Below are positions 1 to 64,000 of a stretch of 64,000 nucleotides of DNA, one piece after another. The translations under genes and the position numbers were made by a program. Under the pieces are notes generated by a model, which saw nothing but the letters and a program-made list of their open reading frames with translations, searched no databases and was not told the DNA's origin. Every line of letters starts with the position of its first letter. Within the stretch, counting starts at the first letter, position 1. This DNA comes from Sphingobium lactosutens DS20 (GTDB taxonomy: Bacteria > Pseudomonadota > Alphaproteobacteria > Sphingomonadales > Sphingomonadaceae): contig NZ_ATDP01000110.1 of NCBI RefSeq assembly GCF_000445105.1, forward strand, positions 62,001-126,000, written 5' to 3'.

Positions 1-25
1 TCCTTTTCACCCAAGGAGCAACGCC

Positions 26-871
26 ATGTCCTTTTATGTATCGCTTTCCGGCCTCAAGGGCGCGCAGGCTGACCTGTCCGCCATCTCCAACAATGTCGCC
101 AACGTGAACTCCACCGCCTTCAAGAAAAGCAAGGCGCAGTTCGGCGACATCTTCGCCGCCTCGCCGATGCAGACGACGCATCAGGTCGCAGGCCAGGGCG
201 TCCGCGTGCAGGGCATCACCCAGCAGTTCACGCAGGGCACGATCGAAACCACCGACAAGACGCTGGACCTCGCCATCACCGGCGAAGGCTTCTTCACCGT
301 GAAGGGCGAGGATGGCACGATCAGCTACACCCGCAACGGCGCCTTTGCCGTCGACAATGACCGTTATGCCGTCGACACCACCGGTTCGCGCATTCAGGTG
401 TTCGCGGTCGATCCCGAAACAGGCGAGCTGACCACGCCGCCGACCAGCGCCACCGGTCCGGGCGACCTTACCGACCTGCAAATCCCGACCACGTACAACA
501 ATGAAGCCGACGGCGCGCAGCTGACCAGCGTCGGCGTGTCGAAGGAAGGCCTGGTTTCGGCCATCTACGCCGATGGCAGCACCGTTTACCTGGGCCAGGT
601 CGCGATGGCGTCCTTCAACAGCCTGGAAGGGCTGCGCCAGCAGGGCGACGCACACTGGACCTCCACCGTCGAAAGCGGCAACCCCATCCTGGGCACCGCC
701 AATCAGGGCATGTTCGGTTCGGTCAACTCCGGCTCGCTGGAACGCTCCAACGTCGACATCACGGACGAACTGGTCCAGCTGATCGCCGCCCAGCGCAATT
801 TCCAGGCGAACAGCAAGGCGATCGAGGCGGCCAATACGCTGACCACCACCATCGTCAACATCCGCACCTAA
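26..871 (+). CDS. flgE: Flagellar hook protein FlgE (short form)
   Basis: Forms the extracellular hook joining rod and filament. The 281 residues carry the conserved N-terminal rod/hook motif NNVANVNSTAFKK (about 22-34) and the C-terminal helix SNVDITDELVQLIAAQRN followed by an ending in TTIVNIRT, typical of FlgE. The middle domain is short: enteric FlgE is about 400 residues, so this is a minimal hook protein. A FlgG-like name is possible, but the ending and the place directly before flgF favour FlgE. ATG 26 follows AAGGAG at 13-18. It is the first gene in view of a co-directional run to motB; upstream rod genes probably lie outside the window. Confidence 0.9.
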   Translation: MSFYVSLSGLKGAQADLSAISNNVANVNSTAFKKSKAQFGDIFAASPMQTTHQVAGQGVRVQGITQQFTQGTIETTDKTLDLAITGEGFFTVKGEDGTISYTRNGAFAVDNDRYAVDTTGSRIQVFAVDPETGELTTPPTSATGPGDLTDLQIPTTYNNEADGAQLTSVGVSKEGLVSAIYADGSTVYLGQVAMASFNSLEGLRQQGDAHWTSTVESGNPILGTANQGMFGSVNSGSLERSNVDITDELVQLIAAQRNFQANSKAIEAANTLTTTIVNIRT

Positions 872-895
872 CTTCTGCTCGCGGGGAAAGGCATC

Positions 896-996
896 CCGTT
901 CGTGCTGAGCAGAGGCTGAGCGTGTCGAAGCCTCCTATCGAAGCATCCTTCGATACGCCATTTCGACTTTGCTCAATGGCTACTCAGGACGAACGG
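896..996. repeat. Palindromic intergenic repeat between flgE and flgF
   Basis: The 148-nt flgE-flgF gap is mostly filled by an element whose ends are inverted copies. The left end reads CCGTTCGTGCTGAG (896-909) and the right end reads CTCAGGACGAACGG (983-996), one mismatch apart when reverse complemented. Inside is a second imperfect inversion around cttcgata / tatcgaag. It has the look of a REP or MITE-like repeat and contains no reading frame of note. It would sit inside the flgE-flgF transcript as a long hairpin. Confidence 0.7.
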
Positions 997-1019
997 CCGA
1001 TAGAAAGGATAGGTAAGCC

Positions 1020-1763
1020 ATGGACCGGCTCGTCAACACGGCACTGACGGCGATGCGCGGCGCGATGGCGCGGCAGGCGTCGATCGCGAACAACCTCGCC
1101 AATGCCAACACCGTTGGTTTTCGCGCGGAAATCGCCAATGCCGAAACGCGCTGGATTCAGGGCGAAAGCTTCGACACCCGCGCCCAGGCCTCCGAACAGG
1201 TGATCGCCGCTGACATGGCGCAAGGCGCGGTCACCGAAACGGGCAATCCGCTCGACGTGGCCCTGGACGGGGACGCACTGCTCACCGTCCAGGCCACCGA
1301 CGGCAGCGAAGCCTATACGCGCCGCGGCGACCTCAAGGTTTCCGACAGCGGCCTGCTGACCACCGGCGACGGCCTGCCCGTGCTGGGCGAAGGCGGCCCG
1401 GTCATCCTGCCGCAAATGGACAGCGTCTCCATCGCCAAGGATGGCAGCATCTGGGGCGTGCCCCAGGGCGGCGACCCGGCCAATCCGCAGCAGGTCGACA
1501 AGCTCAAGCTGGTCAATGCGGCTGGCTCCAGCATCGCCAAGGGCAATGACGGCCTGTTCCGCGAAGTCAATGGCGGCGCCCTGCCCTCCGATCCGCTCGC
1601 CACCGTGACATCGGGATCGCTGGAAGGATCGAACGTCAATTCGACCCAGGCGCTGATCGACATGATCGAGGCCAGCCGCGCATGGGAAACGCAGGTCAAG
1701 ATGATCGACACCGCCAAACAGCTGGACGATGGCGGCGCGTCGCTGATGCGCCTCGACAGCTAG
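1020..1763 (+). CDS. flgF: Flagellar basal-body rod protein FlgF
   Basis: Proximal rod subunit assembled in the periplasm after export by the flagellar type III system. The 247-residue protein has the N-terminal family motif NNLANANTVGFRAE (about 22-35) and the C-terminal helix SNVNSTQALIDMIEASRAWE, the usual pair of coiled ends. Length matches FlgF (about 245-250). ATG 1020 follows GAAAGGATAG. It lies between flgE and flgG, separated from flgE by a palindromic repeat and from flgG by a sigma-54-type promoter, so it probably closes one transcript while flgG opens another. Confidence 0.93.
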   Translation: MDRLVNTALTAMRGAMARQASIANNLANANTVGFRAEIANAETRWIQGESFDTRAQASEQVIAADMAQGAVTETGNPLDVALDGDALLTVQATDGSEAYTRRGDLKVSDSGLLTTGDGLPVLGEGGPVILPQMDSVSIAKDGSIWGVPQGGDPANPQQVDKLKLVNAAGSSIAKGNDGLFREVNGGALPSDPLATVTSGSLEGSNVNSTQALIDMIEASRAWETQVKMIDTAKQLDDGGASLMRLDS

Positions 1764-1779
1764 GCCCTATGATTAATTT

Positions 1780-1795
1780 TGGCACGCCTCTTGCT
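1780..1795 (+). promoter_or_regulatory. Candidate sigma-54 (RpoN) promoter upstream of flgG
   Basis: The sequence TGGCACG-cctc-TTGCT matches the sigma-54 consensus TGGCACG-N4-TTGCW at every defined position, with the -24 GG and -12 GC correctly spaced. It lies 85 nt before the flgG ATG in the only sizeable gap between flgF and flgG, on the same strand. Known family facts: sigma-54 drives middle flagellar genes in many proteobacteria. A cognate activator is not visible in this window. Confidence 0.75.
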
Positions 1796-1807
1796 TGGAT
1801 GCGTGCA

Positions 1808-1865
1808 TGAGCGGTCCGCTTGAGGATCGCGCCGAAGACTGAGCGGTCCGCATAAGGATCGCGCC
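1808..1865 (+). repeat. Tandem 26-bp direct repeat in the flgG leader
   Basis: Two copies of a 26-bp sequence starting TGAGCGGTCCGC and ending GGATCGCGCC lie at 1808-1833 and 1840-1865, differing at three positions. They sit between the candidate sigma-54 promoter and the flgG start, so they are transcribed into the 5' leader. Function is unknown: a local duplication or a binding site for a leader regulator are both possible. Confidence 0.75.
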
Positions 1866-1879
1866 ACGGAGAATGCACG

Positions 1880-2668
1880 ATGAGCAACGCCGCCCTTCAT
1901 GTCGCCCGCACCGGCCTTGACGCGCAGAACACGAAGATGCGCGTCATCGCCAACAACCTGGCGAACGTCAACACGACCGGTTTCAAGAAGGACCGCGCCG
2001 ATTTCGAGACGCTGGCCTATCAGCAGATCGTGCAGGCCGGGGCCAATTCCGACGCGGAAAACAAGTTCGCCACCGGGCTGAACCTGGGATCAGGCGTGGC
2101 GCTTCAGGGCACCAGCAAGATCAACACGCAAGGCACGCTGACCCAGACCAGCAATGCGCTGGACATGGCGATCGAGGGATCGGGCTATTTTCAGGTGCAG
2201 CAGCCTGACGGTTCCATCGCCTATACGCGCGCCGGCAACTTCAGCGTCACCGCCGAAGGGACGATCGTCACCGGCGACGGCCTGCCGCTCATCCCGCAGA
2301 TCACCGTGCCGCAGGGCGCGACATCGGTGTCGATCGGCAATGACGGCACGGTGTCCGCGACGTTGCAGGGCGAAAGCGAACCCAGCCAGCTCGGCCAGAT
2401 CGAGCTTGCCAGCTTCATGAATCCGTCGGGCCTGCAATCCGTCGGTGGCAACCTGCTGGTCGAAACCGCCGCCAGCGGCACGCCGCAGGTCGGGATCGCT
2501 GGGTTGGAAGGGCGCGGCGTCATCCGCTCGGGCTATCTGGAAACATCCAACGTCAACATCGTCGAGGAACTGGTCGACATGATCGAGACGCAGCGCGCCT
2601 ATGAGGTCAACAGCAAGATGATCAAGGCGACCGACGAAATGCTCCAGTACGTCAACCAGAATATCTGA
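1880..2668 (+). CDS. flgG: Flagellar distal rod protein FlgG
   Basis: Makes the distal rod, the drive shaft through the P and L rings. The 262 residues are the standard FlgG length. The N-terminus has NNLANVNTTGFKKDR (about 25-39), the centre reads GSGYFQVQQPDG and AYTRAGNFSV, and the C-terminus has SNVNIVEELVDMIETQRAYE, all hallmark FlgG segments. ATG 1880 follows GGAG. FlgH starts 6 nt after the stop, so flgG and flgH are almost certainly one transcript from the sigma-54-type promoter. Confidence 0.97.
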   Translation: MSNAALHVARTGLDAQNTKMRVIANNLANVNTTGFKKDRADFETLAYQQIVQAGANSDAENKFATGLNLGSGVALQGTSKINTQGTLTQTSNALDMAIEGSGYFQVQQPDGSIAYTRAGNFSVTAEGTIVTGDGLPLIPQITVPQGATSVSIGNDGTVSATLQGESEPSQLGQIELASFMNPSGLQSVGGNLLVETAASGTPQVGIAGLEGRGVIRSGYLETSNVNIVEELVDMIETQRAYEVNSKMIKATDEMLQYVNQNI

Positions 2669-2674
2669 GCCATC

Positions 2675-3358
2675 ATGATGCGCCTGTCCTTCGCCCTTGT
2701 CGCCGCCGTTTCCGTGCTTGCCCTCGCCGCGTCGCCCGCCGATGCGCGCAAGAAGAAGCGCGAGGTGGAGCGCGAATATTTCGCGCCGACCGTCATTGCC
2801 CAGCCGGCCGCGCCTGCCGCCAACGGCTCCATCTTCCAGACGTCGGTCGGCTATACGCCGCTGACCAGCGGCGCGCGCGCCACCACCGTTGGCGACATCA
2901 TCACCATCGTGCTGGTCGAACGCACCCAGGCGTCCAAGAGCAACAGCGCCGACACCAGCCGCAGCGGCTCCTTCGGGCTGACGCCGCCGACCACCGGCGT
3001 TCTTTCCAAGCTGTTTTCGGCAAGCGACGTCGCGATGGGCGGCAATAACGGCTTCACCGGCAAGGGCGCGGCGACCCAGTCCAACGCGCTGTCGGGCGAA
3101 ATCACCGTCACCATCGCGCAGGTCTATCCCAACGGCACCATGCTGGTGAAGGGCGAGAAGGCGTTGACGCTCAATCGCGGCGACGAATTCATCCAGATCA
3201 GCGGCCTCGTCCGCCAGGCCGACATCAGCCCGGACAACCGCATCGCCTCGACCCGCGTCGCCGACGCCAAGATCATCTACAAGGGCAAGGGCGAGATCGC
3301 CAATGCCAGCCGCCAGGGCTGGCTCCAGCGTTTCTTCTCCGCGATCAGCCCCTTCTGA
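2675..3358 (+). CDS. flgH: Flagellar L-ring protein FlgH
   Basis: Forms the outer-membrane L ring around the rod. The 227 residues hold the core segment VGDIITIVLVERTQASKSN (about 73-91) and the C-terminal GLVRQADISPDNRI typical of FlgH. The N-terminus is a Sec-type signal with hydrophobic residues 4-20 and a likely cut after ADA. There is no LxxC lipobox, although FlgH is a lipoprotein in enterics, so this one may not be lipidated. Start is ATG 2675 or the adjacent ATG 2678. Its stop TGA shares bases with an ATG at 3358. Confidence 0.95.
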   Translation: MMRLSFALVAAVSVLALAASPADARKKKREVEREYFAPTVIAQPAAPAANGSIFQTSVGYTPLTSGARATTVGDIITIVLVERTQASKSNSADTSRSGSFGLTPPTTGVLSKLFSASDVAMGGNNGFTGKGAATQSNALSGEITVTIAQVYPNGTMLVKGEKALTLNRGDEFIQISGLVRQADISPDNRIASTRVADAKIIYKGKGEIANASRQGWLQRFFSAISPF

Positions 3359-3369
3359 TGGAGAGCCCA

Positions 3370-4605
3370 GTGAGCGTTTTCCACCGCCTCTTTTCATTCC
3401 TCCCCTGGAAGGGGAGGTGGCAGGGCGCAGCCCGGACGGAGGGGTGTCACCCCATCGAAAGCGGGACGCCCCTCCACCACCAGCTTCGCTGGCGGTTCCC
3501 CTCCCCTTCAACGGGAGGATGGTGCGTCGCGCTGGTCGCCGCCTTCGCCCTCGTCACGCCCGCCCATGCCGAGCGGATCAAGGATCTCGGCACGTTCCAG
3601 GGCGTGCGCCCCAACCAGCTGACCGGCTACGGCATTGTCGTCGGCCTTGCCGGCACGGGCGACGACAGCATCGAATATGCGACGCAGGGCATGAAGGGCG
3701 TGGTGTCGCGCTTTGGCCTGACGCTGCCGCAGGGCGTCAATCCGGCGCTCAAGAACGCCGCGGCCGTGCTGGTGACGGCCGACCTGCCCGCCTTTTCCAA
3801 GCCCGGCCAGCGGCTGGACGTTACCGTGTCGGCGCTGGGCAAGGCCAAGTCGCTGCGCGGCGGCACGCTGATCATGACCCCGCTGCGCGGCGCAGACAAT
3901 GAAATCTACGCCATGGCGCAGGGCAACCTTGCCGTCGGTGGCCTCGGCGTATCCGGCGCCGATGGCAGCCAAGTGTCGGTCAACATTCCCTCGGCCGGCC
4001 GCATCCCCAGCGGCGCGACGGTCGAACGGGCGGTGGCGACCGGTTTCGACACCGCGCCCACCTTGACCTTCAACCTTGCCGAAGCGGACCTCACTACCGC
4101 GCTGCGCGTGGCCGATGGCATCAACCGCGCCTTTGGCGACAACCGGGCGAGCGCGGTCGACGCTGTATCGGTGACAATCGCCGCCGCGCCCGGCGCGGAG
4201 CAGCGCATCATGATGATGGGCATGATCGAAAATATCGAGGTGGCGCCCGCCGACGCACCGGCCCGCGTCATCGTCAACGCGCGCACCGGCACAGTCGTCA
4301 TCAACGGCGCGGTTAAGATCCATCCGGCCGCCGTCGCCCACGGAAAACTGACGGTCAGCGTCAATGAATCGCCCCGCGTGGTGCAGCCCGCGCCCTTCAG
4401 CCAGGGGCAGACCGCACTGGAGCCGTCGAGCAACATCAGCATCGACGAACAGAAAAAACCGATGGTCAATTTTAAAGGTGGGGCGTCGCTGGCCGATATA
4501 GTCAAGGCGGTCAACGCCATCGGGGCATCCCCGGCGGACATGGTCGCGATCCTCGAAGCCTTGAAACAGGCGGGCGCGATGAAAGCCGATCTGGTGGTGC
4601 TGTGA
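3370..4605 (+). CDS. flgI: Flagellar P-ring protein FlgI with repeat-derived N-terminus
   Basis: Forms the periplasmic P ring. The mature part begins at ERIKDLGTFQGVRPNQL and runs to VAILEALKQAGAM, a complete FlgI of about 355 residues. The first 56 residues are odd: MSVFHRLFS is followed by about 40 residues encoded by a palindromic repeat (3399-3519), then the hydrophobic segment CVALVAAFALV and a signal-peptidase site PAHA/E. GTG 3370 is chosen because GGAGAG lies 4 nt upstream; an in-frame ATG at 3358 overlaps the flgH stop but has no ribosome site. No in-frame start is seen between the repeat and the hydrophobic core, so the repeat seems to be translated. Confidence 0.88.
   Translation: MSVFHRLFSFLPWKGRWQGAARTEGCHPIESGTPLHHQLRWRFPSPSTGGWCVALVAAFALVTPAHAERIKDLGTFQGVRPNQLTGYGIVVGLAGTGDDSIEYATQGMKGVVSRFGLTLPQGVNPALKNAAAVLVTADLPAFSKPGQRLDVTVSALGKAKSLRGGTLIMTPLRGADNEIYAMAQGNLAVGGLGVSGADGSQVSVNIPSAGRIPSGATVERAVATGFDTAPTLTFNLAEADLTTALRVADGINRAFGDNRASAVDAVSVTIAAAPGAEQRIMMMGMIENIEVAPADAPARVIVNARTGTVVINGAVKIHPAAVAHGKLTVSVNESPRVVQPAPFSQGQTALEPSSNISIDEQKKPMVNFKGGASLADIVKAVNAIGASPADMVAILEALKQAGAMKADLVVL
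3399..3519 (+). repeat. Palindromic repeat inserted in the flgI signal-peptide region
   Basis: The element starts CCTCCCCTGGAAGGGGAGG (itself a hairpin) and ends CCCCTCCCCTTCAACGGGAGGA. Internal blocks ACGGAGGGGTGTCAC and CCACCAC are shared with a second copy at 10014-10126, in the same order and spacing apart from small indels. In flgI the element is read through in frame, adding a basic, Trp-rich stretch ahead of the hydrophobic core of the signal peptide. It splits what looks like an ordinary leader (SVFHRLFSF and VALVAAFALVTPAHA). Confidence 0.85.
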
Positions 4606-4946
4606 TGCAGGTGACGACAACTTCTCCGACGACGGCAGCGACCGGGTCTGGCGCAGGCGGCGCGAACCGCGCCGCGCTGGACAAGGTCGCCCACCAGTTC
4701 GAAGCGGTGTTCCTGCGCCAGATGATCGGCGCGATGCGCTCGGCCAGCCTGGCCGAGGGCATCACCGATTCCAGCGCCACCCAGCAATTTCAGGACATGG
4801 CCGACGCGCGCACCGCCGACGCCATGGCGAGCAAGGGCGCCATGGGCATCGCCGAACTGCTCATCAAGCAATTTGGCGCGCGCGTCGCCCCCACAGCTGC
4901 CGACGCGCCCGCCCCTGACGGCGCGGCCGGGACGCCCGGCGCATGA
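4605..4946 (+). CDS. flgJ: Rod-binding protein FlgJ, N-terminal domain only
   Basis: Rod-capping factor for flagellar assembly in the periplasm. The 113 residues match only the rod-binding domain of FlgJ, with KVAHQFEAVFLRQMIGAMR (about 24-42) and ITDSSATQQFQDMADARTADAMA following. The peptidoglycan hydrolase domain of enteric FlgJ is absent, as is usual in alphaproteobacteria, so a separate hydrolase should cut the wall. ATG 4605 shares its A with the flgI stop (TGATG), which suggests translational coupling; a GTG one codon earlier (4602) is possible. The 3' end overlaps flgK by 4 nt. Confidence 0.88.
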   Translation: MQVTTTSPTTAATGSGAGGANRAALDKVAHQFEAVFLRQMIGAMRSASLAEGITDSSATQQFQDMADARTADAMASKGAMGIAELLIKQFGARVAPTAADAPAPDGAAGTPGA

Positions 4947-6280
4947 GCGACCTTTTCATCATCGGGTCGTCGGGGACCAAGGCCTATCGCACCGCGATGG
5001 CCGCCATTTCCGAAAATATCGCCAATGCCGGCACCGACGGCTATGCCCGGCGCACGGTGACGACGGCGGAATCGGGCGCGTCGACCTCGACCATGTCGCT
5101 CTACATCGCCAAGGCGAATTTCGGCGGCACGCAGGTGATGGGCGTTGACCGCGCAAGCGACCCCTATCTCGACGCGACGGTGCGCTCGACCGGCATGACT
5201 TTGGGCAGCGCGACGGCGCGGCTGCGCTGGCTGACCGACGCGGAAACCGCGATGAACGACAGCAGCACGGGCGTTGGCCAGCTGATGACCAGCATGTTCC
5301 AGAATATGGAAAAGCTGGCGGCCAGCCCCGGCGACACGTCGCTGCGCGTCACCACGCTCGACAGCATCAGCCGCGTGGCGCAATCGTTCAACCAGACCGC
5401 GGCCGACCTTAAAAATGTGTCGGACGGCATCGCCACCGAAGCCACCGCCTCGGTCGAAACGATCAACCGTTCGCTCTCCGCGCTCGCTAATATCAACAAC
5501 AGCCTGCTGCGCGCGCAACCGGGCACGTCCGCTTATGCCCAGTTGCTCGACAGCCGCGACGCGGCCTTGCAGGACCTGTCGGAAAATCTGAACGTCACGA
5601 TCAGCTTCGGCGCGCATGACAGCGCCGAAATCAGCTTTGCCGGGCAGACATTGGTGAGCGGCAACAGCGCCGCCAGCCTGTCGGTCGCCGCCAATGCCGA
5701 TGGCACGCTGGCGCTCAGCCTGGCCGACGGCACCGCGCTCGGCGCGCCCGCCAACGGCACGCTGGGCGGCCTGTTTTCCGCCGCGCAGACCGTCACCGAA
5801 CGCCGCGCCAGCCTCGACACGCTGGCCGAAAAATTCGTCACCGACGTCAATGCCTGGCATGCGCAGGGCCTGACCGATGCTGGCGACGCGGGCGTTCCGC
5901 TGCTGTCTTATGGCGGCGGCGCGGCCAGTGTGACGGCGCTCGTCACCGATCCGGCCTTGCTGGCGCTCAAGTCCGCCGATGGCACGCTTAACGGCAATCT
6001 TCTGACCGTCACCTCCACCTTGCGCGGCAATGGCAGCGTCGAACAGGCCTGGACATCGCTGGTCGCCACCCACGCCAACCTGTTGGGCGCGACCCAGGCG
6101 GAATTTGACACCGCGACCAACCGCAGCGACCAGGCCATCGCCGCGCGCGAGGCGGTAAGCGGCGTCGATCTCGACATGGAAGCGGCCGACCTGTTGCGCC
6201 TGCAACAGGCCTATTCGGGCTGCGCCAAGATATTGCAGATCGCCAAGGAAACCATCGATTCCATCCTCAACATCATCTGA
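4943..6280 (+). CDS. flgK: Flagellar hook-associated protein 1, FlgK
   Basis: First hook-filament junction protein, exported through the flagellar channel. The 445-residue product has the conserved N-terminal AISENIANAGTDGYARR (about 18-34) and the C-terminal DLDMEAADLLRLQQAYSGCA followed by an amphipathic helix. That N/C helix pair defines FlgK; the length is short to normal for the family (450-550). ATG 4943 overlaps the flgJ stop (ATGA), and flgL starts 18 nt downstream, so flgJ-flgK-flgL are one translation-coupled unit. Confidence 0.95.
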   Translation: MSDLFIIGSSGTKAYRTAMAAISENIANAGTDGYARRTVTTAESGASTSTMSLYIAKANFGGTQVMGVDRASDPYLDATVRSTGMTLGSATARLRWLTDAETAMNDSSTGVGQLMTSMFQNMEKLAASPGDTSLRVTTLDSISRVAQSFNQTAADLKNVSDGIATEATASVETINRSLSALANINNSLLRAQPGTSAYAQLLDSRDAALQDLSENLNVTISFGAHDSAEISFAGQTLVSGNSAASLSVAANADGTLALSLADGTALGAPANGTLGGLFSAAQTVTERRASLDTLAEKFVTDVNAWHAQGLTDAGDAGVPLLSYGGGAASVTALVTDPALLALKSADGTLNGNLLTVTSTLRGNGSVEQAWTSLVATHANLLGATQAEFDTATNRSDQAIAAREAVSGVDLDMEAADLLRLQQAYSGCAKILQIAKETIDSILNII

Positions 6281-6298
6281 CCGGCAAAGGGCTGACCC

Positions 6299-7144
6299 AT
6301 GGTAGGCATCACCAACAAGATCATGCTCGCTGAAATGCGCCGGCAACAGAAATTGTCGCAAAGCATCGTCGACGGGCAGACCGCCATTTCGACCGGCATC
6401 ACGCTCAACAAGCCGTCCGACAATGCGCTCGCCTGGGTGCAGGTGTCCGACATCGGCCGCGCGCAGGCGCAGCAGGCCGCCTGGCAGGCCAATGTCAGCT
6501 ATGGCACGACCCGCGCCGCCACCGCCGAATCCAACCTGTCGGAAATCAACAACCTCCTCACCCGCGCGCAGGAACTGGTGACGTCGGCCCGCAACGGATC
6601 GCTGAACGACACCAGCCGCGCCGCCATTGTCGAGGAACTAGGCACGATCCGCACCACGATCGACGAAATGCTCAACCAGACCGATTATCAGGGCACGCCC
6701 GTATTCGATGACGGGCAAAGCACGCTCGTGCCGGTGAGCCGGGGCCTCAACCTGGCGGTTGTCGGCACCAAGCAGGAAGTGTCGGAGGGGATCGACGTCA
6801 ATGGCACGCCCATGTCGATCAACGACGTGCTCGCCGCCAGCATCGCCGCCGTCGAAAGCGGCGTCGACGCGGACATCGCCGGCTCGCTCGACGGGGTGAA
6901 GGCGGCGCAGGCGCACATCACCGTCGAACAGGCCAAGCAAGGTGTGCGCAGCGACCGGCTGGAGGTGATCGGCGACCGGCTGACCGATGTCGACATTGAC
7001 CTCACCGAACGGCGGGCGGACCTGGAATCCACCGATCTTCAGGAAGTGATTTCCCGCGTCCAGTCGCAGCTGCTGCAACTTGAAGCGGCGCAGTCCGCCT
7101 ATGCGCGTATCAACCAGAAGACGCTGTTCGACCTCGTCAGTTGA
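6299..7144 (+). CDS. flgL: Flagellar hook-associated protein 3, FlgL
   Basis: Second hook-filament junction protein, with flagellin-like end helices. The 281 residues begin VGITNKIMLAEMRRQQKLSQ and contain TGITLNKPSDNALAW (about 36-50), equivalent to the flagellin-family region that precedes the D1 helices. The C-terminus QSQLLQLEAAQSAYARINQ matches the family's closing helix. Flagellin itself is not in this window. A 125-nt gap then leads to motA. Confidence 0.92.
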   Translation: MVGITNKIMLAEMRRQQKLSQSIVDGQTAISTGITLNKPSDNALAWVQVSDIGRAQAQQAAWQANVSYGTTRAATAESNLSEINNLLTRAQELVTSARNGSLNDTSRAAIVEELGTIRTTIDEMLNQTDYQGTPVFDDGQSTLVPVSRGLNLAVVGTKQEVSEGIDVNGTPMSINDVLAASIAAVESGVDADIAGSLDGVKAAQAHITVEQAKQGVRSDRLEVIGDRLTDVDIDLTERRADLESTDLQEVISRVQSQLLQLEAAQSAYARINQKTLFDLVS

Positions 7145-7269
7145 TGGTCGCGTAAAAAGGCGTCGACGTCCTAAAGCGGATGCTAACCAGTCCGTATTAA
7201 CCAGAAAGGGACCAGCGCACCGGCGCTGACGCAGCCACCGCCACACAGGCGCTACTTTCGGGGATAGTC

Positions 7270-8133
7270 ATGTTCGCAATCATCGGCCTTGTCGTGCTTC
7301 TGGGCATGGTGTTCGGCGGCTTCATCTTCACCGGCGGCGATATCGGCCCGGTGCTCCACGCGCTTCCGCACGAAATGCTGATCATCGGCGGCGCGGCCGT
7401 CGGCGCGCTCATCATCGGCAATTCGGGCGCGGACTTAAAAGCGCTGGGCGGCGGCCTTGCCAAGGTGTTCAAGGGGCCGGCCTACAAGAAACAGGATTTC
7501 CTCGACTGCATCTTCCTTGTCAGCAAGCTGATGAAGACGCTGCGGGTCGAAGGGCCGGTGGCGCTCGAACCCCATATCGAGGATCCGGGCACCTCCCCCA
7601 TCTTCGCCGAATATCCCAAGCTGATGAAGGACAAGACGCTCATCCACCTGATCAGCGACACGCTGCGGCTGGTCGTCGTCTCGTCCGGCACGCTGGATCC
7701 GCATGCGGTGGAGGAGGTGATGGACAACAGCCTCAAGACCCATCACCATGAAGCCTTGAAGCCCGCCGACAATCTCCAGGGTCTGGCCGACGCGCTGCCG
7801 GCGCTGGGCATCGTCGCGGCGGTGCTGGGCGTGGTCAAGACGATGGGCTCGATCGACCAGCCGCCTTCGGTGCTGGGCGCGATGATCGGGTCGGCGCTGG
7901 TCGGCACGTTCCTGGGCGTGCTGCTCGCCTATGGCATGGTCAACCCCTTCGCCAACCGCTGCCGCGCGGTGATCGAGCAGGATGGCGCCATCTATCATGT
8001 GGTGAAGCAGATCATCATCGCCTCGCTGCACGGCCACCCGCAGCCGCTGGTGATCGAAGCCGCGCGTTCCAGCCTGATCCACGCCAACCAGCCCGGCTTT
8101 GCCGAGGTGTTCGACGGCATGCGGAACAAATAA
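7270..8133 (+). CDS. motA: Flagellar motor stator protein MotA
   Basis: Inner-membrane proton-channel half of the stator. The 287 residues show an N-terminal pair of membrane helices (about 1-23 and 34-50), a cytoplasmic loop of about 120 residues carrying DFLDCIFLVSKLMK and the rotor-facing charges, and a C-terminal pair (about 174-222) with ALPALGIVAAVLGVVKTMG and LVGTFLGVLLAYG, the MotA signature order. Start ATG 7270 follows GGGGATAGTC. motB begins 3 nt after the stop, the usual stator pair. Confidence 0.95.
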   Translation: MFAIIGLVVLLGMVFGGFIFTGGDIGPVLHALPHEMLIIGGAAVGALIIGNSGADLKALGGGLAKVFKGPAYKKQDFLDCIFLVSKLMKTLRVEGPVALEPHIEDPGTSPIFAEYPKLMKDKTLIHLISDTLRLVVVSSGTLDPHAVEEVMDNSLKTHHHEALKPADNLQGLADALPALGIVAAVLGVVKTMGSIDQPPSVLGAMIGSALVGTFLGVLLAYGMVNPFANRCRAVIEQDGAIYHVVKQIIIASLHGHPQPLVIEAARSSLIHANQPGFAEVFDGMRNK

Positions 8134-8136
8134 GCC

Positions 8137-9189
8137 ATGGCCGAGAAAAAGCGCGGCGCGAACGAGCCTGAACCAAGGCCGATCATCGTCAAGAAAATCA
8201 TCGTCGACGGGCATGGCGGTCATCATGGCGGCGCGTGGAAGGTCGCCTATGCCGACTTCGTGACGGCGATGATGGCCTTCTTCCTGCTGATGTGGCTGCT
8301 GGGCGCGACCACGGAAAAGCAGCGCAAGGCGCTGGCCGACTATTTCACGCCGACGCTGGTGGAACTCAAAATGGCATCGGCCGGGTCGACCGGCCTGATG
8401 GGCGGCGACAGCCTGACGGGGAAGGATAATTATCCGACCACGGGAGGCGTGGGCAACCTGTCCATCACCATCCCGCGCGACGCCACCGGCACCAAGGACC
8501 AGGGCGGCAAGGCGATGCGCGCGGCCGACCGGCAGAAGTTCGAATCGATCAAGAAGGATCTGGAAGCGCGCATGAACCGCAAGGGCCTGTCGCGCCTGCG
8601 CAAGAATGTCCGCTTCACCGAAACCCGCGAAGGGTTGCGCATTGACCTGATCGACGAAGCCGATTTCGCGATGTTCGCCATGGGCACCGACCGGCTCGTC
8701 CCCGAAGCGCGCGCGCTGGTGGGCGAAGTGGCGAGCGTCCTGCAGACCATGCCCAACGACCTCATCGTGCGCGGCCATACCGACGCCCTGCCCTATGCGT
8801 CGGGCAAGTCGATGAACAACTGGCGCCTGTCGTCCGCCCGCGCGGAATCGACGCGCCAGGCGCTGGCGGACAGCGGCATCGGCAATCCCCGCTTCGCCCG
8901 GATCGAAGGCGTTGCCGACCGCGAACCGTTCGTGAAGGACAATCGCTACGACCCGCGCAACCGGCGCATGTCGATCATCCTGGGCTGGAGCCGCGGTGGC
9001 AGCGGCGATGCCAGCGACGAGGACACCGACGCCGAAACCCGCGCCGCGATCAGGGAACGCGACGATCCCCGCCGCGTCGCGCAGGAACAGGCGCGCAAGC
9101 TCGACATGGGCGGCACCGCCCTCCCCGCTGGCGTCGAACTGCTAAACCCCGCCGCGCCCGGCACGTCGAGCAAGCCCGGCAAGCATTGA
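8137..9189 (+). CDS. motB: Flagellar motor stator protein MotB
   Basis: Peptidoglycan-anchored half of the stator. The 350 residues open with a basic cytoplasmic tail, then one membrane helix AYADFVTAMMAFFLLMWLL (about 36-54) carrying the essential proton-binding Asp. A plug-like linker follows, then an OmpA-type peptidoglycan-binding domain with DLIVRGHTDALPY (about 208-220) and SSARAESTRQAL. A tail of about 55 low-complexity residues after the OmpA domain is longer than in enterics. It ends the flagellar run; a perfect hairpin lies 10 nt beyond the stop. Confidence 0.95.
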   Translation: MAEKKRGANEPEPRPIIVKKIIVDGHGGHHGGAWKVAYADFVTAMMAFFLLMWLLGATTEKQRKALADYFTPTLVELKMASAGSTGLMGGDSLTGKDNYPTTGGVGNLSITIPRDATGTKDQGGKAMRAADRQKFESIKKDLEARMNRKGLSRLRKNVRFTETREGLRIDLIDEADFAMFAMGTDRLVPEARALVGEVASVLQTMPNDLIVRGHTDALPYASGKSMNNWRLSSARAESTRQALADSGIGNPRFARIEGVADREPFVKDNRYDPRNRRMSIILGWSRGGSGDASDEDTDAETRAAIRERDDPRRVAQEQARKLDMGGTALPAGVELLNPAAPGTSSKPGKH

Positions 9190-9199
9190 GGCATGAGAA

Positions 9200-9218
9200 C
9201 CGGGCGGCGACCGCCCGG
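9200..9218 (+). terminator. Hairpin after motB, possible terminator
   Basis: CCGGGCGG-cga-CCGCCCGG forms a perfect 8-bp GC stem just after the motB stop. There is no run of T after it, so it may be a transcript-stabilising hairpin or a Rho-assisted end rather than an intrinsic terminator. Confidence 0.4.
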
Positions 9219-9366
9219 GCCGCCGCCACGTCATGACATCCCCACCCTCCATCGCCTACGCCCCCCCGCCTGCTCGACCAAGCGCGGGCGGCACGGGATC
9301 GTCGGATGGATTGCGAACAGCCTCTCGCCATCGTCACTCCGCACCCATCGCTCTCGCCACCCCCAC

Positions 9367-9454
9367 CGTCATCCCCGCGAACGCGGGGATCCATATCCCG
9401 GCAATGCACCCGCTATGACGTCAGGAGATGGGTCCTTGTTTCCGCAGGAATGAC
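9367..9454. repeat. Paired-hairpin repeat, unit 1 of the repeat island
   Basis: A left hairpin reads CGTCATCCCCGCGAACGCGG followed by GGAT (CCCCGC-GAAC-GCGGGG stem). A decayed right partner at about 9426-9454 reads GATGGGTCC...CAGGAATGAC. Together they form the same two-hairpin unit as 9490-9580. No credible gene lies here; reading frames across these repeats in all phases are artefacts of their composition. Confidence 0.75.
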
Positions 9455-9489
9455 TGGGGTGGGTGGTTTGTGGACCGTGTGCTTCATAT

Positions 9490-9580
9490 CGTCATCCCCG
9501 CGCAGGCGGGGATCCATCTTCTCAGCACGGCACATGGGCGATAGTCGAAAGATGGGTTCCCGCGTTCGCGGGAATGACGA
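9490..9580. repeat. Paired-hairpin repeat, unit 2 of the repeat island
   Basis: CGTCATCCCCGCGCAGGCGG at 9490-9509 is matched by the inverted end GGGTTCCCGCGTTCGCGGG then AATGACGA at 9554-9580. Each end is a stem-loop and the two ends are inverted copies of one another, a REPIN-like arrangement about 91 bp long. A lone right half recurs at 40143-40172 near holC, so the family is dispersed. Confidence 0.8.
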
Positions 9581-9599
9581 AGAAGGGTGGAAATTTCTT

Positions 9600-9955
9600 C
9601 CGTCATGCCAGCGAAGGCTGGCATCTCAGGCGATGGCGCGCGGCGGGTACACCTACATCATGACCAACAAGGCTCGTGGCGTCCTCTACATTGGCGTTAC
9701 CGCCAATCTCGCCGCACGGGTGCTTCAGCATCGAAACGGCGCCGGATCGACCTTCTGCAAGAAATATGGCCTCACGGTCTCGTGTTGGCGGAGCCTCACG
9801 ATGACAGACGCTCGCCATTGCCCGCAAAAAGGCGCTCAAGGCCTGGAAGCGCGAATGGAAAATTCGATTGATCGAGGGCAGCAATCCAGATTGTCGCGAT
9901 CTGTCAGACCTCATTGCATGACCGCCCGAGATCCCAGCCTTCGCTGGGATGACGG
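9600..9955. mobile_element. Candidate element: GIY-YIG pseudogene bounded by inverted hairpins
   Basis: A 28-bp left end at 9600-9627 (CCGTCATGCCAGCGAAGGCT onward) and a right end at 9928-9955 are inverted copies with 26 of 28 matches. Each end is an 8-bp stem with a GAAG loop, and the two differences are compensatory (atGCCAGC/GCTGGCat against atCCCAGC/GCTGGGat), so both hairpins are kept. Between them lies only the decayed nuclease gene. Calling it mobile is inference: no target duplication was verified. Confidence 0.5.
9633..9921 (+). pseudogene. GIY-YIG nuclease domain protein, frameshifted
   Basis: The first frame reads MARGGYTYIMTNKARG then VLYIGVTANLAARVLQHR, the Tyr..YIG and Arg motifs of small single-domain GIY-YIG proteins (about 95 residues, YhbQ/UPF0213-like). 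At about 9780 the frame shifts and continues as VLAEPHDD; at about 9808 it shifts again and continues as AIARKKALKAWKREWKIR with LIEGSNPDCRDLSDLIA and a stop at 9919-9921. All three pieces are in the right order, so this is one gene with two indels. No product of normal length can be made. Confidence 0.85.
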
Positions 9956-10013
9956 CTGTGGGGGCGAGCCCAAGGCGCTACTGAATGACCGGTAGTGGTC
10001 GCTTCAAGACAAT

Positions 10014-10126
10014 CCTCCCCTGCAAGGGGAGGTGGCAATCCGAAGGATTGACGGAGGGGTGTCACGCTCTCGATAGGGCGATACCCCGCCACCACTTCGT
10101 AGTCCCCCTCCCCTTGCAGGGGAGGA
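10014..10126 (+). repeat. Second copy of the flgI-type palindromic repeat
   Basis: Starts CCTCCCCTGCAAGGGGAGG and ends CCCCTTGCAGGGGAGGA, so its two ends are themselves hairpins and mutual inverses. Blocks GACGGAGGGGTGTCAC and CGCCACCAC align with the copy at 3399-3519. Here it is intergenic, which supports the view that the flgI copy is an insertion. Confidence 0.85.
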
Positions 10127-10159
10127 AGATCCAGACCAAAGCAACAGCCGATTGCTAAT

Positions 10160-10187
10160 CGTCATGCCGGGCTTGACCCGGCATCCC
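10160..10187. repeat. Single REP-like hairpin
   Basis: CGTCATGCCGGGCTTGACCC followed by GGCATCCC forms ATGCCGGG-cttga-CCCGGCAT, an 8-bp perfect stem. It shares the CGTCAT lead with the other island hairpins. It is the last repeat before the response-regulator gene on the opposite strand and may stabilise or end that transcript. Confidence 0.65.
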
Positions 10188-10262
10188 GCTCCCTTCGCAC
10201 ACCGTCAAACACAGGTTCGAACACGGCCGGTCCCGCATGGACCGCACCGGCCGACGCTGGCC

Positions 10263-11066
10263 TCAGTGCACGAAGCGCGCCACCACGTCGCGGTAGGAGC
10301 GGCTGACCTTCACCTGCGCGCCGCTTTCCAGCACCAGGAAACATTCGCCATTGGTGTGCGGCTTCACCTGCCGCACCTGGCTTAAGTTGACGATGGTGGA
10401 GCGGTGGACGCGCTGGAAATTGCGCGGGTCCAGCCGCTTTTCCAGGTCTTTCATGGTTTCGCGCAGAATCAGCGAGTTGTCGGCGGTGTAGATACACATA
10501 TAGTCGCCGGCCGCATCGATGCGCTCGATCGAATCGACGTCGACGCGGAAAATCTGCCCACGATCCTTGATGTTGATGAGCTTTTCGAAGCGGTTGGACG
10601 CGGGCGCGCCATCCTCGCTCGCGGCGAAGTCGGTCATTGCCTGGGGCGCGACTTCGGCCAGCACCTCGCGCAGCTTTTCGACCTCCTGCACCTGCCGCTT
10701 TTCGGTCAGGCGCTGGCGCACCCGGTCGAGCGCGTCAGCCAGGCGCCCTTCCTCCACCGGCTTCATCAGATAATCGACCGCCTGCGCCTCGAATGCGCGG
10801 ATCGCATGGTCGCTATAGGCGGTGACGAAGATGAACAGCGGCGGCTCGACCTCCATCATGCCCTGGACGACGGAAAAGCCGTCAAAGCCGGGCATCTGGA
10901 TATCGAGGAACACAAGGTCGGGTTTGTGCGTCTTGATGGCGCGGATGGCCTCGCGGCCATTGGTGCAGGTTTCGACGATTTCGACATCCTCATGCGCTTG
11001 CAGACGCAGCTGAAGGCCCTGAATGGCCAGGCTTTCGTCGTCGACGAGGATTGTTCTGATGGTCAT
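10263..11066 (-). CDS. LytTR-family response regulator
   Basis: DNA-binding output half of a two-component system. Residues 1-120 are a CheY-type receiver with acidic pair DD at 9-10, phospho-acceptor Asp55 in FLDIQMPG and Lys102 in YLMKP. Residues about 165-267 are a LytTR domain with RIDAAGDYMCIY, FQRVHRSTIVNL and VSRSYRDVV. The start overlaps the stop of the upstream kinase by 4 nt (ATGA), so the pair is co-translated. The regulon is unknown; nothing adjacent looks like an obvious target. Confidence 0.93.
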   Translation of the reverse strand: MTIRTILVDDESLAIQGLQLRLQAHEDVEIVETCTNGREAIRAIKTHKPDLVFLDIQMPGFDGFSVVQGMMEVEPPLFIFVTAYSDHAIRAFEAQAVDYLMKPVEEGRLADALDRVRQRLTEKRQVQEVEKLREVLAEVAPQAMTDFAASEDGAPASNRFEKLINIKDRGQIFRVDVDSIERIDAAGDYMCIYTADNSLILRETMKDLEKRLDPRNFQRVHRSTIVNLSQVRQVKPHTNGECFLVLESGAQVKVSRSYRDVVARFVH

Positions 11067-12178
11067 GCGGCGACTTTCGATCTTTCATCCATGTTAAGCG
11101 GAATTTCGATGATGACCGAAAATCCGCCCGGCGTGGAACGCGTTTCGAAGCGCTGTCGTTCCCCGAAGGCCTGAATTAACCGGTCCCGGATGTTCGGCAG
11201 GCCAACGCCCGTTCCCTCGCTCATGGGAATGTGCGGCTTGATGGCGCCATCGTTCAATCCCGGCCCGGTGTCCGATACGATGATCCGGACATTTTCACCG
11301 GCAGGTTGCGCCGTGACCGTGATATCGGCCCCTTCCTCCTTGGGCGTGACCGCATATTTGATCGCGTTTTCGACCAGCGGCTGCAACAGCAGTGATGGCA
11401 GGCGCGCATGGGACACGGCGGGATCGATCACGAAGGACGGGCGCAGCCTATCCTCGAACCGCATCTTCTCGATCTCCAGATAGAGTTTGAGCGTCTCCAC
11501 CTCCTGCGCGATCGTCACCTGCGCGGTGGGTTCGTTGATCAGCGTGTAGCGCAGGAAGGAGGACAGGCGCGACAGCATCGCATTGGCCCGGTCGGTTTGC
11601 TTGAGCAGCACCAGCGTCGATATGCTGTTGAGCGTGTTGAACAGGAAATGGGGATTGAGCTGGTAGCGCAGCATCGCCAGTTGCGCGCTGGACGCCTGGG
11701 TTTCCAGTCGCGTGAGCTGGTCCGCCTGCTCCTCCACCGTCAGATAGAAATTGATCGCATAATAAAGCGCGGACCACGCGCCGATCAGCGTCACCGACAG
11801 ATAGAAAGCGCCCAGAAACAGCTGCACGCCCGCCGTATCGCCGCTGCGATTCTGGGTGGAAAAGACCCAGGCGTCGATGAACGCCACCAGGCCCGCAGCT
11901 AGCACCACGGTCAGGATCGACACGCCCCAGGTGACGATCGGCCGTTGTTTGAGCAGATAGCGGAACGCCACCGCCATAAGCAGCGTCACCGAATAGCCCG
12001 TCACCGTGGAAATCAGCACCGGGATCAGGCTGGAAAAGGATTGCCCGTTCGCGATGGTGGAGGACCCGCGCAGCAGGAACGCGCCGGCCCATCCGAGCGA
12101 TTGCAGGTTCCAGAAAGCGCGGTTCTTGTCAGCGAAAAAGGGCTGGGGCTGGATGCGGGTCACGGACATGGGGCCCAT
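11063..12178 (-). CDS. LytS/YehU-type sensor histidine kinase
   Basis: Membrane sensor kinase partner of the LytTR regulator. About four membrane helices lie between residues 30 and 145, followed by a short coiled coil, the His_kinase motif LRYQLNPHFLFNTLNS with His177, and a GHKL ATPase domain with LVENAIKYAV and SDTGPGLN, then GTGVGLPNIRDRL. There is no extracellular sensing domain, so it may sense within the membrane. Start ATG 12178; a second ATG three codons in (12169) is equally good. Confidence 0.92.
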   Translation of the reverse strand: MGPMSVTRIQPQPFFADKNRAFWNLQSLGWAGAFLLRGSSTIANGQSFSSLIPVLISTVTGYSVTLLMAVAFRYLLKQRPIVTWGVSILTVVLAAGLVAFIDAWVFSTQNRSGDTAGVQLFLGAFYLSVTLIGAWSALYYAINFYLTVEEQADQLTRLETQASSAQLAMLRYQLNPHFLFNTLNSISTLVLLKQTDRANAMLSRLSSFLRYTLINEPTAQVTIAQEVETLKLYLEIEKMRFEDRLRPSFVIDPAVSHARLPSLLLQPLVENAIKYAVTPKEEGADITVTAQPAGENVRIIVSDTGPGLNDGAIKPHIPMSEGTGVGLPNIRDRLIQAFGERQRFETRSTPGGFSVIIEIPLNMDERSKVAA

Positions 12179-12212
12179 GCCTATGCCATTATCGCCCGGT
12201 CGGGAAGCCGGC

Positions 12213-12695
12213 TCACGCAGCGGCGGCCGGTTCCTCAGCCATGGGCGTCACTTCATCGGTGCACAGCCATACCAGGTCGGCCAGGTCCAGCGTCCGCCCG
12301 TCATGCGCCTGGATGGCGATGGGGCGGATCGGCTGTCCGTCGCGCTTGTCGGCCAGCACTTGGCACGCCTGCGTGCCGCAGCCCCAGCGTTCGCCCCACT
12401 GGCGCAGCGCGATCATCGCGGGCGCCAGGTCCTGCCCCTTGGGCGTCAGGCGATATTCCACCTTGCGCCGGTCGCACTGCATCGGCTGGCGCACCAATAT
12501 GCCGTTTTCCACCAGCCGGGCGAGCCGGTTGGCCAGGATGTTGCGGGCGATGCCCAGGGTGGACTGAAATTCCTCGAAATGGCGGATGCCCGACAGGGCG
12601 CCGCGCAGGATAAGGAAGGACCAGCGTTCGCCCATCATCTCCAGCGCGCTGGGCAGCGCGCATTGTTCCAGATCCTGTGCCAGATTATGTTTCAT
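12213..12695 (-). CDS. HxlR-family winged-helix transcriptional regulator
   Basis: The 160 residues open MKHNLAQDLEQCALPSALEM and hold the HxlR-type winged helix: MMGERWSFLILRGALSG, RNILANRLARLVENGIL and DRRKVEYRLTPKGQDL. An early Cys (Cys13) sits where redox-sensing HxlR proteins have theirs. The C-terminal 45 residues are an extension beyond the usual 110-130. ATG 12695 is preferred over longer in-frame openings because family homology starts there. It is divergent from rel, with 110 nt between starts. Confidence 0.88.
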   Translation of the reverse strand: MKHNLAQDLEQCALPSALEMMGERWSFLILRGALSGIRHFEEFQSTLGIARNILANRLARLVENGILVRQPMQCDRRKVEYRLTPKGQDLAPAMIALRQWGERWGCGTQACQVLADKRDGQPIRPIAIQAHDGRTLDLADLVWLCTDEVTPMAEEPAAAA

Positions 12696-12805
12696 CTGTC
12701 CCACATATAGCGCAAGGCAACACCCGTTGCAAAATCGCCACCTTATTATCGCAACATGGCGTTTTTTTGTTGCACGACAAGAGGGTTCCAACACAATCGG
12801 CGGCG

Positions 12806-14911
12806 ATGCTGCGTCAATATGAACTTGTCGAACGGGTGAAGCGCTACGATCCGGATGCGGACGAGGCGATGATCAACCGCGCCTATGTTTTTTCGGTCCA
12901 GAAACATGGCTCGCAGAAGCGCGCCAGCGGCGACCCCTATTTCAGCCATCCGATCGAGGTCGCGGGCATCCTCACCGACTTCAACCTCGACGATCAGACC
13001 ATCGTCACCGCCCTCCTCCACGACACGATCGAGGATACGCTCGTCACCTATGACGAGATTGAGAGCGCCTTTGGTCCCGATGTCGCCCGCATGGTCGATG
13101 GCGTGACCAAGCTGTCCAAGATCGAGGCCATGTCCGAAAATGAGCGGGCGGCCGAAAATCTGCGCAAGTTCCTGCTCGCCATGTCCGACGACATTCGCGT
13201 GTTGCTGGTCAAGCTGGCCGACCGGCTGCACAATATGCGCACGCTGCACTTCATCAAGAACGAGGCCAAGCGCCGCCGCATCGCGCGCGAAACCATGGAC
13301 ATCTACGCCCCGCTGGCCGAGCGGATCGGCATGTACGACTTCATGCGCGAGATGCAGCTGCTCGCCTTTCGCGAGCTGGAGCCGGAGGCCTATGACAGCA
13401 TCACCCGGCGCCTCGAACATCTGAAGGAAGGCGGCCATGACAAGGTCGACCGCATCGGCGCGGAGCTGCAATTGCTGCTGGGCGGCAACGACCTGTCCGT
13501 GACCGTCTCGGGCCGCGAGAAACACCCTTATTCCATCTGGCGCAAGATGCAGGAGCGCCACATCAGTTTCGAACAGCTGACCGATGTCATGGCGTTCCGC
13601 GTCATCACCGACAGCACGGCCGACTGCTACCGCGCGCTCGGCATCATCCACCAGACCTTCAAGATGGTGCCCGGCCGCTTCAAGGATTATATCTCCACGC
13701 CCAAGCGGAACGGATACCGCTCGCTCCACACCACCGTCATCCATCAGGACAATGCCCGCATAGAGGTGCAGATTCGCAGTCGCGCGATGCACAATGACGC
13801 GGAACTGGGCCTTGCCGCCCATTGGGCCTACAAGCAGAAGGGCGACGCGACCGATCATCACGCCGCCTGGCTGCGCGACCTGGTCGAGATCCTCGAACAG
13901 AGCCAGGACGCGGACGAACTGCTCGAACATACCCGCATGGCGATGTATCAGGACCGCATCTTCGCCTTCACCCCCAAGGGCGAGCTGCACCAGCTGCCCA
14001 AGGGCTCCACGCCGGTCGATTTCGCCTATGCCGTCCACACGAGCCTCGGCAACCAGACCGTGGGGGCGAAGGTCAATGGCCGGGTCGTGCCGCTGCGCAC
14101 CTCCCTCGACAATGGCGATCAGGTCGAAATATTGAAGTCGGAAGGGCAGGAGCCGCAGCCCGGCTGGCTCTCCTTCGCCATCACCGGCAAGGCGCGCGCC
14201 GCCATCCGCCGCTTCATCCGCCAGAAACAGCGCGGGGAGGAGATCAAGCTTGGCGAGAAACTCTATGAGGAGATTATCGGCCGCTTCCCCGCCGATCTTG
14301 CCAGCGAACTGGGCGACAAGGCGCTGAAGGCCGCGCTCAAGCGCTTGAAGCTGGAGGATCGCGCGGCGCTGATGGTCGCCATCGCCACCCACCGCGTGCT
14401 CGACCATGAAGTGATGGAGGCGCTCGTCCCCGGCTCCACCAGCGCGCAGGGGATGGAGGATGTGCATCCGCGCCAGCATGAACCCGTGTCGATCCGCGGC
14501 CTCACGCCGGGCATTGCCTATAACCTTGGCGATTGCTGCCATCCCGTGCCCGGCGACCGCATCGTGGGCGTCCGCCGCACCGGCGCGCCGATCGAGGTGC
14601 ACACCATCGACTGCCGCTCGCTGGAGATGGAGCAGGATGACGACTGGGTCGATTTGAGCTGGGACAGCAAGTCCAAGGGCGGCACCGCCCGCCTCTCCGT
14701 CATCGTCAAGAACCAGCCCGGTGCGCTCGCCGCCGTCGCCAATGTCTTCGGCGCGACCAAGGCGAACATCCTGAACCTCCAGCTGGTCAACCGCGAAGGC
14801 CCCTTCCACACCGACATCATCGACCTGGAAGTGGCCGACGCCCAGCATCTGATGCGGATATTGTCGGCGCTACGGGCGATCGATGTCGTGGTGCAGGCGG
14901 ACCGGGTTTAG
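12806..14911 (+). CDS. rel: Bifunctional (p)ppGpp synthetase/hydrolase Rel (SpoT type)
   Basis: Makes and degrades the stringent-response alarmone. Order along 701 residues: an HD hydrolase domain with ALLHDTIED (His72-Asp73), a synthetase domain with RFKDYISTPKRNGYRSLH near 291 (RxKD form, typical of bifunctional enzymes), a TGS domain (FAFTPKGELHQLPKGSTPVDFAY), a zinc-finger/helical region with YNLGDCCHPVPGD, and a C-terminal ACT domain (NQPGALAAVANVFG). Both active sites look intact. ATG 12806 matches the family start; longer upstream openings run into the divergent promoter region. Confidence 0.97.
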   Translation: MLRQYELVERVKRYDPDADEAMINRAYVFSVQKHGSQKRASGDPYFSHPIEVAGILTDFNLDDQTIVTALLHDTIEDTLVTYDEIESAFGPDVARMVDGVTKLSKIEAMSENERAAENLRKFLLAMSDDIRVLLVKLADRLHNMRTLHFIKNEAKRRRIARETMDIYAPLAERIGMYDFMREMQLLAFRELEPEAYDSITRRLEHLKEGGHDKVDRIGAELQLLLGGNDLSVTVSGREKHPYSIWRKMQERHISFEQLTDVMAFRVITDSTADCYRALGIIHQTFKMVPGRFKDYISTPKRNGYRSLHTTVIHQDNARIEVQIRSRAMHNDAELGLAAHWAYKQKGDATDHHAAWLRDLVEILEQSQDADELLEHTRMAMYQDRIFAFTPKGELHQLPKGSTPVDFAYAVHTSLGNQTVGAKVNGRVVPLRTSLDNGDQVEILKSEGQEPQPGWLSFAITGKARAAIRRFIRQKQRGEEIKLGEKLYEEIIGRFPADLASELGDKALKAALKRLKLEDRAALMVAIATHRVLDHEVMEALVPGSTSAQGMEDVHPRQHEPVSIRGLTPGIAYNLGDCCHPVPGDRIVGVRRTGAPIEVHTIDCRSLEMEQDDDWVDLSWDSKSKGGTARLSVIVKNQPGALAAVANVFGATKANILNLQLVNREGPFHTDIIDLEVADAQHLMRILSALRAIDVVVQADRV

Positions 14912-15048
14912 GGAGCCAATATCCCAACCCATCTGCCATCGACAGCGATTTCGCTGCGACGGGCGGACGCCCGGATGACGCTGACACAGAGGGCTATTCA
15001 CTTCACCTCCACCCCCGCTCAGTTTGGCATCGACATCCGGGCTTGACA

Positions 15049-15070
15049 AAAATCTACATAGGTAGATTTT
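15049..15070 (+). promoter_or_regulatory. Perfect palindromic operator at the padR promoter
   Basis: AAAATCTAC-ATAG-GTAGATTTT has 9-bp perfect arms and abuts the padR ATG at 15071. A -35-like TTGACA at 15043-15048 directly precedes it, so the palindrome covers the spacer and -10 region. A bound regulator would block RNA polymerase. PadR proteins often repress their own operon through palindromes of this size, so autoregulation is the simple reading. The closeness of promoter and start suggests a leaderless or near-leaderless message, perhaps from the ATG at 15077. Confidence 0.75.
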
Positions 15071-15388
15071 ATGCCCATGCCCCGAACGCGCAAACTTTCA
15101 CCCCATGCCCGGACATTGCTCGCCGTGCTGCTCGAAGCGGGTCGCCACTGGTCGCACGGCTATGAGCTGGCACGGCTTGCCGACCTGAAGTCCGGCACGC
15201 TCTATCCGCTTCTGATCCGTCTGGAGAAGCAGGGCTATCTCGATGCGGAATGGCAGCCGCCGTCCGAAGCGGGACGACCGCCGCGCCATGCCTATCGGCT
15301 GACAGCGAGCGGCGTGGAGCTCGCCCGCGCCAATCCGCCTGCTGATCCCGTCCCGCCTGCCGGCCGACGCCGGGAGGCTACCATATGA
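15071..15388 (+). CDS. PadR-family transcriptional regulator
   Basis: The 105 residues are a bare PadR winged helix: LSPHARTLLAVLLEAG, HGYELARLADLKSGTLYPLL, IRLEKQGYLDAEW and GRPPRHAYRLTASG, the family's signature order. The long C-terminal dimerisation helix of larger PadR proteins is missing, as in the subfamily that precedes membrane proteins with a permease-prefix-like region. The start codon touches a perfect palindrome, pointing to self-repression. The 3' end overlaps the membrane-protein gene by 4 nt (ATGA). Confidence 0.92.
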   Translation: MPMPRTRKLSPHARTLLAVLLEAGRHWSHGYELARLADLKSGTLYPLLIRLEKQGYLDAEWQPPSEAGRPPRHAYRLTASGVELARANPPADPVPPAGRRREATI

Positions 15389-16563
15389 GTGCTGGCCTTC
15401 GTCGCGGTCTGACCGACCTCGCCTGCCGTGCGCTTCTGGCCGCGCTGCCCCCCGCACTGAAATCCTGGGGATGGGCGGTGCGGTGTGAGGCCGCCAGCAT
15501 CCCCGACGACAGCAGGGCGCTGCTGTTCGCACTCCACAGCCTCTGCGGGCTGATGCCCCGCGCCATCGCATTGCAGCTGTTTCGCCCCTTCGCCGCGCTA
15601 TGCGGCCGGGCTGATCCTCTGTCCGAAAGATCGACCGCCATGCTTTTATTAGGCGCCGCAATGCATCGTCCCCGCGCTCTTGGCATGGGCTGCGCCATCG
15701 GCGCTGTTGCGCTCGGCCTTTATTACCTCGCGATCGCGGGCGCGCCGATGCGCTACATCGGCATCAATGCAGGCGCGCTTGTGATCGGCCTCGCTATGCT
15801 TGGGCTATTCGGCCGCGCCGTGACAGCGCGCCATCCCTGGGCCGGCGGCGCGATCTTCGCGATGGCTGTGGCGCTGCTCGCGACCGCACTGTTCGGGTCG
15901 CCGGTCGGGGGCGCGGCGCGATGGGTCAGCGTCGGCGGGTTCGCCATTCAGCCCAGCCTGATCCTGTTGCCGGTCATGCTCCTCATATTTGGACAAACCC
16001 GCGGCAGCTGGGCAACCGCCGGTATCGTCGTGGCCGCTGCCGCCATGGCGCTTCAACCCGACCGCGCGATGGCCGCCATGCTCGCATCATGCCTTGCTGT
16101 CTTGATGGTCACACGTCGCGACCGGCATAGCATAATTGCCTCCGTCGCCAGTGTAATCAGCCTCGCGGCAACATTCCTCCGCATCGATACGCTGCCGGCG
16201 GTCCCCTATGTCGATCGCATCCTCTATTCCTCTTTCGAGATTCACATGGCTGCCGGTCTGGCGGTGTCTGGGGGCTTGGTGCTGCTCCTGATCCCGGCGA
16301 TCGCCGGTGTGCGTCGCGATCCCGAATATCGCGCGACCTATGCCGTTTTCGCCGCAATCTGGTTCGTCGCGATCATGGCGGCTGGGCTCGGCAATTACCC
16401 GACCCCGGTCGTCGGATATGGCGGCAGCGCCATCATCGGTTATCTGCTGAGCCTTCTGGCGCTGCCTGGACGGGCGGACGTTACCGCCCCGGCCCATTCC
16501 AGGACGGGCAGCGCCACGGATGACCTGTCGTCCGACGGGCAGCTGCGCCTTGCGCTGGCCTGA
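15385..16563 (+). CDS. Divergent SEDS (FtsW/RodA-like) membrane protein with permease-prefix-like N-terminus
   Basis: Residues 1-80 are a soluble helical region (LTDLACRALLAALPPALK, EAASIPDDSRALLFAL) resembling the prefix of PadR-linked permeases. Residues 85-360 are hydrophobic and carry FtsW/RodA landmarks in order: GGAARWVSVGGFAIQPS (175-191), LQPDRAMAAML (223-233), LPAVPYVDRILYSSFE (270-285) and PTPVVGYGGSAIIGYLL (339-355). Asp277 falls where SEDS glycosyltransferases have their essential loop Asp, with Glu eight residues on as in them. SEDS proteins polymerise peptidoglycan with a class B PBP; none is adjacent, so the substrate is open. Coupled to padR (ATGA) and 4 nt before the esterase gene. 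Confidence 0.7.
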   Translation: MSAGLRRGLTDLACRALLAALPPALKSWGWAVRCEAASIPDDSRALLFALHSLCGLMPRAIALQLFRPFAALCGRADPLSERSTAMLLLGAAMHRPRALGMGCAIGAVALGLYYLAIAGAPMRYIGINAGALVIGLAMLGLFGRAVTARHPWAGGAIFAMAVALLATALFGSPVGGAARWVSVGGFAIQPSLILLPVMLLIFGQTRGSWATAGIVVAAAAMALQPDRAMAAMLASCLAVLMVTRRDRHSIIASVASVISLAATFLRIDTLPAVPYVDRILYSSFEIHMAAGLAVSGGLVLLLIPAIAGVRRDPEYRATYAVFAAIWFVAIMAAGLGNYPTPVVGYGGSAIIGYLLSLLALPGRADVTAPAHSRTGSATDDLSSDGQLRLALA

Positions 16564-16567
16564 CCCC

Positions 16568-17503
16568 ATGATGTCCTTCGCCGCTTGGGGCAGGCTCTAC
16601 CGCTGGGGAAGGCTGTTGCTGGCACGCCCCTATCGAAAATGGGTCATCGCGGCCCTTGTTGCCACCCTGATCTACATGCTGTGGGGAGAGGTGACGCGGA
16701 CGCGGGGCGCTCAACGGGTGTCGTTCCGGCCGGCGCAGGAGGCATGTGGCAGCGCGGGACCGCTTTACTATTGCGTCTATCGCGATCGGCGGGGGACGAA
16801 TGGCGATGTCGTCTACCATATGCATGGTCGCAACCTCGACGAGCGCATCTGGAACGACGACACCTATATGACGGCCTTGATCCAGTCGGAATGGCAGCGG
16901 CGTCCCGAGCTGCCACCGACGGTCGTGACCATATCCTACGGCTCTACCTGGCTGCTGACGCCGAAAGGGCAGAAATCCGACAGCGGGTTGCTGGATGATC
17001 TGATGACCCGTCTGCCGGCAATCGAAACGAAGATCGGGCGTCCGCGTCGGCGTCTGTTGCTGGGTGAATCGATGGGCGGGCTCAACGTCCTGATCGCCGG
17101 CCTGTCCTACCCCACGCGCTTCGCCAAGATCGCGGCGCTATGCCCCGGTGTATATGCGACCTCGCCATTCGCGTCCTTGTCTACCATCCGCCAGACCATC
17201 CAGCGCACAGGCGCAAACCCCAAAGTCATCTTTGGCATATGGATGATGGCGCGAAAATATGCGGCGAACGACGCCGAATGGCAGCGGGTCTCCCCTCTCG
17301 CCCTAATCGAACGGACAGGCCCTGCCTATCCGGCGCTCTACCTGTCGAACGGACTCTATGACATTTATGGTAATTTCGAGGGCACGCAGCGGCTCGTCGA
17401 CAGGGCCCGCCAGCGCGGCGTCAGGACGCAGTGGCGTCCGCTCTATGGCGGGCATTGCGCTATGGACGCAGCGTCGGTGGCGGCATTTCTTTTGTCGAGA
17501 TGA
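16568..17503 (+). CDS. Membrane-anchored alpha/beta-hydrolase (esterase-D-like)
   Basis: A 311-residue protein with one N-terminal membrane segment (about 25-40) and an alpha/beta-hydrolase domain. The nucleophile elbow is GESMGG with Ser168; VVYHMHGR (81-88) supplies the oxyanion-hole region. The likely acid is Asp265 (GLYDIYG) and the base His296 (GGHCAMD). The fold resembles feruloyl/S-formylglutathione esterases, but the substrate is unknown. ATG 16568 lies 4 nt after the SEDS-like gene, so it is the third gene of the PadR cassette and may act on the same envelope substrate. Confidence 0.8.
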   Translation: MMSFAAWGRLYRWGRLLLARPYRKWVIAALVATLIYMLWGEVTRTRGAQRVSFRPAQEACGSAGPLYYCVYRDRRGTNGDVVYHMHGRNLDERIWNDDTYMTALIQSEWQRRPELPPTVVTISYGSTWLLTPKGQKSDSGLLDDLMTRLPAIETKIGRPRRRLLLGESMGGLNVLIAGLSYPTRFAKIAALCPGVYATSPFASLSTIRQTIQRTGANPKVIFGIWMMARKYAANDAEWQRVSPLALIERTGPAYPALYLSNGLYDIYGNFEGTQRLVDRARQRGVRTQWRPLYGGHCAMDAASVAAFLLSR

Positions 17504-18164
17504 TCGTCCAGATGGGCAAGCGCGGGTAAAAACCGGAGAGGCCGGGATTGTCGGGCTTCACGTAAGGTGCCTGCATCCTATTCCCCTTCCCTAATAGGAT
17601 TTTCTCTGGTCTATCCTTGTCGATGGACCAGCCCGCCGCCTCGCCCGCTTTTTCCCGCCCCGTGCTTCCGAACTTCCCTCCCCTTACAGCTGTCGCTTCG
17701 TGGTCGCCTCATGGTCGCTTGGGCGTCGCGTCGCTTCCGGTTTTTCCATGTTTTGCGTCGGCGGACCCCCGACGACACTGTGAACTTCGTAGGAGAAATT
17801 CCGTCGCCCCCTCTTACGCCGCGCATGCCCCTACCAGCCCCCGCGCCAGATTTGGCGTGACAATGCCGGCCGCTTTCGCTAAGGGCGCACCCGCAGGCCG
17901 TGGCAGCGATGCCGTCGGCCTTCCGTCCGAGACAGTCGGTGAAGGGAATATGCCCTTCTTAATGCCCGGCCTAGACGGGGAAAAGCTCTTTACCGGACGG
18001 GCGCTCGCCCGATTCGGGTCTGCCTGTTCCTTTTGGGGTTCCAGGCCGGTTGATCTCTCCCCTTCGGACTTTGTGCCCCGTGCGCCTACCCGGCGTGCGG
18101 GTTTTGAGCCGTCCTGGCGCGGGCCTTCACCGGCGCTGCGCGGGACATGAAGTGGAGTAATGGC
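17504..18164. other. Long non-coding stretch upstream of rplJ
   Basis: About 660 nt without a convincing gene. It should contain the rplJL promoter and leader. One visible stem has CTGGTC near 17606 pairing with GACCAG near 17629, and a GC-rich run of hairpins lies between 18060 and 18150 just before the L10 start. A regulatory L10-type leader is expected from known biology, but I could not match a consensus. Open frames on the plus strand here lack ribosome sites and family features. Confidence 0.5.
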
Positions 18165-18680
18165 ATGGATCGTAATCAGAAAGCTGAGGTCGTTTCCGCG
18201 CTGAACGCAGAGCTGGCAGAAGTTGGCGTGGTCGTCGTGACCCGCAACCTCGGCATGACCGTCGCCCAGTCGACCGTCCTGCGCCAGAAGATGCGCGACG
18301 CCGGTGCGTCCTACAAGGTTACGAAGAACCGCCTCGCCCGCATCGCCCTTGATGGCACCGACTATACCGCGCTGAGCGACATGCTCACCGGTCCGGTCGG
18401 CCTGGCCACCTCGGTCGATCCGGTCGCCGCCGCCAAGGTTGCGATCGATTTCGCCAAGACCAACGACAAGCTTGAGATCGTTGGCGGCGCGATGGGCGAA
18501 GTGCTGCTCGATGCAGAGGGCGTCAAGGCGCTCGCATCGATGCCGTCGCTGGATGAACTGCGTGCAAAGCTGGTCGGCCTCATCGTCGCGCCCGCTACCA
18601 AGCTCGCAACCGTCACCCAGGCGCCGGCCGCGCAGCTTGCGCGTGTCTTCAACGCCTATGCGGAGAAGGAAGCGGCCTGA
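18165..18680 (+). CDS. rplJ: 50S ribosomal protein L10
   Basis: Anchors the L7/L12 stalk on the large subunit and binds 23S rRNA. The 171 residues contain KAEVVSALNAELAEVGVVVV, VTKNRLARIAL and GPVGLATS, all L10 hallmarks, with a C-terminal helix (ATKLATVTQAPAAQLARVFN) that docks L7/L12 dimers. ATG 18165 with GGAG at 18154-18157 gives the right N-terminus (MDRNQKAEVV). rplL follows after 69 nt. Confidence 0.97.
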   Translation: MDRNQKAEVVSALNAELAEVGVVVVTRNLGMTVAQSTVLRQKMRDAGASYKVTKNRLARIALDGTDYTALSDMLTGPVGLATSVDPVAAAKVAIDFAKTNDKLEIVGGAMGEVLLDAEGVKALASMPSLDELRAKLVGLIVAPATKLATVTQAPAAQLARVFNAYAEKEAA

Positions 18681-18749
18681 GCCGTTCGCCCTCCGATTTT
18701 TTGACCCAAATCTGACGGGGCATATCGCCCCAAACAAGGAACTAAACAC

Positions 18750-19127
18750 ATGGCAGACATCAACGCTCTGGTCGATCAGCTTTCGGCCCTCACCGTCCTC
18801 GAAGCCGCCGAGCTGTCCAAGGCTCTGGAAGAAAAGTGGGGCGTTTCGGCCGCCGCCGCCGTCGCTGTCGCTGGCCCCGCCGGTGGCGCCCCGGCCGCTG
18901 CCGCTGAAGAAGTGAAGGACGAATTCGACGTCATCCTGACCGGCGACGGTGGCAAGAAGATCAACGTCATCAAGGAAGTCCGCGCCATCACGGGCCTGGG
19001 TCTGACCGAAGCCAAGGCGCTGGTCGAAGGCGCGCCCAAGGCTGTCAAGGAAGGCGTGAACAAGGAAGAAGCCGAAAAGCTCAAGAAGCAGCTGGAAGAA
19101 GCCGGCGCGACCGTCGAGCTGAAGTAA
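18750..19127 (+). CDS. rplL: 50S ribosomal protein L7/L12
   Basis: Stalk protein that recruits and stimulates translation GTPases. The 125 residues show the N-terminal dimerisation helices ([20 protein letters not shown]), an Ala/Gly-rich hinge (about 37-52), and the C-terminal factor-binding domain with [27 protein letters not shown] lies upstream of ATG 18750. Usually rpoB follows, but here an intrinsic terminator and xerC follow, so the stalk genes form a stand-alone operon. Confidence 0.98.
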
Positions 19128-19200
19128 TCGGCCAGGCGTTCGCGCGGGGGTATGCCTTCTCGCGAACGCGCCGATCCGGCCTATTGCGGCCGGGACAAAG

Positions 19201-19238
19201 AAAGGGCGGCGCCGTCAGGGCGCTGCCCTTTTCGCTTT
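19201..19238 (+). terminator. Intrinsic terminator of rplJL
   Basis: AAAGGGCGGCGCC-gtcag-GGCGCTGCCCTTT pairs as 13 bp with one G-U, and is followed by a short T-rich tail (TTCGCTTT). It lies 73 nt after the rplL stop. Confidence 0.8.
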
Positions 19239-19299
19239 CATGGGACGCGCGATTCGCGTGTTCCCTTCCTGCCCCGCCTCCCTTATCCTGGCGCGGCCC

Positions 19300-20196
19300 A
19301 TGTCCGCTTCCTCCGCCCTCATCGAACGCTGGCGCGCTCATCTCGCCCTCGACCGCCGCCGGTCGGTCCACACCGTCCGCGCCTATCAGGCCACCGCTGA
19401 AAGGCTGGTCGCCTTCCTGGAACAGCATCGCGGCGAGGCGGTGACGCAGGCCATGCTGGCGAGCCTGGAGCAGGCCGACCTGCGCGCCTTCCTCACCAGC
19501 CGGCGCCACGATGGCATCGGCAATCTCTCCGCCGCGCGCGAGCTTTCGGCGGTCCGGGGTTTCCTCGCCTTCACCGGCGGCGAGGATGCCAGGCCCCCCC
19601 GGCTCAAGGGACCAAGGGTCAAGCGCGGCCTGCCCCGCCCCGTCTCCCCCGACGAAGCCATGGCGCTGGCCGCCGACATCGCCGAAACCGCCCGCGAAAA
19701 CTGGATCGGCGCCCGCGACTGGGCAGTCCTCCTGCTGCTCTACGGCGCGGGCCTGCGCATCGGCGAGGCAATGGGGCTCACTGGCGCGGTCTGGCCGCTG
19801 GGCGACACGCTGCGCGTCACCGGCAAGCGCGGCAAGACCCGGCTCGTGCCCCTGCTGCCGCAACTGCGCGAAGCCATCGAAAGCTACGTCGCCGCCTGCC
19901 CCTATCCGCTGGAGCGCGACGCCCCGCTGTTTCGCGGCGCACGCGGCGGCCCGCTCTCCCCTGCGCTGATCCGTCGCGCCGTGCAGGGGGCACGCGGCCG
20001 CCTAGGCCTGTCAGAGCGCACTACGCCCCACGCCCTGCGCCACAGCTTCGCCACGCATCTGCTGGGTCGCGGCGCGGATTTGCGCAGCCTGCAGGAACTG
20101 CTGGGCCATGCCAGCCTGTCGTCCACGCAAATCTATACGCAGGTCGACGCCGCCCATCTGCTCGACATCTACCGCAACGCCCATCCCCGCGCCTGA
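19300..20196 (+). CDS. xerC: Tyrosine recombinase XerC
   Basis: Resolves chromosome dimers at dif together with XerD. The 298 residues have an N-terminal SAM-like core-binding domain (LIERWRAHLALDRRRSVHT) and a catalytic domain with Arg153 (GAGLRIGEA), Lys in GKRGKTRLVPL, His244 and Arg247 (HALRHSFATHLL), His270 (GHASLSS) and nucleophile Tyr279 (QIYTQV). All catalytic residues are intact. ATG 19300 gives a family-length protein; an in-frame ATG at 19240 would add 20 non-conserved residues. It ends 4 nt from the convergent dedA stop. It looks like a housekeeping Xer and not an island integrase. Confidence 0.93.
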   Translation: MSASSALIERWRAHLALDRRRSVHTVRAYQATAERLVAFLEQHRGEAVTQAMLASLEQADLRAFLTSRRHDGIGNLSAARELSAVRGFLAFTGGEDARPPRLKGPRVKRGLPRPVSPDEAMALAADIAETARENWIGARDWAVLLLLYGAGLRIGEAMGLTGAVWPLGDTLRVTGKRGKTRLVPLLPQLREAIESYVAACPYPLERDAPLFRGARGGPLSPALIRRAVQGARGRLGLSERTTPHALRHSFATHLLGRGADLRSLQELLGHASLSSTQIYTQVDAAHLLDIYRNAHPRA

Positions 20197-20200
20197 CCCT

Positions 20201-20800
20201 TCAGCCGCGCGGCCGCCAGGTCGCCAGACGCCAGAGATAGAAGATCACGGCACCGACCACGCACACGCTCGCCGCCGGACCCAGATAGCGGTCGATATCC
20301 TGGAAATGCCGCCCCAGCGCAAAGCCGGCATAGGCAAGGATGATGTTCCAGATCAGCGCCCCGCCAGCCGTCCACAGCAGGAAGCGGATATGACCCATGC
20401 GAAACAGACCGGCGGGCAGCGATATCATAGTTCGAAACGCCGGCAGGAAGCGGAACACGAAGACGACGATCTGTCCATATTTGCCGAACAGGCGATCCAG
20501 CGCCTCGACATCGCGCCACTCCAGCGTCGCCCAGCGGCCATAACGATCGACCAGCGGCTTCAATCGCTCGAACCCCAGCATATGCCCGACCAGATACCAG
20601 AAATAGTTGCCGATCGTGGTGCCCAGCGTCCCGGCCAGCAGCAGCCATTCCATCGCCATCCGCCCCTGCCCGACGCGAATGCCGCCAATCCCCATGATGA
20701 GTTCGGACGGGATGGGCGGAAAGACATTTTCCAGCACCATGAGGAAGCCGATGCCCCAATAGCCGCCCGCGTCGATCAGGCGCAGAACCCAGTCGGTCAT
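20201..20800 (-). CDS. DedA-family membrane protein
   Basis: A 199-residue polytopic protein of the DedA/SNARE-associated family, whose members are thought to translocate lipids and keep envelope homeostasis. Motifs: GFLMVLENVFPPIPSELIM (about 18-36), GTTIGNYFWYLVG (60-72), and FVFRFLPAFRTMISLPAG (113-130) with the conserved Arg pair. Four to five membrane helices are visible. It sits 62 nt downstream of gshB on the same strand and may be co-transcribed. Confidence 0.93.
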   Translation of the reverse strand: MTDWVLRLIDAGGYWGIGFLMVLENVFPPIPSELIMGIGGIRVGQGRMAMEWLLLAGTLGTTIGNYFWYLVGHMLGFERLKPLVDRYGRWATLEWRDVEALDRLFGKYGQIVVFVFRFLPAFRTMISLPAGLFRMGHIRFLLWTAGGALIWNIILAYAGFALGRHFQDIDRYLGPAASVCVVGAVIFYLWRLATWRPRG

Positions 20801-20862
20801 GTCAGCGGCTCATGGTCTGGAAAAGGGATCACCGCGGCTCAACGCGCCAAGCGCCAGTCCGT

Positions 20863-21837
20863 TCAGTCCGCCGCCCGCGCCGCCAGCCGCACGTCGATCG
20901 CGTCCCAGATCATCCCGCCGGTGTCCGTGCCGTCGAACGCCTCGATCGACACGATGCCGGTGGGCGAGGTGACGTTGATTTCCGTCAGCCATTCGCCCCC
21001 GATCACGTCTATGCCCACAAACAGTAGCCCGCGTGCCTTGAGCTCCGGTCCCAAGGCGGCGCAGATTTCCCTTTCCCTGTCAGTAAGTTCTGTCTTGGCC
21101 GCCGATCCGCCAACAGCCAGGTTCGACCTAATTTCGCCCTTGCCCGGTATGCGGTTGACCGCGCCCATCACCTCGCCATCGACCAGCACGATGCGCTTGT
21201 CCCCTTCCGCGACGCCGGGGATGAAGGCCTGCACCATGAAGGGTTCGACCCATTTCTCCTTGAACAATTCGACCAGCGAGGACAGGTTCGCCCCGTTCGC
21301 GCCGACATGGAACACGGCGACGCCGCCATTGCCGTAAAGCGGCTTGACCACGATCTCGCCATGTTCCGCCAGGAAGCTTTTGACCTCGGCCAGGTCGCGG
21401 GTGATCATCGTGGGCGGCATGAAGTGCGCATAATCGAGCACGAACAGCTTTTCGGGCGCATCGCGCACGCTTGCGGGATCATTGACCACCAGCGTTTCGG
21501 CCTGCACCCGCTCCAGCAAATGGGTGGCGGTGATGTAGCTAAGGTCAAAGGGCGGGTCCTGCCGCATCAGCACCACGTCGACATCGCGGCCCAGGTCCAG
21601 CATCTCCCAATCGCCCAGCACGAAATGATCGCCCTGCACTTTCTGCACCTGCACCGGCCGCGCCTTCGCCAGCACCCGGCCGTCGCGATAGGTGAGGTCG
21701 GGCGCGAGGTAATGATACAGCTTATGCCCGCGCGCCTGCCCAGCCAGCATGATGTGGAAGGTCGAATCGCCGGCGATGTTGATCCCGTCCATCGGGTCCA
21801 TCTGCACCGCGACGGTCAGGGGGTTGAATTGCGTCAT
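20863..21837 (-). CDS. gshB: Glutathione synthetase
   Basis: ATP-grasp ligase joining gamma-glutamylcysteine and glycine. The 324 residues begin with the GshB N-terminal domain (VAVQMDPMDGINIAGDSTF), then the ATP-grasp core with LYGNGGVAVFHVG and RIVLVDGEVMGAVNRIP. The metal-binding segment is GIDVIGGEWLTEINVTSPTG. ATG 21837 has GGAAGG 8 nt upstream; the alternative GTG three codons earlier (21846) does not have a properly spaced site. It lies in the conserved rsmI-yraN-gshB order. Confidence 0.96.
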   Translation of the reverse strand: MTQFNPLTVAVQMDPMDGINIAGDSTFHIMLAGQARGHKLYHYLAPDLTYRDGRVLAKARPVQVQKVQGDHFVLGDWEMLDLGRDVDVVLMRQDPPFDLSYITATHLLERVQAETLVVNDPASVRDAPEKLFVLDYAHFMPPTMITRDLAEVKSFLAEHGEIVVKPLYGNGGVAVFHVGANGANLSSLVELFKEKWVEPFMVQAFIPGVAEGDKRIVLVDGEVMGAVNRIPGKGEIRSNLAVGGSAAKTELTDREREICAALGPELKARGLLFVGIDVIGGEWLTEINVTSPTGIVSIEAFDGTDTGGMIWDAIDVRLAARAAD

Positions 21838-21882
21838 TCCAAACACCTTCCACTCACAAGGACAGGGCGCGGCAGGCCGCCG

Positions 21883-22236
21883 TCACCCCCCATGCCAGAC
21901 ATTGGCCAGATGGCGCGGCGGGCGGCCCGGCGCAAGGAGGATGACGTCTATTCGCATATCGTCCCCCGGCTTCGCCAGATCATGCCAGAGGATTTCGGCC
22001 GCCGCCGCAACCCGCGCCAGACGGCGTTCGTCGATCGCCAGGTCAAGCTCCGCTGCATTCGCCCGCGCCTTCACCTCGACAAAGGCGATCATCGCGCCGC
22101 GCCGCGCCACTATGTCGACTTCACCTGCGCGCGTGCGCATCCGGCGGCCGACAATCTGCCACCCCTTGAGCCGCAGCCACCAGGCGGCGATGCGCTCGCC
22201 CTGCCGTCCGCGCTGATCCGCCTGGGCGCGGCTCAT
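21883..22236 (-). CDS. yraN: YraN-family (UPF0102) nuclease-fold protein
   Basis: A 117-residue member of the UPF0102 family, a restriction-endonuclease-like fold implicated in DNA processing. GERIAAWWLRLKGWQIVGRR (about 13-32) is followed by the Asp/Glu-x-Lys catalytic signature, TRAGEVDIVARRGAMIAFVEVKAR (Asp at about 42; Glu and Lys in VEVK). It overlaps the upstream rsmI stop by 4 nt, an arrangement widely conserved in proteobacteria. Confidence 0.92.
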   Translation of the reverse strand: MSRAQADQRGRQGERIAAWWLRLKGWQIVGRRMRTRAGEVDIVARRGAMIAFVEVKARANAAELDLAIDERRLARVAAAAEILWHDLAKPGDDMRIDVILLAPGRPPRHLANVWHGG

Positions 22237-23075
22237 CCCTTTAGGTCCATCGCCCGGTCATAGAGAGTCCGGCGGTCAAGCCCCAGCTTCTTGGCGACCT
22301 CGCCAGCGGCTTTCGACACGGGCAGGCGCGTCATTGCCTCCAGCAGGGCAGCGTCGGCATCCTCCGCACTGGCCGGGGGCGCTTCGCCGGGCGGCCCGAC
22401 TATGACAACGATCTCACCCTTGGGCGGCGTATCGGCGTAGCGCTGCGACAGGGCAGTCAGCGTGCCCGTCGCCGTTTCCTCGAACGCCTTGCTGATCTCC
22501 CGGCTGACGGCGGCATCCCGATCGCCCAGATGCACGGCCATCGCCGACAGGCTGTCGGACAGGCGCGGCCCGCTTTCGTAGAAGACCAGCGTCGCGCGCA
22601 GCGCCGCCACTTCGCCCAGCACATCGCCCCGCGCCTTGGCCTTGGCCGGCAGGAAGCCCATGAAAAGGAAGCGGTCAGTCGGCAGCCCCGAGAGCGTGAG
22701 CGCCGCGATCACCGCGCTGGGGCCGGGCAGCGTCGTCACCTTGCGTCCCGCCGCGCGTGCGTCGCGCACAAGTTTGTAGCCAGGATCGGAAATGAGCGGC
22801 GTGCCCGCGTCCGACAGCAACGCCACCGATTCGCTCGCCATCCGCTCAACCAGCCGCTGGCGCACATGATCGGCGCTGTGGTCGTGATAGGGCAGCATCG
22901 TCCGGTCAGACCCGGCATGGCGCAGCAGGCGGGCGCTGACCCGCGTATCCTCGACCGCGACCACGTCGGCCCGCCGCAATATCTCGGCCGCGCGCGGGGT
23001 CAGGTCTCCAAGGTTGCCGATCGGCCCCGCGACGATGTAAAGCCCGGGCTCCAGCCCAGAAAATTCAGTTTCCAT
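22233..23075 (-). CDS. rsmI: 16S rRNA (cytidine-1402-2'-O)-methyltransferase RsmI
   Basis: SAM-dependent tetrapyrrole-methylase-fold enzyme that 2'-O-methylates C1402 in the ribosomal P site. The 280 residues contain GLYIVAGPIGNLGDLTPRA (12-30), VVAVEDTRVSARLL (38-51), LLSDAGTPLISDPGYKLV and LPGPSAVIAALTLSGLPTDRF, the RsmI signatures. Its start is only 11 nt from the start of the divergent lipoprotein gene at 23087, so the two promoters must lie within each other's coding region or one start is further in. Confidence 0.95.
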   Translation of the reverse strand: METEFSGLEPGLYIVAGPIGNLGDLTPRAAEILRRADVVAVEDTRVSARLLRHAGSDRTMLPYHDHSADHVRQRLVERMASESVALLSDAGTPLISDPGYKLVRDARAAGRKVTTLPGPSAVIAALTLSGLPTDRFLFMGFLPAKAKARGDVLGEVAALRATLVFYESGPRLSDSLSAMAVHLGDRDAAVSREISKAFEETATGTLTALSQRYADTPPKGEIVVIVGPPGEAPPASAEDADAALLEAMTRLPVSKAAGEVAKKLGLDRRTLYDRAMDLKG

Positions 23076-23086
23076 AAGGACGCCAG

Positions 23087-24292
23087 ATGACAGAGACGGA
23101 TGCCCCCCGGCAAGCGAACATCTTCGCTTCGATGAAGCGCGGTGCGCGCGTCGCCTTCATGGGCGCGGCCCTGTTCCTGGCCGCCTGTCAGTCGATCGTG
23201 CCCAAGGCACCGGCCCCCACCACGCCTACGACGCCCACGCGGCCGACCACCCCCGAAGTCGTCCAGGGCCTGCCCACCGACACAGCCCGCCACCGCGTCG
23301 CGCTACTGGTGCCGATGAGCGGCGCCAATGCCGGCGTAGGCCAGTCGATCGCGAACGCCACGACGCTGGCGCTGCTGGACACCAAGACCGACAAGGTGCG
23401 CATCACCACCTATGACACGGCGATGGGCGCAGCGGCCGCCGTGAACAAGGCGCTGGCCGATGGCAACCGGCTGATCCTGGGACCGTTGCTGGCGGAAGAT
23501 GCGCGGGTCGTGGGGCCGATCGCGGCGCGGGCGGATGTGCCGGTCATAAGCTTTTCCAACGACAGCAGCGTCGCGGGCAACGGCGTCTATATCATGGGCT
23601 ACAACCCCAACCAGTCGATCGAGCGGGTGGTCGATTTCGCGCGCGCCAAGGGGCTGAGCCAGTTCGGCGCGCTGGTGCCGCGCGGCACCTATGGCGAACG
23701 AGCGGGCAATGCGATGCTGCGCGCAGTCGAGCAGGCCGGCGGGACCGTCGTGTCGATGCAGACATTCGACCGATCGGCAGGATCGATCGCCGCGGCGGTC
23801 AAGGCATTGCAGGCGTCCTCCAGCTATGACGCCCTGCTGATCGCCGATTCCGGACGCGTCGCGTTGCAGATCGCGCCGATCCTGCGCAAAAATGGTGGCG
23901 GCAGCGCCCGGTTGCTGGGCACCGAATTGTGGAATGCGGAACCATCGCTTGCCAGCAATCCGGCGCTGCGCGGCGCTTGGTTCGCCAGCGTCTCGGATGG
24001 CCTTTATCGCCAGCTCGTCGCCAAATATCGCGCCCGGTACGGGTCGGCGCCATTTCGTCTGTCGTCGCTCGGCTATGACGCGGTGTTGCTGACGGTGCGT
24101 ATCGCGCAGCAGTGGAAAGCGGGCGCACCCTTCCCCGCCGCCCGCCTACGCGACGCGGGAGGATTTTCCGGTATCGACGGCGCCTTCCGCTTCACCCGCA
24201 CGGGCGTTGCCGAACGCGCTCTTGAAGTCTCGGAGGTCGGCGCGGGCAATTTCACCGTCATCGATCCCGCCCCGCGCGGCTTTGGCGAGTGA
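23087..24292 (+). CDS. LpoA-like penicillin-binding-protein activator lipoprotein
   Basis: A probable outer-membrane lipoprotein with a periplasmic-binding-protein fold (LppC/LpoA family), which in enterics activates PBP1a. Residues 19-34 are a hydrophobic signal ending in the lipobox LAAC. The folded part starts RHRVALLVPMSGANAGVGQS and includes VISFSNDSSVAGNGVYIMGY, as in type I binding proteins. ATG 23087 has AGGA upstream; ATG 23132 (MKRGARVAFMG) would give a more usual signal-peptide length and a wider gap to rsmI. It is often divergent from rsmI in proteobacteria, as here. Confidence 0.85.
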   Translation: MTETDAPRQANIFASMKRGARVAFMGAALFLAACQSIVPKAPAPTTPTTPTRPTTPEVVQGLPTDTARHRVALLVPMSGANAGVGQSIANATTLALLDTKTDKVRITTYDTAMGAAAAVNKALADGNRLILGPLLAEDARVVGPIAARADVPVISFSNDSSVAGNGVYIMGYNPNQSIERVVDFARAKGLSQFGALVPRGTYGERAGNAMLRAVEQAGGTVVSMQTFDRSAGSIAAAVKALQASSSYDALLIADSGRVALQIAPILRKNGGGSARLLGTELWNAEPSLASNPALRGAWFASVSDGLYRQLVAKYRARYGSAPFRLSSLGYDAVLLTVRIAQQWKAGAPFPAARLRDAGGFSGIDGAFRFTRTGVAERALEVSEVGAGNFTVIDPAPRGFGE

Positions 24293-24367
24293 GAAGCAGC
24301 TGGCGGCTTGCCCGCATCCGATCCGTTTGCCTGTCTGTGCAAGCCCTGACCGGAAAGAGCTGAACCC

Positions 24368-25597
24368 ATGTCGTTGACCGTCCGCATCCTCATTGCCCTG
24401 GTCTTGGGGTTGGTCTGCGGCATCGCCATCGCCGAATGGGGCGGCGCCTGGGACGTGGCGATCGTCGGCGTGGTGCAGCCGATCGGCAAAGCGTGGCTTG
24501 GCGGATTGCAGATGCCGCTCATCCCGCTGATCTTTGCCCTATTGGTGACTGGCATCGCGCAGGCAGCGACGACAGCGCGCAATAATGGCCTTGCCGCGCG
24601 CGCGATCGGATTGTTCGCGATCCTGCTGATCGGGGCGGCAAGCGTCGCGGCGCTTGCCGGGCCGCTCCTGCTGACGCTCTGGCCGGTGCCGGAAGGCGCG
24701 GTGGGGGCGCTGGCGGGTGCAGGGCCGGTCAGCGAGGTCCCGGACGTGCGGCCGTCGGCGGAATGGCTGCTTGGCTTCATTCCCGTCAACCCACTCAAAT
24801 CGGCAGCCGATGGGCAAGTGGTCGCCATCGTGCTGTTTGCGCTGATCTTCGGCTTTGCGGTGACGCGGATCGCGGCGGACAGGCGCGCGCAGCTGGTCGG
24901 CTTTTTTCAGGCGCTGGCCGACGCATTGCTCGTGGTGGTGAACTGGGTCTTGTGGCTTGCGCCCGTGGGCGTTTTCGCGCTGGCGCTGGTCGCGGGCGCG
25001 CGATCGGGCCTCGCGACGGCGGGCGCGCTGCTTCACTATATCCTGTTCATCGTGGCTTTGTGCCTGCTGGTGACTTTGCTCGTCTATCCGATGACGGTCC
25101 TGCTCGGCCGGATCGGCGTCGGCCGATTTGCCCGCGCCGCCTTTCCAGCGCAGGCCATCGCCTTTTCGACGCAAAGCTCGATCGCGTCGCTGCCTGCGAT
25201 GATCCAGGCGAGCGATGGCGCGCTGGCGGTGCGGGAAACGAGCCGGTCCATCGTCCTGCCGCTGGCGATTTCCCTCTTTCGGATCACCAGCCCACCCGCC
25301 AATCTGGGCGTCGCCCTCTATGTCGCCGCCATGAATGGCGTCGATCTGGGCGCGACGCAGTTGGTCCTGGGGGTGCTGGTAGCGGCGGTGGTCAGCCTGG
25401 CCGCCGTGGGGCTTCCCAGTCAGATCACCTTCTTCACGACCACGGGCCCCATCTGCCTTGCCATGGGCGTGCCGGTGGAGGCGCTGCCGCTTTTGCTCGC
25501 GGTGGAAACGGTGCCCGACATCTTCCGCACTGTCGGCAATGTCACCGCCGACATGGGCGTTGCCCGCATCCTGGACCAGCGGCGCGCAGCGGACTGA
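24368..25597 (+). CDS. Dicarboxylate/amino acid:cation symporter
   Basis: Secondary transporter of the DAACS (GltP/DctA) family. The 409 residues show about eight membrane segments, an early MPLIPLIFALLVTGIAQA, the NPLKSAADGQVVAIVLFALIF region, the serine-rich re-entrant hairpin AFSTQSSIASLPAMIQAS (about 263-280), and a late re-entrant/TM8 area VGLPSQITFFTTTGPICLA. Substrate (C4-dicarboxylate, glutamate or aspartate) cannot be fixed by eye. No neighbouring two-component sensor or catabolic gene indicates regulation. Confidence 0.88.
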   Translation: MSLTVRILIALVLGLVCGIAIAEWGGAWDVAIVGVVQPIGKAWLGGLQMPLIPLIFALLVTGIAQAATTARNNGLAARAIGLFAILLIGAASVAALAGPLLLTLWPVPEGAVGALAGAGPVSEVPDVRPSAEWLLGFIPVNPLKSAADGQVVAIVLFALIFGFAVTRIAADRRAQLVGFFQALADALLVVVNWVLWLAPVGVFALALVAGARSGLATAGALLHYILFIVALCLLVTLLVYPMTVLLGRIGVGRFARAAFPAQAIAFSTQSSIASLPAMIQASDGALAVRETSRSIVLPLAISLFRITSPPANLGVALYVAAMNGVDLGATQLVLGVLVAAVVSLAAVGLPSQITFFTTTGPICLAMGVPVEALPLLLAVETVPDIFRTVGNVTADMGVARILDQRRAAD

Positions 25598-25607
25598 TCT
25601 GAGCGCC

Positions 25608-26231
25608 TCAGGGCGCGCGACGCACGCTGATGATCCTGACGGGTGTTTCGAGCATCTGGCCTTTCATGACGCCTTCACCCTTGGTCGACGATTTGGGCGC
25701 GGCCAGGATCGCCTTGATCACATCCAGCCCCTCCACCACATGGGCGAAGACCGCAAATCCCTGATTATCGCCGGGTGCGTCGGGATTGGCGTCCATGGAC
25801 GGCATCCGCCCCAGCACGACGAAAAAGTCGCCAGTCGCGCTGCCCGGCGCATAACGCGCCATGGAAAGCGCCCCGTCATCATGGACCAGGCCCGTCTGGC
25901 TGGTCGGCTCATGCGCAATCGGCGGCAGGATCCGCTTAGGGTCATTTTGGGCGCCGCCCTGCACGAAGCCATAATCGGCAGCGCCAACGCCACGGTAGAA
26001 CGCCGTGCCATCGAGCCGTTTCTGATCGACATATTTCAGGAAATTGGCGGCGGTGACGGGGGCCTTGCCGCTATGCACCGCAAGGACGACCGGCCCCTGC
26101 TCCGTCTGCATCAACACGCGAACGTCGGCGGGATGGGGGGCAGGATCGGGGGAGGGCGGTGGCGAAGTCTGCGCCGATGCGGGGACGATCGAGAGGAGGG
26201 CGGAGAGGATAAGGACAAGCTGGCGAATCAT
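25608..26231 (-). CDS. Periplasmic cyclophilin-type peptidyl-prolyl isomerase
   Basis: A 207-residue secreted prolyl isomerase. Residues 1-21 are a signal peptide (IRQLVLILSALLSIVPASA), then a Pro-rich linker (TSPPPSPDPAPHPAD) and a cyclophilin domain with GKAPVTAANFLKYVD, FYRGV and FFVVLGRMPSMD. The usual FHRV is FYRGV here, and the canonical Gln/Phe/Met core is partly changed, so activity is uncertain. ATG 26231 is chosen because it gives a clean signal peptide. It lies 43 nt downstream of dnaA on the same strand. Confidence 0.85.
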   Translation of the reverse strand: MIRQLVLILSALLSIVPASAQTSPPPSPDPAPHPADVRVLMQTEQGPVVLAVHSGKAPVTAANFLKYVDQKRLDGTAFYRGVGAADYGFVQGGAQNDPKRILPPIAHEPTSQTGLVHDDGALSMARYAPGSATGDFFVVLGRMPSMDANPDAPGDNQGFAVFAHVVEGLDVIKAILAAPKSSTKGEGVMKGQMLETPVRIISVRRAP

Positions 26232-26274
26232 GTCCGCCAACCTAGCCGATCGGGCGCCACGCGCCAGAGGGGGC

Positions 26275-27678
26275 TTACCCCTCCAGCTGGCGCTGCAACG
26301 CGCGGATATCGGCGTCCATGTCGGGACTGGTTTCACGCAGCGCCTCGATCGTGCGCACGGCATGGATCACGGTGCTGTGGTCACGTCCGCCGAAGATGCG
26401 GCCGATCTCAGGCAGCGATCGCGGCGTCATCTTCTTGGCGAGATACATGGCCACCTGACGCGGACGGGCGACGGCGCGCGCGCGGCGCTTGGAGCGCATT
26501 TCCGCCGGATCGATCTTGAAATGCGCGGCGCAGGCCTTCTGGATTTCATCCACGGTGATGCGGCGGGCATTGGCGCGCACAGCATCGGCCAGCATCTGCT
26601 GGGCGAAATCCAGATCAATCGCGCGCCCGGTCAACTGGCCATAAGCGACCAGCTTGTTGAAGGCGCCTTCCAGTTCGCGCACGTTCGACCGGATCGAGCG
26701 GGCAAGGAAATCGATCACCATGTCGGGGACGGTCTTATCGCCGGCCAGAGCGCGCTTTGATTGAAGGATGGCGAGACGCAGGTCGAGGCCGGCGGCGCGA
26801 ATGTCCGCGACCAGCCCACCGGCCAGTCGCGAGAGAATGCGCGCGTCGATCGCTTCGAGCATCTGCGGCGCACGATCAGCGGTGACGACGATGCGCGCGC
26901 CACTGTCGATCAGGTCATTGATCGTGTGGAGAAATTCCTCCTGCGTCGATCCTTTGCCCGCGATGAACTGGATATCGTCGATCAGCAGCAGGCGAGCCGC
27001 CCGCAGCCGCGCCTTGAACGCCATCGTCTCATTGGCGCGCATCGCGTTCACAAATTCCATCATGAAGCGTTCGGCCGACATATAGAGGACCGGGGCCGTG
27101 GGCGAATGCGCCGAGAAAGCCGCTGCGATGCCGTGCAGCAAGTGGGTCTTGCCCTGCCCCGTGCCGCCATGGATGAACAGCGGCGTAAAGCGCGGCTGCG
27201 CTTCGCCCGCCATCGCCTGCGCGGCGGACCAGGCCAGGCGGTTGGTGTCGCCTACGACAAAATCATCGAGCCTGTGGCGCGGCTGGAAGTTGGACGCGAC
27301 AACCATTTTCGCGACGACGCCGGAGTCGGCTTCCGACAAGGACGCGATTTCCAGCAGGCGCGGTCCGGCAGCGTCCGGCGCGCGGCGCACCCGCACCTCG
27401 CGCACACCGACCCCGGCACTGCGCCACGCGATGCGCAGGCGATCGCCAAACTGACCCGACACGAAATTCGCGCTGAAGTCAGTGGCGACCAGCAGGTCGA
27501 GCGTCTGCGATTCGGGGCAATAGTCGCCAAGCCGCGCAGGCTTTAGCCACTGGTCGAAAAGACGCGCGCCAAGATCACGGCGCAGGCCCGTCCGGATCGC
27601 GCTCCAGGCGGAATCCAGGCCGGCGCCATTTTCACTGTCCGTTGCCTGACGTTCCACCAAAGCTGCCCTGACGTTCAT
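26275..27678 (-). CDS. dnaA: Chromosomal replication initiator DnaA
   Basis: AAA+ ATPase that opens the replication origin. In 467 residues: an N-terminal domain I (SAWSAIRTGLRRDLGARLFD), Walker A GGTGQGKT (171-178), Walker B LLLIDDIQFI, sensor motifs including LSRLAGGLV, and a C-terminal DNA-binding domain IV with KKMTPRSLPEIGRIFGGRDH followed by STVIHAVRTIE, the DnaA signature. ATG 27678 (MNVRAALVERQ) is preferred over an in-frame start 12 codons upstream. It is adjacent to rpsT as in many alphaproteobacteria. Confidence 0.97.
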   Translation of the reverse strand: MNVRAALVERQATDSENGAGLDSAWSAIRTGLRRDLGARLFDQWLKPARLGDYCPESQTLDLLVATDFSANFVSGQFGDRLRIAWRSAGVGVREVRVRRAPDAAGPRLLEIASLSEADSGVVAKMVVASNFQPRHRLDDFVVGDTNRLAWSAAQAMAGEAQPRFTPLFIHGGTGQGKTHLLHGIAAAFSAHSPTAPVLYMSAERFMMEFVNAMRANETMAFKARLRAARLLLIDDIQFIAGKGSTQEEFLHTINDLIDSGARIVVTADRAPQMLEAIDARILSRLAGGLVADIRAAGLDLRLAILQSKRALAGDKTVPDMVIDFLARSIRSNVRELEGAFNKLVAYGQLTGRAIDLDFAQQMLADAVRANARRITVDEIQKACAAHFKIDPAEMRSKRRARAVARPRQVAMYLAKKMTPRSLPEIGRIFGGRDHSTVIHAVRTIEALRETSPDMDADIRALQRQLEG

Positions 27679-28085
27679 ACCTGAAGCGACCCCCCAAATC
27701 AGCCTGAACGACACAAGCGTAGCTATCCGGAAAAGCCATTGGCTTTCCGATCACCCTGCATCGTCTGACCTAATAACGACCGTCTGAAAACGATTCGAGC
27801 GGCGGCCGGAGGAGCAAAATAGACAGGCGCGATCCGCAGGATCAAGGCCGAGACACTTCAAAAAAATGAAATAAAGCCGTTGACTCGGCAAAGCCGCAGA
27901 AAAGGCCAACTTGCCATTTTACGACGGATTTTCAGTTATTTATTTGGTCACAATCTTTGCAATCCCGGCCGAATCGCGGGATTCCCGTGTGTCTGGCTGA
28001 TGACAGAGATGTGACGCAGAAACGAAAGGCCCGCTCCGGCAATCCGGAGCGGGCGCTTATGCTCGTCATTCCCTTGCGGGGGGTG
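27679..28085. other. dnaA-rpsT intergenic region
   Basis: About 400 nt with a locally AT-rich core (27855-27960) unlike the surroundings. It carries the rpsT terminator at its right end and should hold the dnaA promoter, read leftwards. I looked for clustered DnaA boxes (TTATCCACA-like) on both strands and saw none that convinced; the best is a loose TTGGTCACA near 27943. In alphaproteobacteria the origin often lies away from dnaA, so an origin call is not justified. Confidence 0.6.
28021..28054 (-). terminator. Intrinsic terminator of rpsT
   Basis: Read leftwards, GCCCGCTCCGG-attg-CCGGAGCGGGC is a perfect 11-bp stem followed by CTTTCGTT. It lies 31 nt past the rpsT stop. Confidence 0.9.
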
Positions 28086-28349
28086 TCAGGCGATCGCGCT
28101 GACGGCCTTGGTCAGGCGGCCGAACTTGCGCGCGGCGGTATTCTTGTGCAGCACGCCGCGCGCAACGCCGCGCGCCAATTCTGGCTGAACGGTCTGCAGC
28201 GCGGTGGTGGCGGCATCCTTGTCGCCAGCGACGATGGCGGCTTCCACCTTCTTCACCAGGGTGCGGATCCGGCTGATGCGGGCGCCATTGATTGCGGCGC
28301 GACGCTCGTTGCGACGGATGCGCTTCTTGGCTTGCGGCGTATTGGCCAT
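28086..28349 (-). CDS. rpsT: 30S ribosomal protein S20
   Basis: Primary-binding 16S rRNA protein of the small subunit body. The 87 residues are basic and helical: [34 protein letters not shown], and the closing [20 protein letters not shown]. Standard length and start. It is followed by a strong terminator and lies upstream of dnaA on the same strand. Confidence 0.97.
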
Positions 28350-28466
28350 TCTATTCCTCGGTTCTCGTCAAATCTCGGGAAGAGGCCCGCCGAAAATGTC
28401 GACATGCCTCGTGAAGGTGCGCCCCTTACAGAGTATCGGGGCGGGCGTCAACGGATTCGCGGCCGG

Positions 28467-29279
28467 CTATTTCTGGCACGTGGGGCAATAGAATGTCGAT
28501 CGCCCGCCATCGACGCGCCGTCGCACGGTGCCGCCGCACGGGCAAGGCTGCCCCTCCCGGCCATAGACGCGCCATTGCTTGGAAAAATAGCCCAATTCGC
28601 CATCTGGCCGGGCATAATCGCGCAGCGTCGATCCGCCAGCGGTGATGGCGGCCGTCAGCACGGTGCGAATCGCGTCCACCAGCAGCGCCAGGCGCGCGCC
28701 GCTGATTCGCCCGGCCGGACGGGTCGGAGCGATCCCCGCCATGTTGAGCGCCTCACAAACATAGATATTGCCAAGGCCGGCCACGATGCGCTGGTCCAGT
28801 AGCGCCGCCTTGATCGAGGCCCCCTTGCCTTTCAAGGCCGTGGCCAGCATCGCGGGCGAGAATTCATGCCCCAGCGGCTCCGGCCCCATGCGGGTAAAGG
28901 GCGCATAGCCGGACCAGGCGTCGGCCCGCACCAAGTCAAGCGATCCGAACCGGCGCGGGTCGTTGAGGGACAGAAGCCGCCCCTGATCGGTTTCGACGAG
29001 CAAATGATCATGGGCGCCGATCTCCGCCGGGTCGATACGCCAGCGCCCCGACATGCCAAGGTGGAAAATCATCATGTCGCCCCGGTCGGTTTCGATCAGG
29101 CCATATTTGGCTCGCCGGGACAGACCCGTGACCGTCGCGCCCGTCATCCGCTGGCGCAGGTCCGGCGGAATGGGAAAGCGCAAGTCGGCGCGGCGCGGTT
29201 CGACCCGCGTGAGCCGATTGCCGAGCAAGACCGACCGCAGGCCCGTCACAGTGGTTTCGACTTCGGGAAGTTCAGGCAT
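28467..29279 (-). CDS. mutM: Formamidopyrimidine-DNA glycosylase MutM (Fpg)
   Basis: Bifunctional base-excision enzyme removing 8-oxoguanine. After Met1 removal the sequence begins PELPEVETT, giving catalytic Pro1 and Glu2. Other motifs are MIFHLGMSGRW (about 70), the Asn/Lys-containing KAALLDQRIVAGLGNIY near 155, and a C-terminal zinc finger with CPCGG and YCPTCQ. The first zinc pair reads CxC instead of the textbook CxxC. It is classically found beside ubiE; here a trehalase gene separates them. Confidence 0.96.
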   Translation of the reverse strand: MPELPEVETTVTGLRSVLLGNRLTRVEPRRADLRFPIPPDLRQRMTGATVTGLSRRAKYGLIETDRGDMMIFHLGMSGRWRIDPAEIGAHDHLLVETDQGRLLSLNDPRRFGSLDLVRADAWSGYAPFTRMGPEPLGHEFSPAMLATALKGKGASIKAALLDQRIVAGLGNIYVCEALNMAGIAPTRPAGRISGARLALLVDAIRTVLTAAITAGGSTLRDYARPDGELGYFSKQWRVYGREGQPCPCGGTVRRRVDGGRSTFYCPTCQK

Positions 29280-29296
29280 GGGCCGTCATGTAGGGT

Positions 29297-30862
29297 CTAT
29301 TCCCCCGCTGCAACAGGGGCGTCGGGATCGAGGTCCGGCCAGCGATCGATCAGCGCGGCGGTCACGCCATTGGTCCAGCCAAAGCCGTCCTGCAGCGGAT
29401 ATTCGCCGCCCCCGCCGGGCTTGCGCTCTTCCACATCATATTTTTCCAGCATCTTGCCACTCTGGCGGAAGGCTGCGGCGACCGTCGATATCCAGCGGCG
29501 CGCAATGTCCCTGGCGAGGGGCAGATGGCCTGTACGCGCCAGTCCGTCGATCGCCACCCATTGCAGCGGCGCCCAGCCATTGGGGCTGTCCCACTGCTGC
29601 CCTGTCGCGAGCCGGGTCGTGCGCAAGCCGCCCTCCCCGACAAGCTGATCGCGCGTGATCCAGGCAACAGCGTCGGCCTGGGCTTTGCTGGACAGGCCTA
29701 CGAACAACGGAAAGAGCGTCGCTGCCGACAAAATGGGCGTGGGGCCATGGCTGTCCATGTCCCAGTCCGCATAATGCCCTGCGTCTGCCTGCCAGAGCCA
29801 ACGGTCGATGGCGGCCTTGCGCCTTGCGGCCAGCTGATGGAACTCACGCGCGCAGCCGGCATCGCCCGCTGTCGCGCATCGGTCGGCAATCGCGCGCTCC
29901 AGCCGCCAGAGCAGGCTGTTGAGGTCGACGGGCACGATGTGCGTGGTGCGGATCGTGGCCAGGCGTTTGGAATCGGCAAGCCAGCGAGACGAAAAATCCC
30001 AGCCGCTTTCCGCACCGGCGCGCAGGTCGCGATAGACGTCGCCCTTGGCCCTGTTGCTTTCCCGCGCGGTCGCGACATCCTCGGCCCAGCTTTCGTCGCG
30101 CGGTCCGGGCCGATCATCCCAATAGCGGTTGAGCAGCGCGCCGTCGGGCATGCGCACCACGCGCAGCGCTGCGCCTGCACGGATGGCGCGATCGCTACCG
30201 CGCATCCAGAAGGCATGTTCGGCGCGCAACGCGGCGAAATGGCGAGGATCGTTTGGATTGCTGGCCAGATCGACCATCAGCGACAAAAAAGGCGGCTGCG
30301 ATCGCCCCAGATAATAAGTGCGGGTGCCGTTGGGGATGAAGCCATAGCGGGCGATCAGGCTTTCAAAATCGGTCAGCATCGAATCGATCAGCGATTGCTG
30401 CCCATCCACCTTGAGGCCGAGCATCGTGAAATAGCTGTCCCAATAATAAATTTCGCGAAAGCGACCGCCCGGCACGACATAGGGCGCAGGCAGGGACAGC
30501 GCCGACGAACCGGCAGGCGGATCAAGCGCCGGCCGCGTGAGTGGCGGCCAGAGCCCCCGGATATGGTCGCGCAGCGATGGGGCCGGCCGCTCCCCCTCCT
30601 CGCCCGGCACGCTGAAATGGCGCAGAACGAATTGGCGCAAGGCTGAGCCCTCTGGTCGTTCCCGCCGATAGGCCTCGACAATGGCCGCGGGGTCGCCTTT
30701 GGGCACGGCGTCGACGAACGTCTTGCCGTCTTTAAATACCCGCCCGCCCTGCACCGCTTCGAATAAGGGACCGTAAATTTGCTGGGGGCTGGGCGGCGGC
30801 GCGGCCTGCGCCATGCAGAGCAGCGCGGCAAGCGCGACGGTGAAGCGGACGGGTCGGCGCAT
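29297..30862 (-). CDS. treA: Periplasmic trehalase (GH37)
   Basis: Hydrolyses trehalose to two glucose units outside the cytoplasm. The 521 residues begin with a signal peptide (RFTVALAALLCMAQA/A). GH37 signatures are present: PGGRFREIYYWDSYFTMLGL (about 130-149), PNGTRTYYLGRSQPP (about 172-186), and QWDSPNGWAPLQWVAIDGL. The catalytic region and C-terminal GFGWTNGVT are intact, so it should be active. ATG 30862 is chosen for the signal peptide. It lies between mutM and ubiE, which are direct neighbours in many relatives. Confidence 0.94.
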   Translation of the reverse strand: MRRPVRFTVALAALLCMAQAAPPPSPQQIYGPLFEAVQGGRVFKDGKTFVDAVPKGDPAAIVEAYRRERPEGSALRQFVLRHFSVPGEEGERPAPSLRDHIRGLWPPLTRPALDPPAGSSALSLPAPYVVPGGRFREIYYWDSYFTMLGLKVDGQQSLIDSMLTDFESLIARYGFIPNGTRTYYLGRSQPPFLSLMVDLASNPNDPRHFAALRAEHAFWMRGSDRAIRAGAALRVVRMPDGALLNRYWDDRPGPRDESWAEDVATARESNRAKGDVYRDLRAGAESGWDFSSRWLADSKRLATIRTTHIVPVDLNSLLWRLERAIADRCATAGDAGCAREFHQLAARRKAAIDRWLWQADAGHYADWDMDSHGPTPILSAATLFPLFVGLSSKAQADAVAWITRDQLVGEGGLRTTRLATGQQWDSPNGWAPLQWVAIDGLARTGHLPLARDIARRWISTVAAAFRQSGKMLEKYDVEERKPGGGGEYPLQDGFGWTNGVTAALIDRWPDLDPDAPVAAGE

Positions 30863-30980
30863 ATCGACATTACCCCTTGCCGGTCGGTCGGACGAAGGAA
30901 TGGATGACGCAGGCGAAACGTTCCGGCCGCCGCTGCCTTCGCGCTGGCATGGCGCCAAAACAGCCGCTAGAGCGGAGGTC

Positions 30981-31712
30981 ATGAGCGAAACAGCATCCTT
31001 CGGCTATCGTGACGTCGATGCCGCCGAAAAAGCGGGCATGGTCCGCGCCGTCTTTTCCAATGTCGCGGCCAAATATGACCTGATGAACGACGCCATGTCG
31101 GGCGGCGCGCATCGGCTGTGGAAAGACCAGTTCGTACGCCGCGTAAAGCCGCGCGCGGGCGAAGAGATACTCGACATGGCCGGCGGCACGGGCGACATCG
31201 CGTTCCGCATGCACCGCCATGGCGCTCAGGTGACCGTGTCGGACATCAATCCCGAAATGCTGGCGGTTGGCGTCGAGCGGGCGCAGAAGAAGGGTTATGA
31301 AGGGCTGATCTGGTCTAAGCAGAATGCGGAAGGGCTGACTTTTGGCGACCGCACCTTCGACGCCTACACGATCGCCTTTGGCATCCGCAACGTCACCCAT
31401 ATCGATCAGGCGCTGGCAGAGGCGCATCGCGTGCTGAAATTTGGCGGGCGGTTTTTCTGCCTGGAATTTTCCACCACGACTTGGCCGGGCTTTTCGGACG
31501 TCTATGACGTCTATTCGCACAAGCTGGTGCCGCAATTGGGCAAGCTGTTCGCCAATGATGCCGACAGCTACCGCTATCTGATCGAATCGATCCGCCGCTT
31601 CCCGCCCATGCCCCAATTTGAAGGCATGATCCGCGACGCGGGTTTCGTGAATACCAAGGTCGAGCCAATCATGGGCGGACTGGTGGCCATCCATAGCGGG
31701 TGGAAGATCTGA
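30981..31712 (+). CDS. ubiE: Ubiquinone biosynthesis C-methyltransferase UbiE
   Basis: SAM-dependent C-methylation step of ubiquinone (and demethylmenaquinone) synthesis. The 243 residues contain VFSNVAAKYDLMNDAMSGG (24-42), the SAM-binding ILDMAGGTGDIAFRM (about 63-77), and RNVTHIDQALAEAHRVLKFG followed by GRFFCLEF, the two PROSITE-type UbiE regions. ATG 30981 follows GGAGGTC. ubiB starts 7 nt downstream. Confidence 0.97.
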   Translation: MSETASFGYRDVDAAEKAGMVRAVFSNVAAKYDLMNDAMSGGAHRLWKDQFVRRVKPRAGEEILDMAGGTGDIAFRMHRHGAQVTVSDINPEMLAVGVERAQKKGYEGLIWSKQNAEGLTFGDRTFDAYTIAFGIRNVTHIDQALAEAHRVLKFGGRFFCLEFSTTTWPGFSDVYDVYSHKLVPQLGKLFANDADSYRYLIESIRRFPPMPQFEGMIRDAGFVNTKVEPIMGGLVAIHSGWKI

Positions 31713-31719
31713 TCCACGC

Positions 31720-33261
31720 ATGACGTCCCACATCACCCATATCTGGCGGCTCCTGAAATGGGGGCGCATATTGGCGCGGCATGGCGCGCTGCGCGGGATC
31801 GAGCGCGATCCGCTGACGCCTGCGCCCGTGCGCCGGCTGGTGCGGATCGCGCGGCTGGGCGCGCGTGTGCCCAGGCAGCCCCGCTATGCGGACGCGTTTC
31901 AGGCGATCGGCCCGGCGGCGATCAAGCTGGGCCAGACACTGGCGACCCGGCCCGACCTGGTCGGCGAGGAAGCGGCCAATGATCTGCTGCGCTTGCAGGA
32001 CGCCCTGCCCCCCGTGCCGTTCGACACGATCCGCGCCCAGATCGAACAGAGTTTCGGCCGACCGATCGAAGCGCTTTACAGCCGGTTCGACGAAGCGCCG
32101 GTAGGTGCGGCATCGATCGCTCAGGTCCATCGCGCGCTCACCACCGACGGGCGGGACGTTGCGGTCAAGGTGATCCGCCCCGGCGTCATCGATCAGTTCA
32201 ACCGCGACATCCAGACCTATGAATGGGCCGCGGCGCATATCGAACAGCTGGGCGGCGAAGTCGCGCGTCTGCGCCCGCGCCTGGTCATCGCCAACCTCAA
32301 GCGCTGGACCGCGCGCGAACTGGACCTGCGGCGCGAGGCGGCTTCGGCGTCCGAGCTGGCCGAGGCGATGGAGGCGATGCCTGGCTATCGCATCCCGGCA
32401 ATCGACTGGGACCGCACGAGCGGCAAGGTCATGACGATGGAGTGGATCGACGGCATCAAGATCGCCGATCGCGCCGCGCTGGTCGCTGCCGGCCATGACA
32501 TGAAGGATCTGGCCGCCCGTCTGGTCAATGCCTTCCTGCGACAAGCGATCGCCGAAGGCTTTTTCCACGCGGACATGCATCAGGGCAATTTGTTCGTGAC
32601 GGCAAGCGGCGAGATTGTCGCTATCGACTTTGGCATCATGGGCCGGATCGACCGGCGCGCGCGCATGTGGCTGGCGGAAATTCTCTACGGCCTCATCACC
32701 GGCAATTACAAACGCGTCGCCGAAATCCATTTCGAGGCGCAATATGTGCCCGCCCATCACAATGTCGCCGAATTCGCGACGGCGCTGCGCGCCGTGGGCG
32801 AACCGATGCGTGGGAAAGCGGCAAGCGAACTGTCGGTCGGCGGCATGCTGGACGGCCTGTTCGCCATCACGCGCGATTTCGACATGCAGACTCAGCCGCA
32901 TTTGCTGCTGCTGCAAAAGACCATGGTGATGGTGGAGGGCGTGGCCCATTCGCTCGATCCCGACATCAACATGTGGGAAACGAGCGGGCCTTATGTGAAG
33001 GGCTGGCTGCGCGACGAACTGGGGCCGGAGGCCAAGGCCGCCGATACGCTGATCGAAAATTGGCGCACCCTCCAGCGTCTGCCGGGCCTCATCAGGCGGA
33101 TAGAGGATGCCTTCCCCGAAAAGGGCGGCGCCCCGCCCCCGCCGCCCCTCGCCGAGGTAAAGCTGATCCGCGTGGGCGGTGGGTGGCGCTATGCGCTGGT
33201 GGCGGTGGTTGCGGCGGTGGCTGGCGTTGGCGCGACATTGCTATTATCTTCATCGCTATGA
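31720..33261 (+). CDS. ubiB: Ubiquinone biosynthesis protein UbiB (ABC1/ADCK kinase-like)
   Basis: Atypical kinase-fold ATPase required for ubiquinone assembly at the inner membrane. The 513 residues have the KxGQ motif (AAIKLGQTLATRPDLVG), the Ala-rich loop (VGAASIAQVHRALT), the catalytic area GFFHADMHQGNLFV and IDFGIMGR, and a C-terminal hydrophobic anchor (ALVAVVAAVAGVGATLLL). It is full length. The stop overlaps mntA by 4 nt (ATGA), tying the toxin-antitoxin pair to this operon. Confidence 0.96.
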   Translation: MTSHITHIWRLLKWGRILARHGALRGIERDPLTPAPVRRLVRIARLGARVPRQPRYADAFQAIGPAAIKLGQTLATRPDLVGEEAANDLLRLQDALPPVPFDTIRAQIEQSFGRPIEALYSRFDEAPVGAASIAQVHRALTTDGRDVAVKVIRPGVIDQFNRDIQTYEWAAAHIEQLGGEVARLRPRLVIANLKRWTARELDLRREAASASELAEAMEAMPGYRIPAIDWDRTSGKVMTMEWIDGIKIADRAALVAAGHDMKDLAARLVNAFLRQAIAEGFFHADMHQGNLFVTASGEIVAIDFGIMGRIDRRARMWLAEILYGLITGNYKRVAEIHFEAQYVPAHHNVAEFATALRAVGEPMRGKAASELSVGGMLDGLFAITRDFDMQTQPHLLLLQKTMVMVEGVAHSLDPDINMWETSGPYVKGWLRDELGPEAKAADTLIENWRTLQRLPGLIRRIEDAFPEKGGAPPPPPLAEVKLIRVGGGWRYALVAVVAAVAGVGATLLLSSSL

Positions 33262-33554
33262 CCCGCGACGAAGCTATTGCCCGGATCCGGCCCCATGAGG
33301 CGGAATTGCGTGCCGCGGGGATCACTTCGCTGGCGCTGTTCGGATCGATCGCGCGAGGCGAGGGTCGGGAAGGTTCCGATATCGACCTGATGTGCGAGAT
33401 TGATCGAGCCAGCCGGATGGACCTGATCCAGTTTGCCGGTTTGCAACGGCGATTGGAAGAATATGTGGAACGGCCGGTCGATCTGGTTGAACGGCATTCC
33501 ATGCGGCCCCGTATCCGCGTGCGCGCCGAAGCCGATAAAGTCTTGATCTTCTGA
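33258..33554 (+). CDS. mntA: MNT-type nucleotidyltransferase, antitoxin of a HEPN-MNT pair
   Basis: A 98-residue minimal nucleotidyltransferase. It shows the polymerase-beta-type motif LFGSIARGEGREGSDIDL, with Gly29-Ser30 and Asp41/Asp43 as metal ligands. In characterised MntA-HepT systems this enzyme AMPylates the toxin on a Tyr and neutralises it. It starts 4 nt inside the ubiB stop, and its TGA shares a base with the hepT ATG (TGATG). Symbol given by analogy with that family. Confidence 0.88.
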   Translation: MTRDEAIARIRPHEAELRAAGITSLALFGSIARGEGREGSDIDLMCEIDRASRMDLIQFAGLQRRLEEYVERPVDLVERHSMRPRIRVRAEADKVLIF

Positions 33555-33901
33555 TGTCTGAATGGGATCGCGATCGCGACTTGCTGGAGCTGATCATCGA
33601 ATTGATCGGTCATGTTCAACGTCGGGTGCCCAAATTGACGGCAGCAGATTTCCTGGTGGACAAGGACGAAATTGACCTGACAGCATTTCGTCTGCTTCAC
33701 ATTGGCGAAGCAACCAATAAGCTGTCGCCGGAGTTCAAAGCCCGATATCCTGCGATGCCTTGGGCTGATATCTACAGGATGCGCAACATCATCAGCCATG
33801 ATTATTTCGGCCTAGACCCGCATATTGTGTGGCAAACGGCGATGCATGGGATGGAGGAGCTGCTGGTGATATGCCGCGCGGAATTGAATAGCCTAAACTG
33901 A
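33554..33901 (+). CDS. hepT: HepT-like (DUF86) HEPN ribonuclease toxin
   Basis: A 115-residue all-helical HEPN protein. The RNase/AMPylation motif Rx4HxY is intact: Arg77, His82, Tyr84 in RNIISHDYF. Other DUF86 features are FRLLHIGEATNKLSPEFK and the closing helix. Family members cleave RNA and are silenced by MntA-mediated AMPylation of the motif Tyr. The gene is sandwiched by 1-nt overlaps with mntA and coaBC, so toxin, antitoxin and the CoA enzyme are one translation-coupled string. Confidence 0.88.
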   Translation: MSEWDRDRDLLELIIELIGHVQRRVPKLTAADFLVDKDEIDLTAFRLLHIGEATNKLSPEFKARYPAMPWADIYRMRNIISHDYFGLDPHIVWQTAMHGMEELLVICRAELNSLN

Positions 33902-35157
33902 TGCCCCAGCGCGTCCTCCTCATCGTCTCCGGCGGGATCGCTGCCTATAAGTCGCTCGAACTTGTGCGGCTGTTGCGCAAGCGCGGCATTGCGGTGCGGG
34001 CGGTGCTGACGCGGAGCGCCAAGCAATTCGTGACGCCGCTGTCGCTGGGCGTGTTGACCGAGGACCAGGTCTATGACGATCTGTTCGACCTGAAGGCCGA
34101 ATGCGAGATCGGGCATATCCAGCTCAGCCGTCAGGCCGATCTGGTGGTGGTCGCCCCCGCCACCGCCAATATCCTGGCCAAGATGGCGAACGGAATCGCG
34201 GACGATCTGGCGACGACGCTGCTGCTGGCCACAGACAAGCCGGTGCTGGCCGTGCCAGCAATGAATGTGCGCATGTGGCACCACAAGGCGACGCAGCGCA
34301 ATCTGGCTCAGCTGCGCGCCGATGGCGTGCATGTCATGGAGCCGGATGATGGCGAAATGGCGTGCGGCGAATATGGCAAGGGGCGACTGCCCGAGCCGGA
34401 GGCCATAGCGGTGGAAGTCGAGCGGCTGCTTGCCCTGCCGTCGCGGGCCGATCCGCTGGCCGGACAGCAGGACTTTATGGGCGACACGGGATCGCTGGCG
34501 GGACAGCATGTCCTGATCACCGCCGGGCCGACGCATGAGCCGATCGACCCGGTGCGCTACATCGCCAACCGGTCTTCGGGCAAACAGGGTTTCGCTATCG
34601 CCGCCGCCGCCGCGCGCGCTGGTGCCCGCGTGACGCTGGTCGCCGGACCGGTGCAATTGCAGACGCCGGCGGGCGTGATCCGAATCGACGTGGAGACAGC
34701 GCGGGAGATGCTGTCCGCCGTCGAAGCAGCGTTGCCGGCAGATGCCGCGATCATCGTCGCCGCCGTGGCCGACTGGCGTGTGGCCGACGCTGCCGGGCAG
34801 AAGATCAAGAAGGATGGATCAGGCCAGCCCGCCCCCCTTGCCTTGGTAGAAAATCCCGACATTCTCGCCACGCTGGGGCATCATGCTCAACGACCAAAGC
34901 TGCTGGTCGGTTTTGCCGCCGAGACGGAAAAGGTCGCGGACCATGCGCAGGCCAAGCTGGCGAAGAAAGGCGCGGACTGGATCGTCGCCAATGACGTGTC
35001 CGGCGCTCCGGGCGAAAGCGTGATGGGCGGCGAGGACAATGCCGTGCAGATTGTCAGTGCGCAGGGCATCGAATGCTGGCCGCGCCTGCCCAAGCACGCC
35101 GTCGCCGACAAACTCATTGCAAAGGTTGCCCATGCCCTCTCCCCTTCCGCCGATTGA
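33901..35157 (+). CDS. coaBC: Bifunctional CoaBC (phosphopantothenoylcysteine decarboxylase/synthetase)
   Basis: Catalyses two central steps of coenzyme A synthesis. N-terminal CoaC half (1-190): [43 protein letters not shown] and the flap around [14 protein letters not shown] with its active Cys. C-terminal CoaB half: [27 protein letters not shown] and VANDVSG. Full length at 418 residues. ATG 33901 shares a base with the hepT stop. The 3' end overlaps dut by 26 nt. Confidence 0.97.
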
Positions 35158-35587
35158 AATACGGATCAAGCGCCTGCCGCATGGGGAAGGCTTGCCATTG
35201 CCTGTCTACGCCACCGCGCAGGCGGCGGGCATGGACGTGGTTTCGGCCGAGGATTTGATCCTGCCGCCAGGCGGACGCCATGCGGTCGCCACCGGCTTTG
35301 CCATGGCGATACCCGAAGGCTATGAAATACAGGCCCGCCCGCGATCTGGCCTGGCGCTCAAACATGGCATCGGCCTGCCCAACAGTCCCGGAACGATCGA
35401 CGCCGATTATCGGGGCGAGGTGAAGGTCATCCTCATCAACTTTAGCGACCAGCCCTTTGCCATCGCGCGCGGCGACCGGATCGCCCAGCTGGTGGTCGCG
35501 CCGGTCCAGCTTGCCAGTTTCGTCCAGGTCGATAGTCTGGACGATACCGCCCGCGGACAGGGCGGCTTTGGTTCGACGGGAGTGTGA
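35132..35587 (+). CDS. dut: Deoxyuridine 5'-triphosphate nucleotidohydrolase
   Basis: Trimeric dUTPase that removes dUTP and supplies dUMP. All five motifs are present in 151 residues: [11 protein letters not shown] (1), [14 protein letters not shown] (2), [17 protein letters not shown] (3), [11 protein letters not shown] (4) and [10 protein letters not shown] (5). ATG 35132 lies 26 nt inside coaBC, the usual coaBC-dut overlap arrangement. Confidence 0.97.
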
Positions 35588-35591
35588 CGCC

Positions 35592-35996
35592 ATGACCATC
35601 CTGCTTTCCCTGATGTTGGCGGCGACGCCCGCACCAGCCGCGATGCCGCCAATGCCGCAGGATTTGAGCCAGGTGCCGGTGATCGAAGGATGGCTGGGCC
35701 GGAAAATTTCGCCGCGCTGGTCAGAGGATGTGGCGCGGCAATATCGCAAGGGGAAATGTTCTGGCGCGGTGCCCTTCGAGGGGTCCCACCTGCTGGAAAT
35801 CGACATGCTGTTCCTGCTGTCTGGCGACGGCAAGCCTTTGAAGGTCGCGCCGGTCAATGCGCACTGTCCCGAGGTAGAGCAGTTTATCAGCAATCGCATT
35901 TTGGGATCGCTGCGCGGATCCTTCCCCAAGAGCGGATCGGCCGAGCCGCAATGGATGCGATCGCAGGTGCGTTTCCTCTGGTCGGACGCGCCGTGA
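35592..35996 (+). CDS. Secreted protein of unknown function
   Basis: A 134-residue product with a short signal peptide (MTILLSLMLAATPAPAA) and a globular part containing VIEGWLGRKISPRWSEDVAR, two cysteines (KGKCSGAVPF and NAHCPEVEQF) that could form a disulphide, and FLLSGDGKPLKVAPVNA. I do not recognise a family. It starts 4 nt after dut and overlaps the next gene by 4 nt (GTGA), so it is part of the coaBC-dut operon. Confidence 0.7.
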   Translation: MTILLSLMLAATPAPAAMPPMPQDLSQVPVIEGWLGRKISPRWSEDVARQYRKGKCSGAVPFEGSHLLEIDMLFLLSGDGKPLKVAPVNAHCPEVEQFISNRILGSLRGSFPKSGSAEPQWMRSQVRFLWSDAP

Positions 35997-36760
35997 CGCT
36001 GACCGACGCGCAACTGGATCGCTACGCCCGGCATATCGTCCTGCGGGAAATCGGGGGCGCGGGACAGATGCGGCTGCTGGGTGCGGATGTGGCCGTGATC
36101 GGCGCGGGCGGGATCGGCAGCCCCGCGATCCTGTACCTGGCGGCTGCGGGCGTCGGCACGATCCGCGTGATCGACGATGACGCCGTTGCCTTGTCCAACC
36201 TGCAACGACAGGTGTTGTTCGGCACGGACGATGTAGGGACGCCTAAGGCCGAAGCGGCGATGGCGGCGGTGGCGCGGATCAACCCCGACGTCAAGCTGAT
36301 CCCCATCAACGCGCGGATCGATCCCGACAACGCCGGCTTGATGCTGCGCGACGCCGATGTGGTGCTGGACGGGAGCGACAATTTCGCGACCCGCCTGACC
36401 GTGGCCGACGCCGCGCAGCGGTTGCGCATTCCGCTGGTATCGGCGGCCGTCGGCCCATTTGAAGGACAGATCGCGACCTATCGGGGATGGGAGGCGGACA
36501 AACCCTGCTATCGTTGTCTGGTGGGTGATCCGCAGGACGCGCCGGAACGTAATTGCGCCGAAACCGGCGTCATCGGCGCGCTGACCGGCACGATCGGCAG
36601 CCTGGCGGCACTGGAGACGATCCGCGCGCTTGTGCCGTTCGGGACGGACATGGCGGGCAAATTGCTGATCGCCGATCTTCTGACGATGCGCTTTCGCACT
36701 CTGGATGTCGCCAAGGACCCGGCCTGCTCGGGATGCGCGATGGAAATATGCGCGCCCTGA
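35993..36760 (+). CDS. E1-like adenylyltransferase of the MoeB/ThiF/HesA family
   Basis: Adenylates the C-terminal Gly of a ubiquitin-like sulphur carrier. The 255 residues have ARHIVLREIGGAGQ (12-25), nucleotide-binding GAGGIGS (37-43), DDDAVALSNLQRQVLF, DGSDNFATR, a catalytic-type Cys188 (ERNCAETGV) and two zinc CxxC pairs (172-175 and 245-248). MoeB and ThiF cannot be told apart by eye, and no MoaD or ThiS is adjacent. GTG 35993 overlaps the previous stop. The dsrE-like gene downstream overlaps by 13 nt. Confidence 0.9.
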   Translation: MTLTDAQLDRYARHIVLREIGGAGQMRLLGADVAVIGAGGIGSPAILYLAAAGVGTIRVIDDDAVALSNLQRQVLFGTDDVGTPKAEAAMAAVARINPDVKLIPINARIDPDNAGLMLRDADVVLDGSDNFATRLTVADAAQRLRIPLVSAAVGPFEGQIATYRGWEADKPCYRCLVGDPQDAPERNCAETGVIGALTGTIGSLAALETIRALVPFGTDMAGKLLIADLLTMRFRTLDVAKDPACSGCAMEICAP

Positions 36761-37113
36761 CCATCATCGTCGCGACACCGGACCCGGAGCGTTTTCGTGG
36801 CGCGCTGATGCTGGCGGCGGCGCAGGCGGCGCTGGGCGGGGCGGCGCGGATATTCCTGCAACTGGATGCAGTCGCTCTGCTTCGTTCCCCTGTCGCAGCG
36901 CCGCGTGACGCCGGGCATGAGGCGGCAGGACTCCCGCCGCTCAAGAATTTGCTGGAAGAGGCGATTTCGCTTGGCGTCCATTTGAGCGCCTGCCAAAGCG
37001 GGATGAGCCTGGCGGGCCTCAGCATCGCTGATCTTCCCGCCGGGACCGACGTCACCGGGCCGATCGCCCTGTTGCAGAAGCTGAACGAGGATGAGCGGCT
37101 GGTCTTCGCCTGA
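36748..37113 (+). CDS. DsrE-family small protein
   Basis: A 121-residue DsrE/TusD-like protein. LTIIVATPDPERFRGALMLA (4-23) and an acceptor-like Cys82 in LSACQSGMSLAG fit the family, whose members pass persulphide sulphur between partners. It overlaps the E1-like gene by 13 nt, so a shared role in sulphur transfer is a reasonable guess but not shown. It is the last gene of the coaBC-dut run; a convergent operon ends 6 nt away. Confidence 0.8.
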   Translation: MRALTIIVATPDPERFRGALMLAAAQAALGGAARIFLQLDAVALLRSPVAAPRDAGHEAAGLPPLKNLLEEAISLGVHLSACQSGMSLAGLSIADLPAGTDVTGPIALLQKLNEDERLVFA

Positions 37114-37118
37114 AGCGT

Positions 37119-37295
37119 TCAGCGCAGGATCGGCAGGCGCCAATGGAGACGCGGCGGCCGGGCGTGGGCGACGGGGCCGGCCGATACGGCCTCGGCCCGC
37201 CAGCCCAGCGCCGACGGCAGCACTCCGACATGCGCCGCGCCCCATAGTGCGGCAAGGCACATCAGGATCGCCGCACTGGCGCGCACCAGCCTCAT
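37119..37295 (-). CDS. Small putative secreted or membrane protein
   Basis: A 58-residue reading frame starting MRLVRASAAILMCLAALWGA, a good signal or anchor segment, followed by a Pro/Arg-rich tail (HARPPRLHWRLPILR). Its ATG overlaps the XRE gene stop (ATGA), which supports real coupled translation. I know no family. Its stop lies 6 nt from the convergent dsrE-like gene. Confidence 0.45.
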   Translation of the reverse strand: MRLVRASAAILMCLAALWGAAHVGVLPSALGWRAEAVSAGPVAHARPPRLHWRLPILR

Positions 37296-37501
37296 TCCCC
37301 CGCTCCTTCTTCGTCGCGCAGGAAAATATCCTCAATGCGCAGTGCAAACACGTCGGCGATGCGAAAGGCAAGCGGGAGCGAGGGATCATATTTCCCGGTT
37401 TCGATCGCGTTGACGCTTTGGCGCGAAATGCCGAGCCGGGAGGCGAGTTCGCCCTGGCTCCAGTCGCGCTCGGCCCGCAGCAGCTTGAGCCGGTTCTTCA
37501 T
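37292..37501 (-). CDS. XRE/Cro-type compact transcriptional regulator
   Basis: The 69 residues are a single helix-turn-helix: MKNRLKLLRAERDWSQGELA, SRLGISRQSVNAIETGKYDP, then FRIADVFALRIEDIF. This is the YozG/Cro-C1 small-regulator type usually paired with an adjacent membrane protein. ATG 37501 overlaps the stop of the upstream membrane-protein gene by 4 nt. Repeated TTGACAT sites upstream of that gene are likely operators. Confidence 0.9.
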   Translation of the reverse strand: MKNRLKLLRAERDWSQGELASRLGISRQSVNAIETGKYDPSLPLAFRIADVFALRIEDIFLRDEEGAGE

Positions 37502-38085
37502 GCCCGCGCCCAGGTCAGGCAACGCGACACGCCGATGGCGATGACGAAAACGGGAATGGCGGCCCAAGCGGGGACATGGGGGACGAGCCGGAATTGTTCG
37601 AGGAATCCCCAGACCGTAGCGAGAACCAGCAAGGCCCCGGTGCCGAACAGCGCGGATTGCGCCAATTTGAGGCGCAGATATTCATCCTTCTCCTCGATCA
37701 GCAGCCGCGCCATGGCAAAGACCATCGCCAAGGCGCCAAGGGCCGGCAACAGGGCTAGACCCCACAGCACCGCGCCGGCCGGGGCCCAGTTTTTATAGGC
37801 ATAGACCGCCAGGAACAGACCCAGCGTGTAGAAAAGGCTGCCCGCCACCATCCGGCGATTATAGCGCCGCATTGCAGGCGACAGATTGCCTTCGACCCGC
37901 GCCGACCGCTCCGCGGCCCGGACGATCGGAATGGTCATTCCGGTGGCCGTCAGCATGACCGCCAGCGTCCCGGCCCAACTCAGGTCGAATTTGTGGATGA
38001 CCAGCGCCGCGACGATCATCGCGCCGCAAAAGGCGAGGCACCAGAGCAGGACGGGGTGGCGTGAGCGAGCGTGAACGGAGTGCAT
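37498..38085 (-). CDS. Membrane protein paired with XRE regulator
   Basis: A 195-residue protein with four or five membrane segments (about 12-30, 38-54, 82-96, 101-125, 143-158) and a central basic loop (ERSARVEGNLSPAMRRYNRR). It resembles the DUF2178-like proteins that accompany small XRE regulators, but that is recognition of the layout rather than of motifs. It is first gene of a three-gene coupled operon. AGGAG at 38093-38097 precedes ATG 38085. Confidence 0.75.
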   Translation of the reverse strand: MHSVHARSRHPVLLWCLAFCGAMIVAALVIHKFDLSWAGTLAVMLTATGMTIPIVRAAERSARVEGNLSPAMRRYNRRMVAGSLFYTLGLFLAVYAYKNWAPAGAVLWGLALLPALGALAMVFAMARLLIEEKDEYLRLKLAQSALFGTGALLVLATVWGFLEQFRLVPHVPAWAAIPVFVIAIGVSRCLTWARA

Positions 38086-38097
38086 GGCAAAGCTCCT

Positions 38098-38158
38098 TTG
38101 ACATAATGTAAAGCGTCATTGACATAGCTAGGGACTTTTTGTCAAGGATAGTTGACAT
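38098..38158 (-). promoter_or_regulatory. Repeated TTGACAT operator array upstream of the XRE operon
   Basis: TTGACAT occurs three times in the same orientation at 38098, 38119 and 38152, and an inverted TGTCAA lies at 38140-38145. The last two make a perfect inverted repeat, TGTCAA-ggatag-TTGACA (38140-38157). The 21-nt spacing of the first two copies puts them on the same DNA face. The array lies directly before the operon encoding its own small regulator, so autoregulation is likely. Confidence 0.7.
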
Positions 38159-38226
38159 CCCTGTCGCTGACCTGCCCATCTTCTTCCTGCTCGACTTGGG
38201 TCCGGACAGGACGCTAAGAAGGGCGC

Positions 38227-38901
38227 ATGATGAAGCTCTTTATCGGCAACAAGGCCTATTCCAGCTGGTCGCTGCGCGGCTGGCTGGCGTGCAAATTATC
38301 GGGCCTCCCCTTTGAAGAAGTGGTGGTGCCGCTCTATGACCAGGCATGGGAGAAGCGGCGCGAGGGCGACGAGTTCGCGCCATCGTCGGGCAAGGTGCCG
38401 ATATTGTGGGATGGCGACGACATCGTCGTGTGGGACAGCTTGGCCATCGTTGAATATCTGAATGAAAAGAGCGGCGGCGACCGCTTCTGGCCGGCGGACC
38501 CCGCGCCACGCGCCATGGCCCGGTCGATGGCGGCGGAGATGCACAGCAGCTTTGCCGCGCTACGCCGCGAGCACAGCATGAACATCCGCCAGATCTACGA
38601 TCCTGTCCCGCCATCGGATGGCGTCGCGCAGGATATAGCGCGCATCATGGAATTATGGGCGCAGGCGCGCGCGCGGTATGGCGGCGAAGGCGACTTCCTG
38701 TTCGGCGAATTTGGCGCAGCCGACATCATGTTCGCGCCGGTCGTGACTCGCTTCATCACCTATCAGTTGCGCGTTGCCCGTTTCGCCCAAGGCTATATGC
38801 AGGCGATCATCGCTCATCCCTGGATGCAGGAATGGATCGGCGGTGCGCAGGCGGAGGATTGGGTCATCGACCGTTTCGAAGGCCCGCCGCAGACGGTGTG
38901 A
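38227..38901 (+). CDS. Glutathione S-transferase family protein
   Basis: Two-domain GST of 224 residues. The N-terminal thioredoxin-like half has IGNKAYSSWSLRGWLACKL (5-23), with a catalytic Ser in the SSWSLR motif as in the zeta/omega-like bacterial group, and GKVPILWDGDDIVVWDSLAI (glutathione-binding cis-Pro and Asp-Ser). A C-terminal helical half follows to FEGPPQTV. Substrate unknown. ATG 38227 or the next ATG 38230. A gene for a one-helix protein follows after 2 nt. Confidence 0.9.
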   Translation: MMKLFIGNKAYSSWSLRGWLACKLSGLPFEEVVVPLYDQAWEKRREGDEFAPSSGKVPILWDGDDIVVWDSLAIVEYLNEKSGGDRFWPADPAPRAMARSMAAEMHSSFAALRREHSMNIRQIYDPVPPSDGVAQDIARIMELWAQARARYGGEGDFLFGEFGAADIMFAPVVTRFITYQLRVARFAQGYMQAIIAHPWMQEWIGGAQAEDWVIDRFEGPPQTV

Positions 38902-38903
38902 CG

Positions 38904-39566
38904 ATGACGGACGAATCGGAAACGACCGGCGAAACGGCCAAGGAAGCGCGTGCCAAGGAGGCCGCCGCGATAAGGCGGCGCTGGATCACGCTGGGCGAAG
39001 GCATCGCGGTGCTGGCGGTAACGATCTCGGCGATGACGCTCTATATCAACTGGTCGGACAAGCAGGACCGGCGCGCCGAAAAGACGGCGGAAAGCCAGGC
39101 GGCATCCGTCCGCGCGGCGCGGCTGGTGCTGCACGCCGATTCGGTCGAGGGCGACCGCATTCGCCTCCGCCCGACCGACCCTCGCCAGGTCGTGCAGAGC
39201 CAGACTATCCTGTTCCCCAAGGCGCTGGAGCTGACGCCAGTCGATACCACCGGCGAGCCGCGCATTGAGGCGGACTGGTTCGCCAATCCCCTGAAGCGCG
39301 CGCGCGAGCAGGCGAAGCTGCCCGATGACAGCGTGGGCGACGAAAAGCTGCCCGTGGCGATCATCACCCGCTTCGTCATCGACGGTGAACCGCATGAGAG
39401 CGCGGCGCTCTACGATATTGGCTATGGCATTACCGGCCGCTGGTTGGCGGGGCATCGGTTGAGCCTGCGGGGTCTATCGCTGGTGAATGCCGTCACGGTC
39501 GCGGGCGCGCAAAAGGCGCTGGACCGGCGTTGGGCGGGGATGCCGGCGGGGCGATCCGTCCAATAA
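38904..39566 (+). CDS. Single-pass membrane protein of unknown function
   Basis: The 220 residues start with an acidic/alanine-rich cytoplasmic tail, then one membrane helix (ITLGEGIAVLAVTISAMTLY, about 28-47), a charged coiled stretch (SDKQDRRAEKTAESQAAS) and a beta-rich domain (LRPTDPRQVVQSQTILFPK, VAIITRFVIDG). No family recognised. Two nt after the GST gene, so co-transcribed. Confidence 0.75.
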   Translation: MTDESETTGETAKEARAKEAAAIRRRWITLGEGIAVLAVTISAMTLYINWSDKQDRRAEKTAESQAASVRAARLVLHADSVEGDRIRLRPTDPRQVVQSQTILFPKALELTPVDTTGEPRIEADWFANPLKRAREQAKLPDDSVGDEKLPVAIITRFVIDGEPHESAALYDIGYGITGRWLAGHRLSLRGLSLVNAVTVAGAQKALDRRWAGMPAGRSVQ

Positions 39567-39577
39567 CCGCGCGCCCA

Positions 39578-39608
39578 TGAAAAAGGGGCCACCTTGCGGC
39601 CGCCCCTT
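39578..39608 (-). terminator. Terminator of ndk
   Basis: Read leftwards, AAGGGGC-GGCCGCAAGGTG-GCCCCTTTTT gives a GC stem with a small internal mismatch followed by five T. It lies 28 nt past the ndk stop and may also slow the convergent transcript. Confidence 0.65.
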
Positions 39609-39635
39609 GTTCATCCCGATCGGGTCAGGCGTCGA

Positions 39636-40058
39636 TCAGCCGACGATTTCTTCGGGCTTAAAGAAATAGGCGATTTCGATCGCGGCATTTTCCTCACTGT
39701 CCGACCCATGGACCGAATTGGCTTCGATCGATTCGGCATAATCCTTGCGGATCGTGCCTTCGTCTGCGTTGGCGGGGTTGGTGGCGCCCATGATGTCGCG
39801 GTTGCGCTTCACGGCGTCCTCGCCTTCCAGCACCTGCACGACCACCGGGCCGGAGATCATGAAGGCGACCAGGTCGGCGAAGAAGGGGCGCTCCTTGTGG
39901 ACGGCGTAAAAGCCCTCGGCCTGTTCGCGGCTCATACGGATACGCTTGGAAGCGACGACGCGCAGGCCCGCATCTTCCAGCTTCTTGGTGACCGCTCCGG
40001 TCAGGTTGCGACGGGTCGCGTCGGGCTTGATGATCGAAAAGGTGCGCGTGACGGCCAT
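39636..40058 (-). CDS. ndk: Nucleoside diphosphate kinase
   Basis: Balances NTP pools by transferring the gamma phosphate through a phospho-His. The 140 residues contain [19 protein letters not shown] (5-23), the [18 protein letters not shown] region, [17 protein letters not shown], and active-site His in [12 protein letters not shown] (about 117). ATG 40058 (MAVTRTF) is the family start. Confidence 0.97.
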
Positions 40059-40142
40059 GGCCCTCGAAACTCCGGATTGTTGGAAAGTTGCGCGCCCTTT
40101 AGACGCGGGCGGCGCGGGCTGCAAGAGGGGGTGGCGTCAGCA

Positions 40143-40172
40143 GATGGGTTCCCGCTTTCGTGGGAATGACGG
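40143..40172. repeat. Solitary half of the island-type hairpin repeat
   Basis: GATGGGTTCCCGCTTTCGTG followed by GGAATGACGG differs from 9551-9580 at three positions. The inverted left partner is absent, so it is a single hairpin. It lies in the ndk-holC gap. Confidence 0.7.
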
Positions 40173-40236
40173 GCTGGGTGGGAAGTGGACATGCCGCTCC
40201 CGTTTGCCCATCCTTCTGACTGCCAGGCGCCCGCGC

Positions 40237-40674
40237 CTACGGCCCCTGCACCCATTTCCGTCCCTCCTGCCGCCAGAAGCGCGGTTCGACGCCCTCCGCC
40301 TTGCTGAGCGTGCGCCAGCTTGTCCGGGCGCCGTCGATGGTTTCGGCGTCGAAGAAATAGAAGGCGCGATCGAAGCCCAGCGCCTCCTCGCGCCACAGGC
40401 CGTCGGCAAGCGCGATGTGGCGCGCGCCATTGCCCGCATTGCAGGCGTCGCTCAGGAGGATCGGCTGGTGCGCCTCCCCGCCTTCGCCGGCGCGACCATG
40501 GGCAAGGAAGCTTTCGGGCGGCCCCGCCCACAGGCCCTGCGAAATGCGGTCGAGCCGGTCGCCCTCCCCCGCCACCACCAGCAACCGCGCGCCCATCGCC
40601 AGAATGCGCCCGGCGATCGCGGACAACACCTGTTCGACCGGATCGCGGCTCAGCTGGTAGAAGTCGACCTGCAT
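40237..40674 (-). CDS. holC: DNA polymerase III chi subunit HolC
   Basis: Clamp-loader accessory protein linking the replisome to SSB. The 145 residues open MQVDFYQLSRDPVEQVLSAI and include RLLVVAGEGDRLDRISQGLW, ESFLAHGRAG and QPILLSDA, the HolC pattern. It follows pepA by 10 nt, the same pepA-holC pairing seen in enterics. Confidence 0.92.
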   Translation of the reverse strand: MQVDFYQLSRDPVEQVLSAIAGRILAMGARLLVVAGEGDRLDRISQGLWAGPPESFLAHGRAGEGGEAHQPILLSDACNAGNGARHIALADGLWREEALGFDRAFYFFDAETIDGARTSWRTLSKAEGVEPRFWRQEGRKWVQGP

Positions 40675-40684
40675 CGCCTGCGCG

Positions 40685-42124
40685 TCAGCGTTCGAACCGG
40701 TCCGTCACGAACCGGTCGAGCAGGCGCACGCCATAGCCGGTCGCGCCCTTGTCCCATGTCGCGCCGGGCTTGTCGGACCAGACCATGCCGGCAATGTCGA
40801 GATGCGCCCATTTGACGCCTTCGTCGACGAACCGCTTGATGAACTGGGCGGCGGTGATCGACCCGGCATAGCGCGGGCCGATATTCTTCATGTCGGCGAT
40901 GGGGCTGTCGAGCAGCTTGTCATAGGCGTCGGACAGCGGGAAGCGCCACAGCTTTTCCCCCACGCTCTGCCCAGCCTTCGCCAGCGCGTCGGCGAGCGCG
41001 TCGTCATTGGCGAAGAGGCCGCCATGTTCATGGCCCAGCGCGACGATCATCGCGCCGGTCAGCGTCGCCAGGTCGACGATCATGTCGGGATTATAGGTTT
41101 TCTGAGCCCAGGTGACGGCGTCGCACAGCACCAGCCGCCCTTCGGCATCGGTGTTGAGCACTTCGATCGTCTGGCCCGACATGGAGGTGACGACATCCCC
41201 CGGCCGCTGCGCATTGCCGTCGGGCATATTTTCAACAAGGCCGCAAATGCCCACGACCCGCGCCTTCGCCTTGCGCCCGGCCAGCGCCTTCATCGCGCCC
41301 GCGACAGCGCCCGCGCCGCCCATGTCCCACTTCATGTCCTCCATGCCCGCGCCGGGCTTGAGCGAGATGCCGCCGGTATCGAAGGTCACGCCCTTGCCGA
41401 TGAAGACCAGCGGCTTGTCCTGCGCGCCGTCGGTGCCGTCCCATTCCATCGCCAGCAGGCGCGGTTCGCGCACCGAACCCTGCGCGACGCCCAGCAAGGC
41501 GCCCATGCCAAGCTGCGTCATCGCATCCTTGTCGAGCACGGTGAGCTTGACGCCCAGCTGTTCGAGATGACGGCAGCGTTCGACGAAGCTTTCGGGATAG
41601 AGGATGTTGGCGGGTTCGGCGACCAGTTCGCGGGTGAAGGCGACGCCATCTGCGAGCGCGGCCTGCCGTTCCCAGGCGGCGTCGGCATCGCCGGCAACGA
41701 TAGTGATGGCCTTGAGCGTGGGCTTGGCCTTTTCACTCTGGCGCGTGCGGTACGTGTCGAAGCGCCAGCTGCGCAGGCGCGCACCAAAGGCCAGCGTGGC
41801 GGCCGCCCCACCGCCCAGGCCTTCCACCGCCGCATGGGTCGCGCCACTGGTCGCCAGTTTCGCCACCAGCGCGCCGCCGGCCTTTTCCAGATCCTGGTCG
41901 CCGCCCGCCCCGGTGCCGATCAGCAGGACACGAATGGTCCGGCCGCCTTCTTCGGCGAAACTTTCAAAGCTGCTGCCTGCCTCACCGCTAAAGCGCGAGG
42001 CCGTCGCGCCCGCCGACAAAGTCGATGCGGCCGACAGCGGCAGAGCATCAAGCCCGCCCTTGGCAACGGCCAGGACCAGGGTGTCGGCGGCTTCGGGGCG
42101 GGTCGGGCTGAATTGGATATCCAT
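40685..42124 (-). CDS. pepA: Leucyl aminopeptidase PepA (M17)
   Basis: Two-metal hexameric aminopeptidase. The 479 residues have an N-terminal macro-like domain and a catalytic domain with FIGKGVTFDTGGISLKPG (metal Lys/Asp), WDMGGAGAV, and the M17 signature NTDAEGRLVL followed by DAVTWAQK. ATG 42124 is the family start; the frame stays open far beyond it, antisense to lptD, which is a composition effect. It is divergent from lptD with 198 nt between. Confidence 0.96.
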   Translation of the reverse strand: MDIQFSPTRPEAADTLVLAVAKGGLDALPLSAASTLSAGATASRFSGEAGSSFESFAEEGGRTIRVLLIGTGAGGDQDLEKAGGALVAKLATSGATHAAVEGLGGGAAATLAFGARLRSWRFDTYRTRQSEKAKPTLKAITIVAGDADAAWERQAALADGVAFTRELVAEPANILYPESFVERCRHLEQLGVKLTVLDKDAMTQLGMGALLGVAQGSVREPRLLAMEWDGTDGAQDKPLVFIGKGVTFDTGGISLKPGAGMEDMKWDMGGAGAVAGAMKALAGRKAKARVVGICGLVENMPDGNAQRPGDVVTSMSGQTIEVLNTDAEGRLVLCDAVTWAQKTYNPDMIVDLATLTGAMIVALGHEHGGLFANDDALADALAKAGQSVGEKLWRFPLSDAYDKLLDSPIADMKNIGPRYAGSITAAQFIKRFVDEGVKWAHLDIAGMVWSDKPGATWDKGATGYGVRLLDRFVTDRFER

Positions 42125-42322
42125 CGGGGCGCTTTTCCTCTTGTCGATGTCTTGGCGGCGGCCGAGGGCCGCGCTGTCTGTTCCGCAGATAGTGCCGCCC
42201 GGCGCGTCTGGCAAAGGCGTTCGACCGATTTTGCATGATTCGATCCACGGCTGGCGATTGCGGAGCGCGCGGCAGTGCGATAGGCGGGAAGGCCAGACGC
42301 GCCGTCCATAGAGGCCCATTGC

Positions 42323-44593
42323 TTGCAGACCGCCTTGCCTTCCCCATTTTCCTGCGCTTCCCTCCGTGCCGTCCTGTTGGGCGGCGCGGCGCTGATCGCA
42401 TGCCAGCCCGCGCTGGCGCAGCAACTGAACGAGCCGCAGACGCCGATCAGCGCGCCCGACGCGCCCATGCCGACCAGCGACGATCAGATCGGCTTTGCCG
42501 CCGACACGCTGGAATATAATAGCGAGACGGAGATCGTCACGGCGAGCGGCAATGTGCAATTGCTGCGCGAAGGCAATCGCCTGCGCGCCGACAAGGTCGT
42601 TTGGGACCGGAATAGCGGCAAGGTGGAGGCACAGGGCAATGTGTCCGTCACCGACCCCGATGGCAATGTTGCCTATGGCGACCGCTTCGATGTCACCGAC
42701 AGCCTGAAGGACGGCGCGGTCGACAATATGCTGCTGGTGCTGCAATCGGGCGGGCGGCTGGCCGCGGTCAAGGGCACCCGCACCAATGGCGTCTACACGC
42801 TGGAGCGCGCTGCCTATACCGGCTGCTCGGTCGAGGACAGCGACGGCTGCCCCAAGGAGCCGACCTGGCAGATCAACGCCGTGCGGGTCGTCTATGACCC
42901 GACCCGCGAGCGTGTCACCTATCGCAACGCCAATATCGAGCTGTTTGGCCTGCCGCTCATTCCACTGCCCGGTTTCAGCCATCCCGTGGGCGACAATGGC
43001 GGCAGCGGTCTGCTGGTGCCCAATTTGCGCTACGATCGGAACAATGGTTTTGAAGTCGCGCTGCCCTATTATTTCAAGCTGGCACCCAATCGCGACCTGA
43101 CGATCACGCCGCATGTCTATACCGACACGCTGCCGATGCTGGAGACCAATTTCCGGCACCTCTACGACCGCGGCGCCTATCAAATTACTGGCTACGTGAC
43201 TCATGGCCGCCGCGTCGCCACAGGCGAAAGCCCGGCGGGAACGACGGCGGCTGACAGCGAAAAGGATCTTCGCGGCTATCTCGACGCGTCGGGCGCGATG
43301 CAATTGTCGCCCGAATGGAGCCTGGACGGGTCGATCCGGGTCGCGACCGATCGCACCTTCCTGCGCCGCTACGACATCAGTCGCGAAGACCGGCTGCGGT
43401 CGACCATCGGCGCGCAGCGTATCGGCGAGAACAGCTATTTCTCGATTCGCGGCTGGGCGGTGCAGACGCTGCGCCAAGGCGATTCGCAGGGCCAGACGCC
43501 GATCGCGCTGCCGGTCATCGACTATCGGCTGCGGATGAAGGACCCATGGCTGGGCGGCGTGTTGCAGTTGCAGGCGAACACGTTGGCGATCACCCGCACC
43601 GCCGGGCAGGATACACAGCGCGCCTTTGCTGGCGCGGAATGGAATTTGCGCACGCTGACGGGCCTGGGGCAGGAAGTGACCTTCACAGGCTATCTGCGCG
43701 GCGACGTCTATCACAGCAGCGACAATGCGCTGACATCGGTCGCCAGCTATGCGGGCGATCCGGGCTGGCAGGCGCGCGGTATCGCGGCGGCGGCGGTGGA
43801 CATGCGCTGGCCGTTCGTGGGCGAAGCCTTTGGCGGCGTGCAGCGGATCGCGCCGCGCGTCCAGATCGTCGCGTCCCCGCATCTTGCCAACCTGTCGCTG
43901 CCCAATGAGGATGCGCGCGCGGTGGACCTGGAGGACAGCAACCTCTTCGCGCTCAACCGCTTTGCCGGCTATGACCGGTTCGAGGATAGCTCGCGTGTCA
44001 CCTACGGTCTGGAATATGGGCTGGACCTGCCCAATTTTTCGCTGAGCGCGATCATCGGCCAAAGCTATCGACTGGATCGGCAGGAAAGCATTTTGCCCGA
44101 TGGCACCGGCCTGTCGGATCGCACGTCCGATATCGTCGGGCGCACCACCATCCGCTACAAGAATTTCGTCAGCCTGATCCACCGCTATCGGCTGGACAAG
44201 GACAATCTGTCGGTGCGCCGCAACGAGATCGACGCGACCGTGGGCAGCAAGAAAACCTATGCGATGGTCGGCTATCTGCGGCTCAACCGCAATGCGCTCA
44301 CCGGGCTGGAGGATTTGCAGGACCGCGAGGAACTGCGCCTCGGCGGCCGAGTGCAGTTTGCGCGCTTCTGGTCGGTGTTCGGATCGACCGTCGTCGACCT
44401 TACCGACGCGAAGGAAGACCCGGTCAGCATATCGGACGGCTATGAACCGGTCCGCCACCGGCTGGGCGTCGCTTATGAAGATGACTGCCTGACGCTGGGC
44501 TTCACCTGGCGACGCGATTACCAGACCAATGGCGACGCGCGAAAGGGCAATGGTTTCCAGCTACGGCTAGCTTTCCGCAATATTGGCATATAA
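42323..44593 (+). CDS. lptD: LPS-assembly protein LptD
   Basis: Outer-membrane barrel that inserts lipopolysaccharide on the cell surface. The 756 residues begin with a signal peptide (RAVLLGGAALIACQPALA/Q), then the OstA-like beta-jellyroll (IGFAADTLEYNSETEIVTA, GNVQLLREGNRLRADKVVW), then the C-terminal barrel domain (QRIGENSYFSIRGW, SLIHRYRLDKDNLSVRR) ending in LRLAFRNIGI. Cysteines at about 170, 176 and 738 could make the strap disulphides. It opens the lptD-surA-pdxA-rsmA cluster conserved in proteobacteria. Confidence 0.96.
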   Translation: MQTALPSPFSCASLRAVLLGGAALIACQPALAQQLNEPQTPISAPDAPMPTSDDQIGFAADTLEYNSETEIVTASGNVQLLREGNRLRADKVVWDRNSGKVEAQGNVSVTDPDGNVAYGDRFDVTDSLKDGAVDNMLLVLQSGGRLAAVKGTRTNGVYTLERAAYTGCSVEDSDGCPKEPTWQINAVRVVYDPTRERVTYRNANIELFGLPLIPLPGFSHPVGDNGGSGLLVPNLRYDRNNGFEVALPYYFKLAPNRDLTITPHVYTDTLPMLETNFRHLYDRGAYQITGYVTHGRRVATGESPAGTTAADSEKDLRGYLDASGAMQLSPEWSLDGSIRVATDRTFLRRYDISREDRLRSTIGAQRIGENSYFSIRGWAVQTLRQGDSQGQTPIALPVIDYRLRMKDPWLGGVLQLQANTLAITRTAGQDTQRAFAGAEWNLRTLTGLGQEVTFTGYLRGDVYHSSDNALTSVASYAGDPGWQARGIAAAAVDMRWPFVGEAFGGVQRIAPRVQIVASPHLANLSLPNEDARAVDLEDSNLFALNRFAGYDRFEDSSRVTYGLEYGLDLPNFSLSAIIGQSYRLDRQESILPDGTGLSDRTSDIVGRTTIRYKNFVSLIHRYRLDKDNLSVRRNEIDATVGSKKTYAMVGYLRLNRNALTGLEDLQDREELRLGGRVQFARFWSVFGSTVVDLTDAKEDPVSISDGYEPVRHRLGVAYEDDCLTLGFTWRRDYQTNGDARKGNGFQLRLAFRNIGI

Positions 44594-44678
44594 GGAACGG
44601 GCTTCGTCCTCTCGTCAGGGCCGGTTAAGGCGGGGCTGTGCATCAGGCGCGGACCCGCATTGGAGTTTATTGCCGACG

Positions 44679-46067
44679 ATGCTGCCTGCCGTTTCCTCGT
44701 CCAGCCGCCTGACCCGCGGCGCGCGTGTCCGCTTGCGCACCCTTGTCCTGTCATCGGCCCTGGTCGCCGCGGGCATCCAGCCCGTCGCCGCACAGACGGT
44801 CGACGACGATGACGCGAGCATGACCACGCAGCAGCTGAACCTGCCGCAGGACGTCACCGTCTTTGGCAAGAGCGATCCCAATGTTCGCAAGGCTACGGCC
44901 ATCGTCAACGGCCGCATCATCACCGGCACCGATGTCGACCAGCGCCTGGCGCTGATCATCACCGCCAATGGCGGCAAGGTTTCGGATGAGGAAAAGGAGC
45001 GGCTGCGCGTGCAGGTGCTGCGCAACCTGATCGATGAGACGCTCCAGATTCAGGAAGCGGCCGCCAACGACATCAAAATCGCGCCGGAAGAAATCGAGCA
45101 GAGCTATCAGCGGGTCGCGGCCAATTTCCGCAAATCCCCCGCCGAATTCGACGCCTATTTGCGCAGCCAGGGCAGTTCGGCCGCCAGCATCAAGCGCCAG
45201 ATCGAAGGCGAGCTGGCGTGGAGCCGCCTGCTCCGTCGCAACATCCAGCCCTTCGTCAACGTGTCCGAAGACGAAGTCAAATCGGTCATCGACCGGCTGA
45301 ACGCGGCCAAGGGCAGCGACGAATATCGGATCGGCGAAATCTATCTGTCGGCGACGCCCGAAAACCAGGCGCAGATTGTCGCCAATGCACGCAACATCAT
45401 CCAGCAAATCCAGCAGGGCGGCAGCTTCCAGGCCTATGCCCGGCAGTTTTCCGAAGCCTCCACTGCGGCCGTCGGCGGCGATCTGGGCTGGATTCGTCCC
45501 GCGCAATTGCCACCTGAACTGGCGCAGGCTGCCGCCGAGATGCAGGTCGGCCAGATTGCCGGCCCCATCGAGACGGTGGGCGGGGTGTCGATCATCTACG
45601 TCATGGACAAGCGCAAGGTGCTGACCGCCGATCCGCGTGACGCATTGCTGAGCCTGAAGCAATTGTCCGTCATGTTCCCCAAGGGCACCACCAAGGAACA
45701 GGCAGGCGCCAAGGCCGCGGAATTCGCCGCGGCGGTGAAGGAAATCAAGGGTTGCGGCCAAGCCAATGAGATTGGCGCGCGCATCGGCGCGGATGTGGTC
45801 GACAACGACAATGTGAAGGTGCGCGACCTGCCGCCGCAATTGCAGGAAATCCTGCTGAACCTCCAAGTCGGTGAAACCACCCCGCCCTTCGGATCGATCA
45901 CGGACGGCGTGCGGGTTCTAGTGGTGTGCGGACGCGACGATCCGGCGTCGGCGAATGCGCCCAATGCTGACCAGATCATGGCGCAGCTGGAAGAGGAACG
46001 GGTCAACAAGCGCGCGCGCATCTATTTGCGTGACCTTCGCCGCGATGCGGTCATCGATTATAACTGA
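44679..46067 (+). CDS. surA: Periplasmic chaperone/peptidyl-prolyl isomerase SurA
   Basis: Chaperone for outer-membrane barrels such as LptD. The 462 residues have a signal peptide (TLVLSSALVAAGIQPVAA/Q), the SurA N-terminal helical domain (KATAIVNGRIITGTDVDQRL, LRVQVLRNLIDETLQIQEA), and one parvulin domain (EYRIGEIYLSATPEN then GGDLGWIRPAQLPPELAQA). A second parvulin region is degenerate. ATG 44679 gives the signal peptide. pdxA starts 4 nt after its stop. Confidence 0.92.
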   Translation: MLPAVSSSSRLTRGARVRLRTLVLSSALVAAGIQPVAAQTVDDDDASMTTQQLNLPQDVTVFGKSDPNVRKATAIVNGRIITGTDVDQRLALIITANGGKVSDEEKERLRVQVLRNLIDETLQIQEAAANDIKIAPEEIEQSYQRVAANFRKSPAEFDAYLRSQGSSAASIKRQIEGELAWSRLLRRNIQPFVNVSEDEVKSVIDRLNAAKGSDEYRIGEIYLSATPENQAQIVANARNIIQQIQQGGSFQAYARQFSEASTAAVGGDLGWIRPAQLPPELAQAAAEMQVGQIAGPIETVGGVSIIYVMDKRKVLTADPRDALLSLKQLSVMFPKGTTKEQAGAKAAEFAAAVKEIKGCGQANEIGARIGADVVDNDNVKVRDLPPQLQEILLNLQVGETTPPFGSITDGVRVLVVCGRDDPASANAPNADQIMAQLEEERVNKRARIYLRDLRRDAVIDYN

Positions 46068-46071
46068 CGCT

Positions 46072-47070
46072 GTGCCTCCGCTGGCGCCCTTCGCCGTGTC
46101 GCTGGGCGATCCGGCCGGGATTGGCCCGGAAATCGTCGCCAAAAGCTGGGTGATGCGTGAAGCGCGCGGCCTGCCGCCCTTTTTCGCGGTGGGCGATGTA
46201 GCATCGTTGCGCGCCGTCTGGCTCGGCCCGGTCGAGCGGATCGACAGCCCGGAGGAGGCCGCCGAGGTGTTCCCGCGCGCGCTGCCCTGCCTTCAGGTCG
46301 CAGACGCGGGCGAGATCGTTCCCGGCGCGCCCGGCGTCGATGGCGCGCGGGTCGCGTTCCAGTCGCTGGAGGTCGCCGTTGGCCTGGCCCGTTCCGGGTC
46401 CGCGGCGGGGATCGTCACCGCGCCGGTCGGCAAGGAACAGCTTTATGGCGTGGGCTTCACACATCCCGGCCAGACCGAATTCATCGCAGAACGCTGCGGC
46501 GTCGCCCCTCACAACGCCGTGATGATGCTGGCCGGGCCAGCGCTCAAGGTCGTGCCGATCACGATCCATATCGCGCTCGCCGACGTGTCCGCCGCGCTGA
46601 CCATCGACCTGATCCGTGCCCGGGCGCTGACCACGGCCAAGGGATTGCAGCGCAATTTTAATATCGGCCGGCCACGGCTGGCAGTGGCGGGGCTCAACCC
46701 CCATGCGGGCGAGAATGGCGCGCTGGGTCGCGAAGAGATCGAGGTCATTCGTCCCGCCATTGAGCAATTGCGCGCCGATGGTCTGGATATTGTCGGGCCG
46801 CTGGCCGCCGACGGCATGTTCCACGCGCGCGCGCGCGAAACCTATGATGCCGCGCTGTGCATGTATCACGACCAGGCGCTGATCCCGATAAAAACGCTGA
46901 ATTTTGACGAAGGCGTCAATATCACGCTGGGCCTGCCGATCGTTCGCACGTCGCCCGACCATGGCACGGCCTTTGGCATTGCCGGCACGGACAGCGCCAA
47001 TCCCGGCGCGATGATGGCGGCGCTCAAAATGGCGGCCGAAGCGGCGCGCGCACGCATCCTGCATGGCTGA
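46072..47070 (+). CDS. pdxA: 4-hydroxythreonine-4-phosphate dehydrogenase PdxA
   Basis: NAD-dependent enzyme of pyridoxal-phosphate synthesis. The 332 residues begin with [19 protein letters not shown], and contain [12 protein letters not shown], the metal-binding His region [31 protein letters not shown], and [23 protein letters not shown] 46072 starts 4 nt after surA; an in-frame ATG at 46045 inside surA is a less likely start. It overlaps rsmA by 8 nt. Confidence 0.95.
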
Positions 47071-47902
47071 CGAACGACCGGCGCTGCCGCCGTTGCGGGA
47101 TGTCATTGTGCGACACGGGCTGGCCGCCAGCAAGGCGCTGGGGCAGAATTTCCTGCTGGACGAACAGTTGCTCGATCGTATCGCAGCCATCCCCGGCCCG
47201 CTCAAAGACAAACCGGCTTTCGAAGTAGGCCCCGGCCCCGGCGGCCTGACGCGCGCCATCCTGCGCGCAGGCGCGCGGTTGGTAGCGGTGGAGCGCGACG
47301 ATCGCTGCCTGCCTGCGCTCGCTGAACTGGCCGATGCCTTTCCCGGTCAGTTGACGGTGATCGCGGGCGACGCCATGCAGGTCGATGCCCAGGCAGAAGC
47401 GGGCGATGGCGCGCATATCATCGCGAATCTGCCCTATAATGTAGGCACGCCATTGCTGGTGGGATGGCTTTCAGCGACCTGGACGCCGCTCCCCTGGTGG
47501 TCGAGCCTGACCCTGATGTTCCAGATGGAGGTCGCGGAACGCATCGTCGCGAAGCCCGGCACGGATCATTATGGGCGCCTGGCCGTCCTGTCGCAGTGGC
47601 GCAGCGATGCGCGGATCGCGATGAAGGTGCATCGCAGCGCCTTCACGCCACCACCCAAGGTCATGTCCGCCGTCGTCCACATCACGCCCAAGCCTGCGCC
47701 CGAAGGCGTGCAGTTGAAGATGCTGGAGCGACTGACCGCGGCGGCCTTTGGTCAGCGGCGCAAGATGATTCGCCAGAGCCTGAAGGCATTGCCCGGCGCG
47801 CTGGAGGCGTTGGTGGCCGAAGGCATCGATCCCCAGCGCCGCGCCGAAACCGTCAGCGTCGAGGAGTTCGTTGCCGTTGCCCGGCGGTTGAGCCGAGACT
47901 GA
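47063..47902 (+). CDS. rsmA: 16S rRNA dimethyladenosine transferase RsmA (KsgA)
   Basis: Dimethylates A1518 and A1519 of 16S rRNA, a late small-subunit checkpoint. The 279 residues contain [18 protein letters not shown], the SAM loop [15 protein letters not shown], the catalytic [12 protein letters not shown] (FxxPY-like) and [15 protein letters not shown] 47063 is 8 nt inside pdxA. It ends the lptD-surA-pdxA-rsmA operon and is convergent with blaR1 at 3 nt distance. Confidence 0.96.
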
Positions 47903-47905
47903 GCC

Positions 47906-49453
47906 TCAATAGCCTTCGCCGTCCAGTTCGGCGATATTCTCATCAATGTCGCGCAGGGCCTCGGCGCGCGCCTGCGCCGGCAGGCCAGCCGCGGCGATTT
48001 GCGCCCGCGCCGCGATCAGGCCGCTGCGTGCCGCCACTTTACCCAGATGCTCGGCCTGGCGCGCCTGCGCTTCGATCGCCTTCTGACAGATCCGCACCCG
48101 AATGTGCCGCCGGCCATTGGCATCGACCGCTTCACGATGACTGGTGAGCCCCCTGCCCTCGCACCCGTCCCGTACGTCGACGATAGGCACCATGCGGGCG
48201 ATCTCCTCCTCCGTCGGGACGCGATGCGTCTCGACGCGGCCATCGGCGTGGGTGACAATGATACGCCCCTTTTCGCTGCGCACCGTGACGGGTGGCGTCG
48301 GCGGAACAGGCGGACTGGGCGGCGTCATGTCAGCAGCCGGGGGGACTGGTGCGATCGGCGCCACGGGTGCAGGCGCGGCGACAGCGTCCCTATGAGGCGC
48401 GGCTGGCGCATCAGGGCTCGACGGCTTGGCTGGGGCGTCCATCACGGCAGGGGTGATGGACGCCTGAGCGGGTTGCGCGACGAGGTCGGTCAATCGCGCT
48501 AGGTCGACCTGTTCCACCTTTTGCGTGATGGCCGCCATCTGCTTTGCGGCCCGGCTGCCCGACGCCGTTAGCGCCAGGCCGGCTACGGTGGCCAACCCAA
48601 CCGTCGCCATGCCCCAACTGATGCGGCGCAATGATGCTTCATGACTGGATAACATTTTCAGCCTCCCTTTCAGCGTGGCGAGACGGGTCAGATGGCAGGC
48701 AGCAGCATAATGGCGGCCGCCAGCGGCCTTGAGAATGGCGCGACCATAGGCATGGGCCTGATCATTGCCGTAGAGCGAGAGGACGCGCGCGTCGCAGGCG
48801 GTTTCCTGGTCAGCGCGATAGGCCCGATAGGCAATCCATGCGATAGGATTGCACCAGTGAAATGCCAGCAGCAGCAGGGCGATCATATTCGCCAGAAGAT
48901 CGCCGCTATGATGGTGCGCGCGTTCGTGGGCGATCGCCATGTCCTGTTCCTGTGCGTCATAGCGCAGGGCGAAATCGGGCGGCAGTACGATATGCGGGTG
49001 CAGCACGCCAAAGGCGAGCGGGCCAGACGCCTGTGGACTGGTGATAATCCGAATGCGGCCTTCCTGCCCCACCGGCGTCGCATCCTTCACGATGAGCCGA
49101 CGGAACCGCACATAGCCAATGATCTGGACAGCCATGAAGATGGCCGTCCCGGTCAGCCACAAGGCGATCGCCAGTTCCAGCCAGGGCAAGGCCGGGCTGG
49201 CCACCGTGGTTTGCGCGGCAGTGGGCATGGCCAGCATGGCGGGCAAGCCGGACTGATCCATCGCCTGATGCAAAGGCGAAGGATCCGCCACCCGATCGGG
49301 AAGCGCAGGCAGGACCATGCGCGCAAACGGGAGGACCCAAAGCATATAGGCGGCGCTCGCCCCCAGCCACCGCGCCACAGGTCGCCTTATCATCATGACA
49401 AGCGCCATCAGCAGGCTGGAGGCGACCATCGTTTCGACCAGCCAGATGATCAT
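47906..49453 (-). CDS. BlaR1/MecR1-type M56 membrane metalloprotease sensor
   Basis: Membrane zinc protease that normally inactivates a BlaI-type repressor on sensing a signal. The 515 residues have membrane segments at about 5-20, 30-48, 92-112 and 185-205, the zinc motif HERAH (His176, Glu177, His180), and a post-protease helix (ISWGMATVGLATVAGLALTA). After about residue 320 the C-terminus is a long Pro/Ala-rich linker (APAPVAPIAPVPP) and a short basic tail; there is no penicillin-binding sensor domain, so the inducer need not be a beta-lactam. It overlaps blaI by 4 nt. Confidence 0.9.
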   Translation of the reverse strand: MIIWLVETMVASSLLMALVMMIRRPVARWLGASAAYMLWVLPFARMVLPALPDRVADPSPLHQAMDQSGLPAMLAMPTAAQTTVASPALPWLELAIALWLTGTAIFMAVQIIGYVRFRRLIVKDATPVGQEGRIRIITSPQASGPLAFGVLHPHIVLPPDFALRYDAQEQDMAIAHERAHHHSGDLLANMIALLLLAFHWCNPIAWIAYRAYRADQETACDARVLSLYGNDQAHAYGRAILKAAGGRHYAAACHLTRLATLKGRLKMLSSHEASLRRISWGMATVGLATVAGLALTASGSRAAKQMAAITQKVEQVDLARLTDLVAQPAQASITPAVMDAPAKPSSPDAPAAPHRDAVAAPAPVAPIAPVPPAADMTPPSPPVPPTPPVTVRSEKGRIIVTHADGRVETHRVPTEEEIARMVPIVDVRDGCEGRGLTSHREAVDANGRRHIRVRICQKAIEAQARQAEHLGKVAARSGLIAARAQIAAAGLPAQARAEALRDIDENIAELDGEGY

Positions 49454-49818
49454 GGCTTGAGCCCTTTCAGAATATCCTCCAGCTCGGCGATATCCTCCGC
49501 GCTCAGCTGATCCTGGCTCGCAAGCTGAGCTACGAGCGGCGAGACGCGGCCACCAAATAGGCGGTTGACCAGGCGGCCTGATTCACTTGCGACATAGTCG
49601 TCACGCTGGATGAGGGGGCGATAAAGGAAACGACGGCCGTCCTGATCAGCAGCGATTACATCCTTCGCCATCAGCCGGGACAGCAAGGTTTTGACCGTTT
49701 GAAGGCTCCAGTCGCGGGAGGCCGTAACCTGTTCAGCGACATCATTGGCGGTGCGGGGCGAGGTTTCCCATAGCGCCTCCATCACGACCAATTCGGCTTC
49801 GCTGATTTTCTCGCTCAC
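49450..49818 (-). CDS. BlaI/MecI/CopY-family repressor
   Basis: Winged-helix repressor of 122 residues: ISEAELVVMEALWETSPRTA, VTASRDWSLQTVKTLLSRLM, and a C-terminal dimerisation/cleavage region (ESGRLVNRLFGGRVSPLVAQ). GTG 49818 is preferred. Longer in-frame openings reach TTG 49881 but would run the coding sequence through two TACAnnTGTA operators. Its stop overlaps the blaR1 start, the standard bla regulatory pair. Confidence 0.92.
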   Translation of the reverse strand: MSEKISEAELVVMEALWETSPRTANDVAEQVTASRDWSLQTVKTLLSRLMAKDVIAADQDGRRFLYRPLIQRDDYVASESGRLVNRLFGGRVSPLVAQLASQDQLSAEDIAELEDILKGLKP

Positions 49819-49845
49819 GATCCGCCTCGACTCGATGACTGCAAC

Positions 49846-49876
49846 TACATTTGTAATCGCATCGTTTACATCTGTA
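49846..49876 (-). promoter_or_regulatory. Twin TACAnnTGTA operators for the BlaI-type repressor
   Basis: Two perfect dyads, TACATTTGTA (49846-49855) and TACATCTGTA (49867-49876), lie 28 to 58 nt upstream of the repressor start. Their centres are 21 nt apart, two helical turns. TACAnnTGTA is the established BlaI/MecI/CopY recognition core. A -35-like TTGACT begins at 49881 on the minus strand, so the operators cover the promoter and predict autoregulation. Confidence 0.85.
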
Positions 49877-49925
49877 GTCAACAGCCATCCGTCGTCACCG
49901 AGGGGAGAAGCGGATCATCCTGATA

Positions 49926-50333
49926 TCAGCCAGTGACCCGCAATCCGAACATGGCACGGCGATCGGCCGGACGAGCGGTCGGGCCACGAGGCGCGCCACG
50001 CGCCTGCCCGGGATAATCCGATGTCAGCGCCGAGGCATAAACGGGTCTGTCCGGCGCCTTTTCCGGCCCGGTCGCCTTCATCACGTCCTCAACGTTGATC
50101 GGCTTGTCGAAGGCGACGCCGAACTGGGCGCCACCGCACCAAACGACGCGCGCTGGGATCGTGAAGCGCCCGCGCGTCAGGATAATTCGCGTGCCGACAT
50201 CGAGCACCGGCCCCTGTACCCGGGCACCGCCTTCGGAAATATCGCGTATCCGCACTAGTTCGACGTCGGATGCATCATGTTGGGTCTTCATATTCGCGGC
50301 CATGAAGACATTGGAGCGTTTGGGGCGATCCAT
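49926..50333 (-). CDS. PilZ-domain protein
   Basis: A 135-residue protein with a PilZ domain, a cyclic-di-GMP receptor fold. VRIRDISEGGARVQG (27-41) holds the D/NxSxxG element, and RFTIPARVVWCGGAQFGVAF (55-74) the beta-barrel core. The upstream RxxxR switch is only loosely present (RPKRSN near the N-terminus), so ligand binding is not assured. The C-terminal 50 residues are low-complexity. Possible relevance to motility is inference from the family. Confidence 0.8.
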   Translation of the reverse strand: MDRPKRSNVFMAANMKTQHDASDVELVRIRDISEGGARVQGPVLDVGTRIILTRGRFTIPARVVWCGGAQFGVAFDKPINVEDVMKATGPEKAPDRPVYASALTSDYPGQARGAPRGPTARPADRRAMFGLRVTG

Positions 50334-50514
50334 GATCTTTCTCGCAACGATGGACGGCGCGGATGAGACGCCCTTGGATCGCTTGCGCCGTCAGTCCCTG
50401 CGTGGCGGGACGATGCGACCCGGGTCGGCTGCTACACGGGTAACGATTGGATCAGGCCAAAAGGTTCCCGATCCGACTGCAATGTATAGAATGGACACCG
50501 GCCCGTAAAGGTCG

Positions 50515-50545
50515 AGGCCCGGTCCTGCTAGCGCAGGCCGGGCCT
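50515..50545 (-). terminator. Hairpin terminator after rpoZ
   Basis: Read leftwards, AGGCCCGGCCTGC-gcta-GCAGG-a-CCGGGCCT is a 13-bp stem with one bulged A, beginning 27 nt past the rpoZ stop. The T-run after it is weak (CGACCTTT) but the stem is very stable. Confidence 0.6.
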
Positions 50546-50572
50546 CTTTCCCTCTCCAAACAGGTTCAGCGA

Positions 50573-50917
50573 TCAGCCGTCGTAATCACCACCGATATTC
50601 TGGTTGCGCGGAGGCGCCGCAGCCGTCAAGCGCAGAGCCTCCGCCGACTGGGCGATCGAGCCGATTTCATCTGGCGTATCGTCATCGTCGATCTGGACCT
50701 TTTGCAGCGATCCGATCAGGGAATCGTGCAAGTCATCGGGCAGCACGGTTTCTTCCGCGATCTCGCGCAGGGCAACGACGGGATTCTTGTCGCGGTCGCG
50801 ATCAAGCGTCAGTTCGGCGCCACCGGAAATTTCACGGGCGCGCTGAGCGGCAAGAAGGACGAGGTCAAAACGGTTGGTAACCTTGTCGACGCAATCTTCG
50901 ACGGTGACGCGGGCCAA
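50573..50917 (-). CDS. rpoZ: RNA polymerase omega subunit
   Basis: Chaperone subunit of RNA polymerase and part of the ppGpp site. The 114 residues begin [20 protein letters not shown] and continue [20 protein letters not shown] and [11 protein letters not shown], the omega signature, with an acidic tail ([14 protein letters not shown]). The start is TTG 50917: a perfect AGGAGG (50924-50929) lies 6 nt upstream, and the residue after it begins the conserved block. Longer frames lack homology. It is divergent from the phospholipase-D gene. Confidence 0.95.
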
Positions 50918-50923
50918 ACAGGG

Positions 50924-50929
50924 CCTCCT
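50924..50929 (-). promoter_or_regulatory. Consensus ribosome-binding site deciding the rpoZ TTG start
   Basis: AGGAGG on the minus strand, six nucleotides before the TTG at 50917. It is the strongest Shine-Dalgarno sequence noted near a rare start in this window and fixes the omega N-terminus. Confidence 0.85.
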
Positions 50930-51043
50930 GAATACAACGAATGGAAAAGCGTGAACCGGGCAGCTAGCAGCCCCGCCAGCGAGAGTCAATGAAAAGGCCA
51001 TAAGCCCATGGCCACAGCGACTGAGAACGGGCATGAAACCTGA

Positions 51044-52246
51044 ATGGCGGCCATCACGTCCCTTTCCAGCGCAGGCGATGCGCCCGACATATCGATTGTG
51101 CTGGAGGGCAATCAGCTGCGGCTGATTACGCATGGTCCCGCGCTGCGATCCGCCCTCATCACCCTGATCGACGGGGCGCGCCACAGCCTGAAACTCTATT
51201 ATTATATCTTTGCCGCAGACGTGAGCGGCGGGATGGTGCGCGACGCCTTGGCCCAGGCCGCGCGTCGCGGCGTATCGGTGACGCTGATGATCGACGCATT
51301 CGGGTCAGCCAAGACGCCCGACAGGTTTTTCGCGCCGCTGGTCGATGCAGGCGGGCAATTCGGGCGTTTTGGCGCACGACGCTCCACGCGCTATCTGATC
51401 CGCAATCATCAGAAGATGGCGATAGCCGACGACGAACGGTTGCTGATTGGCGGGTTCAATGTGGAAGATGGCTACTTTGGAGTTCCCCAAGAGGGCGGCT
51501 GGCGCGATCTGGGCCTGTGGATGGAGGGCGAACAGGTAGAGGCCATGACTCGATGGTATGGCGGGTTATGGCGGTGGGTGTCGACGAAAAAGCAGCGTTT
51601 CAGGACGCTGCGAGCGATGGTGCGGCAATGGCATCCTGCCCTGCATCATGATGGGGGGTCGGCATTCCGCTGGCTGATCGGCGGACCGACGCGGCGGCTC
51701 AGCCCATGGGCGCAGGTCGTCAAGCATGACTTGGAAAAAGCGCAGCGCGTGGACATGATCGCCGCTTATTTCTCCCCCGGACGCGGCATGTTGAAACGCA
51801 TTGCGCGCGCGGCAAAGCTCAGCGGCGCGCGCATCATCCTGCCCGCTGTCTCGGATAACGGGGCGACAGTTGCAGCGGCAAGGCTGTTATACGGCCCCTT
51901 ACTGAAGCGCGGCGTCGAAATCGCTGAATATCAGCCATGCCAGCTGCATACGAAATTGCTGGTGATCGACGACGCCGTGTTCGTCGGGTCCGCCAATTTC
52001 GATATGCGCAGCCTCTTCCTCAATCTTGAAGTGATGCTAAAGGTAGAGGATAAGACGTTTGCCGACCAGGTCAGAGCCTATATCGCTCGGGAAATGCAGG
52101 ATAGCCAAGTCATAAGTCTGCGAAACCATCGTTCGGGCCGCAGCATGATGACACTGGTCAAGCAGGCGATCAGCTATCTGCTAGTCGGAATATTGGACTA
52201 CACCGTCACTCGGCGCCTGAATTTCCGCAATCCCGACGCGGACTGA
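51044..52246 (+). CDS. Phospholipase-D-superfamily (cardiolipin-synthase-like) protein
   Basis: Two-HKD phosphatidyltransferase-type protein of 400 residues. The first motif is [20 protein letters not shown] (about 121-140), with GGFN in place of GSxN. The second is [20 protein letters not shown] (about 304-323), fully canonical. N-terminal membrane helices of classical cardiolipin synthases are missing, so it is closer to ClsB-like soluble forms. Likely role: phospholipid head-group transfer; the exact substrate is unproven. Confidence 0.88.
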
Positions 52247-52287
52247 GGAGGAGGCGCGTAGCCCCCTCCCATTCACCTAATGCAGGC

Positions 52288-52668
52288 TCATCGACCGTTT
52301 TTGGCGAGGACCCGGACCTGGCCAATGGGATAGCCCTTTTCAGCCATTTCCTTGGCATAGTCGCCACGAGCATCGGCCAGCTCCGCGCGATACTCGTCCC
52401 AGGCGTCGCGATTATCCTCCGCATCGGAGGAGCGGCGCAAATCCTTGGTCAATTCCTTCCGGGCTTCCGCCAGGTCGGTTTGATAATTGAACCAATAATC
52501 ATTTTCGACGCCGGCAATGGGCGCCTGATAGACCAGCTGGTCCTCAACCTGCGCCAGTTGCTCTTCATAGCTGACCGGACCTTCTGCTGTTTGCGCCAGT
52601 CCGGCAGTCGGGAGAGCGGCGGGAGCAAGGCCCAGAAGGGCGGCGGCAAGAAACGTAGAGCGTGTCAT
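52288..52668 (-). CDS. Small secreted acidic protein of unknown function
   Basis: A 126-residue product with signal peptide (RSTFLAAALLGLAPAAL then PTAGLA/Q) and a charged, mostly helical body: EEQLAQVEDQLVYQAPIAG, LAEARKELTKDLRRSSDAED, and AWDEYRAELADARGDYAKEM. No family recognised; the heptad-like charge pattern suggests coiled-coil pairing. ATG 52668 is chosen for the signal peptide. Confidence 0.7.
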   Translation of the reverse strand: MTRSTFLAAALLGLAPAALPTAGLAQTAEGPVSYEEQLAQVEDQLVYQAPIAGVENDYWFNYQTDLAEARKELTKDLRRSSDAEDNRDAWDEYRAELADARGDYAKEMAEKGYPIGQVRVLAKNGR

Positions 52669-52843
52669 CGGTTCTTCTCCTCTTTGCTGATCTGAACCAT
52701 GACTGACACAACGCTCGAACGAAGGGATTTTGAGCCTTAACGGATGTGCAGAATGGATGAAGCGAGCCTGGGCAACGATGGACCGCACGGGTGAAACTGG
52801 CGCAAATCTTGTATTTTTAATCGATATTACAGCGCCTTATGCA

Positions 52844-53398
52844 TTATCGGACAAGCAAATAGAAGCTTACCGCCTCCTCTCCGTCATTTTCTATCACAAT
52901 ATGGTAGCGATCGGTGAAAAGCGGCATCCAGGCGCAGTCCGCCTGCGGCCCGCCGACAGGCTTTTCGCACAATGTTTCGCCTTTCGCGCCCTGCACCTTG
53001 AGCGACAAATGGCCATTGCTCTCCCCCGTTGGCGCGACCATGATCTGCGCGCGCTGACCGCCCAGGAAAAGCTGGCGCATAGTCATGCTGCCGCCCGGCA
53101 GGAGCGATCCGCGGCGATAGGCGGGACCCAGAGCGCGCCCGCGATAGGGCGGATCGTCAATAATCGCGCCGCTAGCCTGCGCCTTTTCGCGCCAGAGCGC
53201 CGCCAAATCCGCCTGGCCCGGCGCCGGAGCCGCCCCCAGCACCGACAGCATCCGCGCCTTGCGGCCGAGCGAGGCGGTGTCGCCCTGCGCCTGCGCCGCC
53301 TCCCCTTCGACCAGCGTGCGCAGGATGGGGTCGGAAGGATGATGGTCCGCTTGTGACGCCGCCGCCGCAAACAGCAAAGGCAATAACAGCGCAATCAC
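52844..53398 (-). CDS. Secreted protein in operon with a two-component system
   Basis: A 184-residue protein with a short signal peptide (IALLLPLLFAAAASQA). The body has a helical half (PILRTLVEGEAAQAQGD, ARMLSVLGAAP) and a beta-rich half (GGQRAQIMVAPTGES, HLSLKVQGAKGETLC, YHIVIENDGEEAVSFYLL) with two Cys. No family recognised. It overlaps the upstream sensor kinase by 4 nt (ATGA), so it may be the signal-receiving partner or the output of that system. Confidence 0.72.
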   Translation of the reverse strand: MIALLLPLLFAAAASQADHHPSDPILRTLVEGEAAQAQGDTASLGRKARMLSVLGAAPAPGQADLAALWREKAQASGAIIDDPPYRGRALGPAYRRGSLLPGGSMTMRQLFLGGQRAQIMVAPTGESNGHLSLKVQGAKGETLCEKPVGGPQADCAWMPLFTDRYHIVIENDGEEAVSFYLLVR

Positions 53399-54744
53399 GA
53401 TTCATCCTCCGGCTGGACAACGAAGCGCGCGCCGGGCGCTGCATCTTCGACGTGGAGCGTCAGCCCATGGCGCTGCGCGATCGCCAGCGCAAGAGCCAGC
53501 CCAAGGCCATGGCCGCCGTCCGCCGCGCCGTCCAGACGGACATAGCGCTCGAAAATCCGCTCACGGTCCGCCGCAGGGATGCCATCGCCATCATCCTCCA
53601 CAATGATGCGCGGCCCGGCGGACAGTTGGAGCGACACGCTGCCGCCGCTCGGCACATATTTGAAGCCATTGTCGAGCAGGTTCGACATCAGCCGCATCAT
53701 CTGCATCGCATCGGCGCGCAAGCGTATGCCGGGGGCGATGCGAGCATGAAAGCCGATCCCCAATTCTTCTGCGCTCGCGCCATAGAGATCGGCCAGATTT
53801 TCCGCGATATCGCTCAGGCTGACTTCCGCAAGGCCGCGCATGTCGCCACGCATCGCCTGTGTGCCGGCAATGTCGAGCAGGGAATCGAGCAGGCGCACGA
53901 CGCTGCGTATCTCGGCCCTCGACCGCTCCAGCGTTTGCAGCAGCATATCGTCGCGCGTCGCCTCCATCGCCCGCAGGATACGCGTATCCAGATGCATGAG
54001 CGGCGTGCGGATTTCGTGCGCCGTCTGATCGGATACAGCGCGCTGCGCTTCAATCAGGCGTTCGACCTGGTCGAGCATGTCGTTGGTATTGGTCGCCAGT
54101 TCCGTCAATTCGTCGCTATCGCCCGCGCCGGGCACGCGTGCTTCAATATGTCCAGCGCGGACGGCGGCGAAGGTCGCATTCACCGCCTCCACCCGATTGC
54201 GCAGGCGCCGAGCGGCGAAATGGCCCGCGACTAGGCTGAGCCCGGCGATCAACGCGCCCGCCGTCGCGAAAGCGACAGCCAGGCGGGCAAGCAGCGCCTG
54301 ACCGCGATAGTCGCTGCGCCCGACCACCAGTCTCATGTTCGGCCCAAGTTGCGTCGCCCGGGCGAACATGCGTTCGCCATCGGCCAAAGTGACGAACCGC
54401 GCTTCCGATATGTTTGGCGCGATGCGCGGCCAGCGGGTCAGGTTGCCCGCAATCCGATCGCCATTGTCGCGCGCCAGCAGATACCAGACGCGTTCGCCAT
54501 CCTGACGCTCCACCGCGAAGCGATCGGCGATCCGCGCCTTCAGATCTTCCCGGCCTGCGCTGACATATATGTCGGCAAGGCCGGCAAGGTCGGTATCAAC
54601 CTCCCGCGCGAGCATGGCGCGCGCATCATTGTCGACGATCTGGCGCACGACCAGAAACAAGGCCAGGGTCGACAGCAGGCTGACCAGCAAGGCCGACATC
54701 GTGACCCGGCCGAAAATCGACCGGAACAGGCCAGGCCTAGCCAC
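53395..54744 (-). CDS. OmpR-class sensor histidine kinase
   Basis: Membrane kinase of 449 residues: a first membrane helix (about 12-32), a periplasmic sensor region of about 110 residues, a second helix near 155-175 followed by HAMP (ARRLRNRVEAVNATFAAVRA). Then HisKA with phospho-acceptor His in QTAHEIRTPLMHLD (about 243) and an HATPase domain with LLDNGFKYV, VEDDGDGIPAADRERIFERY and GLGLALALAIAQRHG. All motifs intact. It overlaps the response-regulator gene by 8 nt. Confidence 0.93.
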   Translation of the reverse strand: MARPGLFRSIFGRVTMSALLVSLLSTLALFLVVRQIVDNDARAMLAREVDTDLAGLADIYVSAGREDLKARIADRFAVERQDGERVWYLLARDNGDRIAGNLTRWPRIAPNISEARFVTLADGERMFARATQLGPNMRLVVGRSDYRGQALLARLAVAFATAGALIAGLSLVAGHFAARRLRNRVEAVNATFAAVRAGHIEARVPGAGDSDELTELATNTNDMLDQVERLIEAQRAVSDQTAHEIRTPLMHLDTRILRAMEATRDDMLLQTLERSRAEIRSVVRLLDSLLDIAGTQAMRGDMRGLAEVSLSDIAENLADLYGASAEELGIGFHARIAPGIRLRADAMQMMRLMSNLLDNGFKYVPSGGSVSLQLSAGPRIIVEDDGDGIPAADRERIFERYVRLDGAADGGHGLGLALALAIAQRHGLTLHVEDAAPGARFVVQPEDES

Positions 54745-55446
54745 GAGCCGCGTCTGCGTGCGCGATCAGCCGATAGCCGGTCCCCCAGACGGTTTCCAGA
54801 ACCGGCGTATCGAAACCATCCTCAAGCTTGCGGCGCAAGCGGCCAACATTCACGTCGACGACATTGGTCTGAGGATCAAAGCTCAGCTTCCAGACATGGC
54901 GCAACAGCATCTCGCGCGTCACCACTTCCCCGGCATGGTCCATGAGGTAGCGGAACAGTTCGAATTCCTTGGGCGACAAAGGAAGATGCCGTCCCTGTCG
55001 AAAGGCGGTTCGCGCCTTTACATGGCATTCCAGGTCGCCGAACAGCAGCACGGGTTCATGGCTGCGGCGGCTGGCGCGGCGCCAGAGCGCGCGCACACGG
55101 GCGACGAGCTCGTCGGGTTCGAAAGGCTTGGCGAGATAGTCATCCACGCCGCTTTCCAGCCCTTCGACCCGATGTTCGCTGCGGCCCAGGGCCGACAGCA
55201 TCAGGACCGGCGCGCCGACGCCGGCTGAGCGCATCCGCGTGACGATATCTATGCCCGACAGATGCGGCAACATGCGGTCGAGGAGACGACGTCATGTCCC
55301 CCGCTTCCAGCCCGATGGAGGCCTGCCGGCCCATCGGCAGCCTGTTCCACCGTCATACCCGCAGCGTTCAGGATCGCCGCGATCGTCGCGCGCGCCGCCT
55401 CGTCATCCTCCACCAGCAAAACGGAAATCTGATCAGACTGCCCCAT
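54737..55446 (-). pseudogene. OmpR/PhoB-type response regulator, frameshifted in the receiver
   Basis: The N-terminal frame (from ATG 55446) reads SDQISVLLVEDDEAARATIA and on to GSGGHDVV, then goes out of frame. The rest resumes one frame over as DRMLPHLSGIDIVTRMR and continues intact to a winged-helix domain (LSPKEFELFRYLMDHAGEVV, DVNVGRLRRKLED, WGTGYRL). One missing base near 55284-55286 explains it: inserting a G restores DVVVLDRMLP with the phospho-acceptor Asp. Either the gene is inactivated or the assembly has an error. Confidence 0.88.
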
Positions 55447-55585
55447 GATCCCCCCGGCTTAGCCTTAACGGCAAAGCCCGCCAGTGACAAAGCCTGTTAG
55501 AGGACGCGAAGCCGGGCATCGTTTCGGTTACGGCCTGCCCCTGCCGATGGGAACAGTGAAACCCCACTGTCTTACCTTTCTCCAA

Positions 55586-55617
55586 CGAAAAACGGCCGCC
55601 ATGTCCGGCAGCCGTTT
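55586..55617 (-). terminator. Intrinsic terminator of the TSUP gene
   Basis: Read leftwards, AAACGGCTGCC-ggacat-GGCGGCCGTTT is an 11-bp stem with one mismatch, and the transcript then continues TTTTTCG. It lies 26 nt past the stop of the permease gene. Confidence 0.82.
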
Positions 55618-55642
55618 CGTGTCACCCATGACCGCGCGGGAT

Positions 55643-56473
55643 TTACATTTTCAAACCGTTGCGCAGCATCAGCATGCCGATGATGAGCAGATAGACGCCG
55701 AAAATCTTTTTCAAGGGTCCCGCCGGCAGGCTGTGCGCTGCCGCCACGCCGAGCGGCGCGGTCAGCATCGACATGGACGCAATCGCCAATGTTCCGGGGA
55801 TGTTGATATAGCCCAGCGAACCCCAGGGCAGACCGGTTTCCTTCAGGCCAATGATGGCAAAGCCGATTGTCGTGGGGATGGCGATCAACGTGCCGATGCC
55901 CGATGCGGTCGCAATGGCCCGGTGGATGGTCCGCCCGCAAAGCGTCATCACCATGATCGCGATGGTACCGCCGCCAATGCCCAGCAGCGAGGAAAAGGTG
56001 CCCAGGCCGCCCGCGATACCGACCCGCACGATACCGGACGGCATGGTGTCGCTGACCACCTTCCCGCTGACCTTGGGCAGCAGGAAATTGAGCGACATTA
56101 GGACCACGCCACCGCCAAAGATCATCTTGAGCGTACGGCCGTCGACATGGCTGGCGAGCAAGACGCCCGCACCGCATCCCATGACGATCCATGGCGCCCA
56201 GGCTTTGAGCACTTCAAATTCCACCGCGCCGCGTTTGGCATGGGACAGGAGCGACCGGATCGACGTGACGATGATGGTGGCGGCGGACGTGCCGATCGCG
56301 ACATGGGCGATGGCATCCTTCGTGCCGCCAAGCAGCGGCAGAACGACCAGCAATGCCGGCACGACAACGAAGCCGCCGCCAATCCCGAAAATACCAGCGG
56401 CAAAGCCGGCCAGCAACCCGGCCGCCAGCATGGCGACCAGCGGCACCAGCCATGTCGTGATTTCAGCAGACAT
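55643..56473 (-). CDS. TSUP-family (TauE/SafE) permease
   Basis: A 276-residue transporter of the sulphite/sulphonate exporter family with eight membrane segments in two similar halves. Each half has the Gly-rich family motif: GFAAGIFGIGGGFVVVPALL (about 23-42) and GTFSSLLGIGGGTIAIMVMT (about 157-176). Substrate is unknown. ATG 56473 is preferred over a GTG one codon upstream. It is followed by a clear terminator. Confidence 0.9.
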   Translation of the reverse strand: MSAEITTWLVPLVAMLAAGLLAGFAAGIFGIGGGFVVVPALLVVLPLLGGTKDAIAHVAIGTSAATIIVTSIRSLLSHAKRGAVEFEVLKAWAPWIVMGCGAGVLLASHVDGRTLKMIFGGGVVLMSLNFLLPKVSGKVVSDTMPSGIVRVGIAGGLGTFSSLLGIGGGTIAIMVMTLCGRTIHRAIATASGIGTLIAIPTTIGFAIIGLKETGLPWGSLGYINIPGTLAIASMSMLTAPLGVAAAHSLPAGPLKKIFGVYLLIIGMLMLRNGLKM

Positions 56474-56826
56474 CACAGCCCCCCTTTCCGCGCAGGTCCG
56501 CCCGCGCGCATGTTTATGCCATCGCCCTGCGGGATCAAGGCGGCGAAAATGGGGTAATCGTCCATGATGTCAGACCATGCCTCTCTTCGGCGGAACCAGG
56601 ATGCGTGGGGGCATGCGGTGATGTTCCCCTGCCCCGCTCAACGAACAAGAAGGAAGAACCCGCAACGTCCGTCGCGCCGTTCGCGTTACAATCTGGAAAC
56701 AATTGAAGACGGGACGTTGGAACGAGAAAAAAGAAAGGCGCCAACCCCGGTGACGAGGTTGGCGCCTGTTGATCGCGCGCTTCTCGGGCGTATCAATCGC
56801 CCGATAGGATTACGGTCGCATCCGGA
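56474..56826. other. Gap between the TSUP gene and ald
   Basis: About 350 nt with no convincing gene. It holds the ald terminator (56730-56767) near its right side and, by position, the promoter of the TSUP gene at its left. Short frames here have no ribosome site or family feature. Confidence 0.6.
56730..56767 (-). terminator. Intrinsic terminator of ald
   Basis: Read leftwards, AGGCGCCAACC-tcgtcaccgg-GGTTGGCGCCT is a perfect 11-bp stem followed by TTCTTTTTTC. It is one of the strongest terminators in the window. Confidence 0.92.
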
Positions 56827-57942
56827 TCAGGCCACGGCCTGTTCCGCCGGCGTATAGGGCAGATTGAGATCGTCGGCCACCGCCTGATAGGTGACCTTGC
56901 CGTCCCATATATTCAGGCCCGCACGCAGATGGACATCGCGGCGAAGCGCCTCCTTCCACCCCAGTTCGGCAATGCGCAGCGCATGGGGCAGCGTGACGTT
57001 ATTCAACGCATAAGTGCTGGTGCGCGCGACCGCGCCGGGCATGTTGGCGACGCAATAATGCACGACATCATCGACAATATAGGTCGGCTCCGCATGGGTC
57101 GTGGCATGGCTGGTTTCGAAACAGCCGCCCTGGTCGATCGCGACATCAACGAGGACCGCGCCCTTCTTCATGGTCTTGAGCATGTCGGCGGTCACGAGCT
57201 TGGGCGCGGCGGCCCCCGGAATAAGCACCGCGCCGATCACCAGGTCAGCGTCCGCGACGCAATCGGCGAGATTGGCCTTGTTCGAAAAGCGCGTCTTGGC
57301 CCGCGCTTCGAAATACATGCCCAGCTTCTCCAGAACCTCGGGGCTGCGGTCGAGGATGGTGACGTCCGCACCAAGCCCCGCGGCCATCTGCGCCGCGTTG
57401 AAGCCGACAACGCCACCGCCGATGACGGCGACCTTGGCGGGCAGCACGCCCGGCACGCCGCCCAGCAGCACGCCACGTCCGCCATGCGCCTTTTCCAGCG
57501 CCGTCGCACCAGCCTGAATAGCCATGCGCCCGGCGACCTGGCTCATCGGCTTGAGCAGCGGCAGGCCGCCGCTGGCGTCGGTCACGGTTTCATAGGCGAT
57601 GCAGGTCGCGCCGCTGGCAATAAGGTCGCGGGTCTGGTCCGGATCAGGCGCCAGGTGCAGATAGGTGTAGAGAATCTGGCCGGGCCGCAGCATCGCGCGT
57701 TCCACGGCTTGCGGCTCCTTCACCTTCACGATCATGTCGGCCGTGGCGAAGATTTCGGCCGCCGTCGTGATGATGTCGGCGCCCGCCTTGACGTAGAGAT
57801 CGTCGCTCGCGCCGATGCCGTTGCCCGCGCCGGTTTCCACCAGCACGCGATGCCCATGCGCAGTCAGTTCATGCACGCTCTCGGGCGTCAGGCCCACGCG
57901 ATATTCGTGATTCTTGATTTCCTTGACGGTGCCGACGATCAT
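56827..57942 (-). CDS. ald: Alanine dehydrogenase
   Basis: NAD-dependent interconversion of alanine with pyruvate and ammonia. The 371 residues show [18 protein letters not shown] (3-20), KVKEP (about 73), [20 protein letters not shown], the Rossmann motif [20 protein letters not shown], and [19 protein letters not shown], as in all Ald/PntA-type enzymes. ATG 57942 has GGAGAG at the right distance; the adjacent ATG 57945 sits too close. A Lrp-family gene is divergent upstream and probably controls it. Confidence 0.95.
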
Positions 57943-58100
57943 CATGTCTCTCCAAAGCCGAGGGACGGCGCGCGATTGCACTTCCGTATGGCCTGCGTGA
58001 TACCGCAAAGGCGACGGCGAATGGTCCTGAATTTGCAGGGTGGAAGCGAAGACCTGCGGATGATATGCCGCGATATTGCCAATCGGCGGGATGATTTCGC

Positions 58101-58568
58101 GTGGATCGCTTCGACATCGCCATATTGGAAGCGCTGCAAAAGGATTCCCGCCGGTCCATGGCGGACTTGGGAGAGCGGATCGGCCTGTCCGCTTCTGCCT
58201 GCCATCGCCGCATCAAGGCGATGGAGGAAGCAGGCCTGATCGCAGGTTATGCCGCACGGCTGGACCCCAAAGCGCTCGGGCTTGACCTCCAGGCCTTTGT
58301 CGAAATCTCTCTGACCAGCCAGAGCCGGGAAATCATGGATCGGTTCGAACGCGCGGTGGCCGACTTTCCGGAGATATTGGAATGTCATCTCATGGCGGGC
58401 CAGGCCGACTATCTGCTGCGCGTGGCCGCTGCGGATCTGATAGGGTTCGACGCCATCCACCGCGACTGCCTCGCCCGCTTGCCCGGCGTCTCCGCCATCC
58501 GCACCAGCTTTGCGATCCGTCGTATCCGCGATTGGCAGGGCTATCGCCTGCGCGGCCTCAAGGCCTAG
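58101..58568 (+). CDS. Lrp/AsnC-family regulator divergent from ald
   Basis: The 155 residues begin DRFDIAILEALQKDSRRSMA, with the AsnC-type helix-turn-helix (RIGLSASACHRRIKAMEEAG) and a C-terminal RAM ligand-binding domain (VEISLTSQSREIMDRFERAV, MAGQADYLLRVAAADL). GTG 58101 is the start. Divergent lrp-ald pairs are common in proteobacteria, where the regulator activates ald in response to alanine; that role is inferred here. Its 3' end overlaps the convergent PPIase gene by 11 nt. Confidence 0.92.
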   Translation: MDRFDIAILEALQKDSRRSMADLGERIGLSASACHRRIKAMEEAGLIAGYAARLDPKALGLDLQAFVEISLTSQSREIMDRFERAVADFPEILECHLMAGQADYLLRVAAADLIGFDAIHRDCLARLPGVSAIRTSFAIRRIRDWQGYRLRGLKA

Positions 58569-59451
58569 GCCGGACTGGGACGGGCGCATTGCACAGATCC
58601 ACACCGCCCGCAGGTCGCTCGTAGAAATCATCCTTCCGGTTGGCGCGCAGACGCAGATATTCACTGAAAATCGGTGACGTCGTATCCATTTGCTGGAAAT
58701 GCGGCTGCTGCGCAGCGGGCAGGTCGCTCGCCAGGCGCACGGACACTATAGGCACCGGGCGCTCCGATCCTGTGTAGAAGCCGAGTTCCCCCGATCCGCG
58801 CGGCAGGCTGGACAAATGCGCCATGCCGTCGATCACGCGTCCGACAACCGCGATATTGCGGTCAAGCTGGCGCGGCGCCTGGCCGATCACGGCGTAAAGT
58901 TCCGCACCGGTGCCAGCGTCAGGCGACAGGTTGCGGCCGACCCCGACATAGCCATAGCAATGCGGCAGCCAGACGGCGTCCCCATCCATCGCCACCGGCC
59001 AACCCGCAACGAAACCCGTTTTGGGCGCATAAGCGTCAGGATAGGGCAAAGATGTGATGTGCAATCGCCGGTTGGCGAGCGGCACTGTGTAATCAGCCGC
59101 GCTGGTCTGGAGCAGACCGGCCGGCAACGGCTTTTTCTCCGTCGCGTCGCCCCATTGCGCGACATAATTGTCCTGAACTCGATTGATGCTGGTTCCATCC
59201 CACCAATGCGCCTGGGCGAGCATGCGGATATTGGCGACGTGGCGGGGCGCCATGGCCGGAGCGAACTGAACGATGATCTGCGCGCCCCCCTCAATCGTCA
59301 TGACGATCAGATCCTCAGCCGGAATGTTTGTCCATGCGCTCGCCGGCGATGATGCGATGAGTGCGGCTGGCGTGGCCGGCGGCGCGCTGTCTGCCGGGAT
59401 GGGAGCCAAGGCCAGGGCTGCTGCAAGAACAAAGGGGAGCGAATGAGTCAT
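58558..59451 (-). CDS. Secreted cyclophilin-type peptidyl-prolyl isomerase
   Basis: A 297-residue protein with signal peptide (HSLPFVLAAALALAPIPADS) and a diverged cyclophilin domain: LIVMTIEGGAQIIVQFAPAM, APRHVANIRMLAQAHWWDGT, INRVQDNYVAQWGD, and LYAVIGQAPRQLDRNIAVVG. The canonical FHRV is INRV here. About 50 extra residues follow the domain. ATG 59451 is selected because the signal peptide starts there. Confidence 0.82.
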   Translation of the reverse strand: MTHSLPFVLAAALALAPIPADSAPPATPAALIASSPASAWTNIPAEDLIVMTIEGGAQIIVQFAPAMAPRHVANIRMLAQAHWWDGTSINRVQDNYVAQWGDATEKKPLPAGLLQTSAADYTVPLANRRLHITSLPYPDAYAPKTGFVAGWPVAMDGDAVWLPHCYGYVGVGRNLSPDAGTGAELYAVIGQAPRQLDRNIAVVGRVIDGMAHLSSLPRGSGELGFYTGSERPVPIVSVRLASDLPAAQQPHFQQMDTTSPIFSEYLRLRANRKDDFYERPAGGVDLCNAPVPVRPRP

Positions 59452-59604
59452 CGCGCCATCAAACAAGGGACGTCCGATAAAGTAAAGCGATGCCGTTGAT
59501 GCCCCTTGCCACCCCGCCCGCCCCGCGATAGGGAGCCGCCTTCCAGTGCGATTGGATAAAAGAACCCGATTCACGCCGCTTCCAGCGACAACAGGGTTCC
59601 GTGC

Positions 59605-59695
59605 GGAGCGGTGGCCGAGTGGTCGAAGGCGCTCGCCTGGAAAGTGAGTATACGTCAAAAGCGTATCGAGGGTTCGAATCCCTCCCGCTCCGCCA
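59605..59695 (+). tRNA. tRNA-Ser (anticodon GGA)
   Basis: The acceptor arms GGAGCGG (59605-59611) and CCGCTCC (59685-59691) pair perfectly, with discriminator G and an encoded CCA at 59693-59695. The D arm is GCCGAGTGGTCGAAGGC, the anticodon loop CTGGAAA gives anticodon GGA, a long class II variable arm (TATACGTCAAAAGCGTAT) follows, and the T arm GAGGGTTCGAATCCCTC is canonical. Confidence 0.97.
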
Positions 59696-60155
59696 CCTAC
59701 TCTTATGTATCATCGTACTGCCCCCGTCTTTGCCCAATGGGCGCGGAGTAGCGTGAACTGACGGCGATTACCTGCATAGAGAACCACGCGGCCCCTGCTG
59801 CTGCGAGAACCCACGCCGTCGTTCTCTACTCATCCAGTTCGTTCAGAAAGGCGAAGGCGGTTCCAAACCACCGAATGTTTAGCAAGGCTTTGATGTCTTG
59901 AACGCAATCATGCGAAAATAGACGCAGGCGAACCGCGCAATAAATCATGAAAAATGCGGGTTCTGCGCCAGTTTTAGCTGTCTTTTCAGACCGGGAGATT
60001 CCCGAGCGCCCGAACCGTGCTAAAGACCTGCCGAATGCAGTCGTAACACGGGATGCGCCTCCAGCAATCCGGCGTGGACAATCCGACATCGGAGAGAAGG
60101 AGAGAAGACGTGGATCATAGCAGACGATCTGGACACGGATTGCGCCGGAACAAGA
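59696..60155. other. Gene-poor stretch after tRNA-Ser
   Basis: About 460 nt, more AT-rich than its surroundings, with no convincing gene. A minus-strand frame of 87 codons (59826-60089) has no ribosome site or recognisable family and was not called. No second copy of the tRNA 3' end was seen nearby, so the stretch cannot be shown to be an integration scar. Confidence 0.5.
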
Positions 60156-61793
60156 TCAGCTTTTGCGTTTGAATGACGTGGCATCGGCTTGGTCCCACCA
60201 TTTGGCGAGCCGTGCGTCTCGCGCGCCGTCCAGCAACTCACCGGCCTCTACGAACGGATAGAGTTCGTCCATGGAGCGCATCTCGACGGCGCTGATCCGC
60301 TGCCGCAACCCATCGGGCGTAAACTCATCCGGAGAAGTCAGGCCACAGGCCACCACGATCTCGTGCAGGGCGTCGAGCGTGCTGCGCTGGAAACGCGCGA
60401 CCCGCTCCGCTTTTTCCGGGATGACCAATGCGCGCTGACGGGCGGGGGACTGGGTCGCGACGCCAGTGGGACAGGTGTCGGCATGGCATCGCATCGACTG
60501 TACGCACCCCAAGGAGAACATGAAGGCGCGTGCCGCATTGCACCAGTCAGCGCCCAGTGCCGCATTCATCGCGATACCGGCGCCCGATGTGATCTTTCCA
60601 GAGGCGGCGAGCCGGATCCGGCCCTTGAGGTTCGTGCCGACCAGTGCGTTGCGGGCCAGCATCAAGCCTTCGCGCAATGGCATGCCGACGCGGTCGGACA
60701 ATTCGGTAGGAGCAGCGCCGGTACCACCCTCCGCGCCGTCTATAACGATAAAGTCGACCAATATGCCGGTTTCCAGCATCGCCTTCATCACCGCGAACAA
60801 TTCGTGAGGATAGCCGACGCACAATTTGAGCCCGACCGGCTTGCCGCCCGACAAGTCCCGCATCCGGGCGGCGAACTCGACCAGTTCGATAGGCGTCGAA
60901 AAGGCACTGTGGCCGGGCGGGGAGAGGCAATCCTGCCCCTGCGGCACGTCGCGGGTCTGCGCTATTTCCGCCGTCACCTTGGGGCCGGGCAGCAGGCCGC
61001 CATGGCCGGGCTTGGCGCCCTGGCTCAGCTTGATCTCGGTCATTTTCACGGCGTCGTGTGCGGCTCGGTCGGAGAAATGGGCTGGGTCGAAATGGCCGTC
61101 CTTGTCGCGGCACCCGAAATAGCCCGAGCCGACTTCCCAGACGATGTCGCCGCCATGCTTCAAATGATAGGGCGAGAGTCCACCCTCGCCAGTGTCGTGA
61201 TAAAAGCCGCCTTGCTTCGCCCCGAGATTCAGCGCCTCTATCGCGTGGGCCCCCAGTGCGCCAAAACTCATGGCCGAGATATTGAGCCGCGCCGCGCTGT
61301 AAGGACGGCTGCATTGATCCGTGCCAACATGCACCCGCGTTTCTTTCGGCGCGTTGTGGGACGGAGCGATTGAATGGGCGAGCCATTCATATTCGTCGGA
61401 ATAAACATCCAGTTCGGTGCCAAAGGGATGGGCATCGACCTCACCCTTGGCCCGTGCGTAGACCAGCGACCGCTCGTCATGACTGAAGGGGCGGCCATCG
61501 AGATCGCTCTCGACAATATAGGCGCGCAGGAACGGGCGCAGCCACTCGAAGAACCAGCGCGCGCGCGCGGAGACCGGATAATTGCGGCGCAGCGAATGAC
61601 GTGTCTGGAACAGATCGATCAGCGCCACCAGCAATATCGGCCCGAACAGCAGCAACGCCCACAGGGCATGCGGATGCCGCCCACGGATGATGAGGGTCGC
61701 GATGGTCCCCGCCAGGGCGAGCAGCAGCAACAGGTTGCGCGACAAGGCGTGATCGCGCGTGAGCGCGGCGGTGATGCTCGACTGCGGCCTCAT
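60156..61793 (-). CDS. Membrane-anchored FMN-binding glutamate-synthase-like protein
   Basis: A 545-residue protein with two N-terminal membrane helices (about 20-38 and 42-60) and a TIM-barrel domain like the synthase half of glutamate synthase. SAMSFGALGAHAIEALNLG, EGGLSPYH, KLSQGAKPGHGGLLPGPKV, DGAEGGTGAAP and the cluster-type Cys motif CVQSMRCHADTCPTGVAT match the GltB FMN and 3Fe-4S region. The glutaminase domain and C-terminal helix are missing, so true GOGAT activity is unlikely. Its start overlaps the upstream poxB stop by 4 nt. Confidence 0.87.
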   Translation of the reverse strand: MRPQSSITAALTRDHALSRNLLLLLALAGTIATLIIRGRHPHALWALLLFGPILLVALIDLFQTRHSLRRNYPVSARARWFFEWLRPFLRAYIVESDLDGRPFSHDERSLVYARAKGEVDAHPFGTELDVYSDEYEWLAHSIAPSHNAPKETRVHVGTDQCSRPYSAARLNISAMSFGALGAHAIEALNLGAKQGGFYHDTGEGGLSPYHLKHGGDIVWEVGSGYFGCRDKDGHFDPAHFSDRAAHDAVKMTEIKLSQGAKPGHGGLLPGPKVTAEIAQTRDVPQGQDCLSPPGHSAFSTPIELVEFAARMRDLSGGKPVGLKLCVGYPHELFAVMKAMLETGILVDFIVIDGAEGGTGAAPTELSDRVGMPLREGLMLARNALVGTNLKGRIRLAASGKITSGAGIAMNAALGADWCNAARAFMFSLGCVQSMRCHADTCPTGVATQSPARQRALVIPEKAERVARFQRSTLDALHEIVVACGLTSPDEFTPDGLRQRISAVEMRSMDELYPFVEAGELLDGARDARLAKWWDQADATSFKRKS

Positions 61794-63502
61794 GACAGCA
61801 GATTCTGGATAATGCCCTTCACGTCGCCGCCACGTCCATTAAGTATCGCTTTCGCTGAGTAAAGTGCCATGCCGGCGACCTGGTCGACGGCAACCTTGGG
61901 GGGCATGACCAGTTCGAACCGGTCGGTCACGACGTCGAGCAGGGCCGGGCCGGGAGCAGCCAGCCAGTCCTGCACGTCCTGCTCCAGCCGCTCCGCCTGC
62001 TCCACGCGCCGGCCCCACAGGCCCATCGCTTCCGCCACGCGGGCGAAGTCGGGATTGAGCAGGTCAGTATAGGTATCGAGCAATCCCTCGACCTTCTGCT
62101 CGATCTCCACGAAATCGAGTGCGCCATTGTTGAAGATCGCGACCTTGATCGGCAGCTTTTCCTGCACGGCCGTCAGTAGATCGCCAAGCAGCATCGCGAT
62201 GCCGCCGTCGCCGGACAGCGAGATGACGGTTCGATCGGGATAGGCTGCTTTGGCGCCCAGAGCCTGTGGCATGGCATTTGCCATTGTGCCGTGGCTCAGA
62301 CTGATGACGGTGCGGTTCTGCCCGGTGGACGCGACATGGCGCAGGCACCAGACCATCGGCGATCCGCCGTCCGCCGTGTAGATCGTATCGGGCGGCGCGG
62401 CGCGGGAGATGACCTCCGTCAGATATTGGGGATGGATGGCGCCGCCCTTGCCGACCGTCGCATGGCGCCCTTCTTTCTCGACGCTGCGAGCACGGTGGTC
62501 CAGACACTCGGCGAGAAAATGGCGATCGTCGCGCGATGGCACGCGCGGCAGCAGGGCGTCGAGCGTCGCACCGACATCGCCGACCACGCCGAGGTCGACG
62601 GGATGCCGGCGCCCCAGATGCGATCCGTCCAGATCGACCTGAATGATCATCGCCTTGTCCGGATAGAATTGTCGCCACGCGAAGTCGCAGCCCAGCAGCA
62701 GCAGCGTGTCGCAGGTCATCAGCGCATGATAGCCTGCCTCTCCTCCGAAGATGCCGGTCATGCCTACATCGAAGGGGTTGTCATGTTCCAGAAAATCCTT
62801 GGCGCGAGAGGTATGGGCGACCGGGGCCTGAAGCATATTGGCGAGCGCGACCACCTGGTCATGCGCTCCCTCGCAACCCGACCCGCCATAGATGGCGATC
62901 TTCTTCCCTTGGGCGAGCGTCGCGGCGATCTGGTCCAGTTCCACGTCGCTAGGGCGAACCTGTGGCTGTGGACGATGGACCGAGAAAGGCGGCTCGTCCG
63001 GCGCCTTGGCACTGGAGATGTCGGCGGGCACGATCAGCACGGCGACCCCGCGTTTTGAGAGAGCCGCCTGCGCGGCCATCGCCGTCTTGCGCCGAGCCTG
63101 CGCAGGCGTCCGGATTTCTTCGCAAAAGACGCTGCACGACTGATAGACGGATTTGAAGTCGACCTCCTGCGGGAAATCGAAGCCAAGTTCGTCGCGCACG
63201 ATCTGGCTGGCGATCAGGACGACCGGCGCGCGGTTGCGATGAGATTCGAACAAGCCGTTGATGAAATGCAGGCTGCCGGGGCCGCAGGATCCAGCGCAGA
63301 GCGCAAGCTCGCCCGTCAGCAGGGCGTCCGCACCCGCCGCAAATCCCCCGGCCTCCTCATGCCGCATATGGACCCACCGGATATCGCTCTGCCGAATGGC
63401 GTCCGTCACATGATTGAGCGTGTCGCCTGGAATGCCATAGCATCGGCTGGCACCCGCCGCCTGCAGGGTTTCCACGATCACCGTCGCCACTGTTTTCGCC
63501 AT
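61790..63502 (-). CDS. poxB: Thiamine-diphosphate pyruvate dehydrogenase (quinone) / PoxB-like oxidase
   Basis: A 570-residue ThDP enzyme of the acetolactate synthase/pyruvate oxidase type. CYGIPGDTLNHVTDAI and HMRHEEAGGFAAGADALL (catalytic Glu about 50) start the pyrimidine domain. The central FAD-type domain has IAIYGGSGCEGAHDQVVALA. The ThDP-Mg motif is SLSGDGGIAMLLGDLLTAV then IFNNGALDF. The end, YSAKAILNGRGGDVKGIIQN, resembles the membrane-binding tail of PoxB, suggesting decarboxylation of pyruvate to acetate with electrons to quinone. Substrate remains inferred. Confidence 0.88.
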   Translation of the reverse strand: MAKTVATVIVETLQAAGASRCYGIPGDTLNHVTDAIRQSDIRWVHMRHEEAGGFAAGADALLTGELALCAGSCGPGSLHFINGLFESHRNRAPVVLIASQIVRDELGFDFPQEVDFKSVYQSCSVFCEEIRTPAQARRKTAMAAQAALSKRGVAVLIVPADISSAKAPDEPPFSVHRPQPQVRPSDVELDQIAATLAQGKKIAIYGGSGCEGAHDQVVALANMLQAPVAHTSRAKDFLEHDNPFDVGMTGIFGGEAGYHALMTCDTLLLLGCDFAWRQFYPDKAMIIQVDLDGSHLGRRHPVDLGVVGDVGATLDALLPRVPSRDDRHFLAECLDHRARSVEKEGRHATVGKGGAIHPQYLTEVISRAAPPDTIYTADGGSPMVWCLRHVASTGQNRTVISLSHGTMANAMPQALGAKAAYPDRTVISLSGDGGIAMLLGDLLTAVQEKLPIKVAIFNNGALDFVEIEQKVEGLLDTYTDLLNPDFARVAEAMGLWGRRVEQAERLEQDVQDWLAAPGPALLDVVTDRFELVMPPKVAVDQVAGMALYSAKAILNGRGGDVKGIIQNLLS

Positions 63503-63713
63503 CGCATCCTCGCTCGCCTGTGAGACGCAAAGGAAAGCGACGACCGGCCCGCATGTTCCGTTGCAAGGGCGTTATGGTCGATCGCTGGCTATCATTTGGG
63601 CGCAATATGTCCCGCACAAATTTCGGTGGTTTCACGCAGGGTATTAAAAGGCTGAGTGTCCGCTTCTCGGATCGATGAGGCTGCGGTCGAGCGGCGACTA
63701 CGGATCGATATTC

Positions 63714-64000
63714 TCAACTCGCGCCGCCGATAGCGCCTGGCGTGAGCGCCAGCGCCATGAGAAGGAGCGCAATGCTGATATAGCCCCATATTCCCATGCC
63801 GCGCCACGCTAGCTGCCAGCCATTTCCATGCCGTTGAGCGACCTTTGCCAGCCGGGTCGCGTAGATCATAGTGCCGGTAACTGCCATGGCAGTGAGCGCC
63901 GCGCCGAAGACGAACCAGATTATCTTCGTCCAGAGGCCACCAAATGTGCCGAAGTGCAGCGGGTCAGCCATCTCGGAAATGCGCTGATGGACACTGAGGT
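63714..64000 (-). CDS. PepSY-associated membrane protein, 3' end only
   Basis: Cut by the window edge; only the last 95 codons are visible. The segment reads LSVHQRISEMADPLHFGTF, then GLWTKIIWFVFGAALTAMAV and TGTMIYATRL, and a last helix YISIALLLMALALTP. The DPLHFG-x-FGGLWxKIIWF block is characteristic of PepSY-TM (iron-uptake/reductase-associated) proteins. The true start lies beyond 64000. An internal ATG at 63971 should not be taken as the start. Confidence 0.82.
   Translation of the reverse strand, partial: LSVHQRISEMADPLHFGTFGGLWTKIIWFVFGAALTAMAVTGTMIYATRLAKVAQRHGNGWQLAWRGMGIWGYISIALLLMALALTPGAIGGAS

Follow-up and report, generated by a model that had tools for sequence, protein, structure and literature searches.

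The stretch analysed here, hereafter the window, spans 64,000 nucleotides of the Sphingobium lactosutens DS20 contig NZ_ATDP01000110.1 and raises the following question: what would a sphingomonad do with a divergent homologue of the peptidoglycan polymerases RodA and FtsW (SEDS proteins) encoded between a PadR-family repressor and an esterase? A first-pass annotation had read the three genes as a possible inducible system, not described before, for the synthesis or modification of an envelope polymer. Located 3' of a near-palindromic operator, they come in the order PadR gene, SEDS-like membrane protein gene and anchored PF00756 esterase gene, with the following features in window coordinates.

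14912..17901 (approximate ends), unstranded: extra DNA between relA and the rplJ-side block, absent from 17 of 29 compared genus loci
15043..15048, forward strand: -35-like box TTGACA; of 26 upstream regions, 23 have TTGAC here and 2 have TTGCA
15049..15070, unstranded: inverted repeat AAAATCTACATAGGTAGATTTT, putative operator for PadR; pairs with itself at 20 of 22 positions, TC[TG]A-N6-T[AC]GA in 25 of 26 upstream regions
15077..15388, forward strand: PadR-family repressor, 103 codons; PF03551 at E 5.9e-12, relatives align from 15077
15385..15642, forward strand: prefix domain predicted by the model, residues 1-86 of the SEDS-like protein; occurs also on proteins without a SEDS core
15385..16563, forward strand: SEDS-like membrane protein, 392 aa; predicted SEDS fold at residues 87-368 (15643-16488)
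16213..16215, forward strand: Asp277 codon, counterpart of the RodA catalytic Asp; Asp in 23 of 23
16568..17503, forward strand: membrane-anchored PF00756 esterase, 311 aa; PF00756 at E 8.9e-11, hydropathy, alignment

The tight packing initially described agrees with these coordinates: the PadR stop (15388) overlaps the next ATG (15385) by 4 nt, and a 4-nt gap separates the stop of the SEDS-like gene (16563) from the hydrolase ATG (16568). An operon led by PadR was also correctly recognized, the first of the three products lying above the family cut-off (PF03551, 45.9 bits vs 27); an alternative PadR start is possible at 15071. The operator had been called a perfect palindrome; the palindrome is there, its perfection is not, two of the 22 positions failing to pair. 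In the window, its consensus with up to 3 mismatches occurs in a single place, the operator itself, and none of 100 shuffles gave two such matches (mean 0). Searched in the genome of origin with up to 2 mismatches, the 16-base core was found at the operator and as one two-mismatch sequence on three other contigs, and the reversed control gave zero matches. When the 26 upstream regions of SEDS-linked PadR genes were compared, the repeat stood at the same place, 3' of the TTGAC or TTGCA box, in all except that of L038, which has no operator repeat, and TAGGTAGA was present in 19 of them. Because the operator overlaps the promoter and the start codon is very near, this layout suggests autorepression by PadR, perhaps with a leaderless transcript. 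The PadR protein itself is short past the wing (window 15314-15385), with scant space for the long dimerisation helix that small PadR proteins presumably possess.

SEDS homology of the middle protein, as first annotated, is borne out by profiles and fold together. The family profile PF01098 does match it, but under the cut-off (18.8 bits vs 26.4, E 8.5e-4), and it matches 21 of the 23 aligned members, the window protein included, at E up to 1 (best 1e-6). Profile-profile comparison (hhalign) with eight RodA/FtsW proteins of the order gave a probability of 96.3% and E 1.6e-9 over residues 99-242 only, and a search of the PDB with the middle-protein profile reached E. coli RodA at E 3.7e-6. We then compared an AlphaFold2 model (mean pLDDT 77) with known folds. 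The top seven rows were all RodA/FtsW (Z 15.7-17.9, RodA 17.9), followed by the O-antigen ligase WaaL as the first non-SEDS protein (Z 10.9); Foldseek ranked 6bar (RodA) best, at E 1.4e-3 and probability 1.00, with no match under 1e-3. Model residues 87-368 align structurally onto RodA residues 6-359. Since the full SEDS fold would be contained in this region, the prefix is predicted to be an added domain, and the earlier idea that it stands in place of the first helices has to be abandoned. A phmmer search of the PDB with the middle protein gave 4 sequences, all ATPases and no SEDS protein among them (best E 3.8e-5, residues 183-269), and the NCBIfam search also returned a Mg-transporting ATPase (E 0.0018). 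This P-type ATPase family was rejected as a chance helix match because family profile and fold indicate SEDS; no confident match to a non-SEDS permease was found, the fold match being SEDS even though phmmer gave only ATPases.

To what extent the active site persists was scored on a joint MAFFT alignment of 23 prefix-bearing relatives. The loop aspartate singled out at first, Asp277, which precedes the last three helices, is invariant (23/23), as are Arg179, Trp180, Gln189 and Asp226, and P274 is kept in 22 of 23. By alignment, R179, W180, Q189, D226, D277 and P274 would correspond to R101, W102, Q111, D159, D262 and P257 of E. coli RodA, positions for which the mutational section of the RodA study describes lowered or abolished activity in each case (PMC10449877). 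The Glu eight residues after Asp277, proposed as a second landmark, fared differently: Glu285 is Glu in only 2 of 23. Neither Glu nor Lys is found in any of the 23 at the positions matched to RodA Glu114 and Lys117 (the QPSE..K pair), whose mutation is described there as having a modest effect in vitro and a severe one in B. subtilis SpoVE (PMC10449877). The D226-D277 spacing is 51 in 23/23, vs 96-102 in 8/8 canonical proteins, hence 45-51 residues shorter, and the Arg matched to E. coli Arg210 lies, according to the alignment, in the missing segment. The position of the catalytic Asp is that of the MAFFT alignment, the hhalign match ending at residue 242. Of the 25 prefix-less homologues, 23 have Glu in place of D277 and 19 have His in place of Q189. 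The lack of a class B PBP partner reported initially was confirmed: with the transpeptidase (PF00905) whose gene adjoins that of RodA in this genome as tblastn query, 55 loci and positions 8001-26000 of the window gave no match at E 1e-3, and the positive control was found. Altogether, the middle protein has in common with RodA/FtsW the fold (87-368), the catalytic Asp and the RW, Q, QPD and YGGS landmarks, but it scores below the family cut-off, no longer has counterparts of QPSE..K and Glu267/268, possesses a shorter segment before the Asp and has no PBP neighbour. The N-terminal prefix is a feature of the middle protein without RodA/FtsW counterpart.

What could then be the role of this prefix, which the model folds into three consecutive helices (3-20, 23-38 and 42-72)? 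We gathered 51 SEDS-like loci, selected by rank and by hand, 26 with the prefix and 25 without. A PadR gene lies directly upstream at 25 of the 26 prefix-bearing loci, the last one, L069, holding a remnant (E 0.022), and PadR is found near none of the 25 prefix-less genes (within 2.5 kb or the shorter available flank); because the loci share descent, these counts do not represent independent events. PadR was searched for with a profile made from 20 such proteins belonging to the prefix clade. A prefix-only profile, run on 147 genomes of the order, gave 9 matches, one of them in the window and the others at 8 loci spread over 7 further genomes. The latter encode hydrophobic proteins of about 200 aa without SEDS core (hydropathy computed for L161 only), and all 8 follow a same-strand PadR gene; a TCTA half-site together with a box reading TTGAC or TTGCA is present in 8/8, the full 14-bp repeat in 4/8. 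In the class, 3 of 308 genomes matched, the genome of origin and two with marginal matches lacking PadR, which we judged to be chance. From this comparison, a domain that partners with PadR is a better reading of the prefix than a remodelled N-terminus.

No searched model recognizes this domain convincingly among the Pfam, NCBIfam and PDB entries covered. Against HAAS and DUF1700/DUF1129/DUF1048, nothing was obtained at E<=1 with alignment A2 (23 of the 26 prefix loci, leaving out the near-copy L035 and the broken L069 and L077, as well as fragments L037-L039) or at E<=10 with alignment A7 (6 of the 8 non-SEDS prefixes, leaving out L162 and L168), HMMER filtering weak matches. The GxP motif of the kinked third helix reads GLMP in near relatives and is lost in distant ones. 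Proteins of the perm_prefix_1 family (NF038403) are presumably linked to PadR and likewise carry a short prefix before a membrane domain; they differ in that their model has zero matches in the genome of origin. At L161-L168 (about 1130-2140), the pairs of PadR and prefix-membrane protein without SEDS core are accompanied by related operator-like repeats. Eight prefix-less SEDS-like genes (L102, L104-L106, L112, L114, L116 and L120, about 6800-7830) encode proteins of about 270-280 aa; no PadR was found there, and the gene directly 5' resembles, by eye, a dihydrolipoyl dehydrogenase gene.

The hydrolase announced as third gene product is indeed a PF00756 protein, above the family cut-off (42.5 bits vs 22, the longer frame from 16520 being searched), with a hydrophobic stretch at about residues 25-43. 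By motif only, Ser168, Asp265 and His296 are the likely triad: GESMGG, YD and GGHC occur in five aligned esterases, L093 ending before the last two, and the pLDDT of the model is 45. In the PDB, neither the profile nor the sequence search went beyond weak matches to esterases or hydrolases. At E 1e-20 the esterase was found in 4 of 396 genomes of the order, adjoining a SEDS-like gene in 4/4, and within these 396 genomes it is confined to the cassette; Sphingomonas dokdonensis and Sphingomonas sp. LC-1 also retain it. The three genes do co-occur, as expected for a cassette, the esterase being kept in place at 6 of the 26 prefix-bearing loci, one copy (L093) being truncated; remnants exist in L069 and L081. 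Weak esterase-like matches in L073, L074 and L083 (E 0.003-0.96), which arise in part because the query overlaps the terminal part of the SEDS-like gene, were left uncounted. On the SEDS tree (23 rows), esterase presence requires 5 changes; counting the L081 remnant as present lowers this to 4. It would therefore have been lost or gained repeatedly and is, judging from gene content, an optional partner of the cassette.

The cassette is accessory. A SEDS-like search matched 86 of the 396 genomes of the order (up to 4 candidates scored per genome), and 40 of the 85 other matching genomes were examined with their flanks; as the 45 weaker ones were left out, the prefix-bearing copies are present in at least 17 of 396 genomes. 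A class-wide search at E 1e-12 returned the genome of origin only, among 385, and a scan of genome contigs restricted to two peptide patterns found 12 loci, among them the prefix-less Hyphomonas copy L080. The distance from relA to the rplJ block is 67-769 nt in 17 of the 29 compared genus loci, vs 2926-3011 nt in the window; 2 of the remaining loci have the rplJ block elsewhere and 10 show no block within the 1.5-kb flank. The GC content of the region (0.649 vs 0.642 for the window) is not unusual. Repeats across 14880-17960 include nothing convincing at the ends as terminal repeats of an element, and a phage origin was discarded, no phage record matching at E 1e-5. When neighbours at 30 loci were clustered, nothing recurred in three loci or more except the esterase and a single unidentified gene, the latter at three loci and at different distances; flanks are shared by L034/L035 and by L077/L083, which are near relatives.

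The architecture is known in kind. For Listeria, a PadR together with a helical domain placed N-terminally of a membrane domain of FtsW/RodA type has already been published (PMC6624303, PMC11237479). According to the account of the Lmo0421 operon, this system resembles ours by the presence of PadR and a divergent SEDS homologue in one operon, and the Listeria PadR mainly controls the operon in which it lies; it differs by beginning with an ECF sigma factor gene, and that account reports no esterase (PMC6624303). The likeness to Lmo0421 is one of description only. The 2019 results further state that Lmo0421 could substitute for none of FtsW1 and the RodA proteins, and that six wall antibiotics gave no change (PMC6624303). 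With the Listeria architecture in print, the view of the cassette as an undescribed polymer-synthesis system is not supported. The section defining HAAS-PadR dyads indicates that PadR is invariably found next to HAAS and names fusions to FtsW/RodA/SpoVE, citing the Listeria paper (PMC11237479). The dyads resemble the cassette by an N-terminal three-helix domain on multi-TM proteins and an adjoining standalone PadR gene, whereas the cassette prefix has neither a profile match nor the GxP motif, and the conserved PadR operator and the esterase are cassette features absent from that section (PMC11237479). In Elizabethkingia, an operon of PadR and a membrane protein is described as tied to vancomycin resistance (PMC10812688). 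We found no published account of a sphingomonad SEDS-PadR-esterase cassette in the literature searched. The cassette is a real, conserved accessory operon, and what is new is its occurrence in a sphingomonad form, the prefix unrecognized by the models searched, the conserved operator, the relA-rplJ insertion and an esterase seen only with the cassette (396 genomes).

One would then wonder what benefit such an operon provides. The cassette probably senses or answers envelope stress, and we give about an even chance to an autoregulated accessory envelope-response switch combining PadR with a repurposed, SEDS-derived membrane module. Comparison of the loci supports a PadR with a conserved, putative operator over its own promoter, encoded with a prefix-SEDS membrane protein. 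PadR would repress its own operon, and the prefix would be cytoplasmic and dock on PadR; SEDS N-termini face the cytoplasm. The prefix would relieve PadR repression once the SEDS core encounters a signal from the envelope, for instance membrane disturbance, an inhibitor or an intermediate linked to undecaprenyl. The core could be a ligand-binding module or an enzyme acting on a substrate other than lipid II; it would not be a second RodA or FtsW, because the surroundings of the catalytic Asp are kept while other conserved residues and part of the loop are lost. Where retained, the esterase may be a periplasmic effector that strips an acyl or similar group. To our knowledge, sphingomonad envelopes lack ordinary LPS. 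Against such a switch, the prefix has no HAAS-type match, the full repeat occurs in half of the 8 non-SEDS loci and the esterase is mostly missing; the residues kept near Asp277 are also compatible with an active enzyme. If true, HAAS-PadR-like membrane signalling would extend to sphingomonads, a SEDS fold would have retained its catalytic centre while shedding other parts of the enzyme, and the role of non-canonical SEDS proteins would become testable in an environmental bacterium. A more specific and rather doubtful proposal is that a peptidoglycan-polymerase fold has become the repressor's membrane sensor, a PadR-docking domain coupling the SEDS ligand pocket to transcription and the esterase editing the sensed feature. 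In this proposal, the docking domain, not recognized until now, would be common to otherwise different sphingomonad membrane proteins, and the esterase would be dedicated to its task.

Another hypothesis, which we consider unlikely, is that an active SEDS-type glycosyltransferase makes or modifies an envelope polymer once a small ligand relieves PadR, the esterase trimming the product. The invariance of the catalytic Asp and its neighbours would support it, as would a next-best fold, WaaL, that is likewise an enzyme of undecaprenyl-linked glycans, and an esterase linked to the cassette wherever present. However, the Glu114/Lys117 counterparts are lost in 23/23, Glu285 in 21/23 and 45-51 residues before Asp277; there is no PBP-like neighbour, no polysaccharide genes recur at the 30 clustered loci (neighbours not annotated one by one), and the PadR-linked prefix is left unexplained. 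Quite improbable, in our opinion, is a drug-insensitive protein that, once induced by a natural-product inhibitor, stands in for the housekeeping SEDS proteins or acts as their decoy, the idea discussed by Hauf et al. for Lmo0421 (PMC6624303). PadR control, the SEDS fold, a patchy accessory distribution and the relA-rplJ insertion speak for it, the loss of RodA/FtsW features and the above-mentioned Lmo0421 results against it. Finally, one could imagine that the cassette is selfish or in decay and has no function today, given the broken, cut or remnant copies L038, L039, L069, L077 and L129, and L037, partly at a contig end. We regard this as very improbable: the three genes are open in the window, the operator is intact, and dN/dS is 0.14-0.37 in nine pairs, with 0.19-0.37 for five SEDS-like pairs (one with a dS of 0.02, one including the broken L077), 0.26 for one PadR pair and 0.14-0.17 for three esterase pairs. 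The copy L129, whose surrounding 15 kb contain neither PadR nor prefix, is carried by a Sphingomonas hankookensis plasmid (NZ_CP117027.1, 6717-9819), where the esterase adjoins a SEDS-like gene matching from residue 98, near an IS3 transposase gene and polysaccharide-type genes.
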